Positions 1 through 64,000 are shown, counted from the first letter of the stretch. The stretch: DNA of 64,000 nucleotides from Gammaproteobacteria bacterium 42_54_T18 (GCA_002163245.1 MAAL01000177.1:1-64000), one strand, 5' to 3'. The notes: generated by a model not told the origin, from the letters alone. A program made the numbers and translations.

Positions 1-1
1 C

Positions 2-193
2 ATCAGCACACAAGCTGCAAAAACCACAACTCATGCTCGCATTAACTCCCTTATCGATGATGGTATTTTTCAAAAATTAAATGATTTATCTGACGGCCGT
101 CGGCAATTAATGTCATTAACCAAGCAATTTCACAACACGCTACTAAGGCATATCGATTCCAATCTAGGAATAATTGCTACACAGCGCCCGTAG
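2..193 (+). CDS. 3' end of a MarR/winged-helix-like regulator (partial)
   Basis: An open frame enters from the left edge and ends at TAG 191-193, leaving 64 residues. The visible part reads like the second half of a winged helix: a recognition-helix-like stretch (THARINSLIDDGIF), a wing with DGRRQLMSLT, then a C-terminal helix. This is the pattern of MarR-type regulators, where the wing carries a D-x-R-R motif before a strand ending in LT. The N-terminus is outside the window, so the ligand, targets and exact family cannot be read. The fold is inferred from this short similarity only. Confidence 0.5.
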   Translation: MSTQAAKTTTHARINSLIDDGIFQKLNDLSDGRRQLMSLTKQFHNTLLRHIDSNLGIIATQRP

Positions 194-250
194 AAAAACA
201 ATAAAATAGAATACACCCATCATCGAAACAGAGCCTTCTGGGACTTTATC

Positions 251-309
251 TTGTTTTTTTCCCAAATATCTCCATAATAAAACGGTATTCATCGTAATAT
301 TATGGAGAT
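251..309 (+). promoter_or_regulatory. Toxin-antitoxin promoter with inverted-repeat operator
   Basis: A perfect 11-bp inverted repeat, ATCTCCATAAT (268-278) and ATTATGGAGAT (299-309), separated by 20 bp, lies just before the antitoxin ATG at 316. A plausible -35 (TTGTTT, 251-256) and -10 (ATAATA, 274-279) with 17-bp spacing places the left arm over the -10. DUF2384/Xre antitoxins commonly autoregulate, so this is a probable operator for the antitoxin or the complex. The repeat is seen directly; the function is inferred. Confidence 0.55.
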
Positions 310-315
310 GCTCTC

Positions 316-741
316 ATGCATAGCGCCAGCGCTACCCCGCTATCGAATCTCAACACAAAAGAAGATAGATTAAATGCTGCGGCAATCCTAAACTTCTTTG
401 GCATAACAAAAGAGTGGGACCTTCAGGCAAAAGAACAAATAGCCATTCTAGGAGCTCCGTCAAAAAGCAGCTTTTATCGAATGAAAGAGTTCTCTGAAGG
501 AAAGTGTGAGCGCCCCTCCAAGCTCACAAAAGACACTCTTGAGCGAATTTCCTATGTCATGGGAATCTACAAGGCACTAAACATCCTTCTCCCTAACCCT
601 CGCAGAGCTGCAGAATGGGTCAAAAAAAGCAATTCAGCATCAATATTTGCAGGCAAAAGCGCCCTTGAAACCATGCTTCAAGGCAGAGTCATTGATCTCG
701 CTGATATTCGTCGATATTTGGACGCAGAGCGAGGGCTGTAG
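316..741 (+). CDS. DUF2384 (MbcA/ParS/Xre-type) antitoxin of a RES toxin pair
   Basis: A 141-residue protein whose second half matches the antitoxin-toxin-binding domain of the MbcA/ParS/Xre family: a helix ending in ERISYVMGIYKALNILLPN, then the W-x-x-x-x-N-x-x-x-F-x-G-K-S-A-L element (about residues 98-114), then L-x-G and a C-terminal I-x-x-Y-L-D-A. The N-terminal half is a helical Xre-like DNA-binding region. The overlapping GAGATG context upstream gives a usable ribosome binding site. It is followed after 28 bp by the RES toxin gene, the usual order for this type II system. Expected role: neutralise the toxin and repress the shared promoter. Confidence 0.85.
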   Translation: MHSASATPLSNLNTKEDRLNAAAILNFFGITKEWDLQAKEQIAILGAPSKSSFYRMKEFSEGKCERPSKLTKDTLERISYVMGIYKALNILLPNPRRAAEWVKKSNSASIFAGKSALETMLQGRVIDLADIRRYLDAERGL

Positions 742-769
742 GGAACAATAGAACCCCCAGATAATAATA

Positions 770-1501
770 ATGAACTCTCAAAAAACAGCCTTCATAAGTG
801 GTAACCACTACCGAATCATCCCTTCCAAGCTCCCTCCCATTAACTTTTTTGAGCGGTTCACACCACCCGAATTAATGGAAGAAACCTTTGAATTAGAAGG
901 ACTTACCGACGAAAGACTTCAAGAAGAAGTTGGAAACCTTAAACTAGTTACAGCAGAAGATAGAGTTTCAGGACCCGGCGCATCTATAGTAATGGCAGCA
1001 TTCACCCACATTGGTTACCCAAGCCGCTTCACTGATGGTAGCTTCGGTATCTATTATGCTGCCCGAGATTTGGAAACTGCGATACGGGAAACCATATTTC
1101 ATCGAGAACGTTTTCTCGAGGCTACGAAAGAAGCAATATGTGAGCTTGATATGAGGGTTTATATTGGGAAAGTAACAAAACCAATGATCGACATTCGTGC
1201 CCCCTCATTTTCTGGCCTCACCCAACCGATGATGAGCTCATATACAGAAGCCCAACCCTTTGGAAGCGAACAAAAAAACAACAATTCCTGGGGTATCATC
1301 TATCCCTCAGCAAGAAACTCTGGTGGCGAGTGCCTTGCTATATTACGCCCTCCAGCCACAACCATACCAACCCAAAGCTCCCACCTCTCCTATCATTGGA
1401 ACGGTTTCATGATCGATGGTGTTTATGAAAAACGCTCGCTAGTAATTAATTTCAATAAAAATGTACATCGCATAAAAGCAGCCGAGTATGAACCATCCTA
1501 A
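770..1501 (+). CDS. RES-domain toxin (NAD+-depleting family)
   Basis: A 243-residue protein carrying the RES domain. The three residues naming the family can be placed: Arg in PSRF (about residue 86), Glu in ETAIRE (about 102-107) and Ser in the YPSARN segment (about 180). Characterised RES toxins (MbcT, Res) degrade or phosphorolyse NAD+. The gene sits 28 bp after the antitoxin with only a weak ribosome binding site, which fits lower toxin output. Length is slightly above the usual 150-230 residues because of an N-terminal extension of about 65 residues. No frameshift or loss of core residues is visible, so the pair appears intact. Confidence 0.85.
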   Translation: MNSQKTAFISGNHYRIIPSKLPPINFFERFTPPELMEETFELEGLTDERLQEEVGNLKLVTAEDRVSGPGASIVMAAFTHIGYPSRFTDGSFGIYYAARDLETAIRETIFHRERFLEATKEAICELDMRVYIGKVTKPMIDIRAPSFSGLTQPMMSSYTEAQPFGSEQKNNNSWGIIYPSARNSGGECLAILRPPATTIPTQSSHLSYHWNGFMIDGVYEKRSLVINFNKNVHRIKAAEYEPS

Positions 1502-1650
1502 AAACAGAAATACAGAAATATAGAAAAGGCACATATTTCAGCTATATTTAAAGGATTACACTTAGCGTTACCGCAGCACGATGCTTACCTAATCATTAAC
1601 TAGTATTTTAGTACCCAGCCTATGCTCAAAATGCAGGAAGCCGCCTTATT

Positions 1651-4032
1651 ATGAAGTGGGCGAGCAAGCTATCACTTCGTGAAAAAACAATACTAGTTGC
1701 AAGTACTTGCAGCCTAATTGCGCTGTTTATTTCATCTACATTTAACATTCTGCACGGACAAGAAAATAGCAGAAAACACGCCGAAGAAAAGCTCTATATT
1801 ACCAGCAAACTGCTCACCATTAACCTTACTCAAGCTTTAGGCTCTAACAACAAACGACCTGCTATAAAGAACCTATCTGCCCTCAAAGCAGACTCATCAA
1901 TTCTTATGGGCTGTTTATTCGATAAAAAGAATCAACTTTTTGCGCAATACAGCAAAAATAACGATATTAGCAATCAGTGCCCCGAAGCTCCAAACACCAT
2001 TGGACTTAGTAGAACGAACGAAATGATTCTATTAACCCACCCTATACTGGCAAAAAAACTGCCCATAGGTACTCTACAACTCGGATCTGACATTAACCTT
2101 TTACGCTCTCACCTTGCGTTAAACCTTATCATTATCAGCCTTATATCTACGCTATCCCTAATCATTGCCTATGCCCTTGCCATTCGCCTTCAAACCTTTA
2201 TTACCGCTCCTCTAAGAAAGCTACAGGAAACAGCCAACAAAGTTCGCTTAGACAACAACTACTCACACAGAGCTGAGAAACTGTCTAACGATGAACTTGG
2301 TGACCTCGTCGACTCATTTAATGACATGCTTAATAAAATAGAGGAAGACAACTCGGCATTACTATCGAGCGAAGAGCGCTTTCGAACCTTAACAACAGCC
2401 TCTCCTGTTGGTGTATTTCAAACAGATATCGACGGCAATCATATTTATGTAAATGATCGCTGGCGAGAAATAACAGGCATTTTTGATATCAACATCACCT
2501 TTAATGTATGGATAAAAGCCCTACACCCTGAAGAGCGCTTCCATGTATTAAGCCGATGGAAAGAAAGCGTCAAAGCGGCGCAAGAATTTAAGATGGAATA
2601 CCGCCTTCTAAAAGATAACGGCGAAACAACAACTGTCTTAAGTCACGCCAAACTACTCATTATTGATAACAAACCATCAGGCTTTCTTGGCAGCATCTCT
2701 GATATGTCAGAGTTAAAATCAGCCCAAAGACAGCTCGAACAAATGGCTCTTTATGATCCATTAACAAAACTATCTAATCGCCACTTATTTCGAAATCGAC
2801 TTGAAAAGGCAATAAAACAATCCCAACGCTCCAACAAAAAACTCGCCATTCTCTTTTTGGACATTGATCATTTCAAGCGTATTAACGATACTCTTGGACA
2901 TGACCAAGGGGATGAATTGTTACGGGCCATTGCACACCGCTTGCGTTTTTGTACACGCCCAAGTGATACGGTAGCACGACTCGGAGGCGATGAATTCACC
3001 ATCCTTATCCCAGAGATAAACCACCAACAACAAGTTGATACTATTGCTAAAAAAGTACTGGACGTACTTAAAGTACCTATACGCCTCACTGGCCAGGAAA
3101 TCATTATAAGCTCCAGCATAGGGGTCGCAATCGGCCCTGAAAAAAATGATGACGCCAATATATTAATGAAAAATGCTGATCTTGCAATGTACCGCGCAAA
3201 AGAGGCTGGGCGGGACAACTATCAGTTTTTCTCTGCCGAAATGAATATCGCTATCCAACGCCAATTAAAGATTGAAAATGAGTTACGCCTGGCCTTACAA
3301 AACGACGAATTTGAACTTTACTACCAACCAAAAGTGAAATTAGATACACAGCAGGTATTTGGTTTCGAGGCATTAATACGCTGGAACCACCCAACACGAG
3401 GTGTGGTAGCACCCAATGACTTCATTTCTATTGCAGAAGACACAGGACAAATAATCCCAATCGGTGAATGGGTAATTAAAAATGCTTGCGAAAATATTGA
3501 ACGTTTTATTAATTTTGGATTAATACCAAAAGATGGTCACATTGCTATCAATTTGTCAGCAAGGCAATTTCACGCACCAAACCTTGTTCAGTATATAAAA
3601 GATATGATTGAAAGCCGACAGATAAACCCCGCTAATCTTGAGTTAGAAATTACAGAAAGCCTGATAATGGATAATGTAGAGAGTGCTATCAGCACACTTA
3701 CACAGCTCAAAGATTTAGGAACATTCCTTGCCATTGATGATTTTGGAACTGGCTATTCCTCATTAAGTTATTTAAAGCGCCTGCCCATTCAAATACTTAA
3801 AGTAGATCGTTCTTTTATTATGGACATTCCACACGACAAAGATGATATGGAAATCACTGCAGCGGTAATTGCAATGGCACATAAACTAGGACTAAAGGTT
3901 GTTGCCGAAGGCGTTGAAGACAAAGATCAATTAGAATTCCTCAAACGCAACAAGTGTGACTATATTCAGGGCTACTATTTTGGGAAACCAACACCAATCG
4001 CACAGCTTTTATCTACCAAACAGCACGAATAA
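1651..4032 (+). CDS. Membrane-anchored HAMP-PAS-GGDEF-EAL cyclic-di-GMP protein
   Basis: A 793-residue protein: transmembrane helix 1 (about 13-34), a periplasmic sensor of about 115 residues, transmembrane helix 2 (about 155-178), HAMP (about 179-235), PAS (about 240-355), GGDEF (about 365-530) and EAL (about 545-790). The GGDEF motif is intact (RLGGDEFTIL) with an RxxD inhibitory site (RPSD) five residues upstream, so cyclase activity with product inhibition is possible. The EAL domain keeps EALIRW and DDFGTGYSSL, so phosphodiesterase activity is also possible. Net direction cannot be told from sequence. It stands alone, with the sucD end convergent to it and a shared terminator overlapping its stop codon. 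Confidence 0.9.
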   Translation: MKWASKLSLREKTILVASTCSLIALFISSTFNILHGQENSRKHAEEKLYITSKLLTINLTQALGSNNKRPAIKNLSALKADSSILMGCLFDKKNQLFAQYSKNNDISNQCPEAPNTIGLSRTNEMILLTHPILAKKLPIGTLQLGSDINLLRSHLALNLIIISLISTLSLIIAYALAIRLQTFITAPLRKLQETANKVRLDNNYSHRAEKLSNDELGDLVDSFNDMLNKIEEDNSALLSSEERFRTLTTASPVGVFQTDIDGNHIYVNDRWREITGIFDINITFNVWIKALHPEERFHVLSRWKESVKAAQEFKMEYRLLKDNGETTTVLSHAKLLIIDNKPSGFLGSISDMSELKSAQRQLEQMALYDPLTKLSNRHLFRNRLEKAIKQSQRSNKKLAILFLDIDHFKRINDTLGHDQGDELLRAIAHRLRFCTRPSDTVARLGGDEFTILIPEINHQQQVDTIAKKVLDVLKVPIRLTGQEIIISSSIGVAIGPEKNDDANILMKNADLAMYRAKEAGRDNYQFFSAEMNIAIQRQLKIENELRLALQNDEFELYYQPKVKLDTQQVFGFEALIRWNHPTRGVVAPNDFISIAEDTGQIIPIGEWVIKNACENIERFINFGLIPKDGHIAINLSARQFHAPNLVQYIKDMIESRQINPANLELEITESLIMDNVESAISTLTQLKDLGTFLAIDDFGTGYSSLSYLKRLPIQILKVDRSFIMDIPHDKDDMEITAAVIAMAHKLGLKVVAEGVEDKDQLEFLKRNKCDYIQGYYFGKPTPIAQLLSTKQHE

Positions 4033-4075
4033 AAAAAGCGTATCAAGTAACCTTGATGCGCTTTTTTTATTCGTG
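4024..4075. terminator. Long bidirectional terminator between the GGDEF-EAL gene and sucD
   Basis: Two 24-nt arms (4024-4047 and 4052-4075) pair with a single mismatch around a 4-nt loop. Each arm contains a run of A or T that supplies a U-tract in either direction. The stop codon of the GGDEF-EAL gene (4030-4032) lies within the left arm. It can end the plus-strand gene and also the long minus-strand TCA operon, whose last codon is at 4139. Confidence 0.85.
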
Positions 4076-4138
4076 TTGCCTTAAGTAAAATTACCGCACG
4101 CTAACATCGCACGCAATACATTTCAGCAACACCAGAAC

Positions 4139-5011
4139 TTACCAACCAGTAAGTTCCTTAAGAGCAAGACCCATTTCAGAAGGGTTGGCAACTGTCTTAA
4201 CGCCAGCAGCTTCTAGTGCAGCAAACTTCTCTGCAGCAGTACCCTTACCGCCGGCAATAATTGCACCAGCGTGACCCATACGCTTACCTTCAGGTGCAGT
4301 AACACCAGCAATGTAAGATACGATTGGCTTAGTTACATGCTCTTTGATATAAGCAGCAGCTTCATCTTCAGCTGTTCCACCGATCTCACCTACCATAATG
4401 ATAGCTTCGGTCTGAGGATCATTTTGGAATAATTCCAATGCATCAATGAACGTTGTACCAGGAATTGGATCACCACCGATACCGATACAAGTACTCTGAC
4501 CAAATCCTAAAGCAGTTGTTTGATGAACCGCTTCATAGGTCAATGTCCCAGAACGAGAAACAATACCGACTTTACCGACTTGGTGAATGTGACCAGGCAT
4601 AATACCGATCTTGCACTCTCCAGGAGTAATGATACCTGGGCAGTTTGGTCCGATAAGACGAACACCCTTACGAACAACATACTCTTTAACATAAAGCATA
4701 TCGATTGTAGGAATACCTTCAGTAATACAAACAATCAGCTCGATACCTGCATCAGCAGCTTCGATGATTGAATCCTTACAAAATGCAGCAGGAACGTAAA
4801 TAACAGTTGCATCAGCACCTGTTGCTTCTGCCGCTTCAGCAACTGTATTAAATACGGGAAGGCCCAAATGAGTTGTTCCACCTTTACCAGGAGTCACACC
4901 ACCAACCATTTTTGTACCGTACTCAATAGCTTGTTCGCTATGCAAAGTACCTTGTGCACCAGTAAAGCCCTGGCAAATTACTTTTGTATCTTTATTAATT
5001 AGGACGCTCAT
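4139..5011 (-). CDS. sucD: Succinyl-CoA ligase, ADP/GDP-forming, alpha subunit
   Basis: A 290-residue protein of normal family length. It begins [18 protein letters not shown], the CoA-binding Rossmann segment, and carries [15 protein letters not shown] and [12 protein letters not shown]. The GHAGAI segment near residue 246 contains the phosphorylated active-site histidine. With SucC it converts succinyl-CoA to succinate while forming a nucleoside triphosphate. It starts 2 bp after the sucC stop, so the two are translationally coupled. It is the last gene of the sdh-suc operon, followed by about 60 nt of untranslated RNA and a long hairpin. Confidence 0.97.
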
Positions 5012-5013
5012 AT

Positions 5014-6180
5014 TTATGCCCCCCCTACTGAAGCTACAACTTTTTCAGCAGCATCGTTAAAGCCGTCTGCTGCAATAATGTTTAAACCGCTCTTACGAAG
5101 AACTTCTTTACCAAGCTCAGCGTTATTTCCTTCCAATCGAACAACAACAGGAACCTTAACGCCAACTTCTTCAACAGCGCCAATAATACCTTCTGCAATC
5201 AAATCACAACGAACGATTCCGCCGAAGATGTTAACAAGAACCGCTTCAACACTTTCGTCAGAAAGAATAATTTTGAATGCTTCGATAACACGTTCTTTTG
5301 TCGCACCGCCACCAACATCAAGAAAGTTAGCAGGCTTGCCGCCTTTAAGCTGGATAATATCCATCGTAGCCATTGCAAGACCAGCACCGTTAACCATACA
5401 ACCGATGTTTCCATCTAGCGCTACATAGTTAAGATCCCATTCTGCAGCCAAACGCTCACGCTCATCTTCTTGTGTCGGATCATACATATCCTGAAGATCT
5501 GGGTGTCGCAACACTGCACTTCCATCAATACCAATTTTGCCATCTAAACAATGTAGATTGCCTTCAGAGGTAATAACAAGAGGGTTGATTTCTAGCAATG
5601 CAAAATCTTTATCTTCAAACATGGCCGCAAGACCTAAGAAGATTTTTGTGAACTGCTTAACTTGTGTTGGGTTAAGGTTCAATTTGTAAGCCAACTGACG
5701 CGCTTGATAAGGCTGAGCCCCAACCAATGGATCAATTTCAGCTTTTAATATTTTCTCTGGTGTGTTTTCTGCAACAGTCTCAATATCAACGCCGCCTTCA
5801 GTAGACGCCATAAAAGTGATACGACGACTTGCGCGATCAACAACAGCACCTAAATAAAGCTCTTGAGCAATATCAGTACACGTCTCAACCAGGATAATAT
5901 TAACTGGCTGACCCTTTTCATCTGTCTGGTAGGTTACTAAGTTAGTACCTAGTTGTGCCTTAGCAAACTCCATGATTTCATCTTTGGAGGATACTAGCTT
6001 TACGCCACCAGCCTTGCCTCGTCCACCTGCGTGAACCTGGGCTTTAACAACCCACTTGTCTCCGCCGATTGCATCAGCGGCCGCAGCGGCCTCTTTAGGC
6101 GTCTTTGCAGCTACGCCTTCAGATACGGGTAAACCGTACTGGGCAAATAGTTGCTTTGCTTGGTACTCGTGTAAGTTCAT
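5014..6180 (-). CDS. sucC: Succinyl-CoA ligase, ADP-forming, beta subunit
   Basis: A 388-residue protein of standard length beginning [19 protein letters not shown]. It has an ATP-grasp fold in the N-terminal two thirds ([16 protein letters not shown] near residue 46; LLEINPLV near 195) and a ligase-CoA domain with [10 protein letters not shown] near residue 315. GGTGA upstream of the ATG at 6180 is a good ribosome binding site. It is separated from lpd by 298 bp containing hairpins, so sucCD could also be transcribed from its own promoter. It works with SucD as a heteromer in the TCA cycle. Confidence 0.97.
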
Positions 6181-6425
6181 TTCATCACCGTTTATTGTTC
6201 AAAGAGCTGTATTTCAGCCCGATACTTACTTTTGCTAGATGCTACATGTAGATTTCTACAAATAACGATCTAAACAACGTGCTCTGATACACCACGCCTC
6301 ATTAAAGAGCGCGAGAGTGAACAGAAACCTTTAGTTTAGGGCGCACCCTATTGACAGTCTGCGCAGCAGCGCAATAGTGCCCGACCCCAAACCAAAACTG
6401 AATAGTCAGTTTGGATTATATGTCA

Positions 6426-6460
6426 GGTGATTTGTAAAATTTTCTTACACAACACCTGAA
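6426..6460 (-). terminator. Imperfect hairpin in the lpd-sucC gap
   Basis: CAGGTG and CACCTG arms extend to a 14-bp stem with two mismatches just after the lpd stop codon. It lacks a clear U-tract, so it may be an attenuator or an RNA-stability element rather than a full terminator. A second short inverted repeat lies at about 6392-6415. The rest of the 6181-6478 gap shows no open frame with coding character. Confidence 0.35.
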
Positions 6461-6478
6461 TATAGCTATTTAATAGGG

Positions 6479-7927
<1,449 letters not shown>

Positions 7928-7987
7928 CTACTAATTTTTAATCGACAGCTTGCTCACATTTAACATGAGCAAGCGACCTATGATTTG

Positions 7988-9211
7988 CTAGATATCCAAC
8001 AACAAACGAGCCGGGTCTTCTAATAGATCCTTAATAGTCACCAAGAATTGCACTGCTTCTTTACCATCAATCATTCGGTGATCATAGGAAACTGCCAAAT
8101 ACATCATCGGTAGAATTTCAACTTTACCGTTAACCGCCATTGGGCGTTCTTGGATTTTATGCATTCCCAAAATTGCTGTTTGAGGCGGATTCAGAATAGG
8201 CGTTGATATCAGGGAACCAAATACACCACCATTAGAAATGGTAAATGTTCCACCAGTCATCTCATCTAAAGATAACTTTCCAGCCTGTGCTTTTGTTCCG
8301 TATTCAACGATCTGTGCTTCTATTTCGGCAAAGTTCTTCTTGTCCGTATCTTTCAAAATAGGAACAACCAAACCTCTGTTGGACGAAACTGCAACACCAA
8401 TGTCGTAATACCCGTGATACACAATATCAGTGCCATCAATAGAGGCATTTACTGACGGATACTTCTTTAACGCTTCAACCGCAGCTTTGATAAAAAATGA
8501 CATAAACCCTAAACGTACACCATGAGCTTTTTCAAACTGGTCTTTATAGTTTTTACGCATTTCCATCACGGGCTTCATATTAACTTCGTTAAACGTTGTT
8601 AACATGGCCGCTGTTTGCTGTGCTTCGACTAAACGCTCCGCAACACGCGCTCGCAAACGTGTCATAGGCACTCGACGTTCTTCGCGATCACCAGCATCAA
8701 AGTTTACCGCTCCACCAGGAGCTGGTTTCGCCGCAGCAGGTTTTGCGGGTGGCGCAACTTTCGCTGGAGCTCCACCTTCCATAAACTTCACCACATCTTC
8801 TTTAGTGATGCGCCCGCCTTTGCCTGTTCCAGAGATCTTGCTAGGGTCAATATTATTTTCAGCAATAAGTTTTCTAACTGCTGGCCCCCAGTTATCTTCA
8901 ATTTGATCATCGTCACTCTGCGCTGGTGCCGATTCACTTTCGGTCGCTGCTGGTGCAGAACCTGACGCTTTAGCACCTTCTTCGAACATCGCAATCAGCT
9001 CTTGGCTATCAATTACTTCGCCTTCACCTTTAATGATCTCTGTAAGCACGCCATCAGCGGGAGCTACAATTTCTAATACGATTTTATCGGTCTCAATATC
9101 AACCAACAATTCTTCTCTTGCAACCGCGTCACCAGGCTGCTTATGCCATGTAGCAACCGTGCCGTCGGCAACCGCTTCCGGGAATTGGGGGGCTTTAATC
9201 TGTGTGGCCAT
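7988..9211 (-). CDS. sucB: 2-oxoglutarate dehydrogenase E2, dihydrolipoyl succinyltransferase
   Basis: A 407-residue protein with one N-terminal lipoyl domain (lipoyl-lysine in [11 protein letters not shown], about residue 43), an Ala/Ser/Glu-rich linker, a peripheral-subunit-binding domain (about 108-145, [10 protein letters not shown] and [11 protein letters not shown]), a second Ala/Pro-rich linker and a C-terminal acyltransferase domain ending in [12 protein letters not shown] with the catalytic His and Asp. It transfers the succinyl group from E1 to CoA. The gene lies 44 bp downstream of sucA and 69 bp upstream of lpd, giving an E1-E2-E3 gene order. Confidence 0.96.
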
Positions 9212-9255
9212 TGTAATTCCTTATCTCTTTATACTTTTTTTCACATTAAATGATG

Positions 9256-12093
9256 TTAGCTAAGGGTAAACGCATCGCTGACAAGTTTTTTCTGTTCTTC
9301 GATATGCACAGACATATAGCCTGCCGCTGGCGCTGCCGACGCGTCTCGACCTGCATAATGCAGATACAATGATGCGTTCACTCGATGAAGCACATGACGC
9401 ATATGATGCTGACTACAGTACCAAGCTCCCTGATTCATCGGCTCTTCTTGGCACCAAACAACGGTTTCCAAGTTCGGGTATTTAGCAAACACACCCTCCA
9501 ACTCGTTCTCTGGAAATGGGTAAAGCTGCTCAATCCTCACCAGTACAGTATCGTTATTCTCATTATGCCCTTGGTAATCTTTAAGATCGTAGTAGACCTT
9601 GCCGCTACACATAACGACACGACGGATCGCTTCATTACCTTGATCTGTGGCATCACAGATTAACGACTGGAAGTGTCCATTCGCCAACTCATCAAATGTA
9701 GATTTTGCCAATTTATGTCTCAACAAACTCTTGGGTGACATAACAATCAAAGGCTTTCTTAAAGGCCGCACCGCTTGTCTACGCAACATATGAAATACTT
9801 GCGCTGGCGTTGTAGGAACACAGACTTGAATATTATGTTCTGCACATAACTGCAAATAACGTTCCAATCGTGCAGAGGAATGCTCAGGCCCCTGACCTTC
9901 GTAACCATGAGGCAACAACATCGTCAGACCACACAATCGCATCCACTTATGTTCACCGGATGAAATAAACTGATCGATAACAACCTGCGCACCGTTAGCA
10001 AAATCACCGAACTGAGCTTCCCAAATAACCAAACCTTCTGGTGATGTTGTGGAATAACCATACTCAAAACCCAACACAGCTTCTTCAGACAACAACGAGT
10101 CATAAATATCCATTTGCGTATTTTCATCCGCAACAGACTGCAAAGGAATATAAGTCCCCTCTTCTTTCTGATTATGGAACACTGCATGTCGATGAGAAAA
10201 AGTTCCGCGACCAACGTCTTGCCCGGTAATTCGCACTGGAAATTTCTCATCCAATAACGAAGCGTATGCTAAATTTTCAGCAAAGCCCCAATCAACCGTT
10301 AATGCACCAGCCGCCATTTTATTTCGATCTTCAATAATCTTATTAACTTGACGCTGTACAACAAAACCTTCTGGAACTGCTGTTAACTGCTGAGCCAACT
10401 CTTGAAGTTTCTTATAATCAACACTCGTATCATAATAGGCATCATATTCATGACCAAGATAAGGCGTCCAATCCACAAACAACTCAGAGTTAGGCTCTTT
10501 AACCAAACTTTTTGCCACATGCAAACCATCATCAAGAGCGTTTCGATAGTCCTCAACAACCGCATCAGTCTCTTCCTGGGTCATAGACCCTTCAGCAACT
10601 AACTGAGCTGCGTACAACTGACGAGGCGATTTTTTCTTACGAATAACCTGATACATCATCGGTTGCGTTATCGACGGTTCGTCGGCCTCATTATGACCAC
10701 GACTACGATAACAAATGATATCGATAACAACGTCTTTCTTAAATTGTGTACGAAAGTCAATTGCCATCTGCGTTACAAAAAGCACAGCTTCCGGGTCATC
10801 ACCGTTGACATGAAATATTGGTGCCTGAACCATTTTTGCAATATCAGTACAATATTCAGTTGAGCGAGAATCTTCTCGAGCACTTGTTGTAAAACCTACC
10901 TGATTATTCACAATAATATGAACGGTGCCGCCGGTCTTATAACCCCGGGTTTGTGACATCTGGAAAGTTTCCATCACAACACCCTGGCCAGCAAACGCTG
11001 CATCGCCATGAATCAAAACAGGGACAACAAAATCACCATTTGAATCATCTCTTCGATCTTGCCTAGCCCTTACGGAACCCTCTACAACGGGTGAAACTAT
11101 TTCTAGGTGTGATGGGTTAAACGCTAGCGCCAAATGCATTTCACCACCTGGTGTCATAACATTTGAAGAGAAACCTTGATGGTATTTAACGTCACCAGAA
11201 CCGTCTTTATTAAGTTGATGAGTACCTTCGAATTCATCAAACAACGTCGCAGGATTTTTCCCTAACGTATTAACCAGTACATTTAATCGGCCACGGTGAG
11301 CCATACCAATAACAATTTCTTTTACGCCGTAACTACCTGAACGCTGAATAAGCTCATCAACACAAGGTATAAGGCTATCACCACCCTCAAGACCAAACCG
11401 CTTGGTTCCCGGATATTTAGTGGCAAGCATTTTTTCTAGACCTTCAGCAGCCGTAACACGCTCCAAAAGGTGGCTCTTAACCTCAATACTATAATTTGGT
11501 TTAGAGCGAACACTTTCCATTCGCTGTTGCACCCAACGTTTTTCCGCAGTATCAACAATGTGCATATACTCCACACCAATACTTGCGCAATACGTTTTCT
11601 TCAATGCATCAACAATCTCTTTAAGAGATGCTTCATCTTTACCAATAAACAAGCTTCCGGTTTGGAATACTGTATCAATATCAGCAGCAGACAAGCCATG
11701 ATGGGATAACTCTAGATCAGGAACATGCTCTCTTTCCATTAGCTCTAATGGATCAAGTACCGCATTCTGATGCCCCCTAACACGATAAGCAGTGATAAGT
11801 TGCAATACCTGCACCTGCTTTCTCTCATGCTCAGTGCTAACGCTACTAACAGCAACAGGTTGTGCTCGATTCTTGTTTTTAGCAAGAAAAAGGAAATGTT
11901 CTCGGATGGTTGAGTGAGGAATATCCTGCTCAGCTCCATCAACCCGTGGTAACTTATCAAAATTCTCACGCCATTCTTCAGGAATGGAGTTAGGGTCTTT
12001 TAGATAGGATTCGAATAGTTCTTCGACATAAACAGCATTGCCCCCCGATAAATGGGACGTACTCCACTGCCGATACATCAAACTGTCTTCCAT
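9256..12093 (-). CDS. sucA: 2-oxoglutarate dehydrogenase E1 component
   Basis: A 945-residue thiamine-diphosphate enzyme of normal length. It has the usual short N-terminal segment (YVEELFESYLKDP), a thiamine-binding core with GDAAFAGQGVV and NNQVGFTTSAR, GDDPEAV, and a transketolase-like pyrimidine domain near residue 600 (TGQDVGRGTFSHRHAV). It decarboxylates 2-oxoglutarate and succinylates the E2 lipoyl group. ATG at 12093 is chosen because GGTGA lies about 7 nt upstream; an in-frame ATG five codons later is the alternative. A 336-bp gap with two hairpins separates it from sdhB. Confidence 0.96.
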   Translation of the reverse strand: MEDSLMYRQWSTSHLSGGNAVYVEELFESYLKDPNSIPEEWRENFDKLPRVDGAEQDIPHSTIREHFLFLAKNKNRAQPVAVSSVSTEHERKQVQVLQLITAYRVRGHQNAVLDPLELMEREHVPDLELSHHGLSAADIDTVFQTGSLFIGKDEASLKEIVDALKKTYCASIGVEYMHIVDTAEKRWVQQRMESVRSKPNYSIEVKSHLLERVTAAEGLEKMLATKYPGTKRFGLEGGDSLIPCVDELIQRSGSYGVKEIVIGMAHRGRLNVLVNTLGKNPATLFDEFEGTHQLNKDGSGDVKYHQGFSSNVMTPGGEMHLALAFNPSHLEIVSPVVEGSVRARQDRRDDSNGDFVVPVLIHGDAAFAGQGVVMETFQMSQTRGYKTGGTVHIIVNNQVGFTTSAREDSRSTEYCTDIAKMVQAPIFHVNGDDPEAVLFVTQMAIDFRTQFKKDVVIDIICYRSRGHNEADEPSITQPMMYQVIRKKKSPRQLYAAQLVAEGSMTQEETDAVVEDYRNALDDGLHVAKSLVKEPNSELFVDWTPYLGHEYDAYYDTSVDYKKLQELAQQLTAVPEGFVVQRQVNKIIEDRNKMAAGALTVDWGFAENLAYASLLDEKFPVRITGQDVGRGTFSHRHAVFHNQKEEGTYIPLQSVADENTQMDIYDSLLSEEAVLGFEYGYSTTSPEGLVIWEAQFGDFANGAQVVIDQFISSGEHKWMRLCGLTMLLPHGYEGQGPEHSSARLERYLQLCAEHNIQVCVPTTPAQVFHMLRRQAVRPLRKPLIVMSPKSLLRHKLAKSTFDELANGHFQSLICDATDQGNEAIRRVVMCSGKVYYDLKDYQGHNENNDTVLVRIEQLYPFPENELEGVFAKYPNLETVVWCQEEPMNQGAWYCSQHHMRHVLHRVNASLYLHYAGRDASAAPAAGYMSVHIEEQKKLVSDAFTLS

Positions 12094-12429
12094 TGCAGAT
12101 CACCGTAGTAATAGGAACTCTACCTGCCAACGCTGACAAACAGCAATAGACACTTCTGCAAGGAGTTAGCTTACATTGGCCTTGTAAGCCCGCAAGCGAC
12201 AACAGATAGCTCGGTTTTTCCGAGAGTCCTAGTTTTAATTTCTATGCTTCGTACCGCCTTGTAAGCGACCGAGCGAATTACAACAACACCTCGCGATAAT
12301 GAGATGTTTTGTTCTTCACAACATCAAGTGTAGCGGCTTTCTAAAAGCTCGCTACACCTGCCCCTAAGCAATTTGCTTAGGAACGCTAGATGCCTGAATT
12401 TTAACGATTTTACAATATTTATCCAGTAA
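12094..12429 (-). other. sdhB-sucA intergenic region with two tandem hairpins
   Basis: This 336-bp gap in the TCA operon holds no convincing gene. It has two strong inverted repeats near the sdhB end: a 19-nt repeat CCTAAGCAA/TTGCTTAGG (12363-12381), and GTGTAGCG-GCTTT pairing with AAAGC-CGCTACAC (12328-12357, one bulged base). Neither is followed by a clear U-run on the minus strand, so they look more like RNA processing, stability or attenuation elements than simple terminators. A promoter serving sucA may also lie here. Confidence 0.5.
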
Positions 12430-13134
12430 CTATGTTGCTTGATCTAACAACATTGACCGAATGTGCCCAATTGCTTGAGTTGGATTCAAACCTTTAGGAC
12501 ATACATTAACGCAGTTCATGATTCCTCGACACCTGAACAAGCTAAACGGATCATCAAGATCTGAAAGACGCTCAGTTGTCGCATTATCGCGACTATCAAT
12601 GATAAAACGATAGGCTTGTAACAAACCGGCTGGACCGATGAATTTCTCAGGATTCCACCAAAATGAAGGGCACGATGTTGTACAACATGCACACAAAATA
12701 CACTCATAAAGCCCATCTAGCTTATCTCGTTCTTCAGGTGTCTGAAGTCGCTCAATAGCCGGCGGGGAATCTTCATTGATAAGATAAGGCTTAATTTTTT
12801 CGTATTGGTTGTAGAACATTGTCATATCAACAACCACATCACGAATTACCGGCAACCCAGGTAAAGGTCGCAAGGTAAGCTTTTTCTTGCCGTTAGTCGC
12901 CTCAGATATTGAGGTAATACATGCCAATCCATTTTTGCCATTCATGTTCAAACCATCAGAGCCACAAACACCCTCACGGCAAGATCGGCGATATGCCAAC
13001 GTTGGATCCTGTTCTTTTACCAAGCCCAGTACGTCAAGAACCATAAGATCTTTACCACCGGTATCGACCTCATAATCCTTCATGTAAGGTTCGGCGTCTG
13101 TATCTGGGTTGTATCGATAAATGCTAACTAACAT
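12430..13134 (-). CDS. sdhB: Succinate dehydrogenase iron-sulfur subunit
   Basis: A 234-residue protein of standard length. The N-terminal 2Fe-2S ferredoxin domain has CREGVCGSDGLNMNG, followed by a downstream Cys (GLAC). The C-terminal domain carries CILCACCTTSCPSF and CRGIMNCVNVCPKGLNP for the 4Fe-4S and 3Fe-4S centres. It passes electrons from the SdhA flavin to ubiquinone at SdhCD. The ribosome binding site AAGGAG lies about 8 nt before ATG 13134. It is 11 bp after sdhA. Confidence 0.97.
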   Translation of the reverse strand: MLVSIYRYNPDTDAEPYMKDYEVDTGGKDLMVLDVLGLVKEQDPTLAYRRSCREGVCGSDGLNMNGKNGLACITSISEATNGKKKLTLRPLPGLPVIRDVVVDMTMFYNQYEKIKPYLINEDSPPAIERLQTPEERDKLDGLYECILCACCTTSCPSFWWNPEKFIGPAGLLQAYRFIIDSRDNATTERLSDLDDPFSLFRCRGIMNCVNVCPKGLNPTQAIGHIRSMLLDQAT

Positions 13135-13145
13135 CCGCGTTCTCC

Positions 13146-14918
13146 TTAATATGTACGAATTTTAGGCTGGAAAGTATCAACTAACTTAGGCGCAAAGTTT
13201 ACATCACGCTTAGTAACTTTCTTTGTCTCGGGGGAATACAACGAATGCGCAAGCCAATTTTCGTCGTCTCGATCAGGGAAATCATAACGAGAATGCGCTC
13301 CGCGACTTTCTTTACGAGCATCTGCCGCAATCGCTGTTGCTTCCGCGACTTCTATTAGATTCTCAAGCTCTAACGCCTCAATACGTGCAGTGTTATACGC
13401 ATTAGACTTATCAGTAAGATGAACATCTGCAATACGCGCACGTAGGTCAGAGAGTTTCTTAACACCCTCAGCCATCATTTCGCCTTTACGGAATACACCA
13501 AAGTCATTCTGCATAACTTTCTGCAATTCTTTGCGCAAAGTTGCAACATCCTCGCCTTTCGTCGACTCTTCAAGTCGAGCAAAACGGCTATCTGCTTGCT
13601 CAAGATCAGACTCAGACGTGTCACGATGATCACCGCCCTGCTTAAGCTGCGTCTCAATGAACATTCCTGCAGCTCTACCGAATACAACCAAATCAAGTAA
13701 TGAGTTTCCGCCAAGACGGTTAGCTCCGTGTACAGATACACAAGCAACTTCACCTACCGCATACAGACCATCAACGATTTTGTCGTTTCCAGCTGCATCC
13801 TGAGAAATCGCCTGACCATGAATATTGGTCGGAATACCACCCATCATGTAATGACATGTTGGTACTACAGGAATTGGAACCTTAACAGGATCAGATGCAG
13901 CAAAGGTAATCGCTAGCTCACAAATACCCGGCAAGCGCTTATGCAGCACATCTTTACCAAGATGATCCAGCTTTAGGAATACATGATCACCTTCTGGCCC
14001 ACAACCACGACCGTCTAAAATCTCTTGCATAATGGAGCGAGCAACAACGTCACGCCCAGCAAGATCTTTCGCATTAGGAGCATAACGCTCCATGAAACGC
14101 TCGCCATCTTTGTTGATTAAGTATCCGCCTTCACCGCGGCAACCTTCCGTTACAAGCACACCAGCACCAGCAATACCCGTTGGGTGGAACTGCCACATTT
14201 CGATATCTTGAACCGGCAAACCTAGACGTAACGCCATGCCAACACCGTCTCCAGTATTGATAAGCGCATTCGTTGTAGATTGATAAATACGCCCAGAACC
14301 ACCAGTAGCAAGTATGGTTGCACGTGACTTAAAGAATACTTTCTCACCAGTCTCCATGCATATTGCGATAACACCGGTTACAGCACCATCTTGGTTCTTA
14401 ACCAAATCAGTTGCATACCACTCATTAAAGAAATTGGTGTCATGCTTAACGTTCTGCTGATATAGAGCGTGCAATAATGCGTGACCAGTACGATCCGCTG
14501 CTGCACAGGTTCGAGCAGCCTGGGTAGGATTATCCGGGCCTTTAGACTGACCGCCAAAAGGACGCTGATAAATACGACCTTCTTCAGTTCTAGAGAAAGG
14601 TAATCCCATATGCTCTAGTTCATAGACCACTTCTGGGCCTACGTTACACATATATTCGATAGCGTCTTGGTCACCAATGTAATCGGATCCTTTGACGGTA
14701 TCGTACATGTGCCAGCGCCAATCATCATTTGGATCATCACTAGCAATCGCACAAGTAATTCCGCCCTGGGCAGATACTGTGTGTGAACGTGTTGGAAATA
14801 CTTTAGTAATCAAAGCAATTTTTTGACCGGATTGGGCAAGCTGAAGTGCGGCACGCATACCAGCGCCGCCTCCACCAACAATTACCGCATCAAAACTAAG
14901 GGTTCGAATATTCGACAT
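13146..14918 (-). CDS. sdhA: Succinate dehydrogenase flavoprotein subunit
   Basis: A 590-residue flavoprotein. The N-terminal FAD-binding segment is [14 protein letters not shown]. The covalent-FAD histidine lies in [13 protein letters not shown] (about residues 45-57). The active-site segment [18 protein letters not shown] and [14 protein letters not shown] near residue 400 are intact. It oxidises succinate to fumarate at the cytoplasmic face of the membrane complex. Its ATG overlaps the sdhD stop codon by one base (TAATG), so translation is coupled. Confidence 0.97.
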
Positions 14919-15289
14919 TACTTAACACCCCACAAAATCTGAATACCCCAGAACAAGTAAGCAAGCAATATAAACGCTAACCCGCCTTGGAAAATCATTC
15001 TGACGGTAGTTGCTGCTTTACCAAGCTGAAGGCTAGTAAGGTAGTCAGTAGAAACCGTCCATAGACCAACCCACGCATGCCCCATGAAGCTAACTAGCGC
15101 AATCATGGTAAACACTTTCATGTAAGTTGATGTCATATATGCATGCCAATTTGCATAGGTTGCTTCACCACCACATAGGAAAAAACCCAATACAGCAAAG
15201 AAATAAACACCTAGTACAACAGCACTCGCTCGTTGAATAAGCCAATCATAAAGACCATTTCGGCCCAGGCTTGTTGCGTTCGTTACCAT
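14918..15289 (-). CDS. sdhD: Succinate dehydrogenase membrane anchor subunit
   Basis: A protein of about 123 residues with three hydrophobic helices. The N-terminus [20 protein letters not shown] is typical of gammaproteobacterial SdhD. The open frame extends to a TTG at 15295, but ATG 15289 is preferred because it has a G-rich ribosome binding site about 8 nt upstream and gives the family's usual start. The start overlaps the end of sdh[10 protein letters not shown] near residue 70 holds the histidine expected near haem b. With SdhC it anchors SdhAB and forms the ubiquinone site. Confidence 0.93.
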
Positions 15290-15657
15290 ATCCAAACCCC
15301 CGCAGCGATAATAAGAACAACTGACAGACCAAGAACAATTTTTGCACCCAGTTGTCCGCCTTCCAAAGTTTCACCGATACCCATGTCCATGAGTAGGTGC
15401 TTGAAGCCAGCAGTGATATGAAAAATCAAACCAGCTAAGATTCCCCATAAAATAATTTTAACGAATACGCCATCCAAACACTCTTTAAGAGAGTTGAACG
15501 ATTCTTCGCTGGCCAAGGATAAGTCCAATCCCAACAATAACAACCCAATACCCACGAACAGGATTACTCCGGTAATTCGATGAGTGATTGAGATTAATGC
15601 AGGAAGAGGAAACGCTATTGTGGATAAATCCAGGTTAACAGGTCTCTTGCTATTCAC
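15283..15657 (-). CDS. sdhC: Succinate dehydrogenase cytochrome b556 subunit
   Basis: A 124-residue protein with three transmembrane helices. It contains the family motifs RPVNLDL, SITHRITGVILF (about 22-33) and GFKHLLMDMG (about 81-90), where the second histidine is the probable haem b ligand. It is the first gene of the minus-strand operon. The start is GTG at 15657 (MNSKRPVNLD), with no strong ribosome binding site visible. A good promoter lies 130-158 bp upstream. Confidence 0.95.
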   Translation of the reverse strand: MNSKRPVNLDLSTIAFPLPALISITHRITGVILFVGIGLLLLGLDLSLASEESFNSLKECLDGVFVKIILWGILAGLIFHITAGFKHLLMDMGIGETLEGGQLGAKIVLGLSVVLIIAAGVWIW

Positions 15658-15786
15658 GTCGTTTTCACTGTGTAATGGCCCTAAAACAGGGCGTTAAGAC
15701 AACGGTATTGCACCAAAATAGGAAAGGAAATTAGCAACTTAGACAGCTGACCGAATTTCGTCCTCCCCTCTATCTTTCGGGGCCGA

Positions 15787-15815
15787 AGTATAGTCTCATC
15801 AACCAATAATTACAA
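15787..15815 (-). promoter_or_regulatory. Sigma70-type promoter for the sdh-suc operon
   Basis: On the minus strand TTGTAA (15815-15810) and TATACT (15792-15787) are separated by exactly 17 bp, a good sigma70 match. The predicted transcript starts about 120 nt before the sdhC GTG. Inferred from sequence only. Confidence 0.6.
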
Positions 15816-15972
15816 ACACCCACCCTGGCCCAAACTCTAATCAAGCTACTTCATTTGAACCATACAACTCTGAATTCATGCTCTATACTTCTGTCAATTC
15901 GTCAATATTCTGTACATTAATTAAAAATCTCGACCATATAGATCAATAAATGAACAAAAAGACTGAAACAAT

Positions 15973-16001
15973 TTGACAAACAATCGCCAAATCATTAATT
16001 T
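15973..16001 (+). promoter_or_regulatory. Candidate gltA promoter
   Basis: TTGACA (15973-15978), 17 bp, TAATTT (15996-16001). The consensus -35 and correct spacing support a plus-strand start about 255 nt upstream of the gltA ATG, giving a long leader that contains the two palindromes described separately. Confidence 0.45.
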
Positions 16002-16132
16002 TTGCCCGCGAAATATTGAGTTATGTCTGTCAGCACAACCTCACAAAGGTTATTCGGTCCGAAATGGCCTAGCTGGCAAGAAAGAATGTAAAGGCCAAAC
16101 CTCGCAAACGTTTGGAAAAGGCGCTAAATTCT

Positions 16133-16147
16133 GTGAGCTAATCTCAC
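16133..16147. promoter_or_regulatory. GTGAG-N5-CTCAC palindrome upstream of gltA
   Basis: A perfect 5-bp inverted repeat with 5-bp spacer, GTGAGCTAATCTCAC. It resembles CRP/Vfr half sites (TGTGA) but the arm spacing does not fit the CRP consensus. It may be an operator for an unidentified regulator. Confidence 0.3.
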
Positions 16148-16197
16148 TAAACGCCCCCCTTTGTAAAACAAGCTAAAATGGTGCGGTTCTGTTGTTT

Positions 16198-16214
16198 ATC
16201 TGGTCTCACCTGAC
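16198..16214. promoter_or_regulatory. FadR-like operator in the gltA leader
   Basis: The 17-mer ATCTGGTCTCACCTGAC matches the E. coli FadR pattern (A-N-CTGGTC-NN-ACC-W-G) at nearly all conserved positions. It contains TGGTC and GACCA arms (16201-16205 and 16212-16216). A fatty-acid regulator at citrate synthase would link acyl-CoA supply to TCA entry. No fadR gene is in the window, so this rests on the motif alone. Confidence 0.35.
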
Positions 16215-16264
16215 CAATAATCACTACCAACCATTTCGCTCATCAATGCGAACAGGAGATGACT

Positions 16265-17545
16265 ATGACTGAGAAATCTGCTCAGTTAACCATTGGCGAT
16301 ACTACTTTAGAATTGCCAATTTATTCCGGAACCATCGGGCCAGACGTTGTAGACGTGGGCCAGCTAACCGGTAAGGGTATGTTCACCTACGACCCCGGCT
16401 TTGTTTCAACCGCGTCGTGTGAATCCAAAATCACCTACATTGATGGCGGCAAAGGTGTTTTATTGCACCGCGGCTACCCTATCGATCAGTTGGCAAACGA
16501 ATCTGAGCACTTAGAAGTATGCTACTTGCTTATATACGGGGAGCTTCCAACTGCAGAACAAAAAGAAGAATTTGTATCTTCCATCATGAACCACACAATG
16601 GTTCATGATCAGCTTTCTTCGTTCTATAAAGGCTTTCGCAGAGACGCTCACCCAATGGCCATCATGTGTGGTGTTGTTGGTGCTCTCTCCGCTTTCTATC
16701 ACGATTCACTTGATATTGCTGATGAGCAACATCGTGAAGTTGCGGCCTACCGCCTAATTGCAAAAATGCCTACCTTGGCAGCTATGTGTTACAAGTACAC
16801 CCAAGGTCAGCCATTCATGTATCCTCGCAATGACCTAAACTATGCAGAAAACTTTTTGCATATGATGTTTGGTGTTCCTTGTGAAGAAACCAAGGTAAAC
16901 CCAATCATTGCGAAAGCAATGGATAAAATCTTTATCCTACATGCTGATCATGAGCAGAATGCCTCAACATCAACAGTAAGATTAGCCGGCTCATCTGGTG
17001 CCAACCCGTTTGCTTGTATAGCGGCAGGAATTGCAGCACTTTGGGGTCCAGCACACGGCGGAGCGAACGAAGCTGTTCTTAAAATGCTTGATGAAATTGG
17101 TGACGTTTCTAACGTTGACAGCTTCATCTTACGTGCAAAAGACAAGAACGATCCATTCCGCTTGATGGGCTTTGGTCACCGTGTTTATAAGAACTTTGAC
17201 CCACGCGCAACGGTTATGCGTGAAACGTGTCACGAAGTTCTTGGCGAGCTAGGCATTAATGATCCACAGCTAGAACTTGCGATGAAGCTAGAAGAGATTG
17301 CTCGTAGTGATTCTTACTTCATCGAGCGCAACCTGTACCCTAACGTTGATTTCTACTCAGGAATCATCCTTAAGGCTATCGGTATTCCTACTGAAATGTT
17401 CACAGTAATCTTTGCACTAGGCCGTACGCCTGGCTGGATCGCTCACTGGCATGAAATGATCAGCGGGCCATACAAGATTGGTCGCCCTCGTCAGCTTTAT
17501 ACTGGCGCAGAAAAGCGAGACTTTGTTCCAGCAGACAAGCGCTAG
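16265..17545 (+). CDS. gltA: Citrate synthase (type II)
   Basis: A protein of about 426 residues matching hexameric type II citrate synthase. It has the N-terminal beta segment ([11 protein letters not shown]), the catalytic His in [12 protein letters not shown], the second His in [15 protein letters not shown] and the catalytic Asp in [10 protein letters not shown]. It condenses oxaloacetate and acetyl-CoA. Two ATGs lie six bases apart; AGGAG at 16254-16258 abuts the first (16259) but is 6 nt from the second, so ATG 16265 is chosen. It is divergent from sdhC, the usual gammaproteobacterial layout, and ends at a strong terminator. Confidence 0.97.
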
Positions 17546-17550
17546 AACAA

Positions 17551-17593
17551 AGACATAAAAAAAGGCGGATTTATCCGCCTTTTTTTATGTCTG
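17551..17593 (+). terminator. gltA terminator
   Basis: AGACATAAAAAAAGGCGGA and its perfect complement flank a short loop, with a T-run inside the 3' arm. This is a classic intrinsic terminator starting 5 bp after the gltA stop. Confidence 0.92.
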
Positions 17594-17648
17594 AAATTTA
17601 TGAAGCCGTAAAAAAACGCGTAAAAACGTAAATGAAAAGGATCTAATA

Positions 17649-18509
17649 ATGAAAATTGCATTTATTGGGCTAGGCATCATGGGTTTTCCGATGGCAGGCC
17701 ACCTTGCTAATGCTCGGCATGACGTTACCGTTTTCAATCGAACCGCCGAGAAGGCCTCGCGTTGGACAAAAAATTATTCTGGATCTGTGGCAATCACCCC
17801 TAAAATTGCGTCAAAAGAGTGCGACATTGTTTTTGTTTGTGTAGGGAATGACGACGATTTACGAAGTGTAGTACTTGGTGATAACGGCGTTTTAAATGGA
17901 ATGAAAGCTAATTCAATATTGATAGACCACACCACTGCATCAGCCGATGTGGCAAGAGAGCTGTTTACAGCATGCTCACAGCAGTCTATTGGCTTTATTG
18001 ATGCGCCAGTATCAGGCGGACAACAAGGCGCTGAGAATGGCCAACTTACCATTATGTGTGGTGGTGAAAACGGTATATTTAAGCAAGCCGAGTCCATTAT
18101 GGATTGTTACGCAAAACAGATAAGCCTAATGGGACCCGCGGGAAGTGGCCAGCTGACCAAGATGGTTAATCAGATTTGTATTGCTGGATTGGTACAGGGA
18201 TTAGCTGAAGGTTTACAGTTTGCTGAAAACGCTGGATTAGATGCTCATAAAGTTATCGAAGTTATCTCTAAAGGTGCGGCTCAATCCTGGCAGATGGATA
18301 ATCGGCACGAAACAATGATCAAAGGCGAATACGAACATGGATTTGCTGTTGATTGGATGCGGAAGGATTTGGGGATTTGTTTTGATGAGGCAAGAGGAAA
18401 TGGAAGTCAGTTACCCGTTGCTGCGCTAGTGGATCAGTTTTATGCAGGGGTACAGGCTGATGGTGGAGGTAGATGGGATACGTCTAGTTTGAAGGGCCGT
18501 TTAAAATAA
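17649..18509 (+). CDS. 3-hydroxyisobutyrate dehydrogenase-family oxidoreductase
   Basis: A 286-residue beta-hydroxyacid dehydrogenase. The N-terminal Rossmann motif is FIGLGIMGFPMAGHL, the substrate-binding segment is APVSGGQQGAENGQL (about residues 119-133), and the catalytic lysine is in GQLTKMVNQ (about 172). The family reduces or oxidises small beta-hydroxyacids such as 3-hydroxyisobutyrate, tartronate semialdehyde or succinic semialdehyde; the substrate cannot be fixed here. AAGGA precedes ATG 17649 by about 8 nt. It follows the gltA terminator, so it is probably transcribed separately. Confidence 0.88.
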   Translation: MKIAFIGLGIMGFPMAGHLANARHDVTVFNRTAEKASRWTKNYSGSVAITPKIASKECDIVFVCVGNDDDLRSVVLGDNGVLNGMKANSILIDHTTASADVARELFTACSQQSIGFIDAPVSGGQQGAENGQLTIMCGGENGIFKQAESIMDCYAKQISLMGPAGSGQLTKMVNQICIAGLVQGLAEGLQFAENAGLDAHKVIEVISKGAAQSWQMDNRHETMIKGEYEHGFAVDWMRKDLGICFDEARGNGSQLPVAALVDQFYAGVQADGGGRWDTSSLKGRLK

Positions 18510-18528
18510 TACCAGACTATTTCCACGA

Positions 18529-18559
18529 ATTAAGTGACAGGTTACCCCTGCCACTTAAT
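18529..18559. terminator. Hairpin between convergent genes
   Basis: ATTAAGTG-CAGG pairs with CCTG-CACTTAAT across a 5-nt loop, with one A-C mismatch. It lies 19 bp past the reductase stop and could serve both convergent genes. No U-tract follows, so termination activity is uncertain. Confidence 0.4.
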
Positions 18560-18655
18560 CTCCACCTAAAGTTGCAGTCACATACAAAACACAACGTTCC
18601 TTTTAAAAACCAGCAGACATTGATTTCTTAAATGCCCCCTCATAAGCATTTAGTG

Positions 18656-19309
18656 TTATTTATTCGAAACAAAAAGTGGCTCGAGCGTCCGCTTAAATGA
18701 CGTAAACGACTTTGCTCCGCTAAGCGTCTTAACATCCACTATATCTTCGCCACTCACCCGGCCTACAAAAAATCTTGGGGTACCAGTAACACCTATAGCA
18801 ACACCGTGATCATAATCTTCTTCAACCTTAGCCAGCACCAATTTATCAGCCAAGCACCTGCTGAACTTGCCCTCATTTAGCTCGAGTTTTTTTGCCATAT
18901 TTTTAAAGTAGTATTCATTTAAATTTCTTCCTCCATCAAATAGCGCCCCACGCATCTCCAACAGAGCCCCCTGAGCCGATGCGCACCGAGACGCTACAGC
19001 TGCCTGTTTTGCCTGGGCGTGAAACCCCAACGGAAAATCCCGCATTATATACTTTACCTTTCCCGTATCAATGTAATCTCTTTTTATCTCCCTAAAGGCG
19101 GATTCAGCAAACCGCTTACAGTACGGGCATTGAAAATCTGAAAACTCAACAATTGCCACCTTTGCAGCTTTATCCCCTAGAACAAGATCACTTTTTATAC
19201 TCACCCGCCCCCCATTTACGCTCGATGATACTACTCCATCCTGAGGTTGTGACCTTAGAGACTTAACCTCCAATCTCAGTCCTTCAATTTCTTTATTCAA
19301 GGAGTTCAT
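18656..19309 (-). CDS. DsbA-like thioredoxin-fold protein lacking a visible export signal
   Basis: A thiol-disulfide protein with VEFSDFQCPYCKRF (CPYC active site), RDFPLGFHAQA and the cis-proline loop GVTGTPRFFVG, matching the DsbA/Thioredoxin_4 family. A short coiled-coil-like segment (MNSLNKEIEGLRLEVKSLR) precedes the domain. The frame can be opened to a TTG at 19339, but ATG 19309 overlaps the upstream TGA as ATGA, the normal coupling signal, so it is preferred (about 217 residues). Neither start gives a signal peptide or membrane anchor, although the family acts in the periplasm. It may be a remnant or have lost its N-terminus with the damage to its upstream neighbour. Confidence 0.75.
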   Translation of the reverse strand: MNSLNKEIEGLRLEVKSLRSQPQDGVVSSSVNGGRVSIKSDLVLGDKAAKVAIVEFSDFQCPYCKRFAESAFREIKRDYIDTGKVKYIMRDFPLGFHAQAKQAAVASRCASAQGALLEMRGALFDGGRNLNEYYFKNMAKKLELNEGKFSRCLADKLVLAKVEEDYDHGVAIGVTGTPRFFVGRVSGEDIVDVKTLSGAKSFTSFKRTLEPLFVSNK

Positions 19310-19986
19310 GTCTTTCCGTAAACCAGTCGGTTGATCCAAAATTTCTTCATATATCCAGTGAGGTTTATTTTCAGGGATAGACTACCATCAGCCGCAAACG
19401 CCTGAAGCTTCATCCTATATACATCTTTATTGTCAACTAACTAGACATAACCGCATATTATATATAACTGCCCATCAGCTTCCCCCATCAAAGGAGTGGG
19501 TATGTGCGGCCCGTCAAAAACATGTTTCCAGCTGAGGTCGCCACTGCTATTTAATGCACGCAAAGAAACATCACTTTCCGAAAGAACATAGACAGCGCCG
19601 TTTGACCCTATCAAAGGGCTAAATGCATCTTCATATACCCATTTGTCATTGCCCTTGGGATCAATTGAGTGAAGTTCATTATCAAGAATGGTGTAATATA
19701 CCTCCCCGTCATAACTTGACACTGTCAAAGATAGGTTATCTTTGTTTATCCAATGAACCTTTCCACTTAGATCCATTCTCATCACACTTTCTTTAACAAC
19801 ATCACTCTTATGAACAATATAGCGTTTGCCATCTCCCGCAACGGTCATTTTCAAAATACCGTTTGGCAAACCCGTCGTAATTTGATCTCCTTTTAACGGA
19901 TGCTTTTCAGGATCATCAAGATCATATTTTGCAATATATTCCACTGAGTTTGAAAATCCATCGCCATCTTTAATCCAAATTTCCAT
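19306..19986 (-). pseudogene. PQQ/beta-propeller repeat protein, 5'-truncated and broken by an amber codon
   Basis: The open part (19441-19986, 181 codons) has repeating W/Y-G-x-V-Y blades typical of PQQ-like propellers (GKVHWINKDN, YDGEVYYTI, SNGAVYVLS, ADGQLYIICGY). A TAG at 19441-19443 interrupts it, yet the same frame continues for 44 more codons with propeller-like sequence (VYRMKLQAFAADGSLSLK) to TGA 19306-19308, which overlaps the DsbA-like start. The 5' end also looks lost: a TAG lies directly before ATG 19986 and there is no ribosome binding site or signal peptide. The gene is therefore probably inactive. Sequencing error or amber readthrough would be alternatives for the internal stop only. 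Confidence 0.65.
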
Positions 19987-19992
19987 CTATAA

Positions 19993-21156
19993 AACTGGAA
20001 GGGTCATGGGGGAATTTCAGGCACTGAGGCAAATCAAGAGGGAGTGTCCTGTATGTCATGCCATGGGATCAAGAGTATTGTTCACCTGAAAGGCGTGGCA
20101 AGTTATCAATTCCAACCCAAACAGGACTATCTCTTTGCCTATAGTAACAACCCAATCCTGACTGAAATTCACGTTTTGCTGGTGCGTGTTCGTCCCAATC
20201 AACATATTGAAGGCTTAGGAAAACCTATCCTCAAAGATCCAAGGATTTGTGCGAGCTGTCATGCCCAGTTTATGGATAAAGATATGAATAATTGGGGCTG
20301 GGTTAAGATGCAGGATGAATATTCAGCCTGGCTTAAAAGTCCATTCTCACTTCTATCTCAGGAACACTTTGCGAGCAAAGAGTTACAGCGTTGCCAGGAC
20401 TGTCACATGCCTTTAGCTAAATCTAACGACCCATCCTCCGATAATAATGGCGATATCAGATCGCACAATTCTCCAAGTGCAAACACCTTTCTCCCACTAC
20501 TTTCCAACGATATAGAACAATTTGAAGCCACCAAGATTTTTTTGCAGCCCAACAAACTAAGGATCAATATCGACACACCCAATCGTGAGGATGCAGTTCA
20601 AACCTTGGTTACGCTTGAAGAATCACTTCGATCTTTCCAAGAGACTCCATACTATTTTTACCTTAATGAAAAAGCCACTATTATCTTAGTTGTCAGCAAT
20701 ACAGGTGTAGGCCATGACTTCCCCGGAGGTACTATCGATATCGGTGAAGCCTGGATCGAATTTCTTGTATTGGATGCTGAAGGAAAACAAATTTACGCAT
20801 CAGGGCTAGTGGATAACGAACAAATTGTTGACCGACAAGGCAACCATGTTTGGAAACATGATCTATTCAACATGACGGGCGAGAGTTTTCGTCGGGTAAT
20901 CAAAGCTGGCGAATCGGATATTGTCAGCTTCTCTTTTTCTGTACCGTCATGGGTCAAGTCACCGTTGACAATTACCTCCACCTTAAAATATCAAAAACTA
21001 AACACCCGTTATGCAAAATGGGCACTGAAAGATAAGTACATTAACATTCCCATAATTGATCTTGCCTGGGATAGCCTATTAGTGCCCATAAAGATAAAGA
21101 GAGAGGTAGGGAAAGACAATCATGCTAACAACGACCTTTATAAAAACATACGTTAA
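19993..21156 (+). CDS. Triheme c-type cytochrome family protein, N-terminus missing
   Basis: The frame is open from 19993; the first start codon in it is GTG 20044. Three haem motifs are visible, CMSCH (at 20050), CASCH (about 20250) and CQDCH (about 20396), followed by a domain of about 240 residues rich in beta strands with no further haem sites. The open sequence before GTG 20044 (NWKGHGGIS, then GVSCMSCHG) looks like the normal approach to the first haem, so the real N-terminus and signal peptide are gone. Without export it cannot be matured by the periplasmic haem machinery. It abuts the truncated PQQ gene head to head at about 19990, suggesting a deletion junction. It could be called a pseudogene. 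Confidence 0.6.
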   Translation, partial: NWKGHGGISGTEANQEGVSCMSCHGIKSIVHLKGVASYQFQPKQDYLFAYSNNPILTEIHVLLVRVRPNQHIEGLGKPILKDPRICASCHAQFMDKDMNNWGWVKMQDEYSAWLKSPFSLLSQEHFASKELQRCQDCHMPLAKSNDPSSDNNGDIRSHNSPSANTFLPLLSNDIEQFEATKIFLQPNKLRINIDTPNREDAVQTLVTLEESLRSFQETPYYFYLNEKATIILVVSNTGVGHDFPGGTIDIGEAWIEFLVLDAEGKQIYASGLVDNEQIVDRQGNHVWKHDLFNMTGESFRRVIKAGESDIVSFSFSVPSWVKSPLTITSTLKYQKLNTRYAKWALKDKYINIPIIDLAWDSLLVPIKIKREVGKDNHANNDLYKNIR

Positions 21157-21462
21157 AAGACCCAATCTTGAATAAATATGCCAAGCCCTCTATCCACACA
21201 ACATTCATTCCATCAACTGGCGGAGCAAGCTTCAAAAACCGACCTAAACCAGTAATGCTAGAAATTGCTTTGATTTTTCAACTCGCAACACTTACTTTTC
21301 CACGACCATCAGTGCCATACATCAACTTTATTCTCTTTAAAACCTTTGCTAGAGCCACCTGATACGATAACCTTACCCACGGAGCAACATCAATCAATCA
21401 CCAATAACCTTATTGGCGACAATCGCGAAATATTACTGATAAAACAATAAGAAGAACCAATT
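21157..21462 (+). other. Intergenic region, no supported gene
   Basis: About 306 bp between the cytochrome fragment and the barrel protein. A frame at 21168-21362 begins with TTG, has no ribosome binding site and resembles no family I recognise. A small inverted repeat CCAATAA/TTATTGG lies near 21402-21417. The 3' part must hold the promoter of the barrel gene. Confidence 0.4.
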
Positions 21463-22305
21463 ATGAAACCGTTAAAAACCCTCTTAACTGGCGGGATTAT
21501 AATTATTTCCCACTCATCTGCATTCGCAGAAACAACCACTGGCCTTTATTTAGGCGGCAGCATTGGGCAAACCGAACTCATCGATTACGAGCTTTACGAG
21601 AGCAGTGAGTGGCAAACCCTAATAAACAATATTAGAAGTACTACGGGTAACAGCGCTGTAACTAGCGCATCAATTTCTGACCCTATTGATGAAAATTCAG
21701 AAACTGGAGTAAGTATTTTTGCGGGAATTCGTATTGCTCAATTCATAGGAATTGAAGGGGCGCTTTCCTATCATGGGCGCGCTAAAAGCGAACTAAGCAG
21801 CACATCAACTTATACGACAACTGAGGGGCAATTCACTGAAAGCCTAACCGCAGAGGCGGAAACCCTTACATACTCATTTAAAGGCTCCCTTAATCTGTAT
21901 TGGGAACTTAACCCTGGCATAGAGCTATACAGCAAACTGGGGGCGCATTATTGGTACAGGAGCTATGAAGAAGAAGTTCAATATCAGCTGAACGCTCCCG
22001 ATTCAGCAAATTCTTTACTTATCCGCACCGAGCCTAATTACAATGAGAAAGAATTTAGCCCATTTATTGGCATTGGGTTTCAGTGGCAGCTTGCACCAGA
22101 TATATCAGTGCGGTTGGAAACAGAGTACCTGCCCATAGACAGCGACAAGAGAACTGACTGGGATATGCATTCGTATTCTCTCGGGATTGTCTATCGGTTC
22201 GGGGCAAAAGGCTCAAGCTCTTTCAGTAATAAGAACGAAAATATCAGTAAAAAAGTAACTGCTTGCAACGAAAAATATGAAGAAATATTCAAACTTTGTA
22301 ATTAA
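21463..22305 (+). CDS. Outer-membrane beta-barrel protein
   Basis: A 280-residue protein with a signal peptide (MKPLKTLLTGG then ISHSSAFAE, cleavage about residue 23). Alternating strands follow, of the OmpA/OmpW-like porin type: GLYLGGSIGQTEL, VSIFAGIRIAQFIGIEGAL, FSPFIGIGFQWQLAPDISVRLETE, and a last strand SYSLGIVYRFG ending near residue 248. An unusual tail of about 30 polar residues with two cysteines follows the terminal strand. AAGAAG precedes the ATG. No neighbour explains its function; adhesin, porin or structural roles are all open. Confidence 0.75.
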   Translation: MKPLKTLLTGGIIIISHSSAFAETTTGLYLGGSIGQTELIDYELYESSEWQTLINNIRSTTGNSAVTSASISDPIDENSETGVSIFAGIRIAQFIGIEGALSYHGRAKSELSSTSTYTTTEGQFTESLTAEAETLTYSFKGSLNLYWELNPGIELYSKLGAHYWYRSYEEEVQYQLNAPDSANSLLIRTEPNYNEKEFSPFIGIGFQWQLAPDISVRLETEYLPIDSDKRTDWDMHSYSLGIVYRFGAKGSSSFSNKNENISKKVTACNEKYEEIFKLCN

Positions 22306-22338
22306 CAAACAACCACAACCTGCAAATCACCACTTTAA

Positions 22339-22400
22339 AGGTTAGGAATTGTTGAGGCAGAAAATAGTTTTTACCTCCTCAAACAATTCCAAACCCAACC
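22339..22400. terminator. Inverted repeat between convergent genes
   Basis: GGAATTGTT and AACAATTCC arms, extended by AGGTT/AACCT outside and GAGG/CCTC inside with small bulges, span the gap between the barrel protein and the subtilase. They could terminate both. There is no long T-run. Confidence 0.4.
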
Positions 22401-22403
22401 TAG

Positions 22404-24920
22404 CTAAGGCACATCAATTGATTGAGTAATAACACTTATATTTGCTCTTAACCCACTACCCACATGAATTGTTCGCGACCCTATATCACTCTGCACAGAG
22501 CATAACTCACCTTCATCACATGAAGTATCATTACCGTTTGTATCTGAACCGGCACTCAAGTAGTACGAGCCTTGAGCTATAGAATCAAAACTATATTGAT
22601 ATTCACCAGCATCATCTTTTTTAGCAACAGTGCTGGCAACTAAATCCGTTGGTATAGAGCCATCTTCCTTCAACGCAAATAGCGAAACCGTCACATCCTC
22701 GACCTCCTGAACCAACTCGTGATTAATCTCCATTCGCACAGGTATCGATATCGTATTTACGTTAGACTCGATCGTTACCGTATCAGTATATATTCCATCA
22801 TTAACCCCCCCTTTCACAGCAAATAAATTCAAAACACCCAATGAATTTTCTTCTGTCTTGAAGGGCAACAACCAACGCTCATTCTCTGGTACATTCGCGT
22901 CGATTGAGGTGCTGCTAAACTCATCTATCACCAACTCATTAGCACTAGAATTGGTTCCACCGTTATACAAAAGAATGTTTGCTTGGGTTTGCTTGTAATT
23001 GATATTCACCGTCATAGGTGTAGCTCTTAACTCCGGCGCAGGAGAAACAACTCCTTCTCCCGACACTTCCGATACAGCTTTAAGTGCATTTATACTTCCG
23101 TAGCCCATATTTTCATTGGATACCGGATCCAATATGTTTCCACTTCTAATCAATGTATACACAGCATCAGATGTCAAAGTAGGATCAATCGACTTCATCA
23201 GCGCGATCACACCTGAAACCATAGGAGCGGACATAGAGGTTCCTGATGAATACTCATAACTTTCTGCGACACCTATAGAAACCCGACCTGTCGCGTAAGT
23301 ACTAAGTATTTGTCCAGTACCTGAATTACCCGCGCCGCCAGGGGCCGAAACATCAACAGCAGCACCAAAGTTTGAATACGAAGCAAGCCCACCGAATTGA
23401 TTTTGTGCCGCTACAGAAATAACATCATCGTATGCAGAAGGGTAATGAAAAGCCGCATCAGAAGCATTATTTCCAGCAGATGCCACCAAGATAACCCCGG
23501 CTTGTTTTGCTTTTTGTACAGCATCAAATACCACATCGGAACTCGACCCACCCAAACTCATATTTATAACCTGAGCCCTAGGCGTAAATATATGATTCCC
23601 AACATTGTCGGTTCTGTCACTCACAAATTCATCTGCATCTGACAACTCGCCAGCGGCAAAGAGTATTGCCTGTGACAATGCATAAGAGGTAGTAAGCCCG
23701 TCCTTACCAAAAACCCTGATAGGCATTACCTTAATATTGTCTGAAGCCCCCGCCACACCAACCACACCAATCCCGTTATTGGCTTTAGCAACTACAATAC
23801 CGGCAACATGAGTACCGTGAAATGAACTATTAAAATCCGTATTGCCGGTATCAGCCGGGTCTTTATCGATACCGTCCCCATCATTTGCTATATCTACATC
23901 TTCAATAAAATCAAACCCAGAAACCAACTTGCCTTCTAGATCAGTGTGATCCCGTAAGGCACCGTTATCAGCTATTTTTGCAATACCTGAATCTATCACT
24001 GCAACAACTACATCATTGTTTCCTTGATAATCCCACGCCACTGATGCGTTGACTAAATGCATATTCCACAAAGAACCATAATACTCGTCGTCGGGTATGC
24101 TATCAGGATAGTAATAATTATTAACCTCAGCATATTCGACATCTTCGCGCCTATTCAATTCCGCGACCAACTCTAACGTTTGTTCTTTCAGACTCAAGCC
24201 TTGCACCCCTCTGCTTGCAATTGAGCTAGAAAAATCAGAAACAGCAAACAACCTGGGCCTATTCAATGGTGTCACTTTGCCTGAAGACTTACGTTGAATT
24301 ACTGCATCTTTATATTTAACAATCACTTCCCCAGGCACAAAATCAGAAAACTCCTGTTTATGCTCTGCTCTTGAAGCAAAGCTAACAGTGATGTTACCGG
24401 TCTGTAAAATATATTGAGTCGTCCCCGTTGACGCGACTCTAATATAAAACGTTTGTTTAGTAGCAACTGTCGCGCTTAATTGCTGAGACCCCGAAGAAGC
24501 ACCAACTTCAACAGTAACCGCATTGCTACCGTCAAACGTCATCACAGACATTTCAGGTGCATCCCCGGAATACGTAACACGAACGTCATCCCCAGAAGCT
24601 AGCTGAATCTTATAGAAATCGATGCCATCAGTGCTTCCGTCAACCACACCCAGGTACCCATTAACGACACTTTCATTAGCAATTAACTGAGCGCTATCTA
24701 GAAAATCGTTAGAATTCACGTTACTTGGATTGGATTGGGTGTCCGAATCAGAGAACTGCGAATCACTTAAAATAACGCTGCCCTTTACAGTATATAATCC
24801 ACTTTGATTTGATGCATTTAACAAAGCACTGGGGTCAGTTGCATCTCCATCCCCACTACTGCTACCACAACCTGACAATACCGCACATAAAAGTGCAACC
24901 AACATAACCTTAGTTTTCAT
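22404..24920 (-). CDS. Secreted S8 (subtilisin-like) serine peptidase lipoprotein
   Basis: About 838 residues from ATG 24920; the frame opens three bases earlier at TTG, but GAGGG lies 8 nt before the ATG. A lipobox (AVLSGC) gives lipidation at about Cys18. A pre-peptidase C-terminal-type (PPC) domain spans about 80-175, then a short propeptide-like segment (PGEVIVKYKDAV), then the peptidase: Asp in VVAVIDSGIA (about 312), His in FHGTHVAGIV (about 369), Ser in SSGTSMSAPMVSGV (about 562). The C-terminal 220 residues are Ig/beta-sandwich-like. It probably acts at the outer membrane or outside the cell. It lies 98 bp after the Tad locus, so co-transcription with it is possible but unproven. Confidence 0.9.
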   Translation of the reverse strand: MKTKVMLVALLCAVLSGCGSSSGDGDATDPSALLNASNQSGLYTVKGSVILSDSQFSDSDTQSNPSNVNSNDFLDSAQLIANESVVNGYLGVVDGSTDGIDFYKIQLASGDDVRVTYSGDAPEMSVMTFDGSNAVTVEVGASSGSQQLSATVATKQTFYIRVASTGTTQYILQTGNITVSFASRAEHKQEFSDFVPGEVIVKYKDAVIQRKSSGKVTPLNRPRLFAVSDFSSSIASRGVQGLSLKEQTLELVAELNRREDVEYAEVNNYYYPDSIPDDEYYGSLWNMHLVNASVAWDYQGNNDVVVAVIDSGIAKIADNGALRDHTDLEGKLVSGFDFIEDVDIANDGDGIDKDPADTGNTDFNSSFHGTHVAGIVVAKANNGIGVVGVAGASDNIKVMPIRVFGKDGLTTSYALSQAILFAAGELSDADEFVSDRTDNVGNHIFTPRAQVINMSLGGSSSDVVFDAVQKAKQAGVILVASAGNNASDAAFHYPSAYDDVISVAAQNQFGGLASYSNFGAAVDVSAPGGAGNSGTGQILSTYATGRVSIGVAESYEYSSGTSMSAPMVSGVIALMKSIDPTLTSDAVYTLIRSGNILDPVSNENMGYGSINALKAVSEVSGEGVVSPAPELRATPMTVNINYKQTQANILLYNGGTNSSANELVIDEFSSTSIDANVPENERWLLPFKTEENSLGVLNLFAVKGGVNDGIYTDTVTIESNVNTISIPVRMEINHELVQEVEDVTVSLFALKEDGSIPTDLVASTVAKKDDAGEYQYSFDSIAQGSYYLSAGSDTNGNDTSCDEGELCSVQSDIGSRTIHVGSGLRANISVITQSIDVP

Positions 24921-25017
24921 CAATTAAACCCTCAACTGCAATAACATCTTTCCGTTGATGCTATTAATATTATTTTTATTTTGTATACCTTAAACCAAAT
25001 AAAACCCACAATAACGT

Positions 25018-25689
25018 TTATGGATAGCCATCAAAAAATGTATTAGTGGCACCACTTACCGCGGGATCCGTTTGCATTCTAACGACGGCATCCGTTGTCA
25101 CCCATATACCGGGCGTACCGAAGTCTGGATTTGCTTCTGCCTCTGGCAAAAACATGTCAGCCGCATTATCAACCTTAAAGAGCTCACGCATAAATGGCAC
25201 CTTAGTATCCACCTTATATGAAACTTCTATCTTCAAAATATTTGCTTCTTGAATGCTAACATTGTTCTTTCTGCTGGCATCACGATACAATAAATTATCA
25301 TTTGGGATACGACACAGACCGGAAGGACATGAATCTGCAGCCCTCCCCCAATCGGTGAATATTTGCCTATTTGGTCGCACAATCCTTATCAGCACTTTGC
25401 TACTTTCATCCACTGAATCCACTGGGTTCTCTGTGGGGTCAAAAGCTTTCATGCGCTCTCTAATTTCATTCCTAATCTTAACAAAGCTTGACGGGTCACT
25501 TAGATCAGACACTGCTGCGATTCTGGCCCCCATTAAAGCTGCATATTCAAGATTTGTTTTTGCCTGATAGATAAAACCGACATGAACTATAGCGAACCCT
25601 AAAAACATAACCACGGGAAACACAAACAGTGTTTCAATCATTGCAGCCCCACGATTATGCCCTTTACCTTTGAACCCGATCATATCCAC
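25018..25689 (-). CDS. TadE-like pseudopilin, last gene of the Tad locus
   Basis: A 223-residue protein with a short basic leader, then RGAAMIETLFVFPVVMFLGF, a TadE-type class with Glu at +5 after the Gly cleavage site, and a single hydrophobic helix (about 17-40). The remaining 180 residues are a periplasmic domain with a Cys pair (DSCPSGLC). The frame starts at GTG 25689, with ATG 25683 as an alternative. It lies 30 bp after the phosphatase gene and ends the predicted operon. Expected role: minor pseudopilin needed for Flp pilus biogenesis. Confidence 0.8.
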   Translation of the reverse strand: MDMIGFKGKGHNRGAAMIETLFVFPVVMFLGFAIVHVGFIYQAKTNLEYAALMGARIAAVSDLSDPSSFVKIRNEIRERMKAFDPTENPVDSVDESSKVLIRIVRPNRQIFTDWGRAADSCPSGLCRIPNDNLLYRDASRKNNVSIQEANILKIEVSYKVDTKVPFMRELFKVDNAADMFLPEAEANPDFGTPGIWVTTDAVVRMQTDPAVSGATNTFFDGYP

Positions 25690-25719
25690 ACCATATTTTT
25701 ATTATTGGTAAAGGCTATA

Positions 25720-26388
25720 TTAACCAAAGGCCAAAACAACTGTTTTATCATCTTCACAACCGCGCTCTATACTTTGTGAAATCAACCGCTTTGCCTTATC
25801 AGCCATTGAAACCTTTTGCTGGCTTATTGTTTCTTGTATTTCGTTATCCGTCAAAGGATCACTAATACCGTCAGACATTAACAACAACACATCAGCATCA
25901 TTCCAATCCCATGTGGTTAATTCTGCATCCACGCCTGCTTTTACGCCCATTGCCCGAGTGACAACCATCTTTTCCTTCGATCGCCTTACAACCTTGGTGG
26001 TATGATCTGTTGTTAGCTGCAGCAATGCTCCTCCACGTAGACGATAAATTCTGCTATCCCCAACATTAAAGCAATACAGCTTCTCGCCCTTTTTCCACGC
26101 CATGACCAACGTACTGGCCATACCTTTCAACCCTTGTTTTTCGGCCTTTTCATAAACAGCGGCATTAGCCGTACCTACAGCTTTGTGCAAAAAGGCCTCG
26201 TCTGCAATTTGCCCCTCTACCAGACTTTCATAGAGTGAATTAACAACGGTTCGAGAAGCCTCATGACCAGAAGGTCCCCCACCAACACCGTCAGCAACTA
26301 TAAAAACGCCTAAGCTTGGCAACGCCAAACAGGCATCTTCATTATATTCTGAACGCGTACCTTTCTGACTTAAGGAAACAGCCTTCAT
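25720..26388 (-). CDS. PP2C-type protein serine/threonine phosphatase
   Basis: A 222-residue stand-alone PP2C domain. The metal-binding and catalytic motifs are all present: SEYNEDA (about 13-19), VADGVGGGPSGHEAS (about 32-46), VGDSRIYRL (about 107-115), MSDGISDPLTDNEI (about 171-184) and EDDKTVV near the C-terminus. There is no membrane segment, so it is cytoplasmic. Its ATG overlaps the stop of the TadD-like gene (TAATG). In a locus with two FHA domains and a divergent kinase it is the expected reverse enzyme of a phosphothreonine switch, as PppA is in type VI secretion. Confidence 0.88.
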   Translation of the reverse strand: MKAVSLSQKGTRSEYNEDACLALPSLGVFIVADGVGGGPSGHEASRTVVNSLYESLVEGQIADEAFLHKAVGTANAAVYEKAEKQGLKGMASTLVMAWKKGEKLYCFNVGDSRIYRLRGGALLQLTTDHTTKVVRRSKEKMVVTRAMGVKAGVDAELTTWDWNDADVLLLMSDGISDPLTDNEIQETISQQKVSMADKAKRLISQSIERGCEDDKTVVLAFG

Positions 26389-26933
26389 TACCTATGCTCC
26401 AATGCCTGCCACATTTGATCCAGCTTTAATTCTTTTCGCGACTGCTCATTGGTTGCAAAAGCATTAATGTCGGACAAAATATCAGTGATCTTAGAAAGAT
26501 CCTGGGACGCACTAGCGGTTGCCACATACAACTGAAAATGCCGCTCTGCTTTCATCAACTCGATAACGGCTATATTGTAATGTGACTTTGCGTGTCGAGG
26601 ATTAAGCGTAATCACTCGCCGAAAATACCCAATAGCGCTATCAAGCTTTTCTCTACGAAAGCTGATGTTACCTAAGCGATATAATGCAGAAACATTATCA
26701 GCATCTAGATCCAGAATATCCCTAAAGTACTCCCTTGCCATTGTAAGCTGCCCATTGACATACAGCTTTTCACCAACGCTCGCCAGGCTCTCGACCTGTT
26801 CCATATTGGCTAATTCTAACTTGATATCGCTATTTCTATCTCCGAAGGTAGCACAACCATTTAGGATCACAGCAATAGACACCAACATAATCTTTATAAA
26901 ACCAACGTTCAAATTACCCACCCCAACGCTCAT
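26388..26933 (-). CDS. tadD: TPR lipoprotein, TadD-like
   Basis: A 181-residue protein with a lipoprotein leader (IMLVSIAVILNGC, lipidated Cys about residue 27) and about three tetratricopeptide repeats (LYVNGQLTMAREYFRDIL, ADNVSALYRLGNISFRREK, PRHAKSHYNIAVIELMKAE). TadD proteins are TPR lipoproteins needed for secretin assembly in Tad systems. The gene overlaps the FHA gene by 20 bp and the PP2C gene by 1 bp, so all three are translationally linked. The assignment to tadD is by fold and position. Confidence 0.75.
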   Translation of the reverse strand: MSVGVGNLNVGFIKIMLVSIAVILNGCATFGDRNSDIKLELANMEQVESLASVGEKLYVNGQLTMAREYFRDILDLDADNVSALYRLGNISFRREKLDSAIGYFRRVITLNPRHAKSHYNIAVIELMKAERHFQLYVATASASQDLSKITDILSDINAFATNEQSRKELKLDQMWQALEHR

Positions 26934-28353
26934 ACCAAGCTAACTTCGAACTGGCCTTGGTGTAGTACTCTGTACCCGGCGGCACAAGTGAGACTACTTC
27001 CTGCCACAAAGCTTTTGCCTTTGCTGAATTTACATACTCTAAACGAAGCGCTTTACGATAAAGTTGCTTCGATTTGTTGCGAACACTATCTAGTGCAATT
27101 TTTGCAGCAACACTATCACCTAACTTCACGGCTTTTTGCCACATCTTATAGGCTTTGTGAGACTCCCCTGATTGCGAAAGCTGATTCCCTCTTGACACAT
27201 ATTCGTCTACCACACGAGTAACGACCTGATCAGCATAAAGACTACGTTTGCTCTTAAAAGCCTTGACCTCTTGTTCTAAAAAGCGAGTCCAATATTGAAA
27301 TGCACTGTCCTTGTTTCCTGACACGTAAGCTTTTTGACCTTTACTATAATCTCCAAAAAGTTTCGCCAGTGATTCGTGTTTGCTTTTCAATTTATAACGT
27401 AGTGCTTGAGGTAATCGCGAATCACTTTCATACTTTTTGAAATCAGCAAACAAAGCGTCCGCATCACCATCAAGATAGCGCGCATTTGCATTCGCCAACA
27501 TTTTTTTCACAACCGCTACATTTTTTGACTGCCTAGGTTTGGCAGGTTGTTTGGGCTTAGAAATCACAGCCTTAGGTTTAGGAGTAGGCGCTTTAACCAA
27601 CGCAATACTAGGTGGTGGCGACTGAGGTGTCGGTGTAACCGTTTCTTGTTGAACCACGGGGCTAGCCTTTGGAACAACTACCTTCGAGGGAGCAGCAACT
27701 GGAGGCTGTGATTGATTACCATCCGTCGCCAGCGAAACTGTACCTGGGCTTGACATCGTCATATTTGCTGCTTTATAGCCACCAAATGCCACTATAGCTA
27801 CACCAACAAAAATAACGGAATATTTAGCCATTTTCTTAGGTACAGAAGCTGTGGGGCCAAATGGATCAGCTGAGCCCACAACGGGAGATGCTGTCGGTTT
27901 TGCAATCGGCTCAGATGAAGGGTCCACAGAAAAGGTTAAACTGACCTCACCTAACTTAACTACGTCACCTTCTTCTAGAATTACTCTAGAAACTTTATAA
28001 CCATTGACTTTCATGCCATTCAGGCTATCAAGGTCGTTAACGACAAACCTTCCCGACTGAAAAACAATTTCTATATGTTTACGCGATAAACCTTTGCCGT
28101 TAAGCACCATATCGCATTCCGCACCACGCCCAAGAACAAAGGGAAATGCAGTAATGGGGTAAGTCTCTCCGTCGGAGTCCGTAAGTGAAGCAGCGGCCTC
28201 ATCTTCATCGGTTTCCATGTAAACTTCAGTTTTATCATTATCCCAGTTTTGCGCTGGATCGTTAGCGCTAGCGGTCTCACCTTCGAGTCCATGTTTTCTT
28301 ATATCAATAACTGGGGTTGCTTCTGCAGCAAAATCATCTGCGCCTTGTTTCAT
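26914..28353 (-). CDS. FHA-domain membrane protein with C-terminal TPR-like region
   Basis: A 479-residue protein. An N-terminal FHA domain (about 70-145) keeps the phosphothreonine-binding residues in LGRGAECDMVL, GLSRKHIEI and DSLNGMKVNG. A single transmembrane helix follows (about 172-195), then a Pro/Lys/Val-rich linker (about 200-290), then a helical domain (about 290-479) resembling TPR/Sel1-type repeats. The topology puts FHA in the cytoplasm and the repeats in the periplasm. It is likely the receiver of the nearby kinase signal, coupling it to the envelope part of the pilus machine. It overlaps the TadD-like gene. Confidence 0.82.
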   Translation of the reverse strand: MKQGADDFAAEATPVIDIRKHGLEGETASANDPAQNWDNDKTEVYMETDEDEAAASLTDSDGETYPITAFPFVLGRGAECDMVLNGKGLSRKHIEIVFQSGRFVVNDLDSLNGMKVNGYKVSRVILEEGDVVKLGEVSLTFSVDPSSEPIAKPTASPVVGSADPFGPTASVPKKMAKYSVIFVGVAIVAFGGYKAANMTMSSPGTVSLATDGNQSQPPVAAPSKVVVPKASPVVQQETVTPTPQSPPPSIALVKAPTPKPKAVISKPKQPAKPRQSKNVAVVKKMLANANARYLDGDADALFADFKKYESDSRLPQALRYKLKSKHESLAKLFGDYSKGQKAYVSGNKDSAFQYWTRFLEQEVKAFKSKRSLYADQVVTRVVDEYVSRGNQLSQSGESHKAYKMWQKAVKLGDSVAAKIALDSVRNKSKQLYRKALRLEYVNSAKAKALWQEVVSLVPPGTEYYTKASSKLAWYERWGG

Positions 28354-28419
28354 GGTATTGCATCCCGCGCCCTAATAGTTTAAGGGTGACCTTATTTGTT
28401 TTTATGAGTAGTCTGTTAT

Positions 28420-28746
28420 TCAACCAAATTCAAGTGTATCTTCCAAGCTAATTCCTGTGCGTTTTACGTTACCGGCGCTTAACTCCAGTACAGAACAAGT
28501 TCCCTTAGGTGCGAACGATAACCGAAAAGGCCTCATTTCCACCTCCACTTTAAGAACTTTCTTATGATGATCGAGGTAAACAACGTCTATGGGAAACCGC
28601 ATTCCAATTGTGTGAATACTGCCACCCGGGCAAAAATACATTGCCTCATTATCACCCAAAGAACGATGAGCAAGCAAGCCCACCAGTCGCTTGAGCCAAG
28701 TATCCGCGAATTGAACCTGCACTTCGCTTAACTTGTTAATCGTCAT
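28420..28746 (-). CDS. DUF192 protein
   Basis: A 108-residue protein matching DUF192: WLKRLVGLLAHRSL, then MYFCPGGSIHTIGMRFPIDVVYLD, then ELSAGNVKRTGI. Family members are often exported, but this one has no signal peptide. Its function is unknown. It overlaps tadC by 4 bp (ATGA), so it is a firm member of the operon. DUF192 genes recur in Tad loci as far as I know, but no role is established. Confidence 0.82.
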   Translation of the reverse strand: MTINKLSEVQVQFADTWLKRLVGLLAHRSLGDNEAMYFCPGGSIHTIGMRFPIDVVYLDHHKKVLKVEVEMRPFRLSFAPKGTCSVLELSAGNVKRTGISLEDTLEFG

Positions 28747-29699
28747 GAAGCAAGCAATTTCAATAAGGAGGCAGGAATCATGTCTATTTCTGCCAATTTA
28801 ACAATCATTACAAACCCAAGTAGCATGAATATAATCGGAAATAGAAAAGCCATCATTGGTATCAGCATCTTTACTGGTGCTTTGTTGGCTGTTTCCTCAG
28901 CGTTATTAAATCGCTCCGTCCTCTTCTGCTCTGCCTGGGCGGTTAACACATCAACAATTTCTCCCCCGGTTTCTTCAGCCTGGTTCACCGCAGCAACAAA
29001 ATTATGTACCGAATCTATATTCATACGCTCAGCCAGATCTAGCAACGAATCTCGACGCACTTTACCTGCACGAATTTCACGCAAAAGCTTTGCAAATTCT
29101 TCTTTCACCGGGCCTTTAGGTAGACTTGCAATCGCCTGACCTAATGATGTTGAATAGTTCAACCCTGCACGCATAGATAGCACCAACAGATCTAATAAAA
29201 AGGGGAATTCCTTAGCAACAATAGCTCGCCTTGTTCCAATGCGATCGGATAGCCAAAGGTCTGGATAAAAATAACCTGCGGGTATAACAGAAAAAAGAAA
29301 AATGAGCGCTTCCGGCCCCAACGACTGGTCAATATTGTAAACAGCTAATACCGATACAATAGCCGTTACCGTACAAACAATTTTCAAGGTGACGAATTCA
29401 TGAGGCATTATCGCGTAATTCATTCCTGCCGCGCTAAGCCGACTAGAAATTCGTTTGTAATAGCTATCTTTCATTAACGAACGCACATCAAGTGCAAAGA
29501 GGCTAATTATCGGCTTCAGCAACTTGAAAATTAATGGCGGAGGGTCGCGCCAATCTTCCGGTTCAGAAGGGCGGGTGCGCACCACCAGCTTTATTAGCGC
29601 ATAAGTACCTAACGTAACGGTGATCGCAACGAACAGCCCAGGCAAGTACCCCACCCACCCACCAGATTTTCCCCACGCTAGAAACTGATCAAATATCAA
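28743..29699 (-). CDS. tadC: Tad inner-membrane platform protein TadC
   Basis: A 318-residue T2SSF-family protein. The N-terminal helix (about 15-37) is followed by a cytoplasmic segment, two close helices (about 105-150), the T2SSF domain with FPFLLDLLVLSMRAGL and FVAAVNQAEETGGEIVDVL, and a last helix (about 275-305, MAFLFPIIFMLLGFVMIV). Together with TadB it forms the platform on which TadA drives pilus assembly. It overlaps tadB by 11 bp and the DUF192 gene by 4 bp. Confidence 0.9.
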   Translation of the reverse strand: MIFDQFLAWGKSGGWVGYLPGLFVAITVTLGTYALIKLVVRTRPSEPEDWRDPPPLIFKLLKPIISLFALDVRSLMKDSYYKRISSRLSAAGMNYAIMPHEFVTLKIVCTVTAIVSVLAVYNIDQSLGPEALIFLFSVIPAGYFYPDLWLSDRIGTRRAIVAKEFPFLLDLLVLSMRAGLNYSTSLGQAIASLPKGPVKEEFAKLLREIRAGKVRRDSLLDLAERMNIDSVHNFVAAVNQAEETGGEIVDVLTAQAEQKRTERFNNAEETANKAPVKMLIPMMAFLFPIIFMLLGFVMIVKLAEIDMIPASLLKLLAS

Positions 29700-30576
29700 C
29701 AGTAACCACCTTTTTAATTAATAACGCGCCAATCAGCGCCATGGCTCCCATTATGCCAAGCCAAATCCAGCCCAATTGTGAGGTGAAAAGTAACCGCATG
29801 GCTTCTGGTTCAAGTTTATAGAACACATAGCCCATAAAAACAGGAAAGAACGTTGCTAGATTACCCTGGGCTTTACCCATTGATGTAAGCGCTCTAATTT
29901 TCCCTTCAACTTTTGCTTTTTCTCTCAATGTCTTTGATAAAATCTCGAGTGTTTCTGCTAGATTCCCCCCTACCGCCCTGGAAATTTTTATCGCTGAATT
30001 CATCAAAATAACTTCAGAGCGACCAATTCTTTCTGCCAAATCATCTAGAGAGTCATTGAGGTCGTGCCCTACTCGGTTTTCCACCATCACTTGCGCAAAC
30101 TCCTGAGCAATAGGCTGCGGTTGATTCTTTACAACTTGTTGAAGCGACTTAACTAGGTTCATACCAGATTTCATTGAAGATGCCATAGCAGATAACGTAT
30201 CAGGGAGCTGTGCAACAAACTTGTTAGAACGCTTTTCTTTCATGACCGTTAGGATAAACGGAGGGGCAAACAGCACAATGGCGACAAAAACCAGCGCCAC
30301 CACTAAATTGGTAACCAGAAATAGTAATGGCCCTAAAAATACAGCGACGACCATTGTAATAGTAAATACTTGCGAAGGCTCAATAAGCGCAACGACGTCT
30401 CTAAGACCTTTGTCGACTTGCGTATAAAAACTCTTTTTATAAACCTTAAATATTTCTCTGCCAACACTATTTAGAATAAAAAAGGCGCAGACGCAAAACA
30501 CTGACGCGAGCATCAGTATTAGAGGTAATGAGTTTTCTTCAATAAACTGCTGAATTTGGGTTAAATCTAATTCCAT
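29689..30576 (-). CDS. tadB: Tad inner-membrane platform protein TadB
   Basis: A 295-residue T2SSF-family protein. Helix near 15-35, two helices near 75-110, then the T2SSF domain with LPDTLSAMASSMKSGMNLVKSL and SAIKISRAVGGNLAETLEIL, and a C-terminal helix (about 265-290). It pairs with TadC. Its ATG overlaps the end of tadA by 10 bp. Confidence 0.9.
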   Translation of the reverse strand: MELDLTQIQQFIEENSLPLILMLASVFCVCAFFILNSVGREIFKVYKKSFYTQVDKGLRDVVALIEPSQVFTITMVVAVFLGPLLFLVTNLVVALVFVAIVLFAPPFILTVMKEKRSNKFVAQLPDTLSAMASSMKSGMNLVKSLQQVVKNQPQPIAQEFAQVMVENRVGHDLNDSLDDLAERIGRSEVILMNSAIKISRAVGGNLAETLEILSKTLREKAKVEGKIRALTSMGKAQGNLATFFPVFMGYVFYKLEPEAMRLLFTSQLGWIWLGIMGAMALIGALLIKKVVTVDI

Positions 30577-32234
30577 GCTTTCTCTAACCCCTCGATATTA
30601 AACTCAGTTTCAGCAAAAATCGACGTATCTAACTTAACACCTTGAGAAATTGCGTCACGATAAAACCGCGGAATATACCCAGTAGCAACATATTGACCAA
30701 TGATTTTTCCGTTTTCATCGTTGCCTTGCTTCTTGAATTCAAATATTGGCTTTAAAGTGATGGTATCACCTTCTATACCAGAAACCTCCATAATATGGGT
30801 GATCTTTCGTGTTCCATCTGCAAGGCGACTCTGCTGTACGATTATTTCTATGGCTGAGGTTATCTGCTCCCGAATAGCCTTGGAGGGCAACTCAACCCCT
30901 GCCATCATTACCATTACTTCCAATCTCGATAGGAAATCGTAAGGAGCGTTAGCATGACCCGTTGTTAACGACCCATCATGCCCAGTATTCATTGCCTGAA
31001 GCATATCCAATGCCTCGCCGCCACGACACTCACCAATAACGATCCTATCAGGGCGCATCCGCAATGAGTTGATAACCAAATCCCTAATAGCAATACGCCC
31101 TTTTCCTTCTGCGTTTGCAGGGCGACTCTCCAAGGAAACAACATGAGGCTGATTTAATCGAAGTTCTGCTGCATCTTCAATAGTGACAATTCGTTCATTT
31201 GAACCAATGAAATTAGAAAGAATATTCAGCAATGTCGTTTTTCCCGAACCTGTACCTCCAGAAATAACAACATTTTGATGCTGTTCTACCGAAGTTTTCA
31301 AAAAAAATGCCATCTCCCTGCTAATTGACTCATATTTAAGTAAGTCTTTCATATACAGGTTCTTTTTAGAAAATTTCCGAATAGTAATCGTAGGACCATT
31401 TAATGCCAATGGAGGGATCACAGCGTTAACTCGGGATCCGTCCGCAAGCCTGGCATCTACCATCGGTGAACTTTCATCAATACGGCGCCCCAAAGGCGAC
31501 ACAATTCGGTCAATAACTGCCAATAACGATTGAACACTAGTAAATCTGTTTTTTGCGAGTATGAGCTTGCCATTTTTTTCAACATAAATCTGATCGGGAC
31601 CATTAACCATCACTTCTGTGACATCTTCATCATCAAGTAGTGGCTCAAGGGCCCCCAGCCCAATCGCTTCAGCAACAACCTGGCGCTGCAATTCTTCTTT
31701 TGTAATATCGGATGGTATTTTGTCAACTCGTTCGGCAATAATATCTCGAGTAGCTTTCTCAGCCTCTTCTCGCAGCTCCTCGGCACTCATTTCTTGCAAG
31801 TTGCCACGCTTTCGTAAATCAAGATACTCCAAAATCATCGAATGAATTCGACGCTTAAGCGCAATGGTTTCCTCGCCCTGCTGCACTACATCAGACTTAA
31901 CGTTACGCCGATCATCACCGAAAAAACCATCGTCATCCTGCACCGGCATATCAGTAATACGAAGTTCAAGCTCACCAAACATAACCACATTATCAACTGC
32001 AAGGTTAAGTGGCTCATCTACCCGTTTACCATTAAACCAACAGCCATTTGTACTATTTTTATCTATCAATACGGCAGTGTGCTGAGCAACAACCAGTTCA
32101 GCGTGCACTCGGGATACGTGGCTATCATTCAATATTACTTCGCATTGGTCTCCCTTACCTAACTTGTACCTGCCTTCAGCGAAGCGATAGTGCGTTTTAT
32201 TCTGGTGAACATCAATTACATCAAATTCCAACAT
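30567..32234 (-). CDS. tadA: Tad secretion ATPase TadA/CpaF with N-terminal FHA domain
   Basis: A 555-residue protein. Residues about 1-95 are an FHA domain (LGKGDQCEVIL, SHVSRVHAEL, KNSTNGCWFNGKRV). Residues about 130-550 are a CpaF-type ATPase with Walker A SGGTGSGKTTLL, the Asp/Glu-box and Walker B region IVTIEDAAEL and IVIGECRGGEAL, and the His-box GHDGSLTTGHANAP. It energises Flp pilus extension, and in some systems retraction. Most CpaF proteins have no FHA domain, so phosphopeptide recognition is built into the motor here. The partner phosphoprotein is not known. Confidence 0.93.
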   Translation of the reverse strand: MLEFDVIDVHQNKTHYRFAEGRYKLGKGDQCEVILNDSHVSRVHAELVVAQHTAVLIDKNSTNGCWFNGKRVDEPLNLAVDNVVMFGELELRITDMPVQDDDGFFGDDRRNVKSDVVQQGEETIALKRRIHSMILEYLDLRKRGNLQEMSAEELREEAEKATRDIIAERVDKIPSDITKEELQRQVVAEAIGLGALEPLLDDEDVTEVMVNGPDQIYVEKNGKLILAKNRFTSVQSLLAVIDRIVSPLGRRIDESSPMVDARLADGSRVNAVIPPLALNGPTITIRKFSKKNLYMKDLLKYESISREMAFFLKTSVEQHQNVVISGGTGSGKTTLLNILSNFIGSNERIVTIEDAAELRLNQPHVVSLESRPANAEGKGRIAIRDLVINSLRMRPDRIVIGECRGGEALDMLQAMNTGHDGSLTTGHANAPYDFLSRLEVMVMMAGVELPSKAIREQITSAIEIIVQQSRLADGTRKITHIMEVSGIEGDTITLKPIFEFKKQGNDENGKIIGQYVATGYIPRFYRDAISQGVKLDTSIFAETEFNIEGLEKAWN

Positions 32235-32257
32235 TTCAACAGTACTCGCCCGGTAAA

Positions 32258-33517
32258 CTAATCAAAAATGTTCCAATTCTTAGCATCATCCTTTGCTGTT
32301 TTGCTCAGATCACGGCCGTATTGCATTAGGTCATTGTTCATTTTACCTTCAGGGTCAACTAAATGAGGCGTTACAAAAACAACCAATTCAGTGGTTTTTT
32401 CTTGAAAATCCCTAGATTTAAATAATTCACCAATAATAGGTATGTTGCCAAGACCCGGCATTTTTTCAACCGCCTTTGAGTCTTCAGAGTGCAAAATACC
32501 CGATATAACCATGGTCTGACCGGACATAACATTCATTTCCATTTTTGTGCGGCGAGTAGAAAACCCGGGGATACCCAGCACCTGAATACTTTCGTCAACA
32601 GCACTTACTTCAATTTCTACCTTTGTCGAAATAAACCCATCAGGGTCTGCGATAGGCAGCATATTTAGGATCACACCCACTTGTTTGAAAGTAACAACGA
32701 TTGTTCCATCTTGCTCTACAGGCAATGGAACCTCACTACCCGCCAAAAACTCTGCCTTAGACCCACTTCTGGTGACCAACTTAGGCTGCGCCAACACTCT
32801 CGCAACACCTTTGCTTTCTAGCAAATTAATTTTTGAGCCAAAATCAGAAGACAACGTAAACCCTGTATTTGGGCCACCAAGGTGTAAGCTAGGCCCTCCA
32901 TCGTCTCCAGTAGTAATAGAATTCCACTGGACGCCAATGTTACGTAAATCTTGCCGTCTTACCTCTACCACCTGTACATCAAGCATTACCATAGCTTGCA
33001 AACTAACGGCTGGCTTCACTACATTAAAAACAACAGAACCCTTTTTTACTTCTTTTTCAAGCTTCTTCTTCATATCGTCAATAATATTTACGTCTTGCTG
33101 CCTGAGTATTCGCCCCTCAATAAACACAATGCCGTTCTCCTCTCGGGCATTCACTCCTTCCACGTCAGCTAAGACTATATTTGCTATCTCCAGCACCTGA
33201 ACCCATGAATTATCCACTACTCGAAGCAAAAAACGTTTCTGTTTGCCCACAGCGGTCCACACCCGAAGGTCTGTAACCCCGGCTTTTAACCCTGTTAATA
33301 ATATTTCATCAGGCCCTGTCGCTTGTGCATTGGCGATGTCAGGATGACCAATAGAAACTCGAGTAACGTTTGGATACGGTAGGAGCGTTGTCTGGCCTTC
33401 AACAATAGTTACAGTATCAGCGTAACCTTCGGCCGCATTTAGAGCTTGTAGACTGATTAAATTAGCAACGAGAACAAAAAAAACTCTCACCCAAAAACGG
33501 GTTAAACGTAATGGCAT
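32258..33517 (-). CDS. rcpA: Tad outer-membrane secretin RcpA/CpaC
   Basis: A 419-residue protein with a signal peptide (cleavage about residue 28, SLQALNAAEG), a pilus-formation N-domain (about 35-105), a BON-like segment (about 110-165) and the secretin core (about 175-400). The core has SGSKAEFLAGSEVPLPV, VISGILHSED and the signature EKMPGLGNIPIIGELFKS. It forms the outer-membrane pore for the pilus. AAGGAAG precedes ATG 33517. It lies between rcpC and tadA as usual. Confidence 0.92.
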   Translation of the reverse strand: MPLRLTRFWVRVFFVLVANLISLQALNAAEGYADTVTIVEGQTTLLPYPNVTRVSIGHPDIANAQATGPDEILLTGLKAGVTDLRVWTAVGKQKRFLLRVVDNSWVQVLEIANIVLADVEGVNAREENGIVFIEGRILRQQDVNIIDDMKKKLEKEVKKGSVVFNVVKPAVSLQAMVMLDVQVVEVRRQDLRNIGVQWNSITTGDDGGPSLHLGGPNTGFTLSSDFGSKINLLESKGVARVLAQPKLVTRSGSKAEFLAGSEVPLPVEQDGTIVVTFKQVGVILNMLPIADPDGFISTKVEIEVSAVDESIQVLGIPGFSTRRTKMEMNVMSGQTMVISGILHSEDSKAVEKMPGLGNIPIIGELFKSRDFQEKTTELVVFVTPHLVDPEGKMNNDLMQYGRDLSKTAKDDAKNWNIFD

Positions 33518-33583
33518 AAAGCAATTCTTCCTTATCTTTTTCTTTTTATATCGTTATTTTTATAATAGATAAACAATGTCTGA

Positions 33584-34384
33584 CTAAGAGCGTGTACCGC
33601 CTTTAATTAACTCAAACCCCCAACCAGTATGGCGCTGAGGTGCAGGCGCTACATCTTGTGGAATATCGATCAAGTTGTCAATTGTAACATAATCCTCATA
33701 GCTTGACTCCTCGTCCTCTGGTTTGCGCAACAATACAGAGATATCACCGACACTTTGACCGTGTATTAAACGTGTAGCATCAGCAGGAGAAACACCAATA
33801 GTAATTTCGGAATAAGATGAGTCTTCAGAAGCAATACCATCATCAATATCCCCGCCCGTTGCCAACACGCGAACATCCTCAATAAGAGGCACCGTTCTAT
33901 CTCGCTCACCATCTTGCAACGTGATATACAAATCAATCCAATCTCCTGGCTTTAAAAAACCAGAAAATGTATCAGCAGAATCGACTGGCAAGGTAATAGC
34001 TCTTTGTCCATTTTTCAACAAACTCGCCAGGCCATCAACCTTCACTGAATTAACGTGAACGTTAAGGATAGTTTCACCTTCTTTTATCGGATGCAATATC
34101 TGGCGCCCCTCTACCGCTCCAAAGCGACCTGGCAAGATAGCATCTTTGTGGACATAAGCTTTTGGTACCTGGCGAATCGATGCTGTCGAAGCGCTCAGCA
34201 CATCACCAACACTCAAGTTACGATTGGCAACCACCACCGATATTGCCTCCCTTTCTTCATCAAAATTAGACTTATAATCAGAGACCTGGGTATCTATATA
34301 GTTTTGGGTTAAGTACCAGCTTGCACCGCCAGTTAATAACGCACCTAACATGAGCAAAATTGTTAATTTATTATTGGATTTCAT
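33584..34384 (-). CDS. cpaB: Flp pilus assembly protein CpaB/RcpC
   Basis: A 266-residue protein with an N-terminal membrane helix (LTILLMLGALLTGGASWYL, about 7-25), a SAF domain (about 47-110, VVVANRNLSVGDVLSASTA) and a C-terminal RcpC/CpaB domain with GDWIDLYITLQDG and IEDVRVLA. It acts in the periplasm with the secretin. Start ATG 34384. Confidence 0.9.
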   Translation of the reverse strand: MKSNNKLTILLMLGALLTGGASWYLTQNYIDTQVSDYKSNFDEEREAISVVVANRNLSVGDVLSASTASIRQVPKAYVHKDAILPGRFGAVEGRQILHPIKEGETILNVHVNSVKVDGLASLLKNGQRAITLPVDSADTFSGFLKPGDWIDLYITLQDGERDRTVPLIEDVRVLATGGDIDDGIASEDSSYSEITIGVSPADATRLIHGQSVGDISVLLRKPEDEESSYEDYVTIDNLIDIPQDVAPAPQRHTGWGFELIKGGTRS

Positions 34385-34411
34385 AGGTGGTACCGTACGT
34401 TATAATTAGAA

Positions 34412-34693
34412 TTATGGTTTATAAATAGCACTTGCAAATGTCTCTTGTTTATTATGTATCGCCTGCACCAAACCCGGAGCCTCTAAACCCGCCGTATCAT
34501 GAAACTCATCATAATAAGTGCCAGTCCCTGGTGTTAACTCAGTATCAGCCCAACCACCCTTTTTTGTCTTTGGGTCTGTAGTGCCACCAACAATGGCATA
34601 CCAAACAAGTATTACCAAGAACATGGTCGCAATAAGATACTCGGTCATGACCTGACCACGTAACCTGCTTGTTTTTGGTAAAGGCGTGATCAT
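34412..34693 (-). CDS. Small Flp/TadE-type pseudopilin
   Basis: A 93-residue protein. The processing motif is RGQVMTEYLIA, matching the Flp/TadE rule of Gly before the cleavage point and Glu-Tyr at +5/+6, followed by a hydrophobic helix (about 18-35). A short periplasmic tail of 55 residues follows. It is larger than a typical Flp pilin and lacks its second half, so a minor pilin role is more likely than the main subunit. Confidence 0.72.
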   Translation of the reverse strand: MITPLPKTSRLRGQVMTEYLIATMFLVILVWYAIVGGTTDPKTKKGGWADTELTPGTGTYYDEFHDTAGLEAPGLVQAIHNKQETFASAIYKP

Positions 34694-34701
34694 ATTAAAA
34701 C

Positions 34702-35415
34702 CTACTTAATGTGATGAACAATTAGATGTGACCCTTTTCGCGCCCCAGGAAGCCGCTTGCAAGTCACCTGCATCAAACTAGAACCCTTTTTATAATGCCT
34801 AATACTCAGGTTTCTGGACGGTGTTCGCTGAAAAACCAACAACCAATCCTTTCTTGTTAACTGATTCTCATAGTAACGACTGTTAAAATCAACGCCTTTC
34901 GTGCTTTCGAATGTAACGGTTTCCGCTCGCCTGTTACCATCCAAACTATCAATTCGACTAAGAAGCTTACTTGACGGCGGCTGGGGCACTGTTACTTTGT
35001 AACGACGTTTCGTCCGAGTTTGCACCTCAGTAACAACCAGCTTACCTTTAACCAGGCCTCCAACTTGAGAATATTGAACTGAAGCATAAAATCCATCTAG
35101 CTCATGACCAATAATCCTATACTTGCCCAGATCCTTTGCCCTATATTGCCCATGCCCCTTACTTTTCCAAAGGGAAATATAAAACCTTTCTAACTCAGAT
35201 TCTGTACCTCGATACTCAAACGTTTTTATCGACATTGGCACACCGTTAAGTGCCATATCCTGCCCTACCCACGTCCAACTTGCCCCAGGGATGACAGGTA
35301 AGTTAGGAAGCTGAACTTGCAATGGGTCTCTTGCCTTACCCTGAACATTAATGGAATAAATGCATGTCAACACTAGGAGGAGAAAACAAGAAATTCGTGC
35401 GAATACAGGAAACAA
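34702..35415 (-). CDS. Secreted protein of unknown function in the Tad locus
   Basis: A 237-residue protein starting at TTG 35415, 5 bp after the preceding stop codon, so reinitiation is likely. It has a hydrophobic N-terminal segment (ARISCFLLLVLTCIYSINVQG, a signal peptide or anchor) and a mixed alpha/beta body with no motif I recognise; VTFESTKGVDFNSRYYENQLTRKDW is split here as VTFESTKG and SRYYENQLTRKDW. It is surrounded on both sides by pilin-like genes, so a periplasmic role in pilus biogenesis is a reasonable inference. Confidence 0.6.
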   Translation of the reverse strand: MFPVFARISCFLLLVLTCIYSINVQGKARDPLQVQLPNLPVIPGASWTWVGQDMALNGVPMSIKTFEYRGTESELERFYISLWKSKGHGQYRAKDLGKYRIIGHELDGFYASVQYSQVGGLVKGKLVVTEVQTRTKRRYKVTVPQPPSSKLLSRIDSLDGNRRAETVTFESTKGVDFNSRYYENQLTRKDWLLVFQRTPSRNLSIRHYKKGSSLMQVTCKRLPGARKGSHLIVHHIK

Positions 35416-35420
35416 ATCAG

Positions 35421-36260
35421 TTACTCAACAAAATCACCAAGGTCAGAAGGCAATAGCTCTGACTGTTTACCAGATACAACACCAAGACCGCCTGTACCGC
35501 GACCTAGCTCCATTTCTTTAAAATTAAGCGAGTTATTAATGATGCTGCTGCCGAAGCCTAGAGGGTTTTCAAACACACCCAATGTATTACCACCTCGAGA
35601 TAACTGGACTATAGCCTCAGTAAAGCTATCTTCATCTTCTGGCACCCATCCGTCAGTTATCATCGGTGCACTAGCCTCAATGTGAAAACGAGACTGCCCT
35701 GCAATTTCATCGTAAGGGGCAGCCTGATTTTGATAATTATTCTCCCGAAAATTCACCACATCTACAATTTTTAGCAAGGAATTATCGGCATCGATAGGGA
35801 TAGAGATTGATGGCGCCATTAAACTATCCGCATTTAACCCTGCTCGGCGACCAATTGAGGTTGAGTGGACACCTATAAAGTTGGCCGTTGGGCTACCCAC
35901 TCTTTCACTTTTAAACGCCACCCCTAGGCTTTTATCGACTAAGGACGGCAGATTGTTTACCGTTCTCTCCCCTCCTGTTGCGAAGTCAGACCATTTTTTT
36001 GAATCGATATCTAACAACAGATCATCAATATTTTCTTTGATGCGATCATTTATTTCTGATGAGCTTAAGCCTTGATTGGTGCTATATACTGTTTGCTCCC
36101 ACGCATAAAAACGAGACGCCTTTGTCGCTGTTGTATTGACATCAAGTAAATTAGCAAAGGAGGCTACCAACAACAACAACGGGACAAGCACTGCTGCTAC
36201 AGCAATGAACTCTGAAACCGCCTGCCCTTTGGAATGGCTATTTGTACTATAAAGTCTCAT
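35421..36260 (-). CDS. TadE-like pseudopilin
   Basis: A 279-residue protein. Its leader KGQAVSEFIAVAAVLVPLLL fits the TadE rule (Gly, then Glu-Phe at +5/+6), followed by one hydrophobic helix (about 13-37). The remaining 240 residues are a periplasmic domain rich in Asn and Ser. GGTGAGAG lies directly before ATG 36260. It lies between the TadG-like gene and a protein of unknown function. Confidence 0.72.
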   Translation of the reverse strand: MRLYSTNSHSKGQAVSEFIAVAAVLVPLLLLVASFANLLDVNTTATKASRFYAWEQTVYSTNQGLSSSEINDRIKENIDDLLLDIDSKKWSDFATGGERTVNNLPSLVDKSLGVAFKSERVGSPTANFIGVHSTSIGRRAGLNADSLMAPSISIPIDADNSLLKIVDVVNFRENNYQNQAAPYDEIAGQSRFHIEASAPMITDGWVPEDEDSFTEAIVQLSRGGNTLGVFENPLGFGSSIINNSLNFKEMELGRGTGGLGVVSGKQSELLPSDLGDFVE

Positions 36261-36271
36261 CTCTCACCCGC

Positions 36272-37795
36272 CTAATTCACTAGTTTTGCTGTCCAAAACG
36301 GATTAAACAGATTTGGTTTTTCTGTATTAACATGAGTTAGATCGTAACCTTTACAACCAGCTCCTTCACAGCCAGGCCTTTGATAAAGCACAACAGCCTG
36401 AGAAATTGCAGTTAAACCCTGCGCATCACAATTGGATCCATAGCGTGCCTGGTCATCATTCCAGCCACTCAGCGCCTGCTTTGTATCATTATCACGACCA
36501 AGCAAATCATTACAGTTACCCTTCTGACTTAGCACTGCAGTCACCTTGGCTTCTGACCACGCAGGATTAATCATAGAATAACTTTGAATTCCTTTGTATT
36601 CCCCATTCTTAATGGCATCACAATCAAGGCCGTCTTTACACATACCTAGCGTATTCATCAAAAACGATACCGCTCCCCCAACAATACCACCCACGGGGTT
36701 TGAAGCAAAAAACTGACCAATTTTCACGGCGTCACTACTACCTTTACCGTCAACACCTATAATAAAATCCCCACCTTTAATGGTGTCATCACCAGGAACC
36801 CACTCTCCCGCAGCATTATATGATCCGGAGGACCAATTATAACGTTTATTACTACTATCCCAAGATGCAGCTGTGGCGCCTTTTTTGGAAACATCAACAC
36901 CCAATAACCACTCATAATCCTTATTTCTATCAGTAATCCATGCCGATGAAGGTGCCGTTTCTGCAGAGCGATTTAATAACGTAACCAATTCACCGCTATC
37001 CGCAACCGGATTGTCTCTACTACCCTTAGGTTTAGCATTACCGCTGCTTTTACAATAGGCATTAATAGCCTTGCCTTTGTTTTCTTTCTCACTCGCGTTG
37101 TCGGCCGAATCTCCTGGCGCCGCAAACATCACCAAAGAACAAAAATCATTATTTTCAAGAGCATGCTTAGCTTTACTTTTCGCAGCATCACTACTGTTAG
37201 ACGCCAATTCATTTAGCTCCGCTTCATCATTGACCAATATGCTAACACTATCATTTTTCACATATCGCTGGGCAACTTGGCCCATGGCGTGCTCAATAAT
37301 GGAGGACTTTCCTCCAGTTCCGGTTAAAATGTCATATTCATCTTTTTGAAAATCACTGTACATCGAATTCGTTGCATCAACAGTCAATATATATGCGCCA
37401 CCAACAACTTCCATGCCTTCACGCCAGTAATCCATAACACCTTTTAACTTAAGTGCGTCCAGGATAATATCTATCAACCCGCCACCTAACCCAGTTAAAC
37501 CGCTAGTCACTGTATCATGCGCCATATTGACTTCGGTTTGGAAGCTCACCATATGGCCAATTGCCACTTCATTGGCAATCATTGTTCGATTGGTATACGC
37601 CATGAAATTAAGCTGTCGAGCCGCTGTAAGAGCACCAGAATAAGCAGCAGCATCCGCAGCATTAACAAGCTGCATTTTTTCATTAACGGCGCGGTTGGAA
37701 TTAAAAATAAGGAAGAATACTGAGGCGGCTACGATAAAAAGCGCCATACCTGCGATTAAAACCTGCCCTTTTTGTTTTTTATTATAATTATACAC
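36272..37795 (-). CDS. TadG-like pilus assembly protein
   Basis: A 507-residue protein starting at GTG 37795. The leader KKQKGQVLIAGMALFIVAAS precedes one transmembrane helix and the typical TadG segment MQLVNAADAAAYSGALTAARQLN. It then has a long periplasmic domain with several cysteines (CKDGLDCDAIKNG, CNDLLGRD, RPGCEGAGCKG). It lacks the Glu at +5, unlike the TadE-like proteins nearby. No von Willebrand MIDAS motif was recognised, although TadG proteins often have one. Confidence 0.75.
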   Translation of the reverse strand: MYNYNKKQKGQVLIAGMALFIVAASVFFLIFNSNRAVNEKMQLVNAADAAAYSGALTAARQLNFMAYTNRTMIANEVAIGHMVSFQTEVNMAHDTVTSGLTGLGGGLIDIILDALKLKGVMDYWREGMEVVGGAYILTVDATNSMYSDFQKDEYDILTGTGGKSSIIEHAMGQVAQRYVKNDSVSILVNDEAELNELASNSSDAAKSKAKHALENNDFCSLVMFAAPGDSADNASEKENKGKAINAYCKSSGNAKPKGSRDNPVADSGELVTLLNRSAETAPSSAWITDRNKDYEWLLGVDVSKKGATAASWDSSNKRYNWSSGSYNAAGEWVPGDDTIKGGDFIIGVDGKGSSDAVKIGQFFASNPVGGIVGGAVSFLMNTLGMCKDGLDCDAIKNGEYKGIQSYSMINPAWSEAKVTAVLSQKGNCNDLLGRDNDTKQALSGWNDDQARYGSNCDAQGLTAISQAVVLYQRPGCEGAGCKGYDLTHVNTEKPNLFNPFWTAKLVN

Positions 37796-37842
37796 TTGAG
37801 GTCACCATAAACAGTTAGGTGAGAAATTTGGAACAAGCAAGA

Positions 37843-37860
37843 AGAGAGGTAAGGCTCTCT
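37843..37860 (-). terminator. Weak hairpin after the Flp pilin gene
   Basis: AGAGAG and CTCTCT arms around a 6-nt loop, followed on the minus strand by a T-rich stretch, 25 bp after the pilin stop. Partial termination here would make far more pilin mRNA than assembly mRNA, as is common in Tad loci. The short stem makes this tentative. Confidence 0.35.
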
Positions 37861-37884
37861 CCCCTCGCTTTATAACACTCAGTG

Positions 37885-38157
37885 TTATTGGATAGCTGCG
37901 TTACCACCAGTATAGTTATTCAAACTTTTTGCCGTATTAGCATCTGCAGCTGCAGCCGTTGCATCCGCTTGTGCATCCCCAGTAGAGCCACTACCTTCTT
38001 GGCCAGAAATCTCTAGCGCCATACCAGCAACCTGGTTACGCGCCGCGCCGCCAAACAAACCCATTACAGCAATACCAGCAACAGCAATCAATGCAACGAT
38101 GATTAGGTATTCTGACATGCCTTGACCGCGAACATTCTTACGTGTATTCATTTTCAT
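37885..38157 (-). CDS. flp: Flp-family major pilin
   Basis: A 90-residue prepilin. The processing site is VRGQGMSEYLIIVALIAVAG: cleavage after Gly, Glu-Tyr at +5/+6, then a hydrophobic helix (about 17-37). The C-terminal half is Ala/Thr/Asn-rich with low complexity. AAAAGGG precedes ATG 38157. As the first gene of the minus-strand locus it is the likely main subunit. The prepilin peptidase (TadV/CpaA) that should cut it is not in this window. Confidence 0.88.
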   Translation of the reverse strand: MKMNTRKNVRGQGMSEYLIIVALIAVAGIAVMGLFGGAARNQVAGMALEISGQEGSGSTGDAQADATAAAADANTAKSLNNYTGGNAAIQ

Positions 38158-38685
38158 TATTTAAGCCCTTTTAATTTTGTATTTTTTTAGTAGTTAACAT
38201 CGCTTTGAGGCAACATCTTTATTACAACAAGGTTTTTTATTGTTAGACGTTTGATTGTTCTGTCTTAAGTGCAGTTCATATCATTCGCCTGGCCGACTCC
38301 AACCTATCGGATCATTTTCATGCAGGTCGTCATCTGGTGGACATAGTTACATAAGGGGAAATTATGTCAACCCCTTGAAAGTAAAACATTCGTTCTATTT
38401 TTGAGCTATTTTTATTTATGAGAAACCGTTAACTAAATTCACTAGTTTCTTTAAAAAATAAATTCGCATTAAATCAGTAAGATACAGCTTGAAGCGTAAT
38501 GTTCATTGCATGCCGTTGACGGGTGTGTAGAATACGTCCATTGCTTGATTTAACAATACTTAACAGAAAGTTACCTGTTAATGCACATTTCGCTCTATTA
38601 TTGAGAGTGTGCTAATAATAACACTAAACAAATAAGCCTAGACGGATCTAACCACGACCGGGATTGATTGGGGACATAATTTACA
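38158..38685. other. Divergent regulatory region between flp and the kinase
   Basis: About 528 bp with no convincing gene (a frame at 38598-38834 on the minus strand overlaps the kinase start and looks non-coding). It must hold the minus-strand promoter of the Tad operon; no strong sigma70 match was found for it, though a TTGACA occurs at 38370-38365 with a poor -10. A better plus-strand promoter for the kinase is listed separately. Confidence 0.5.
38506..38533 (+). promoter_or_regulatory. Candidate promoter of the kinase gene
   Basis: TTGCAT (38506-38511), 16 bp, TAGAAT (38528-38533), placed about 150 bp before the kinase ATG. Moderate sigma70 similarity only. Confidence 0.35.
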
Positions 38686-39669
38686 ATGAAGCTATCCGAG
38701 CTTTTTAGGTGGCGTAAAAAGAAGCCAGCACAACCCAAGGCTGCGCCAAAACCAGCGCAAGCCTCTAGAGCAAAAGCCGCTGTTTCAAGAAAACCGGTTA
38801 AGTCCAACGCAGAACAAAGCCTACAAGCTATCAAACCTATTAATGTGAAACTTAATATCGGTCAGTACCGATTAGAGCCATTCACCGAAGGTGGCGTTTG
38901 CGTAGTGATGAAAGGCATTCCCAAAGAAGCAGGAAAACCCAAGCTTGCCGTAAAACTTGTTAGAGAACAGTGGCTTAATCATGCAGCTGTACGTCGACAA
39001 TTTTCTAACGAAAGCCAAATAGTTAAAGAGTTACACCACCCTTTTCTTCCCAAATACCTATCTCGCGGCCTGATTGATGGCAAAGCATATTACGCTTATG
39101 AATTTATTGAAGGAGTGCCTTTAATAAACCTTTCTCAAGAAAAGGACCGCTTTCCTCCTGAGCTGATCAAAGATATTGCTACCAATATTGTTAAGCAACT
39201 TTTAGAGCAGCTGGTGCATGTGCAAGAACGATTAAAACCTGTCGCGCATGGAGACATTAGCTCTGAGAACATATTAATTGACAGCAAACAACGCATCTAT
39301 TTGGTGGACTTTGGCTGCTCTCACTTCGTCAAGCAAGCCCACAAAGATAGCTACCAATGGCTCGCCAAACCCTCATTTATTTCTCCAGAGCAAGCAAAAG
39401 GAGAAATATGGGATCACCGCAGCGACCTCTATCAAGCAGGCATTTTATTTTATGAGCTAGTTAAGAATCGTCGCTGGAACGTTGGAAAGTCTAAACGTGA
39501 AAAGGTTTTGTTTGCAGCGTCAAAAGAGAAACCAAGCGATACATTTCTAGAAGACATTGTGGGAATAGAAATTTCTACCGTTGTTGCGAAACTGCTGGAC
39601 CCCAACCCTAGAACAAGACATCAAACAGCAAAAGAAGCCTTGGCCGACTTTGACGCTGTGACACAGTAA
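38686..39669 (+). CDS. Serine/threonine protein kinase divergent from the Tad locus
   Basis: A 327-residue cytoplasmic kinase. Residues 1-50 are a Lys/Pro/Ala-rich lead. The kinase domain (about 60-325) has a degenerate glycine loop (TEGGVCVVMKG), the ATP lysine in LAVKLV, Glu in FSNESQIVKEL, a catalytic loop HGDISSENILI (HGD in place of HRD), VDFGCS for the metal-binding DFG, and SPE in place of APE. The key catalytic residues are present, so activity is expected. No membrane helix or PASTA domain is seen. It diverges from the pilin gene of a locus encoding two FHA domains and PP2C, which makes those the likely partners. Confidence 0.88.
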   Translation: MKLSELFRWRKKKPAQPKAAPKPAQASRAKAAVSRKPVKSNAEQSLQAIKPINVKLNIGQYRLEPFTEGGVCVVMKGIPKEAGKPKLAVKLVREQWLNHAAVRRQFSNESQIVKELHHPFLPKYLSRGLIDGKAYYAYEFIEGVPLINLSQEKDRFPPELIKDIATNIVKQLLEQLVHVQERLKPVAHGDISSENILIDSKQRIYLVDFGCSHFVKQAHKDSYQWLAKPSFISPEQAKGEIWDHRSDLYQAGILFYELVKNRRWNVGKSKREKVLFAASKEKPSDTFLEDIVGIEISTVVAKLLDPNPRTRHQTAKEALADFDAVTQ

Positions 39670-39707
39670 CGCCACCCCACACAAAGGGAGATGACGTTTA
39701 TTCAGTA

Positions 39708-40808
39708 TTACTCTATCCGAACACCTTTATCAAACCGACATGGCGATGTCTGACCGTCGGCCGTACAAGTCCCTCTTCCATGCAGCTGACTTTGGTTAAA
39801 GCTTCCAACGTACTTGCTACCATCCGGCCAGCTAAAGGTTCCACGCCCTTCTCTTGTATCCTCTATAAAATCGCCGATATAGCGCTCGCCTGAAGGCCAC
39901 TGCAACGAACCTTTTCCTGTACGTTTGCCGTGCTTAAACTCGCCATCATATACACGCCCATCTTGCCAATAATACTTGCCACGCCCCTGCATAATACCTG
40001 AGATAAATTTACCTTCGTAACGGTTCCCGTTTGGCCATTGCATTGTGCCATTGCCATTTGGAACATCGCTAGCAAACTCCCCGCTATACAATTCTCCTGT
40101 AGCCCACTTCATGGAGCCACGCCCAGCCTTCTGGTCTTCATCAAACTCGCCGTCATAAACACTGCCATCGAGATAGCTGGCCTTACCACTACCATGCTGA
40201 GCACCTTGCAAAAACTGCCCATCATAACTTTCACCATCAGGACTCAATAAACGCCCGCGACCTGTGCGCTCATCGTTAATAAATTGCCCGGTATATTTCC
40301 TTCCATCTGGCCACTGATAAGAACCTGTACCATTTTTCTTATCATTTCGAAACTCACCTACATATACACGCCCATCATTCCAGGTATAGGTACCATTCCC
40401 ATTCTTTTGACCATTAACAAATTGCCCCTTGTATACGCTACCACTCGGCCATTTATAGGTGCCATCGCCACCATATTGTCCATCAACCCACTGCCCCTCG
40501 TAGGTACGGCCAGCGTTATCTGTAAATACACCCGAGCCAGACATCACATCATTAATCCAGTCACCTTCATACCGATCACCATTAACCCAGATGTACACTC
40601 CAAAGCCTTGTTTCTTCCCTTGAATGATTTCCCCACTAAACCGTGCGCCATCATCCAGCACAACAAAATCCCTTTGGGGTTCCTGATGGCTTACATTTGC
40701 CGACGCCTTGTTGGGCTCTCCGATTGACGTGCCTGTTTCGTCACAGGCTGCAACCAGTAGCGATACCGAAATAACCATTGCTGTTCTTAACAAACTCAAA
40801 TTTCTCAC
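39708..40808 (-). CDS. MORN-repeat lipoprotein
   Basis: A 366-residue protein with a lipoprotein leader ending LLVAAC (lipidated Cys about residue 22) and about 12 MORN repeats of 23 residues from about residue 55 to 350 (pattern Y-x-G-x-x-x-x-G-x-G-x-x-x-W-x-x-G, for example YEGKFISGIMQGRGKYYW). It is convergent with the kinase gene with 38 bp between. The start is GTG 40808. MORN repeats form elongated beta structures; no enzymatic domain is attached. Function unknown; an envelope scaffold or peptidoglycan/phospholipid-binding role is possible. Confidence 0.85.
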   Translation of the reverse strand: MRNLSLLRTAMVISVSLLVAACDETGTSIGEPNKASANVSHQEPQRDFVVLDDGARFSGEIIQGKKQGFGVYIWVNGDRYEGDWINDVMSGSGVFTDNAGRTYEGQWVDGQYGGDGTYKWPSGSVYKGQFVNGQKNGNGTYTWNDGRVYVGEFRNDKKNGTGSYQWPDGRKYTGQFINDERTGRGRLLSPDGESYDGQFLQGAQHGSGKASYLDGSVYDGEFDEDQKAGRGSMKWATGELYSGEFASDVPNGNGTMQWPNGNRYEGKFISGIMQGRGKYYWQDGRVYDGEFKHGKRTGKGSLQWPSGERYIGDFIEDTREGRGTFSWPDGSKYVGSFNQSQLHGRGTCTADGQTSPCRFDKGVRIE

Positions 40809-40835
40809 CTTAGTGATTTACACTCACTCTAAAGA

Positions 40836-43800
40836 TTAGCCTTTTGCTGGCTTGCCGCCACTCATTTCGAGCTCTTCACGCCCATCATCCCAACCAGCCT
40901 CCCAACTAGCCACTAACACCTCTAGATCATAAGGAGCATTTCTGGGTGTACTACCGGTCAAACCATCTTTATGGCCCTGTTCATAAGCCTCATCTAGACC
41001 TACATGCCACTGACGCTTTTCATCCATATCTGAGCCAGAGGTAGGCACAGCTGCACTTGCCAGCCCAGCGATACCATCAACACTACCTGCCAAGCCATCT
41101 GTTACAGGCAGCGCATCGGCGCTAGGCTTGCCTTTCAAAATCGACGTCAAAGCAGACTCAAAGTCATGCAATATATAATATGCCGCCGGCACAAGTATTA
41201 AGCTCACAACAGTAGCAAACATAACACCAAACGCGAGAGAGACCGCCATAGGAATTAGGAATTGCGCTTGCAAACTAGTCTCAAGCATTAATGGCGTCAA
41301 ACCACCAAACGTCGTTAACGATGTCAGCATAATAGGTCTAAAACGAGCAGCTCCTGCTTCTCGAATCGAGTCCATCAAACTTTCACCCTCATCTCGCTTG
41401 CGGTTTATATAATCAACCAGCACAAGATTGTCGTTAACCACAACTCCACTTACTGCAATCATTCCAACCAAAGACCACAAAGTCACCTCCATACCAAGCA
41501 GCATGTGGCCAATCAAAGCCCCTATTAACCCAAATGGTATTGCAAACATCACCATCAGCGGCTGCGCGTATGACCTGAACAACGTCGCCATCATCACGTA
41601 CATACCCAGTAATGCAAAAAAGAACGACGTTTTTAAATAGGATTGAAACTCTGCTTTGTCTTTTTGAGAACCCGCCACAGCCCAACGCATGCCAGGATAG
41701 TTATCCGCAATACTGGTGAGAAATTCAGCTTTGATTGCCGTCATTACCTTAACTTCCGAACTAATACTATCGTCAATTTTCGCATTTACCTGAATAATAC
41801 GACGTCGATTATGCCGTTTGATATAAGCAGCACCAACACCGTATTGGATATCCGCAACCGTAAGAAGAGGAACACTACTTCCGTCTCTCAAGCGAATGTA
41901 CATGTTTTCCAAGTACCACAAAGAAGACCTCTCTTCTGCAGGGTAACGAACAACGACTTTAACGTCATTTTCACCGCGCTGAAGATTTTGAACCTCGGCG
42001 CCATGATATGCCTGCCTAACCTGCGCAGCGACTTCATCAAGACTTAAGCCCAAATTTCTTGCCACAGGCTTTAACTCTATCTGAAGCTCTTGTTTACCTT
42101 TTTGGAAAGAATCGGTAATGCCGTAAACACCGTCGTATTCCGCCAACCTTGCTTTTAATCCTTCCGAGGCTGCCTTCAAATCCTCTAAACTATTTGATGA
42201 CAACTCCAAGTTAACCGATGATCCCGTTTGGCTTAACGTTGATTTAAACGTCAACTCCGTTACTTCAGGTAAATCTCCGACCTTTTTACGCCAACGATCA
42301 GTGATCATAGTTCCAGAAATCTTTCGATTCTCTGATGCCGCCAGCTCGATAACAATACTGCCACTTGTTTCGTTAGCGTAAGTGGTAAATATGTGAAGTA
42401 TCTGCTCCTCACCCGTCTCTTGCTTTAATTCACGCTTTATCTCAAATGCAGCATTCTCAAGAGACTTAATACCTTGGCGCACAACAGTAATGGGCGCAGC
42501 TTGTGCGAACGTAACTTCTGAGCGTGCAGTGTCCCCTTCGATTGTTGAAAACATTACCAATTTCAACCAACCTGAACCCACCAATGCAAATGCAACAATT
42601 AATATGGCGATAAAAGAAAACAACGACATATAACGCCACGTTAAGCATTTTTCTAGGAAAGGCTTATACACATAGTTAATGAAGCGCTCTAAGCCGTATG
42701 AAAAACGCGCCTGAACTTTGCCTAACACTGGAATATTATCAATATCATCGCCCTTGGTTCCCGATAGGTGTGCAGGCAAAATCAACAATGACTCTAGCAA
42801 CGAAAAAATCAACGTGGCGATTACAACAATAGGGATAACCTGCATCAACTTACCTTCCGGGCCCGGCAAGAAAACCATCGGAAGAAAAGCAATGATGGTT
42901 GTTAGCACAGCAAACACTACGGGTTTGGCAACCTCTTGGGCTCCCAATATCGCCCCTTTTAACCCAACAACGCCTTTTCGATGAAGCGTGAAAATGTTTT
43001 CACCGACGATAATAGCGTCATCTACAACAACTCCTAGTACCAAGATAAAAGCAAACAATGAGATCATATTGATAGAGCCACCAAACAATGGCAGCAACCA
43101 AAAGGCTCCCATGAATGAGATAGGGATACCAAGACTTACCCAAAATGACAGTCCAAAACGTAAAAACATCAACAAAATAACAAACAATAACGCCAACCCA
43201 CCAACAGCATTTTCTGTCAGCAAATCCATACGACTTTTAAAATAGACAGATGAGTCCTGCCAAACTTCTACCTTAATGTTATCGGGCACATATGTTCTAG
43301 GGTTCGCAACATACTCTTTAAGTGCATCAGAAATATCTAAAATATTCTGCTGACCAACACGATACACACTTAATGCAACCGCAGGTTGCCCATTAAACTC
43401 TGCTGAAGACAATCCAGCTTTAAAACCATCGGTAACACTTGCGACATCACGAACAAGTACTTGAGCACCATCAGGCAACGCTCTCACGACTATTTCTTCA
43501 AACTCATCGCCCCAATACACTTGCCCTTTGGCTTTAATAGATATATCGCCTTGTGCAGTCTTTATTACCCCTGTAGGTAAATCAAGAGAACTTTGTCGAA
43601 CTGCCGCTGCCACCTCAGTAAAACTAAGACCATAACGCTGCAACGAAGACTCAGACACCTCAATGGCTATCTCAAAAGGCTTGCTTGTCGTATGTTCTAC
43701 CTGGCTAATCGTATCTAAAGCCGTTAAATCACTCTTGATGTTTTTAGCAATATTCTTTAATGATCGCATATCCGCTGGGCCGGATATCAACACATAGGCA

Positions 43801-44210
43801 ACCAGGTTCCGTACAGATATTTCCTTAATGATTGGCCGCTCTACATCACTAGGAAAGGTGCCAATACCATCTACCCGTGCCTTTACTTCATTAAGCACTT
43901 CTTTAACATCATAACCGTAGGCAATTTCTACAGTCACAAGGCCTAGATGCTCATTTGCCCTGGACTCTAAGGACTTGATACCCTCAACATCATATATAGC
44001 AGACTCAATGCGAGTAATTACCGACTTTTCCACATCTTCTGGAGAAGCTCCAGGATATGCAGCAGTAATAGTAATCAAGTCTAATGAAATGTTCGGCAAT
44101 ATTTCTTTTCGAGCACTACCTAACGAAAGCGCGCCTGCGATCAGAATAAAAACCATTAGCAGGTTGGCAGCAACCTTATTTTCGGCAAACCAAGCGATAA
44201 CTGCATTCAT
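40836..44210 (-). CDS. RND-family efflux permease with an RMF-like C-terminal tail
   Basis: A 1124-residue inner-membrane transporter of the AcrB/hydrophobe-amphiphile type, with about 12 transmembrane helices. Motifs include GASPEDVEKSV near residue 55, VVDDAIIVGENI in helix 4 near 407 and VVVNDNLVLVDYINRKRDEG near 935. Residues about 1075-1113 form an unusual tail: AYEQGHKDGLTG, then NAPYD, then SWEAGWDDGREE. This has the G-x-x-x-G, PY and W-x-x-G-W pattern of ribosome modulation factor. It overlaps the adaptor gene by 4 bp (ATGA). The substrate is unknown; no outer-membrane factor is present here. Confidence 0.9.
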   Translation of the reverse strand: MNAVIAWFAENKVAANLLMVFILIAGALSLGSARKEILPNISLDLITITAAYPGASPEDVEKSVITRIESAIYDVEGIKSLESRANEHLGLVTVEIAYGYDVKEVLNEVKARVDGIGTFPSDVERPIIKEISVRNLVAYVLISGPADMRSLKNIAKNIKSDLTALDTISQVEHTTSKPFEIAIEVSESSLQRYGLSFTEVAAAVRQSSLDLPTGVIKTAQGDISIKAKGQVYWGDEFEEIVVRALPDGAQVLVRDVASVTDGFKAGLSSAEFNGQPAVALSVYRVGQQNILDISDALKEYVANPRTYVPDNIKVEVWQDSSVYFKSRMDLLTENAVGGLALLFVILLMFLRFGLSFWVSLGIPISFMGAFWLLPLFGGSINMISLFAFILVLGVVVDDAIIVGENIFTLHRKGVVGLKGAILGAQEVAKPVVFAVLTTIIAFLPMVFLPGPEGKLMQVIPIVVIATLIFSLLESLLILPAHLSGTKGDDIDNIPVLGKVQARFSYGLERFINYVYKPFLEKCLTWRYMSLFSFIAILIVAFALVGSGWLKLVMFSTIEGDTARSEVTFAQAAPITVVRQGIKSLENAAFEIKRELKQETGEEQILHIFTTYANETSGSIVIELAASENRKISGTMITDRWRKKVGDLPEVTELTFKSTLSQTGSSVNLELSSNSLEDLKAASEGLKARLAEYDGVYGITDSFQKGKQELQIELKPVARNLGLSLDEVAAQVRQAYHGAEVQNLQRGENDVKVVVRYPAEERSSLWYLENMYIRLRDGSSVPLLTVADIQYGVGAAYIKRHNRRRIIQVNAKIDDSISSEVKVMTAIKAEFLTSIADNYPGMRWAVAGSQKDKAEFQSYLKTSFFFALLGMYVMMATLFRSYAQPLMVMFAIPFGLIGALIGHMLLGMEVTLWSLVGMIAVSGVVVNDNLVLVDYINRKRDEGESLMDSIREAGAARFRPIMLTSLTTFGGLTPLMLETSLQAQFLIPMAVSLAFGVMFATVVSLILVPAAYYILHDFESALTSILKGKPSADALPVTDGLAGSVDGIAGLASAAVPTSGSDMDEKRQWHVGLDEAYEQGHKDGLTGSTPRNAPYDLEVLVASWEAGWDDGREELEMSGGKPAKG

Positions 44211-45955
44211 TGTGCAGCTTCCGCTAATGGTCGCGGCGCAACGGCCTGAGTAATATCCGTAGTTGAAGCAACCTCTTGTACAACCTCAACCTGCTGCGTT
44301 GTAGCAACTGGCTGAACAATATCTGGCTGACCCGCCGTCTTATCAACATCAATAACTTCTTTTGCTTTAGCGGTCTGTGCTGCAGCCTCATCTTCTGCAA
44401 TAAGGGCCGCTAGAGGGGACATTTCATCCGTAGAAGTTTCCTGTTCAGCGACCTCCTTTAAAGGTTTTGTCTCAACCTCCTTTTCTTTCCGCTGCACATC
44501 ATTTATCGCTGTTACTGAAGCATTAACTGACTCAACAATGTTTTTAACATTATCTTCAAGCTTACGTTTAGTAGAATCATCCATTTGATCCATCGCTGCT
44601 TTTGCCTGTTGAGCAATCGCACGCATTTGTTCGTTTGATATTTGGTCTGTGGTAAAGCCTTGAGATGTTGATTTCGAATTTCGTGTAGCCGGCGGTGTTG
44701 AAACAGTAGATAAACGCTGCTCCTGCAGGAGCTGCTCTCGTACTTTAACAGCACCACTCATCAAATCATCCGTTCTAGCAGGGGCATCATCCTGCTCAAG
44801 TGGCGCGGCCAACTTAGTTCTAACTTGCATACCTTCTACTGCAATATCAAGCTGACTGAGAACAACCTGCTCACCGTTATTAAGCCCGCCATTAACGTAA
44901 ATCTCATTTTTACCCTTGTACATCACATCAACTTGGCGTCGAAACAAACGTTTATCCGCATCAACCAACCACAATTGGTTGCCATTGCGAAGCGCTCGAC
45001 GAGGCACAGTAAAAACCCCTTGATGGTAACGACCTGCAATTTGGGCCTCAACAAAAGTACCCGCAGAAAGCGGAGGTCTATCTGGCTGATTAACATCTCG
45101 AGCATATGGGTCCTCGATTTGAGCAACGACATAAAGCAGCCTGTTTTTCTCATCTAGACCACCTTCCGCTCTCACAATCCTTCCCATCCACTCATAGGAT
45201 TTTCCGCCATACTGCCCTTTAAGTACAACGGGGGTCCCTTCAGTTTCCGCCGCTTCTCGATAACGTAACGGCACATCAACCAAACCGAGTTGACGATCTG
45301 ACAGAGGCAAGCGCACTTCAGCCACATCTACCGCATAGATGGTTCCTAGCTGTGCACCCGGACGAATATACTGGCCTACGTCTACTGATTTTGCTCGAAC
45401 ACGCCCATCAAAGGGGGCTTTAACGATTGTTCGTTTTTTCTGTAATTGGGCTGATTCAAGCTCAGCTCTAGCTGCTTGCAAACTTGACTTTGCTTGGTCC
45501 CACTGGGCTTTACCAGAGGCGTAGTCGTCTCGCTTAACGCCCTTCACTCGACTTCTTGCTTTAAATTCTGCTTTAGCTTGCAGCTCAGCTTGCTTGGCTT
45601 TTGATACATTAGCCTTGGCACGACTAATATTTACCTGATATTCAATATCATCAACTTTAATTAACGTTTCGCCTTTCTTAAAAAAGCCTCCATTAGCAAA
45701 GTGATTTGAAACAGAGAGAACTTGGCCACTAACTTCTGAGGTAAGAAGAATCTCGGTACCTGGAGTAACGGTCCCCCTTGTTGATACAGGGATACTAAGC
45801 GCCTTGGAATATACCGGGGTCACCGATACAAGTGGCTGCTTTATCTCAACAGGATGACGTTCAACTTTAGGCCGGCTCAAAAATAATAAGGCGGAAACAA
45901 CCAAAGCTCCGATGATGACCAAAATAGGTAAAACAACCTTTAGTGCTTTATTCAT
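44207..45955 (-). CDS. RND membrane fusion (periplasmic adaptor) protein with extended C-terminus
   Basis: A 582-residue protein. The N-terminal anchor (about 7-28, VVLPILVIIGALVVSALLF) is followed by an HlyD/AcrA core: lipoyl half (TSEVSGQVLSVSNHFANGGF), an alpha hairpin (about 110-170), a second lipoyl half (IVKAPFDGRVRAKSVDVGQY), then beta-barrel and membrane-proximal domains to about 375. About 200 further residues, rich in Ala, Gln, Glu and Thr with coiled-coil character, have no counterpart in typical AcrA proteins (about 380-400 residues). It is encoded just before and overlapping the permease. Confidence 0.9.
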   Translation of the reverse strand: MNKALKVVLPILVIIGALVVSALLFLSRPKVERHPVEIKQPLVSVTPVYSKALSIPVSTRGTVTPGTEILLTSEVSGQVLSVSNHFANGGFFKKGETLIKVDDIEYQVNISRAKANVSKAKQAELQAKAEFKARSRVKGVKRDDYASGKAQWDQAKSSLQAARAELESAQLQKKRTIVKAPFDGRVRAKSVDVGQYIRPGAQLGTIYAVDVAEVRLPLSDRQLGLVDVPLRYREAAETEGTPVVLKGQYGGKSYEWMGRIVRAEGGLDEKNRLLYVVAQIEDPYARDVNQPDRPPLSAGTFVEAQIAGRYHQGVFTVPRRALRNGNQLWLVDADKRLFRRQVDVMYKGKNEIYVNGGLNNGEQVVLSQLDIAVEGMQVRTKLAAPLEQDDAPARTDDLMSGAVKVREQLLQEQRLSTVSTPPATRNSKSTSQGFTTDQISNEQMRAIAQQAKAAMDQMDDSTKRKLEDNVKNIVESVNASVTAINDVQRKEKEVETKPLKEVAEQETSTDEMSPLAALIAEDEAAAQTAKAKEVIDVDKTAGQPDIVQPVATTQQVEVVQEVASTTDITQAVAPRPLAEAAQ

Positions 45956-46152
45956 GCTAAATCTGCTTTTTTTTTGATTTTTGATCTACACCAATGCATC
46001 AGTGCCAAATGAAATTGTAGACCTTTATTTGTTCTTCTGGGGTGCTAAACACAAGCATAGCTGCCGACATAGTAGCGGAAAAGCGCTTAGAAATTAAATA
46101 GTAACAACAATAAATTACAAACATTGGTACAAATAGAAGAATATTGACAACA

Positions 46153-46168
46153 AAGGCTTCCCTGCCTT
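46153..46168 (-). terminator. Small hairpin after the thioesterase gene
   Basis: AAGGC and GCCTT arms with a 6-nt loop, 16 bp after the thioesterase stop, followed on the minus strand by TGTTGTC. A weak intrinsic terminator at best. Confidence 0.3.
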
Positions 46169-46183
46169 GTAAAAATTGAAAAA

Positions 46184-47014
46184 CTAAAGGCCTCTGGTCG
46201 CTTTTTGTACAACTTTTGAAAACAAACTATCTGAACGACCAACAGCTTTATCCAGCACTGTGGTCAAACAACTGAGCAAAGAGTCCGTTGCGGAATGAAG
46301 ATAAAAATGATCTCCAGAAAACAACTGCAGCTCAAATCGCTCATTGGTGACTTTTGCCCAATCTTCAAGCTCATCAATACCTACATTGTCATCTTTGGCA
46401 CCACCCAGCGCCAAAACTGGAACAGTGAGCGGCTCGGAGGGCTCATAGTCCCACGTTTCAATGACTTCACAATCAGCTCTAAGTATTGGGCTAACTAGCT
46501 CCATTAATTCGGGGTTATTTAGGGCTGCCTCTGGTGTTCCGTTAAGCCGGCGAATCTCCTCTAAAAACTCATCTTCTGGCAGGCCGTGAATAGGTCTTCT
46601 TTTTGCTGGAAGTTGGGGTGCCCTACGCCCAGACACAAAGAGGTATTCAGGTTCTTTTTGGCCATTATCTCTTAACTTTCGAGCTAATTCGTATGCGACT
46701 TGCGCCCCCATACTATGCCCAAAAAAAGCATATGACGCATTTAAGTATGGAGATATGGCGGATTCTAATGCACCAAGGAGTGAATCAAGATTGGTATAAG
46801 CGTTCTCTTTAAATCGAGCTCCTCTACCAGGAAGCTGGATCGAGCAAACCTCTACATCATCAGGTAGTTGTTGGTACCAATCCCTATATGCAGATGCGTT
46901 GCCGCCTGCATAGTTAAAACAGAATAAACGTAGACGTGGTTCTGACACAGGTTTTTGTACCTGGAACCACACGCTTTCTGAAATATCAGGAATACTGCTG
47001 TTCAATGCGCCCAT
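46184..47014 (-). CDS. Type II thioesterase of the NRPS cluster
   Basis: A 276-residue alpha/beta hydrolase of the GrsT/RifR type. The N-terminal FCFNYAGGNASAYRDW gives the oxyanion region. The nucleophile Ser is in FFGHSMGAQVAYEL (about residue 100), Asp in GGAKDDNVG and His in FSGDHFYL. External thioesterases of this kind remove wrong acyl groups stalled on carrier proteins. Its minus-strand orientation and distance of about 6 kb from the NRPS gene place it at the cluster edge. It is distinct from the thioesterase domain inside the NRPS. Confidence 0.9.
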   Translation of the reverse strand: MGALNSSIPDISESVWFQVQKPVSEPRLRLFCFNYAGGNASAYRDWYQQLPDDVEVCSIQLPGRGARFKENAYTNLDSLLGALESAISPYLNASYAFFGHSMGAQVAYELARKLRDNGQKEPEYLFVSGRRAPQLPAKRRPIHGLPEDEFLEEIRRLNGTPEAALNNPELMELVSPILRADCEVIETWDYEPSEPLTVPVLALGGAKDDNVGIDELEDWAKVTNERFELQLFSGDHFYLHSATDSLLSCLTTVLDKAVGRSDSLFSKVVQKATRGL

Positions 47015-47400
47015 AACGATATCCGGTCGAATGTCTTATTTTTATAGTTATTGATCAATTCTCTCGCGTCTCATCAAAGTTCAGATGTAAAACGCTGGAA
47101 ACATTTTAAGGAGACTCTATTTGGCAATAGATGATACTACTCTCCGAACAATATGGCACAAATGTGCCAGAAGCTCAAAAAATCTACAAGAAACTACCAT
47201 TAATAGCTCAATGTATAGTCAATATAGCGCCAGAGTATTTTCCCCGTCAACAACCACAAATGTAAATACTACGCAACTTTACAAACTGTAACAGTGTACT
47301 TACGCAATGTTACAGTTTGACCTACCCTTGCTTTACATAGACATAATACAGACAAAGAATGCACCTAAATCATTTAGATACATTACTTTACTAAAATCTT
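47015..47400. other. Gap between MFS and thioesterase genes
   Basis: About 386 bp without a supportable gene. It contains a perfect 12-bp inverted repeat (listed separately) and should hold the thioesterase promoter. The stretch is AT-rich; nothing else recognisable. Confidence 0.45.
47283..47320. promoter_or_regulatory. Perfect inverted repeat upstream of the thioesterase gene
   Basis: CAAACTGTAACA (47283-47294) and TGTTACAGTTTG (47309-47320), 12 bp each with a 14-bp spacer. No T-run follows on the minus strand, so a regulator-binding site is more likely than a terminator for the MFS gene. It lies about 270 bp before the thioesterase start. Confidence 0.45.
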
Positions 47401-48744
47401 TTAAGACACCTCCACTTTTGGCTCACCATCCGCAGGAACTTCAATTTTAGGCTCCTCCGCATCAGGTAAATCGATATCCACCCTTCTAACACCCGGTACC
47501 ATCCATGCTAATACGACGAACACCATACTCAACGCCCCTGCACAAGAAATCATCAAAGCCACCCCTCGACTCTGACCTATTCCCCATATATCTCCAAAAT
47601 ACTGGGCTAACACTTTGCCTTCCATCATGGAGGGTTCAAAATAGTTATCGGCAAGAAATCCGGCCGATAGAAATGCCAACGGTTGGGCAGATCGCATAAT
47701 GGTATTCCTAAGGCTGAATACCCTGCCCTGATATGAAGCTTCGACCTTTTTTTGCCATAGCGTTTGACTTGATGCTGCTGCAATTGGTGCAGCAGCCATA
47801 ACAATAAACGCCCCCAATGCCAACATCCAAATTTGCTGTCCTATTGGGATAATTATCAACATAAAAGAGATAAATAACGACGTTCCTAATATAGCGTAGG
47901 TTTGTCGAGAAGCCCCTTTCCAGACAACCATCAATATTCCGCCCACTAATGTTCCCACTCCGCCCATTGATTGCACAAGGCCTAGATCTGTCCGGGTACC
48001 CAACCCTAGCACTAGCGGCAGGAAAAGCACCTGCACAATAGATACGTTAAACCACACAAGGGTAAATACATACAAACCACCCAGTATCCCTTTTTTCTCC
48101 TTCATATATCGATAGGCATCGCGTAAATCGAGATACATATGGCGAAAAGTAAACTTCTCTTTTGTTGGATCCTTTTTGGGTGTTGGTATCGTTGCAATCG
48201 CGATCGTCAGCAAACCAACGATAAATGTTGCTATATCGATAAGGAAAATGCCTCGCATCCCTATGGTGTCAATCGCCAAACCGGCCAATAAGGGGCCTGC
48301 TAACTGAACACTACCGAAACCAAGCCCCATCATACCGTTTGCTTTGCTAAGCTGATCTCTTGGGACAACGAGGGAGATACAGGAAGTAAACCCTACCTGT
48401 AGCATAGTCGCGCACACCGATGCTACGGGTACAATTGCGATGATATGCCAAACCTGAAGCTGATCCGTCCAATAAAGCCCTGCTAATACCGCAGTCACAA
48501 CGGCGCTACCAAATTGTGCGAAAAACAAAATTGTTTTACGCTTAACTCGGTCAATTAATGTGCCTATAAAAGGCCCTAACAATAAACCTGGTAACGTAGA
48601 GGCTATTGCAATGGTGGTGAAATTAGTGACTTCATTGCTAAGCTGGTACGCCCACACCCCGAGACCAAAATTTGTGAGAGTAGACCCTAAAAGGGATATG
48701 GCTTGACCAAAAAGGACAAAATAGAACAACTTCAATCCGGACAT
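47401..48744 (-). CDS. MFS exporter, EntS-like (MFS_3 family)
   Basis: A 447-residue protein with about 12 transmembrane helices. The N-terminal half has FGQAISLLGSTLTNFGLGVW and the loop motif LLGPFIGTLIDRVKRK between helices 2 and 3, typical of the MFS_3 enterobactin-exporter and macrolide-efflux branch. The C-terminal tail (about 420-447) is acidic and hydrophilic. In an NRPS cluster it is the probable exporter of the product. A large intracellular loop lies between helices 6 and 7. Confidence 0.88.
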   Translation of the reverse strand: MSGLKLFYFVLFGQAISLLGSTLTNFGLGVWAYQLSNEVTNFTTIAIASTLPGLLLGPFIGTLIDRVKRKTILFFAQFGSAVVTAVLAGLYWTDQLQVWHIIAIVPVASVCATMLQVGFTSCISLVVPRDQLSKANGMMGLGFGSVQLAGPLLAGLAIDTIGMRGIFLIDIATFIVGLLTIAIATIPTPKKDPTKEKFTFRHMYLDLRDAYRYMKEKKGILGGLYVFTLVWFNVSIVQVLFLPLVLGLGTRTDLGLVQSMGGVGTLVGGILMVVWKGASRQTYAILGTSLFISFMLIIIPIGQQIWMLALGAFIVMAAAPIAAASSQTLWQKKVEASYQGRVFSLRNTIMRSAQPLAFLSAGFLADNYFEPSMMEGKVLAQYFGDIWGIGQSRGVALMISCAGALSMVFVVLAWMVPGVRRVDIDLPDAEEPKIEVPADGEPKVEVS

Positions 48745-48821
48745 AAAAGGAACTTCTAGTAGATTTTCTATTTATAATTATTAGGCATTTATATTATTAT
48801 AAGCCCTCGCTCTGCAAACTC

Positions 48822-48858
48822 TATACTAAAGCAATTCACGGGTGTACTCTAGAGCGAC
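48822..48858 (+). promoter_or_regulatory. Bipartite motif upstream of acyltransferase 1
   Basis: TATACTAAA (48822-48830) and TGTACTCTAGAG (48843-48854). There are exactly 15 bp between TATACT and TGTACT, as at the second acyltransferase gene. TATACT could be a -10 box, although no good -35 is seen; TGTACTCTAG could bind a cluster regulator. It lies about 60 bp before the ATG. Confidence 0.5.
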
Positions 48859-48902
48859 TAATAAAAACAACGCACCAGCTCACACACGGAAGGTGATAAA
48901 TC

Positions 48903-50102
48903 ATGAGTTTCTATCGCTCACTATCCCCCCTTGAAGCAACCTATATTGCTACAGAAACCCCTGAACACACCCCTTTTACGAACCAATACATTGTAGAAGG
49001 CATTGGCAAGCTGGATCTTGAGCAATGGGAAGAAGCCTCTTTAAAAGTGTCCAAGGTGAACGCTGGACTAAGTCTTCAACTGAAAGGTTTTTGGGGTTGG
49101 CGCTATTGGGATCAGGGCAGTGCAACTCCGCGCGTAACAAAATTAACAACGGATTGGGACGGTTTAAGTTCAGAGAATGCCCCTGATATATTTAGACCTT
49201 TTGACTCCCGCAAAGGCCCAAATGCGGAAATCATACTGATTGAAAACCCAAATGCCTCCTCTAAAATCCTTTTTCGAACCCACCATGCCATTACCGATGG
49301 AATGGGAATGACCCACTGGATAGAAGAGTGCTTTCGCGCCCTAAGAAAAGAACCTCTACTAGGCTCCACAGGCACGATTAACGAATGGGATATCGCAAAG
49401 CAAAATCAAGTTACCGTAGAGCCCACTATTGATGGCAACTGCATATCTCTGTCTCCAATATCAAAAAACCCAGAAGAAAGGTATTGCCGCTGGATTCGTT
49501 GTGATTGGCCAGGAAAACATACCAAAATCGTTTCAAAACTTATTTTAGCTTCCAGTACCGTCGCAAAGAATCGACATGGCAATGATAGTAGAACGCTATT
49601 TCGAATCCCTTCCGATCTTCGAAAGTACAATGAAAGCAGTTCTGATTTTACGATGGCGAATGCATCAGGTGCCTTCGATATTGAAACCACTGATAAATCC
49701 ACCGTAAAAAGTATTCAAAGGGGAATTATCCAAGGCATGAGAAACAAATCGGATTTAGCGGTATTCCCCTCAAAGATGTACCTAGCAAACTGGCTTCCTA
49801 AAGCTATGTTTAATGCAAAAGCAGAAACCATTAAAAACATCCACAGCTCTGGCCGCTACCGCATGACGGGCACAATTTCATATTTAGGGGAGCAAAGCCT
49901 TGAACCATTCAGTTACGATAATTTTGCTGCCAAGGGTCGTTACGGCGTACCGATATCGCTAGAAAACAGAGGTATTTTTATTGGTGCAAGCAACACAAAA
50001 GACATGCTTAGCTTTTCACTCGGCGCCCCAAAAGCACTTGTTACCCATGAAGAACTTATTGAACTTGGCAATGAACTGCACGACGCATACAATGCACTAT
50101 AG
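48903..50102 (+). CDS. Stand-alone condensation-like acyltransferase (paralog 1)
   Basis: A 399-residue protein with the chloramphenicol-acetyltransferase/condensation fold signature HHAITDGMGM (about residues 124-133), the H-H-x-x-x-D-G active site of condensation domains and PapA/WES-type acyltransferases. It opens MSFYRSLSPLEATYIATE, and GWRYWD and DWDG are shared with its paralog at 51675. There is no carrier or adenylation domain. About two thirds of residues appear shared between the two by eye. AAGGTGAT precedes the ATG. Probable role: acylation or amide/ester formation on the NRPS product or a building block. The substrate is unknown. Confidence 0.78.
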   Translation: MSFYRSLSPLEATYIATETPEHTPFTNQYIVEGIGKLDLEQWEEASLKVSKVNAGLSLQLKGFWGWRYWDQGSATPRVTKLTTDWDGLSSENAPDIFRPFDSRKGPNAEIILIENPNASSKILFRTHHAITDGMGMTHWIEECFRALRKEPLLGSTGTINEWDIAKQNQVTVEPTIDGNCISLSPISKNPEERYCRWIRCDWPGKHTKIVSKLILASSTVAKNRHGNDSRTLFRIPSDLRKYNESSSDFTMANASGAFDIETTDKSTVKSIQRGIIQGMRNKSDLAVFPSKMYLANWLPKAMFNAKAETIKNIHSSGRYRMTGTISYLGEQSLEPFSYDNFAAKGRYGVPISLENRGIFIGASNTKDMLSFSLGAPKALVTHEELIELGNELHDAYNAL

Positions 50103-50109
50103 TCGTAAC

Positions 50110-50135
50110 AAGAGGGTACCTCCGTGTACCCTCTT
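50110..50135. terminator. Bidirectional hairpin between acyltransferase 1 and the aminotransferase
   Basis: AAGAGGGTAC and GTACCCTCTT form a perfect 10-bp stem with a 6-nt loop between two convergent genes. The following T-runs are short, so termination strength is uncertain. Confidence 0.65.
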
Positions 50136-50140
50136 CACAA

Positions 50141-51400
50141 TTAACCTAGCTCTGCTGTAAATGCTCTCTTAATAATCTCACAACCTTCTTTCAATATTTC
50201 CATGGGAATGGTTAATGAAGGCAATAATTTCACTACCTGTCCTTTTCGGCCAGCGCTTTCAATAATAAGACCCGCATCAAAACATCGCTTCAATATTCTG
50301 TCTGTAACGCCCTGATCATCTAAATCACTTAAATCAGCACCCCAGATCATTCCAATGCCGCGTATTTCAATTTTAGAGTTAAGTGACGCAATGTCTTTAG
50401 TTAGAAATTCAGAAATATATTGAGCTTTTTCTTTCACTTGCTGCTGAACATTCTCAGTTTCCCACAGATCGATCGCAGCAGCACCACCAACAAACGCCAA
50501 CTGATGGCCTCGGAATGTTCCGTTATGCTCACCTGGCATCCACTTATCCAATTCAGGTTTCATCAAAACAATTGCCATAGGCAACCCATAACCACTAATA
50601 GACTTGGACAGTGTTACAATATCGGGGACTATATTCGCTCGTTCAAAAGAGAAGAAATACCCCGCGCGGCCACAACCCACTTGAATGTCGTCAACGATCA
50701 TTAGTATGTCATGTTTATCACACAATGCTCGTAAGCGTTGTAACCACTCTACCGGCGCTTCAATAACACCGCCTTCTGCTTGAATCGTTTCAAGCAACAT
50801 CGCTGCAGGTTTCTCATAACCGGAGCTAGAATCACTCAAAATAGTGTCCATGTATTCAATGCTATCAAAACTTCCCATAAACCCATGGGGATAAGGCATA
50901 AAGTGTACATTACCTAAAGCCACACCTGCCCCACCTCGATTGTATTGATTACCCGTAGCAGCAAGCGCTCCCAGGGTCATTCCATGAAATCCCCCTTGGA
51001 ATGAAAAAATACCAGATCTACCTGTTACTTTACGCGCAATCTTAATGGCGGCCTCAACAGCATTTGTCCCCGTAGGGCCACAAAACTGCGTACGATAGTC
51101 CAATCCTCTTGGAACTAAAATCTTTTCATGCAATGCTTTAAGGAAGGTGCGCTTTGCGCCAGTAAATAAATCCAACCCATGAACAATCTCATCCGACTGC
51201 AAGTATCCCACTAATTTATTTTTAATGACGTCAGGGTTATGGCCATAATTTAATGCGCCAGCACCTGCAAAAAAGTCGATGTAACGCTCTCCATCTTCTG
51301 TCCACATCTCTGCGCCCTTAGCTCTGCTAAAAACAACAGGGAAAGATCGGCAGTAAGATCTAACTTCGGACTCATATTGGGAAAATACATCGGTGCTCAT
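50141..51400 (-). CDS. Diaminobutyrate-2-oxoglutarate aminotransferase (EctB/PvdH type)
   Basis: About 419 residues from ATG 51400 (AGGA about 10 nt upstream); the frame extends to GTG 51406. A class III PLP-dependent aminotransferase. FPVVFSRAKGAEMWTEDGERYIDFFAG at the N-terminus is split here as FPVVFSRAKGAE and YIDFFAG. It also has GPTGTNAVEAAIK, FQGGFHGMTLGA, the DDIQVGCGRAG cofactor segment and the PLP lysine in TLSKSISGYGLP (about residue 265). The family makes L-2,4-diaminobutyrate from aspartate semialdehyde. No ectA or ectC is nearby, so it is not an ectoine operon. It likely feeds the NRPS, whose third adenylation domain has a diaminobutyrate-like code. Confidence 0.88.
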   Translation of the reverse strand: MSTDVFSQYESEVRSYCRSFPVVFSRAKGAEMWTEDGERYIDFFAGAGALNYGHNPDVIKNKLVGYLQSDEIVHGLDLFTGAKRTFLKALHEKILVPRGLDYRTQFCGPTGTNAVEAAIKIARKVTGRSGIFSFQGGFHGMTLGALAATGNQYNRGGAGVALGNVHFMPYPHGFMGSFDSIEYMDTILSDSSSGYEKPAAMLLETIQAEGGVIEAPVEWLQRLRALCDKHDILMIVDDIQVGCGRAGYFFSFERANIVPDIVTLSKSISGYGLPMAIVLMKPELDKWMPGEHNGTFRGHQLAFVGGAAAIDLWETENVQQQVKEKAQYISEFLTKDIASLNSKIEIRGIGMIWGADLSDLDDQGVTDRILKRCFDAGLIIESAGRKGQVVKLLPSLTIPMEILKEGCEIIKRAFTAELG

Positions 51401-51604
51401 TAACACGCTTTCCTATGCTATTTTTTGTTATTTTGTTTAAAGGCAAGACTTTCGCCACCGCCCTACAGATATAATGCCGCCTATACTACTCAATTTGCCC
51501 CTAAAAACCAATTAGGATTTGCAACACCAAGCCCGAACACAGAGTGTATCCATCAAAATATCTATGTGGCTCACAGACGGATGGATCCCTGCTGGATCTG
51601 ACTA

Positions 51605-51641
51605 TACTAAAAAGAACCCACCGTGTACTCTAGGGTACATC
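51605..51641 (+). promoter_or_regulatory. Bipartite motif upstream of acyltransferase 2
   Basis: TATACT (51605-51610), then 15 bp, then TGTACTCTAGGGTACA (51626-51641), a near-perfect 16-bp palindrome around CTAG. The arrangement repeats the one upstream of acyltransferase 1. It lies about 50 bp before the ATG. Confidence 0.55.
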
Positions 51642-51674
51642 TAACAACAAAAATATATGAAGAAATAATGCATT

Positions 51675-52871
51675 ATGAGCTTTTATCGCCCTCTTTCGCC
51701 TCTTGAAGCAACTTACATCGCCACAGATAAACCGGACTATACGCCCTTCTGCAACCAATTCTTTCTAGAGGGCGAAGGCACTCTTGATCTCGATGCTTGG
51801 ACAATTGCATCAGAAAAAGCTGCCATTGCTAACCCAGGCATCCGACTTCAACTAAAAGGACGCTGGGGATGGCGCTACTGGGACGACGAAGGCCCTCTAC
51901 CAACCGTCAGAAAGGTAAACACAGATTGGGACGGTACCAGCTCCGAGAACACTCCTGATATTTTCAAACCTTTTGATGCACGCAATAGCCCTAATGCTGA
52001 AATTATTCTAATCGAAAGTAGCAATGCCTCCCCTAGAATACTGTTTAGAACACATCATGCCATCACTGACGGTATGGGAATGTTACATTGGATGGACGAA
52101 TGCTTCCGAGCCTTAAATAATGAACCGTTAAAAGGCTCCAAGGGTATCAACAACGAATGGGACATCATAAAACAACACGAAGCCCCAGAGAGAACACTAT
52201 TCGAAGGCAACTGCGCATCGCTATCCCCTACGTCCAAAAAACCAGAGTTACGATATTGCCGCTGGCATCGCTGTGATTGGCCAACAGATGGCAAACAGAT
52301 ACTGGCCAAGCTCGTACTCTCCGCCAGTATTATCGCAAAAAAGCATAACAATGGAGGAAGAACGCTCTTCCGTATCCCTTCCGATCTCCGCTGGTATCAG
52401 GGAAAAGGGGCGGACTTCACATTAGCCAACGCTTCTGGCGCTTTTGACTTAGAAACAAATGAAGAGTCAACCATTAGCAGCATTCAACAAGCAGTTAGAA
52501 ATGGTATGAGAAGTAAGGCAGATTTGTCCGTTTTCCCCTCAAATTTATATCTTGCCAACTGGCTTCCAAAAGCCATGATGAACACAAAATCGGAAACATT
52601 AAAAAACATTCACGCTTCCGGCCTTTATAGGATGACTGCTACCGTATCCTATGTAGGAGAACGGGATCCAGGTAAATTAAGCGATAAGAACTTTACAGGG
52701 AAATCACTTTACGGCATCCCTATAGCCTTAGAAAACAGAGGGTTATTTATGGCCATCACAAATACCAAGGACACCCTTAGTGTAACTCTTGGTATTCCGA
52801 AAGCGCTCGCTACCGCTGAAGAGTTAATTGCTCTAGGCGAAGAACTTCATGAGACATTTAACTCTCTTTAG
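51675..52871 (+). CDS. Stand-alone condensation-like acyltransferase (paralog 2)
   Basis: A 398-residue paralog of the product of 48903-50102. It has the same active-site motif HHAITDGMGM (about residues 124-133), the same opening MSFYRPLSPLEATYIATD, and matching GWGWRYWDD and DWDG. Length and colinearity indicate gene duplication inside the cluster. The two flank the aminotransferase gene. No strong ribosome binding site is visible (AAGAAATAATGC before the ATG). It is convergent with the NRPS gene. Its function is inferred only from the HHxxxDG fold; substrates are not known. Confidence 0.78.
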   Translation: MSFYRPLSPLEATYIATDKPDYTPFCNQFFLEGEGTLDLDAWTIASEKAAIANPGIRLQLKGRWGWRYWDDEGPLPTVRKVNTDWDGTSSENTPDIFKPFDARNSPNAEIILIESSNASPRILFRTHHAITDGMGMLHWMDECFRALNNEPLKGSKGINNEWDIIKQHEAPERTLFEGNCASLSPTSKKPELRYCRWHRCDWPTDGKQILAKLVLSASIIAKKHNNGGRTLFRIPSDLRWYQGKGADFTLANASGAFDLETNEESTISSIQQAVRNGMRSKADLSVFPSNLYLANWLPKAMMNTKSETLKNIHASGLYRMTATVSYVGERDPGKLSDKNFTGKSLYGIPIALENRGLFMAITNTKDTLSVTLGIPKALATAEELIALGEELHETFNSL

Positions 52872-52913
52872 TCTTCAGTTTTCTTTAATCTTAAAGTCCC
52901 CAGCAACTCTCCA

Positions 52914-52959
52914 TACTGTTAACGTTATAACTATAAACAGAACAATAACGTTAACAGTA
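52914..52959. terminator. Terminator between acyltransferase 2 and the NRPS gene
   Basis: TACTGTTAACGTTAT (52914-52928) and ATAACGTTAACAGTA (52945-52959) form a perfect 15-bp stem with a 16-nt loop. A TTTTTT run follows on the plus strand, so it is best suited to ending acyltransferase 2; it may also stop NRPS transcription, which ends at 52965. Confidence 0.8.
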
Positions 52960-52964
52960 ATTTT

Positions 52965-55900
52965 TTAATCGCCAGCAATCATTTTCGCAAGCGATACCGC
53001 ATGCTCACCTCGAATCATTGACTCATGGTCTCCTGGAACATCAATGTAATTAAATTGATAACCTTTGGCTTTCCAGTCAGTTTGAGAACTCTCACCTGAC
53101 ACTCGATCGCTCGCGGCATAGTGCGCAATGCAATATCTATTATACAAATCAGCATCACCTAACTCAGCCTGCGACACCAACCTATGATTTGTTATCGCAA
53201 CATTATAAATTGACTGTATCTGCGCCAGAGTCAAATCATCCGGTAACATACGTGCAGCCTTCGCCGTTTTATACAAAGTTTCTAACCATTGATCATCACC
53301 AGACTCCGCTAAATGCCGCACATTTTTTGGCAATGGCTGACCAATTGCAGACTCAATGACTTGTACATTCGATAGCTGATCTGAAATCATCGCCAACGGC
53401 GTAAATGTATCAAACATCATAATACATTCAACACACCCGCCCATAGCATTTAGCTTTTCTGCTACACGTATAGCAATAACACCACCTAAAGACTGAGCAG
53501 CGATACGGTAAACACCTGTTGGGTGTTGTGCCTGAATTGCATCAACATAACAATCGATCATTTCATCAAATGAAGCAAATACATCTGCACCTTGAACAAA
53601 CCCTCTCGCTTGCAACCCGTAAACAGGTATATTACTTGGCAGGCAGGCAACCAAATCGGTGTAACATAATACATCACCACCCACTGGGTGAATGAAGAAA
53701 ATAGGTGTTACTTCATTTTCAGTATCAGTACGCTCTTTCACCTTTCTTAACGCTACTAATGGAGTCCACTCAGTATCTCCTTCGGAACGCTTAATCGTCT
53801 CACAGAGCTGTTCAATAGTCGGTGCGTTAAGCAGTTCAACTATTTGCAATGACACCGAAAACTCTTGACTGACACGGGCCATCAAGCGAACACCAATAAG
53901 TGAGTGGCCGCCAATATCAAAGAAATTATCCGTTACTCCCACTTGCTCAACAGGAAGTAATGCTTCCCACATTTCAACTAACGCAGATTCCATATCCGTT
54001 CGGGGAGCTACGTACTCTCCTCCAGCCAATACCATCAATTGTGGTTTCGGTAAGGCTTTACGATCGACTTTTCCAGCAGGTGTTAACGGTAACTGCTCCA
54101 TCGCCATCAAAGCAGTCGGAACCATATAATCCGGTAAATTCTCTCTTAAGGTCGCTCGTGCGGCGGCAACATCAAATGTATCAACAGGGCTAACCTTTTG
54201 CCCCGCTACATTTTCTGCCACAATATAAGCCGCCAATGCAGTACCGCCTGGCATATCATCTCTGACAATAACAACGGCCTCACGCACAGCAGGAAGTGCA
54301 CTGACCGCAGCTTCAACTTCACCTAACTCAATCCTGAACCCTCTAACCTTTACCTGATTATCCACACGATCTAGATACTCAACCGTACCGTCTACCAACC
54401 AGCGACCTAAGTCACCCGTTCGATAAATGATATCGCCTTGAATCTTTGATAAAGGGTGATGAAGGTAATCAACCTTGGAATATGGATTATTAACAAAAAC
54501 CTCATTGGTTTTTTCAACGTTATTCCAATAGCCCTCTCCCACTCCAACTCCAGAGATACAAATCTCTCCAGGCACACCAGCAGGAACCAACCGTAATTCG
54601 TCATCAAGAACCAGAACACTTAAATTTGCCAATGGCTTACCAATAGGCACAGAACGTTGACCAACAGGCAGCGGGGTTTCTATCGCACATTGAATAACAT
54701 CATCTGCCGCTTCAGTTGGCCCATAGGCATTTACTACGGGAACCTCTGGGTACAATGCTAACCAGGCATTCACTAACTCAACAGAAACAGCCTCTCCTGT
54801 TGCCATCATCCAACGTAAGTTGGGCAATTCTCTATCCACTTCAGGTAACTGACGAACATATTCCATTAATAGCTGTAATGCTACCGGCACTAACTCAACG
54901 ACTTCAAGTTGATGTTCTTTCACTAACGCAAACATTTTTTCTGCGTGAGTTACATCATCCAATACAACCGTTTTACCACCACAAATAACCGGCCCTAAGA
55001 ACTGCCAAACAGAAATATCGGATGAAGATGGGGCTGTTTGTAAAAAGCTGAAGGCTCCTTCAAACCCAAGAACTTTACGCTCCGCTTCAATATGATTGAC
55101 CGCACCATCATGACGAACAATCGCTCCTTTCGGTTTGCCTGTGGAGCCCGATGTGTAAATCATATAAGCACGGCTATCGGTCGGAATATCGATATTTAGA
55201 TTATCCGAGGCGAAATTATTAATCTTCTGCCAATCAGTATCCAGATACACAATACGTGCACTACCATCACTTTCAACTTTATCCGACAAGTGTTGCTGGC
55301 TTAGTACAATTTCTACCTCAGAATTATCTCGCATGTAGGTAATTCGATCCTGTGGATATTTAGGATCCATTGGCACGTAAGCACCGCCAGCTTTTTGTAT
55401 CCCTAGAATACCGACAAGAAAATCAGCAGAACGCTCTGCACACAAGCCAACGAGGTCACCAACACGGGAATTAGCACCCACTAAATATCGCGCCAATTGA
55501 TTTGCTCGTTGATTCAATTCGCGATAACTGTATTGTACATTGTCGTCAATAACCGCAATAGACTCTGGTGTTTGAAGGACTTGACGCTCAAAACGCTGGT
55601 GTAAACAAAGTGACAAATCAAAATCTTCGGCTGTAGTGTTCCAGTCTGTCAATAAAGTTGTGATTTCTTCCTCTTCAGTAACATATTGCAAATCACCGAG
55701 CGTTTCCGCATCACCCAATACAATCTGACGACTAAGACTTACCACTCGATCCACCAAGCCAAAATCTTCGAATACATGCGGGTGGTAAAGCAGCGTGATC
55801 TTTAAATCGCCTCGCACTTCGGTAACAACAAACTGAATATTCTCAGCTGGATCGCTAGGCGTTCCCTGAGCGTCAATAACTTCACCGAGAAATTCACTAT

Positions 55901-58900
55901 CTGCCAAAAAGTGATAATAATTATACATAAACCCAATACGACCACGAGGTGACAATGCAATTTGTTCACCAATCGAAATCAATCGATATCTTTTTATCTC
56001 CTTTTGGAACTGTCGAGCAACATTAAAGATCGAGGCAATATCATTGGAAGAAGAAAAATCATCTTTTCCAAAAACAAAGGGAATCTCTTGAATATAACAA
56101 CCTTGAGATGTGTAATGCCCTTTCCCACGACCGGCCATGGTTTCCTGAATGACAAAATCACTATCAGGTCGGCAATAGGTATTAATCATCAACCCATATA
56201 ACACTTTAAAGTACAAAGCAGGTGTTATACGTTGCTTACGACAATACTGTTTAACTTCAGCCCAATGGGTCTTATCCAAATAAAATTCCTGGCTTCGATA
56301 AGCAGCAGGCTCAGGTATCGGGGCTGGCACTGTAAAATCGAGAGGTTCAACTGCAGCAAGTTTATCTTTCCAAAACGCCAGGACACTTGATGTGTCCATC
56401 ACCGAACGGTCTACAGCCACAAACTCGGCAAAGTTCTCGTCGTTAAACGTTATCTCCGCTTGAGGATCTTTTAACAAAGTGGTGTATGCATCTGTAACCT
56501 GTTCCCACAATGCATTCAGCGCCGCCCCATCTTGTATTGCGTGATGAACCGCGGCGACTAATACATAGTGCTTATCTGCCACTTTAATAGTAATAAAGCG
56601 AACAAACTCGTCCTTTAAAATATCGTAAGGCCGATAGATTATTTTATCGGTAATGTGTTTGATATCTGCACTGCTATACCCTTTATCAGACACATCCATA
56701 AATTCATAATTAATAACATGCTGTTTACGAATAGCCAAATAACCCACATCTAAATAAGCAGGTTTTGCAGAAACAAATTGAGATCGCAAGATAGGTGCGT
56801 TATCAGAAAACTGTTGTAAACATCGCTGCCATAACGCTTCATCTATTTCGTTGTGCACATGCAACGCCCAACCATGGCTACTTTGCAACGTTGACGGATT
56901 AACAAGGTTATCCATAAACATATCATATTGCATTGCAGATAATGGCAATACATCAGTGTACTGGGACACTGAAATATTTAGCGCGTGCATCAGTTCTGAC
57001 TGAGTACATAACTCGACATTCGCCACTCGCTGCGCAGGGTTATTTACAATAGCTTCTGATAGATGCATATAATGATGAATAAGCTTATCCATCGTATTTT
57101 CATCAAAGAGGTCGGTATTAAACTCCAAATCACCTGACAACTGCTCCACTGATTGTGATAACGAAAGTGTCATATCAAACTTAGCCGATACTCCTCCCAG
57201 AGACAAAGGCTCTACAGATAAACCGCCAAATTCTGCAGCCAATGATTGCTGGTCAGGCGCAATGGTATCAACCGTATTCAACTGAAATGCAACCTGAGCC
57301 AAAGGGGTGTAGGAAGGATTACGCTCCACCTGCAATCGATCTAACACCATGTCTACGGGAACATCTGCATTTGCAAAGCCACCTAAGACAGACTCTCTAA
57401 CACGTTGCAGTGCCTCAGTAACAGATAGGCTACTCGGTAACTCCGTGTTTAACACCATACTATTGATAAAGAATCCAATAATATTCTCTAACGATTGCTG
57501 GGGACGCCCCGCCGTTGGTATACCTACAGAAACGGAATCCTGTTGCGCATATTTGCTTAACAACAACTTCCACGATAGCAACATCACCATAAAGGGTGTC
57601 ACACCCTGCTCTCTAGCAAACTGAGTTAACTTCTGATTAAACTCTGGCGAGAACTGTAAACCCTTTACATTACCGTTTGTCGTCTGGACACTTGGTCTCG
57701 GCCGATCGGTGGGCAGGGTCAATAAAGCAGGTGCGTTTTGTAAATGCTTTTGCCAATGAGCCAATTGCCCTTCTAACGCATCATCCGTTAAATACGACTG
57801 TTGCCATTGTGCGAAATCAGCATATTGCAACGACAACTCGGGTAAAGGTGAAGGCATTTTATTTGAAAAGGCAACGTACAACGTCGTCAGCTCTCGTAAC
57901 AATATGGCCATCGATACACCATCAGAAATGATATGGTGCAGACAGAAGGTCAAAATTGAATCTTCGTTACCTTTCTCATCCTTAATAATAAGTAAAGTAC
58001 CACGAACAAGCGGCCCTTCCTCTAGATCAAATCCAGTTGCCCTATCATTTGCAGCATAAGCAAGTGCTTTGCCTTCACCATCACTATCATGCACAAAAGA
58101 TAGCAATGACAGTGGGCTATCGAATTTCTGATGTATCCGCTGCGAAGGTACTCCCTCACCATCAGCTGAAAAGGTTGTTCTTAATGACTCATGCCGGCGC
58201 AAGAGTTCCGCGTAGGCTTTTTGTAATACTGTAATATCAAAAGCGCCCTTCACACGCACCGCTGTTGGCATGTTATTGGCACTTGAACCGGGGTTCATTT
58301 GCTCAAAATACCATAAACGCTTCTGACCAAAAGAGAGCGGTATATTATCTTGTTTATTTAGACGAAGAACTTCAGGCCGACTACTATCTTCCGCTTCTGC
58401 AATATCAACTTTTTCTGCAAACAGTTCAATCGTTGGCGATTCAAATAACATCCTGACAGAAACGGCTCTACTGGTTTGCTTGGAAACACGAGCGACAACC
58501 TGTGTTGCTAGCAACGAATGACCGCCTAGCTGGAAGAAATCTTGTTTTATACCAATGGCAGAGACACCCAGAACAGACTGCCAAATATCAACAAGCATGG
58601 CTTGGGTTGCATTTTCTGCTGGTACAAGTTCGACGCTACCTTCTTCAATAGGTTTGGGTAAAGCTTTACGATCGACCTTTCCATTGGGAGTTAAAGGGAA
58701 TTCGCTCAACAGAACAAAGTGCTGAGGCACCATAAAGGATGGCAACAATTTAGCAATCTGACGACCTACATTTTTTGTAAACCCTTCAGTATCGTTTTCC
58801 AATAGCGCTTGAGAAACAACAACCCAGGCTACCAAACTGTCTCCAGTAACTTCAGAGTTTGATACCGCCACTAAACTATCGGTAATATTTTCTTGCTCAT

Positions 58901-61900
58901 TAATAACTGACTGTATTTCGCCAGTTTCAATACGGTATCCGCGTAACTTGACTTGGTGATCAATTCGACCTAAATATTCAACCTTACCATCAGCACGGTA
59001 TCGAGCCAGATCACCCGTCTTGTACATTCTTTCTTGTTTATCCGTTTCATCCTTATTAGAAACAAACGGATTGAGGAAAAATGCCGAAGCCGTCATTTCA
59101 GCGTCACCTAAGTATCCAGGTCCAACACTGTCACCACCAATGTACAATTCGCCGATAGCACCGATAGGTAGTAGCTCTTGATGTTGCCCCAAAACGTAGA
59201 GTTTCACATTGTCGTTAGGGCGACCTATCGGTAAATTCACCGCAGCTATATCCACAGCCAAATCAATCCGGTGCCATGCAGCAATATCGGCACACTCAGT
59301 TGGACCATAGCTGTTTATTAATTCGCATGGTTCATCTAATGGCTGCGTGCTTGAAGACAGCCAACCCTGCAAACGTTGCAGGTTGATCGGTTCCCCACCC
59401 AAGAACAAGTACTTAAGAGACTGCAGCTTTCGCCAATCATCACTATCATCCTGTAAAGGGTAAAAGGCACTAGGGGCACAGTTTATCCAGGACACTTGCT
59501 CACTTTCAATGATAGATAAGAAACGAGCTGGGTCATATTCTTGAACGTCAGGTATAACCAAGGTTGCACCTGATATAAGCGGCGCAAATATATTCTTCTG
59601 CGTTAAATCAAACCCTATCGCACTCATTAACAAAACATTATCTTGCTCTGTCATGGAAAATTCACGACAGTACCAATTTAATAGATTGCTTTCTGCGTAA
59701 TGGGTTGCTCCCGTTCCTTTAGGGCGCCCTGTGGACCCTGATGTATAAATCATATAAAGCAGGCGGTTAGAGTCCTGATCACTTTGTATCGGGTCAACAG
59801 AAAAATCACGAATACGTTGCTCTTGATTGTCAAAGCATATTAAGTTTCGATGATTATCTTCAGGGAGAAGGTCCGACCGAGTAACAACCGTGGTAATCCC
59901 TGCATTATCCATAATATAGGCTAAGCGCTCTGCAGGATAACTGGCATCAAGTGGAACATACGTCGCCCCCGCCAATAAAATACCAAGAATACATTCCGGC
60001 AGTTCCAAAGCACGGTCATAACATAAACCAACAACATCGCCCGCCACTATTCCTTGTGACTGTAGGTAACGTGCCAATTGATTAGCACGCCCACTTAACG
60101 CCGCATAACTAAGGCTGTTCTCACCACACACAACTGCAACCGCATTAGGTGTTTTCTCAGCTTGCAATGAAAACAGTGAATCGATTGTGATATCTTGTTG
60201 ATAGTCAACCTGCGTTTGGTTCCATGCAACCAACTGACGCTGCTTCTCTTCATCATTAAGTAAATCGATAGTGTAGATAGGGCTTGGTACACCTTCCACT
60301 GCCACTATCGCATCACACAGCTGAAGAAAATGTTTTACCAATTTCTGTGCGGTTACCTCAGCAAACAAATCAGTATTGTACTGCAGCGAAGCTTGCAGCC
60401 CATCAGTCGATCCCGCGGCTGGCTCATTAAAATTTAACGTCAGTTCATACTTAGCCGTTTCGACCGAAAACTCAACGGGTTTTATAGACATCATCTGATT
60501 GCTATTGCCGCCCTCTGACTCCACAGGCATATTTTGATAGCTCAGCATCACCTGAAATAACGGTGAGCGACTCATATCTCGGCTAGGATCAACCTCTTGC
60601 ACAATTTGTTCGAAAGGAACATCTTGATGTTCATAACCCAACAAGGCCGTTTGTTTAACCTGCTGAACTAATTCACTAAAAGAAAGTTCAGGGTTAACAT
60701 TCATTCGTAGCGCCAAGGTATTCACAAAAAACCCGACTATCTTTTCTAAATCGGAATTTTCGCGACCGGCTACCGGCGTACCGATACAGAAGTCATGCTG
60801 TCCGCTATACCGGTGCAACACAATAGAAAACGCCGCTAGCAAACTATTAAAAAGCGTTCCCCCTTCTTTTCTAGCGAGTCTCTCCAACCCTTGTTTAACC
60901 GTGTCCGACACAACAAATGGAATACTTGCACCAGCATATGTCTGAATCGATGGACGTGTTTTATCCGTTGGTAAGGCCAACGGCTCAACGTCACTTAACT
61001 GAGCATTCCAGTAAGCTAACTTATTGAATAGCGCCGAATCGGTAAGAACATCTCTTTGCCAACTAGCAAAGTCCGCATATTGATACGTTAACGGTTTTAA
61101 CGCAGGAGCTATTTCACCCGCATGCCGTAAATACAATGACACCAGTTCTTGGCCAAGAATATTCATCGACCAACCATCTGTGACAATATGGTGTACAACA
61201 ATCGTTAACACCACATCATTAGGTGCAATATGTAATACACTAGCTCGCGTTAGCGGGCCATACGTCAAATTAAATGGCTTCATGATTTCTATCGCAACTA
61301 GTCGAACAATCTCTTGCGATAATGCACTTTGAATGAGTACATCCTGATCACTAACACTCTGGTCAAATCCGCTTTGAGAAATATCAGATTCAACAACGTC
61401 AAAAGTGTCACTTGATAAAAAGGTTTGATGCGCGCCCTCTTCGTCTTCTTTAAATACGGTACGTAATGACTCATGTCGTGCAACAAGGTCTCGATAAGCA
61501 GCCTTTAATGCATCAAGGTTAAACTCCCCTTGTATGCGAATAGCTAATGGCATGTTATAGGCAACAGAGCCCGGTTCGATCTTATCTAACAACCATAATC
61601 GTTGCTGCGCAAAAGATAACGCAATACGTTGATCACGATTAACAACAGATAATGGGTGCTCGATAACACTGGACGCATCTGATATTTTTGATGCGAACTG
61701 CTCAATAGTAGGATTTTCAAAAAGGGATCGGACGCTCATTTTAACATTCAAATCTTTAGCTACACGTGCAATTACTTTTGTAGCAAGTAATGAGTGTCCA
61801 CCTAATTCAAAGAAATTCTGTGTAACACCAATTTCAGACAATCCAAGCACGTCCTGCCACAACAAGACTAAGCGAGCTTCTTGATCACTTCTTGCGGAGA

Positions 61901-64000
61901 TCACCTCTCCAGAGGAAGCAAACGATGGTAACGGCAGCGCTTTACGATCAACCTTACCATTAGGGGTAAGTGAAAAGTTAGAGACTAATACCCAAGCCGC
62001 AGGAATCATATGTGCCGGTAATAAATTCCCCACCGATAGTTTCAATACTGCTTGAACATCTTCGCGCTGCTGTTCATTGAGTGTCTCAACACCGCTGACA
62101 ACCACCCACGCCACCAACTGCTCTCCGGTACTTGACGAATGTGTTGCCACAAGACTATCCACTACAGACGACTGCTCGTTAATTACCGACTGAATCTCCC
62201 CTACTTCAATCCGGAAACCGCGTAACTTAATTTGATGATCTCGCCGACCAAGATATTCCACTTTGCCATCGCGTCTATAACGAGCCAAATCACCCGTTCG
62301 ATAAATCTTACTGCTTCCTCCATTAAATGGGTGAGTAATAAATACTTCACCGGTTAATTCTGCATTATTGAGATAACCTGGGCCGACAGAATCACCACCA
62401 ATACACAATTCACCTATCGCACCAATAGGTAACAACTCATCATTACTACCCAATATATAGAGTTGCACGTTATCATTCGGTCGACCTATCGGTAACGTTG
62501 TACCACTCAGATCCGATTCAACATCCACACAATGCCAGGCGGCAATATCTGTACATTCAGTTGGTCCATAGCTGTTAATAAGCTGGCAGTCTGTTTCTCT
62601 TAACCAGCTATCTATTCTCGGTTGGTTAATCGGCTCTCCACCAAGGAATACATGCCTTAAGGATTTGATTTTTGACCAAGACTCGGGATCATCTTGTAAA
62701 CCATAAAACGCAGACGGTGCACAGTTAATCCAGGTTACATTATGCTTTTCAATCAATGACGACAATATTTCAGGATCATACTCTTGCACACTGGGTATAA
62801 CTAAGGTGGCGCCAGCAACCAAAGGGGCGAAAAGATTTTTCTGCGTCAAATCAAATCCCAATGCACTCATCAACATTAGATTATCATCAACAGTCAAAGA
62901 GAAGTCACGTGCATACCATGCCAACAGGTTAACTTCAGATCTGTGATAGGCACCGGTTCCCTTTGGTCGCCCTGTAGAGCCCGATGTATAAATCAGATAC
63001 AACAAACGTTCAGCATCAGGTTCAACAAGAATTGATGCGTTATTCTGACCTTGTTTCGCCTCATCAAATAGATCGCTGGCATTCAGCTCTTTTTCTACAT
63101 CAACATACAGCCAATCACCTTGCGGCAGCGAATTTTGGATACCTGCTCTTGTTAACACCCATCGAATACTCGCATCTTCAATGATGTAACGAATACGACC
63201 TTCAGGATAGCTGGCATCAAGAGGTACATAGGTAGCCCCAGCTTTTAATGCGCCTAAAATACTTGTCATGATATGCAAAGAGCGATCAAAGCAAAAACCA
63301 ACACAATCACCAGGTTGAACACCCAACGATATCAAATGGCTAGCAACCAAATTACTAGCCACATCCAATTCTTGATAAGTCTGTTTCTCATTGCCAAATT
63401 CAACGGCGATATTATTCGGAGTTTTTTCTGTTTGAGCTGCAATCCATTGGTGAACGGTTAATGTCTTATCATAGTCAACTTGGGTTTTATTCCATTGATG
63501 AAGTTGTACGTCTATTTCAGACTCATCCAAAATATTAATATCAGCAAGCAATGCATCGGGGGAGTTTACTAGACGTTGGCATAAGCTAACAAAGTGATGA
63601 GCCAAACCTTCAATGGTTTCTCGCTCAAACAAATCGGCATTGTATTGCAGAGATGCAGACAAACCTTCCGTTGCTTCGGATACAAACAACGTCAAATCAA
63701 ACTTTGCAGTTTCAACATCATAGGTAACCGGATGCAAGCTAATGTCACCAGCCTGCGTCGCATTCTCTGCCATTTGCTGCTGATCAACATCCATATTTTG
63801 ATAAACCAACATGGTTTGAAACAGAGGCGAACGGCTCATGTCACGCGTTGGATCAACGGCATCAACTATTTGTTCAAATGGAATTTCTTGATGCTCATAC
63901 CCACCGACAACCGATTCATTAACGGCTTTGACCAAGGTATCAAAGCGATCAACCGACTCAAGACGCAAGCGAACCACAAGCGTGTTAACAAAAAATCCTA
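52965..64000 (-). CDS. Nonribosomal peptide synthetase, C-terminal part (N-terminus beyond the window)
   Basis: The visible 3670-plus residues (counted from the GTG codon at 63977) run out of the right edge in frame (GFFVNTLV). Domain order: end of a C domain; A1 (ATP loop TSGSTGRPKG near 62985); T1 (GGHSLLA near 61793); C2 (HHIVTDG near 61190); A2 (near 59740); T2 (near 58520); C3 (HHIISDG near 57940); a second condensation-like domain C4 (HHAIQDG near 56545); A3 (TSGSTGKPKG near 55150); T3 (GGHSLIG near 53905); and a thioesterase domain with AQSLGG (near 53490) and a late GDHES His. By hand alignment to GrsA, A1 and A2 both read D-L-K-N-F-G-S-D-I and A3 reads D-I-W-E-M-T-A-D-D, close to diaminobutyrate codes of Pseudomonas synthetases. 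No epimerisation domain is seen. The terminal TE releases the product. It is convergent with acyltransferase 2. Confidence 0.95.
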   Translation of the reverse strand, partial: GFFVNTLVVRLRLESVDRFDTLVKAVNESVVGGYEHQEIPFEQIVDAVDPTRDMSRSPLFQTMLVYQNMDVDQQQMAENATQAGDISLHPVTYDVETAKFDLTLFVSEATEGLSASLQYNADLFERETIEGLAHHFVSLCQRLVNSPDALLADINILDESEIDVQLHQWNKTQVDYDKTLTVHQWIAAQTEKTPNNIAVEFGNEKQTYQELDVASNLVASHLISLGVQPGDCVGFCFDRSLHIMTSILGALKAGATYVPLDASYPEGRIRYIIEDASIRWVLTRAGIQNSLPQGDWLYVDVEKELNASDLFDEAKQGQNNASILVEPDAERLLYLIYTSGSTGRPKGTGAYHRSEVNLLAWYARDFSLTVDDNLMLMSALGFDLTQKNLFAPLVAGATLVIPSVQEYDPEILSSLIEKHNVTWINCAPSAFYGLQDDPESWSKIKSLRHVFLGGEPINQPRIDSWLRETDCQLINSYGPTECTDIAAWHCVDVESDLSGTTLPIGRPNDNVQLYILGSNDELLPIGAIGELCIGGDSVGPGYLNNAELTGEVFITHPFNGGSSKIYRTGDLARYRRDGKVEYLGRRDHQIKLRGFRIEVGEIQSVINEQSSVVDSLVATHSSSTGEQLVAWVVVSGVETLNEQQREDVQAVLKLSVGNLLPAHMIPAAWVLVSNFSLTPNGKVDRKALPLPSFASSGEVISARSDQEARLVLLWQDVLGLSEIGVTQNFFELGGHSLLATKVIARVAKDLNVKMSVRSLFENPTIEQFASKISDASSVIEHPLSVVNRDQRIALSFAQQRLWLLDKIEPGSVAYNMPLAIRIQGEFNLDALKAAYRDLVARHESLRTVFKEDEEGAHQTFLSSDTFDVVESDISQSGFDQSVSDQDVLIQSALSQEIVRLVAIEIMKPFNLTYGPLTRASVLHIAPNDVVLTIVVHHIVTDGWSMNILGQELVSLYLRHAGEIAPALKPLTYQYADFASWQRDVLTDSALFNKLAYWNAQLSDVEPLALPTDKTRPSIQTYAGASIPFVVSDTVKQGLERLARKEGGTLFNSLLAAFSIVLHRYSGQHDFCIGTPVAGRENSDLEKIVGFFVNTLALRMNVNPELSFSELVQQVKQTALLGYEHQDVPFEQIVQEVDPSRDMSRSPLFQVMLSYQNMPVESEGGNSNQMMSIKPVEFSVETAKYELTLNFNEPAAGSTDGLQASLQYNTDLFAEVTAQKLVKHFLQLCDAIVAVEGVPSPIYTIDLLNDEEKQRQLVAWNQTQVDYQQDITIDSLFSLQAEKTPNAVAVVCGENSLSYAALSGRANQLARYLQSQGIVAGDVVGLCYDRALELPECILGILLAGATYVPLDASYPAERLAYIMDNAGITTVVTRSDLLPEDNHRNLICFDNQEQRIRDFSVDPIQSDQDSNRLLYMIYTSGSTGRPKGTGATHYAESNLLNWYCREFSMTEQDNVLLMSAIGFDLTQKNIFAPLISGATLVIPDVQEYDPARFLSIIESEQVSWINCAPSAFYPLQDDSDDWRKLQSLKYLFLGGEPINLQRLQGWLSSSTQPLDEPCELINSYGPTECADIAAWHRIDLAVDIAAVNLPIGRPNDNVKLYVLGQHQELLPIGAIGELYIGGDSVGPGYLGDAEMTASAFFLNPFVSNKDETDKQERMYKTGDLARYRADGKVEYLGRIDHQVKLRGYRIETGEIQSVINEQENITDSLVAVSNSEVTGDSLVAWVVVSQALLENDTEGFTKNVGRQIAKLLPSFMVPQHFVLLSEFPLTPNGKVDRKALPKPIEEGSVELVPAENATQAMLVDIWQSVLGVSAIGIKQDFFQLGGHSLLATQVVARVSKQTSRAVSVRMLFESPTIELFAEKVDIAEAEDSSRPEVLRLNKQDNIPLSFGQKRLWYFEQMNPGSSANNMPTAVRVKGAFDITVLQKAYAELLRRHESLRTTFSADGEGVPSQRIHQKFDSPLSLLSFVHDSDGEGKALAYAANDRATGFDLEEGPLVRGTLLIIKDEKGNEDSILTFCLHHIISDGVSMAILLRELTTLYVAFSNKMPSPLPELSLQYADFAQWQQSYLTDDALEGQLAHWQKHLQNAPALLTLPTDRPRPSVQTTNGNVKGLQFSPEFNQKLTQFAREQGVTPFMVMLLSWKLLLSKYAQQDSVSVGIPTAGRPQQSLENIIGFFINSMVLNTELPSSLSVTEALQRVRESVLGGFANADVPVDMVLDRLQVERNPSYTPLAQVAFQLNTVDTIAPDQQSLAAEFGGLSVEPLSLGGVSAKFDMTLSLSQSVEQLSGDLEFNTDLFDENTMDKLIHHYMHLSEAIVNNPAQRVANVELCTQSELMHALNISVSQYTDVLPLSAMQYDMFMDNLVNPSTLQSSHGWALHVHNEIDEALWQRCLQQFSDNAPILRSQFVSAKPAYLDVGYLAIRKQHVINYEFMDVSDKGYSSADIKHITDKIIYRPYDILKDEFVRFITIKVADKHYVLVAAVHHAIQDGAALNALWEQVTDAYTTLLKDPQAEITFNDENFAEFVAVDRSVMDTSSVLAFWKDKLAAVEPLDFTVPAPIPEPAAYRSQEFYLDKTHWAEVKQYCRKQRITPALYFKVLYGLMINTYCRPDSDFVIQETMAGRGKGHYTSQGCYIQEIPFVFGKDDFSSSNDIASIFNVARQFQKEIKRYRLISIGEQIALSPRGRIGFMYNYYHFLADSEFLGEVIDAQGTPSDPAENIQFVVTEVRGDLKITLLYHPHVFEDFGLVDRVVSLSRQIVLGDAETLGDLQYVTEEEEITTLLTDWNTTAEDFDLSLCLHQRFERQVLQTPESIAVIDDNVQYSYRELNQRANQLARYLVGANSRVGDLVGLCAERSADFLVGILGIQKAGGAYVPMDPKYPQDRITYMRDNSEVEIVLSQQHLSDKVESDGSARIVYLDTDWQKINNFASDNLNIDIPTDSRAYMIYTSGSTGKPKGAIVRHDGAVNHIEAERKVLGFEGAFSFLQTAPSSSDISVWQFLGPVICGGKTVVLDDVTHAEKMFALVKEHQLEVVELVPVALQLLMEYVRQLPEVDRELPNLRWMMATGEAVSVELVNAWLALYPEVPVVNAYGPTEAADDVIQCAIETPLPVGQRSVPIGKPLANLSVLVLDDELRLVPAGVPGEICISGVGVGEGYWNNVEKTNEVFVNNPYSKVDYLHHPLSKIQGDIIYRTGDLGRWLVDGTVEYLDRVDNQVKVRGFRIELGEVEAAVSALPAVREAVVIVRDDMPGGTALAAYIVAENVAGQKVSPVDTFDVAAARATLRENLPDYMVPTALMAMEQLPLTPAGKVDRKALPKPQLMVLAGGEYVAPRTDMESALVEMWEALLPVEQVGVTDNFFDIGGHSLIGVRLMARVSQEFSVSLQIVELLNAPTIEQLCETIKRSEGDTEWTPLVALRKVKERTDTENEVTPIFFIHPVGGDVLCYTDLVACLPSNIPVYGLQARGFVQGADVFASFDEMIDCYVDAIQAQHPTGVYRIAAQSLGGVIAIRVAEKLNAMGGCVECIMMFDTFTPLAMISDQLSNVQVIESAIGQPLPKNVRHLAESGDDQWLETLYKTAKAARMLPDDLTLAQIQSIYNVAITNHRLVSQAELGDADLYNRYCIAHYAASDRVSGESSQTDWKAKGYQFNYIDVPGDHESMIRGEHAVSLAKMIAGD

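Follow-up and report, generated by a model that had tools for sequence, protein, structure and literature searches.

Does a Tad pilus carry a phosphothreonine switch of its own? The question is raised by a 64,000-nucleotide stretch of DNA from Gammaproteobacteria bacterium 42_54_T18 (GCA_002163245.1, MAAL01000177.1:1-64000; hereafter, the window), in which a first-pass annotation had recognized a kinase, a PP2C phosphatase, an FHA membrane protein and an FHA-ATPase within a Tad pilus locus. Pfam matches and motifs confirmed all four gene types at the positions given below, as well as the Tad identity of the locus, which encodes RcpA, RcpC/CpaB, TadB, TadC, a TadE-like and a TadG-like protein, and a weakly matching Flp pilin.

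Organization of the Tad locus

A complete Tad pilus operon, with genes for the PP2C, an FHA-TPR protein and FHA-TadA, lies at positions 25018-39669, and a Hanks-type kinase gene is divergently transcribed (Pfam). The presence of TadA, TadB, TadC, RcpA, RcpC and a Flp-type pilin (Pfam) assigns it to the Tad/Flp (type IVc) pili. Read on the minus strand (38157 to 25018), the genes encode the Flp-type major pilin (37885..38157; weak Flp_Fap match, below cut-off); a TadG-like protein of 507 aa (36272..37795; Tad, 24.5 bits, cut-off 22.3); a TadE/F-like pseudopilin (35421..36260; weak TadE match, below cut-off); x237, a 237-aa exported protein without a Pfam or NCBIfam match (34702..35415); x93, a small pilin-like protein without a Pfam match that is conserved in the family (34412..34693); RcpC/CpaB (33584..34384; RcpC, 76.9 bits); and the RcpA/CpaC secretin (32258..33517; Secretin, 138.7 bits, with an N-terminal T2SS-T3SS_pil_N match of 48.2 bits). 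There follow the FHA-TadA/CpaF motor ATPase (30567..32234; T2SSE, 203 bits, FHA, 53.6 bits), the platform proteins TadB (29689..30576) and TadC (28743..29699; both T2SSF), a DUF192 protein (28420..28746; Pfam), the FHA-TPR inner-membrane protein (26914..28353; FHA, 63.7 bits), a TadD-like TPR lipoprotein (26388..26933; TPR matches, lipobox LNGC), the 222-aa PP2C-type phosphatase (25720..26388; PP2C_2, 76.2 bits, cut-off 24) and a TadE-like pseudopilin (25018..25689; TadE, 37.4 bits), which takes the locus slightly past the boundary first drawn at 25720. The pilin and one pseudopilin, weak in their Pfam scores, are conserved in position across relatives, and x237 and the DUF192 protein occur in almost every FHA-TadA locus of either TadA clade described below. 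The TadZ/CpaE profile PF16968 had no match in this genome, but none in the control genomes either, so the result does not argue for the absence of TadZ.

Overlaps of 1-20 bp join the genes for the PP2C, the TPR lipoprotein and FHA-TPR, and also those for TadA, TadB and TadC; from this arrangement, each set is almost certainly co-transcribed. The kinase gene (38686..39669, plus strand; Pkinase, 86 bits, cut-off 31.7) is separated from the Flp pilin gene by a 528-bp gap, and the two face apart.

Three further minus-strand genes of the window were noted. A MORN-repeat protein with 11 repeats (39708-40808) adjoins the kinase in the window's family, G035 and NORP220, and may be either a member of the module or merely a stable neighbor. 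An RND pump of the AcrB family (40836-44210) shows an odd fusion to a ribosome modulation factor-like C-terminus (PF04957 at aa 1072-1113, E 1.8e-6, barely above cut-off). A large non-ribosomal peptide synthetase (52965-63977; 3670 aa) contains condensation, adenylation, carrier and thioesterase domains.

An apparently active kinase of a separate lineage

The kinase is a soluble protein of 327 aa in which neither a membrane helix nor a sensor domain was found. Its AF2 model (pLDDT 86.8) has PknB as its nearest fold, and its catalytic residues are VAIK Lys90, Glu109, HGD190, Asn195 and DFG208. The Lys, the HxD Asp, the Asn and the DFG Asp are invariant among 19 Tad kinase homologs, down to 26% identity, suggesting an apparently catalytically competent enzyme; with these residues intact, we rejected the possibility that the window protein is a pseudokinase. 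The description "divergent kinase" in the first-pass annotation therefore holds for its transcription away from the pilin, but not for a sequence divergence that would have led to inactivity. It belongs to the non-RD kinases, most homologs reading HGDISSEN, and its DFG is intact; its activation loop has no Thr, nor is a Thr conserved there among the homologs. In the kinase tree, the Tad kinases group in a single clade (100/100 support), apart from both T6SS-linked and generic kinases.

One ortholog departs from this pattern. In G030, whose genome has neither FHA-TadA nor FHA-TPR, the kinase (L147:2082-3041, minus strand) carries Tyr in place of the catalytic Asp (HGY), an apparent decay to a pseudokinase after the loss of its partners, seen in this single case.

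A module parallel to that of type VI secretion

Like the type VI secretion (T6SS) phosphorylation pathway (PpkA, PppA, Fha), with which the annotation had compared it, the locus encodes a Hanks kinase, a PP2C and an FHA protein with an envelope machine. Unlike that pathway, it serves another machine, has an FHA domain fused to the motor, and uses a kinase of a separate clade. On the Fha/TagH model TIGR03354 (cut-off 120.25), FHA-TPR and TadA scored 47.8 and 27.3 bits, both below the cut-off; as a positive control, the T6SS Fha proteins of the same genome, encoded in type VI loci on C17 and C99, scored 349 and 301 bits. No tss genes were found in the Tad locus (Pfam), those of this genome being on C17 and C99, and the Tad kinases fall outside the lineage of its own T6SS-linked kinase (tree, 100/100 clade). 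Model scores and kinase tree thus rule out direct membership in the T6SS threonine phosphorylation pathway, and since the genome has a separate T6SS FHA/kinase set, the Tad set is a parallel module: one that, judged by its sequences, would work like the T6SS pathway without being a member of it. In Agrobacterium, PpkA phosphorylates Thr14 in the N-terminal cytoplasmic tail of the inner-membrane protein TssL, which Fha then binds (PMC3953482); with its own kinase, two invariant threonines in a tail and two FHA domains, one of them on the motor, the pilus is probably phospho-switched much as T6SS is.

Kinase, FHA-TPR and the motor FHA domain

The motor has the FHA-linker-CpaF architecture of class III CpaF (Pfam FHA at aa 23-87, a linker, and T2SSE at aa 192-468), with an FHA domain spanning aa ~15-95 (~31950-32192, minus strand). 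We sampled TadA in the genus, order, class and phylum, and annotated the flanks of FHA-TadA loci using models derived from the proteins of the window. A TadA tree, built after removing the FHA columns, resolved two sister clades, "plus" (26 rows, support 99/97) and "minus" (30 rows, 95/96). Three plus-clade rows (L068, L104 and L112) come from truncated contigs in which the FHA-TPR region is not visible.

The FHA-TPR gene and the single kinase lineage co-occur in the plus clade and not in the other. The kinase was present in 20/20 FHA-TPR-positive loci with a visible kinase side (the window, L061-L067, L069, L095, L097-L101, G384, G256, G244, G348 and G285), and its lineage in 0/20 FHA-TPR-negative, minus-clade FHA-TadA loci for which the pilin-upstream side was fetched. 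The first-pass annotation had named a lack of co-conservation of kinase and phosphatase with FHA-type Tad loci as refuting its idea; the kinase passes this check, whereas the PP2C is only partly co-conserved, being absent from at least five kinase-positive loci. When whole genomes were searched with a kinase profile, those of the plus clade with broken contigs still held an ortholog, at 121-230 bits, against no more than 105 bits in other genomes; the exception was G131, a plus-clade genome 74% complete, with a generic kinase match only. Relatives found by a named-genome search comprised uncultured Pseudomonadales and Gammaproteobacteria, Ketobacter, and strain HdN1.

An HRD-type Hanks kinase was found near Flp in two minus-clade, FHA-TPR-negative loci (G437 and G534), and belongs to another lineage in the kinase tree. 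HRD-type Hanks kinases near Flp in two FHA-TPR-negative Tad loci (L150:8903-10279 and L155:4462-5973) have a C-terminal HVGPIA segment in common.

In G032, whose TadA is of the minus type, the kinase, FHA-TPR and TPR lipoprotein genes (L148:7839-11719) lie on a contig apart from the Tad locus and adjoin CmoB and a DUF2914 protein. Since this cluster persists without a plus-type TadA, it favors a role for the FHA domain of FHA-TPR itself.

The residues of the TadA FHA domain that would contact phosphothreonine (pThr) track the presence of the kinase in this two-clade comparison. The contact Ser and Asn are kept in 26/26 plus-clade proteins; of the minus-clade proteins, 30/30 have some other residue, of many kinds, in place of the Asn, and most have lost the Ser as well. 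Retention on one side and varied erosion on the other is the pattern expected from selection for pThr binding. The phylum sample added nine FHA-TadA proteins that resemble the minus type, with no kinase, no FHA-TPR and no Asn. We therefore rejected the proposition that all FHA-type Tad loci carry the switch: the 30 minus-clade and these 9 proteins are without Asn, kinase and FHA-TPR, and "FHA-type Tad", the annotation's label, is too broad because the majority of FHA-TadA proteins have neither kinase nor FHA-TPR nor an intact pThr site. Multiple independent origins of the association between FHA residues and kinase were sought on the TadA tree and likewise rejected: the plus and minus loci fall into just these two sister clades, so that a single evolutionary contrast lies behind the Ser/Asn-kinase correlation. 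In addition, the plus-clade domain, while retaining S, H and N, has Lys for the canonical phosphate-contacting Arg (Ser in L110), so that its affinity for pThr is uncertain.

Second, divergent FHA-TadA-like ATPases were encountered in G012 and G003 (L081:9358-12801 and L086:9013-10647). Neither has recognizable Tad neighbors, and a PP2C lies near that of L081.

Two conserved threonines in the tail of FHA-TPR

The AF2 model of FHA-TPR comprises an N-terminal tail (residues 1-51, pLDDT <50), an FHA domain (55-143; 27925..28191, minus strand), a TM helix (175-199) and further helices (279-477), predicting a disordered cytoplasmic tail, one membrane helix and a helical periplasmic repeat domain. 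The nearest structures to its FHA domain are GarA, OdhI and DgcB, the last with its own phosphorylated N-terminal peptide (6hc1). The pThr-contact residues GR, S, H and N are present (within GR, S, RxH and LNG). Those FHA-TPR proteins whose sequences were inspected keep the canonical GR; in TadA, the FHA domain has GK instead.

Across the 54-residue tails of 15 FHA-TPR proteins from the window's subclade (A), M1, F8, T13, P14, V15, W37, T42 and V44 are invariant, T13 and T42 being the only Ser/Thr that are so (15/15). Among 20 FHA-TPR proteins, with identities as low as 24%, T13-P14 remains nearly invariant (at least 90%). In the remote subclade (B), the TP motif recurs, a further Thr with hydrophobic residues after it is present in several members, and part of the subclade has T-x-hydrophobic-hydrophobic motifs related to the T42 site. 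A known class of FHA ligand is pT-x-x-hydrophobic, and both T13 (TPV-L/I) and T42 (TEV-Y/F) fit it. From this conservation we regard Thr13 (codon 28315..28317, minus strand; TPV-L/I motif) and Thr42 (codon 28228..28230, minus strand; TEV-Y/F/L/I motif) as candidate phosphosites and candidate substrates of the kinase.

The PP2C is a variable member

The PP2C retains its metal-site motifs (NEDA, DGVGG, SDGISD and EDD), but with 157.6 bits on the Stp1 equivalog model NF033484 (NCBIfam) it fell below the cut-off of 230. It is missing from the locus in L067, L102, L103, L106 and L109, all of the kinase clade, and the genomes concerned hold PP2Cs elsewhere. A strict four-gene unit was rejected, as several kinase-clade loci are without the PP2C.

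A proposed switch and its alternatives

We consider it fairly probable, from these sequence comparisons, that this Tad subtype has its own phosphothreonine switch, built of kinase, tail and FHA domain. The kinase would phosphorylate Thr13 and/or Thr42 in the tail of FHA-TPR; the FHA domain of TadA and/or that of FHA-TPR would dock on the phosphorylated tail; docking would tether or engage the motor at the base in the inner membrane, thereby gating pilus extension; and the PP2C, or a different phosphatase in loci that do not have it, would reset the switch. By analogy with type VI secretion, phosphorylation is more likely to be activating than inhibitory. As the kinase has no sensor domain, the signal may arrive via the periplasmic TPR domain of FHA-TPR. 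The more specific version, in which the motor is switched by direct docking of the TadA FHA domain onto the kinase-phosphorylated tail of a dedicated inner-membrane adaptor, we put forward tentatively. Among the points that count for a switch are G030, whose kinase lost its catalytic Asp where Tad locus and FHA-TPR are gone, and the proof of the same logic in PpkA-TssL-Thr14-Fha (PMC3953482) and in GarA (PMC5448819); counting against it are the Lys for Arg in the TadA FHA domain, the single contrast, the patchy PP2C and the detached cluster of G032.

An alternative is a self-switch like that of GarA or OdhI, in which the tail, phosphorylated by the kinase, would fold onto FHA-TPR's own FHA domain and thereby release or block a partner; the TadA FHA domain would then be a structural relic and the motor would be controlled indirectly. 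The Thr motifs are indeed placed in a disordered segment that directly precedes the FHA domain, as in GarA (PMC5448819) and DgcB (6hc1), the canonical GR is in FHA-TPR and the GK in TadA, and kinase and FHA-TPR persist in G032 without a plus-type TadA. The retention of Ser and Asn throughout the plus clade, and their erosion in its sister, would nevertheless be unexpected for a relic, and we judge this reading to be on the unlikely side. It is more improbable still that the FHA domains are phospho-independent assembly modules, with the kinase and PP2C acting on an unrelated or transcriptional target. Most FHA-TadA have lost their pThr residues yet keep the FHA fold, which does suggest a phospho-independent role in the sister clade, and the PP2C is patchy; however, the co-inheritance of kinase and FHA-TPR is strict, and pThr residues and tail threonines are kept only in the kinase clade. 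That the kinase and PP2C merely belong to another system beside the Tad locus seems to us scarcely credible, even though the kinase is on the opposite strand and its genome holds 13 kinase matches: the kinase keeps its position in many families and in two or more deep subclades, the PP2C gene sits within an operon of overlapping genes, and the T6SS kinase of the genome belongs to another lineage. For the kinase, a chance neighborhood is refuted by the locus survey.

The proposed switch has parallels in known systems. FHA-TadA itself is already published, both as class III CpaF (FHA-IDR-CpaF), whose N-terminal FHA on the Tad motor was reported as an unexplained architecture (PMC12019362), and in the Tad-like Kil system of Myxococcus xanthus, with its FHA-fused ATPase KilF, further FHA proteins and a suggested T6SS-like phospho-cascade (PMC8460266). 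Class III CpaF is here split into a clade whose FHA domain looks pThr-competent, with kinase and FHA-TPR, and an eroded clade with neither. Like Kil, the window locus has an FHA-fused ATPase and an additional FHA protein; however, the main text of the Kil report mentions neither kinase nor PP2C, and the window locus has both. Kil also has no TadG, and its secretin is short, with no N0; the window encodes the TadG-like protein and a secretin with T2SS-T3SS_pil_N. In GarA, the phosphosites are in a disordered N-terminal tail beside the FHA domain (PMC5448819), and FHA-TPR shares with GarA/OdhI and Bdellovibrio DgcB (PDB 6hc1) a Thr motif so placed; these are soluble metabolic or cyclic-di-GMP proteins, whereas FHA-TPR is membrane-anchored, has a periplasmic TPR domain and is encoded in a pilus operon. 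In ArnA-ArnB-ArnC of Sulfolobus, an FHA protein and kinase reportedly control the archaellum, a relative of type IV pili (PMC6509490, PMC12852372); this set acts on archaellum gene expression and is not built into a motor. Full-text literature searches, which covered papers outside subscription, found no description of a Tad locus with kinase and PP2C, and no paper on the kinase-tail-FHA module or its limitation to one TadA clade. The first-pass statement that no characterized Tad pilus is known to be so controlled is consistent with these searches as to kinase and PP2C, but FHA-TadA and the idea of a phospho-cascade had both been published (PMC12019362, PMC8460266).

If direct docking is true, Ser/Thr-kinase control would be built into a type IV filament motor, in a gammaproteobacterial clade. 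The clade split predicts which FHA-CpaF pili would be phospho-controlled (those of the kinase clade) and which would not. The module names a kinase, an adaptor and two threonines, and relatives with complete genomes include gamma proteobacterium HdN1, in which the full set is present. It bears on how bacteria may time the extension and retraction of Tad pili.
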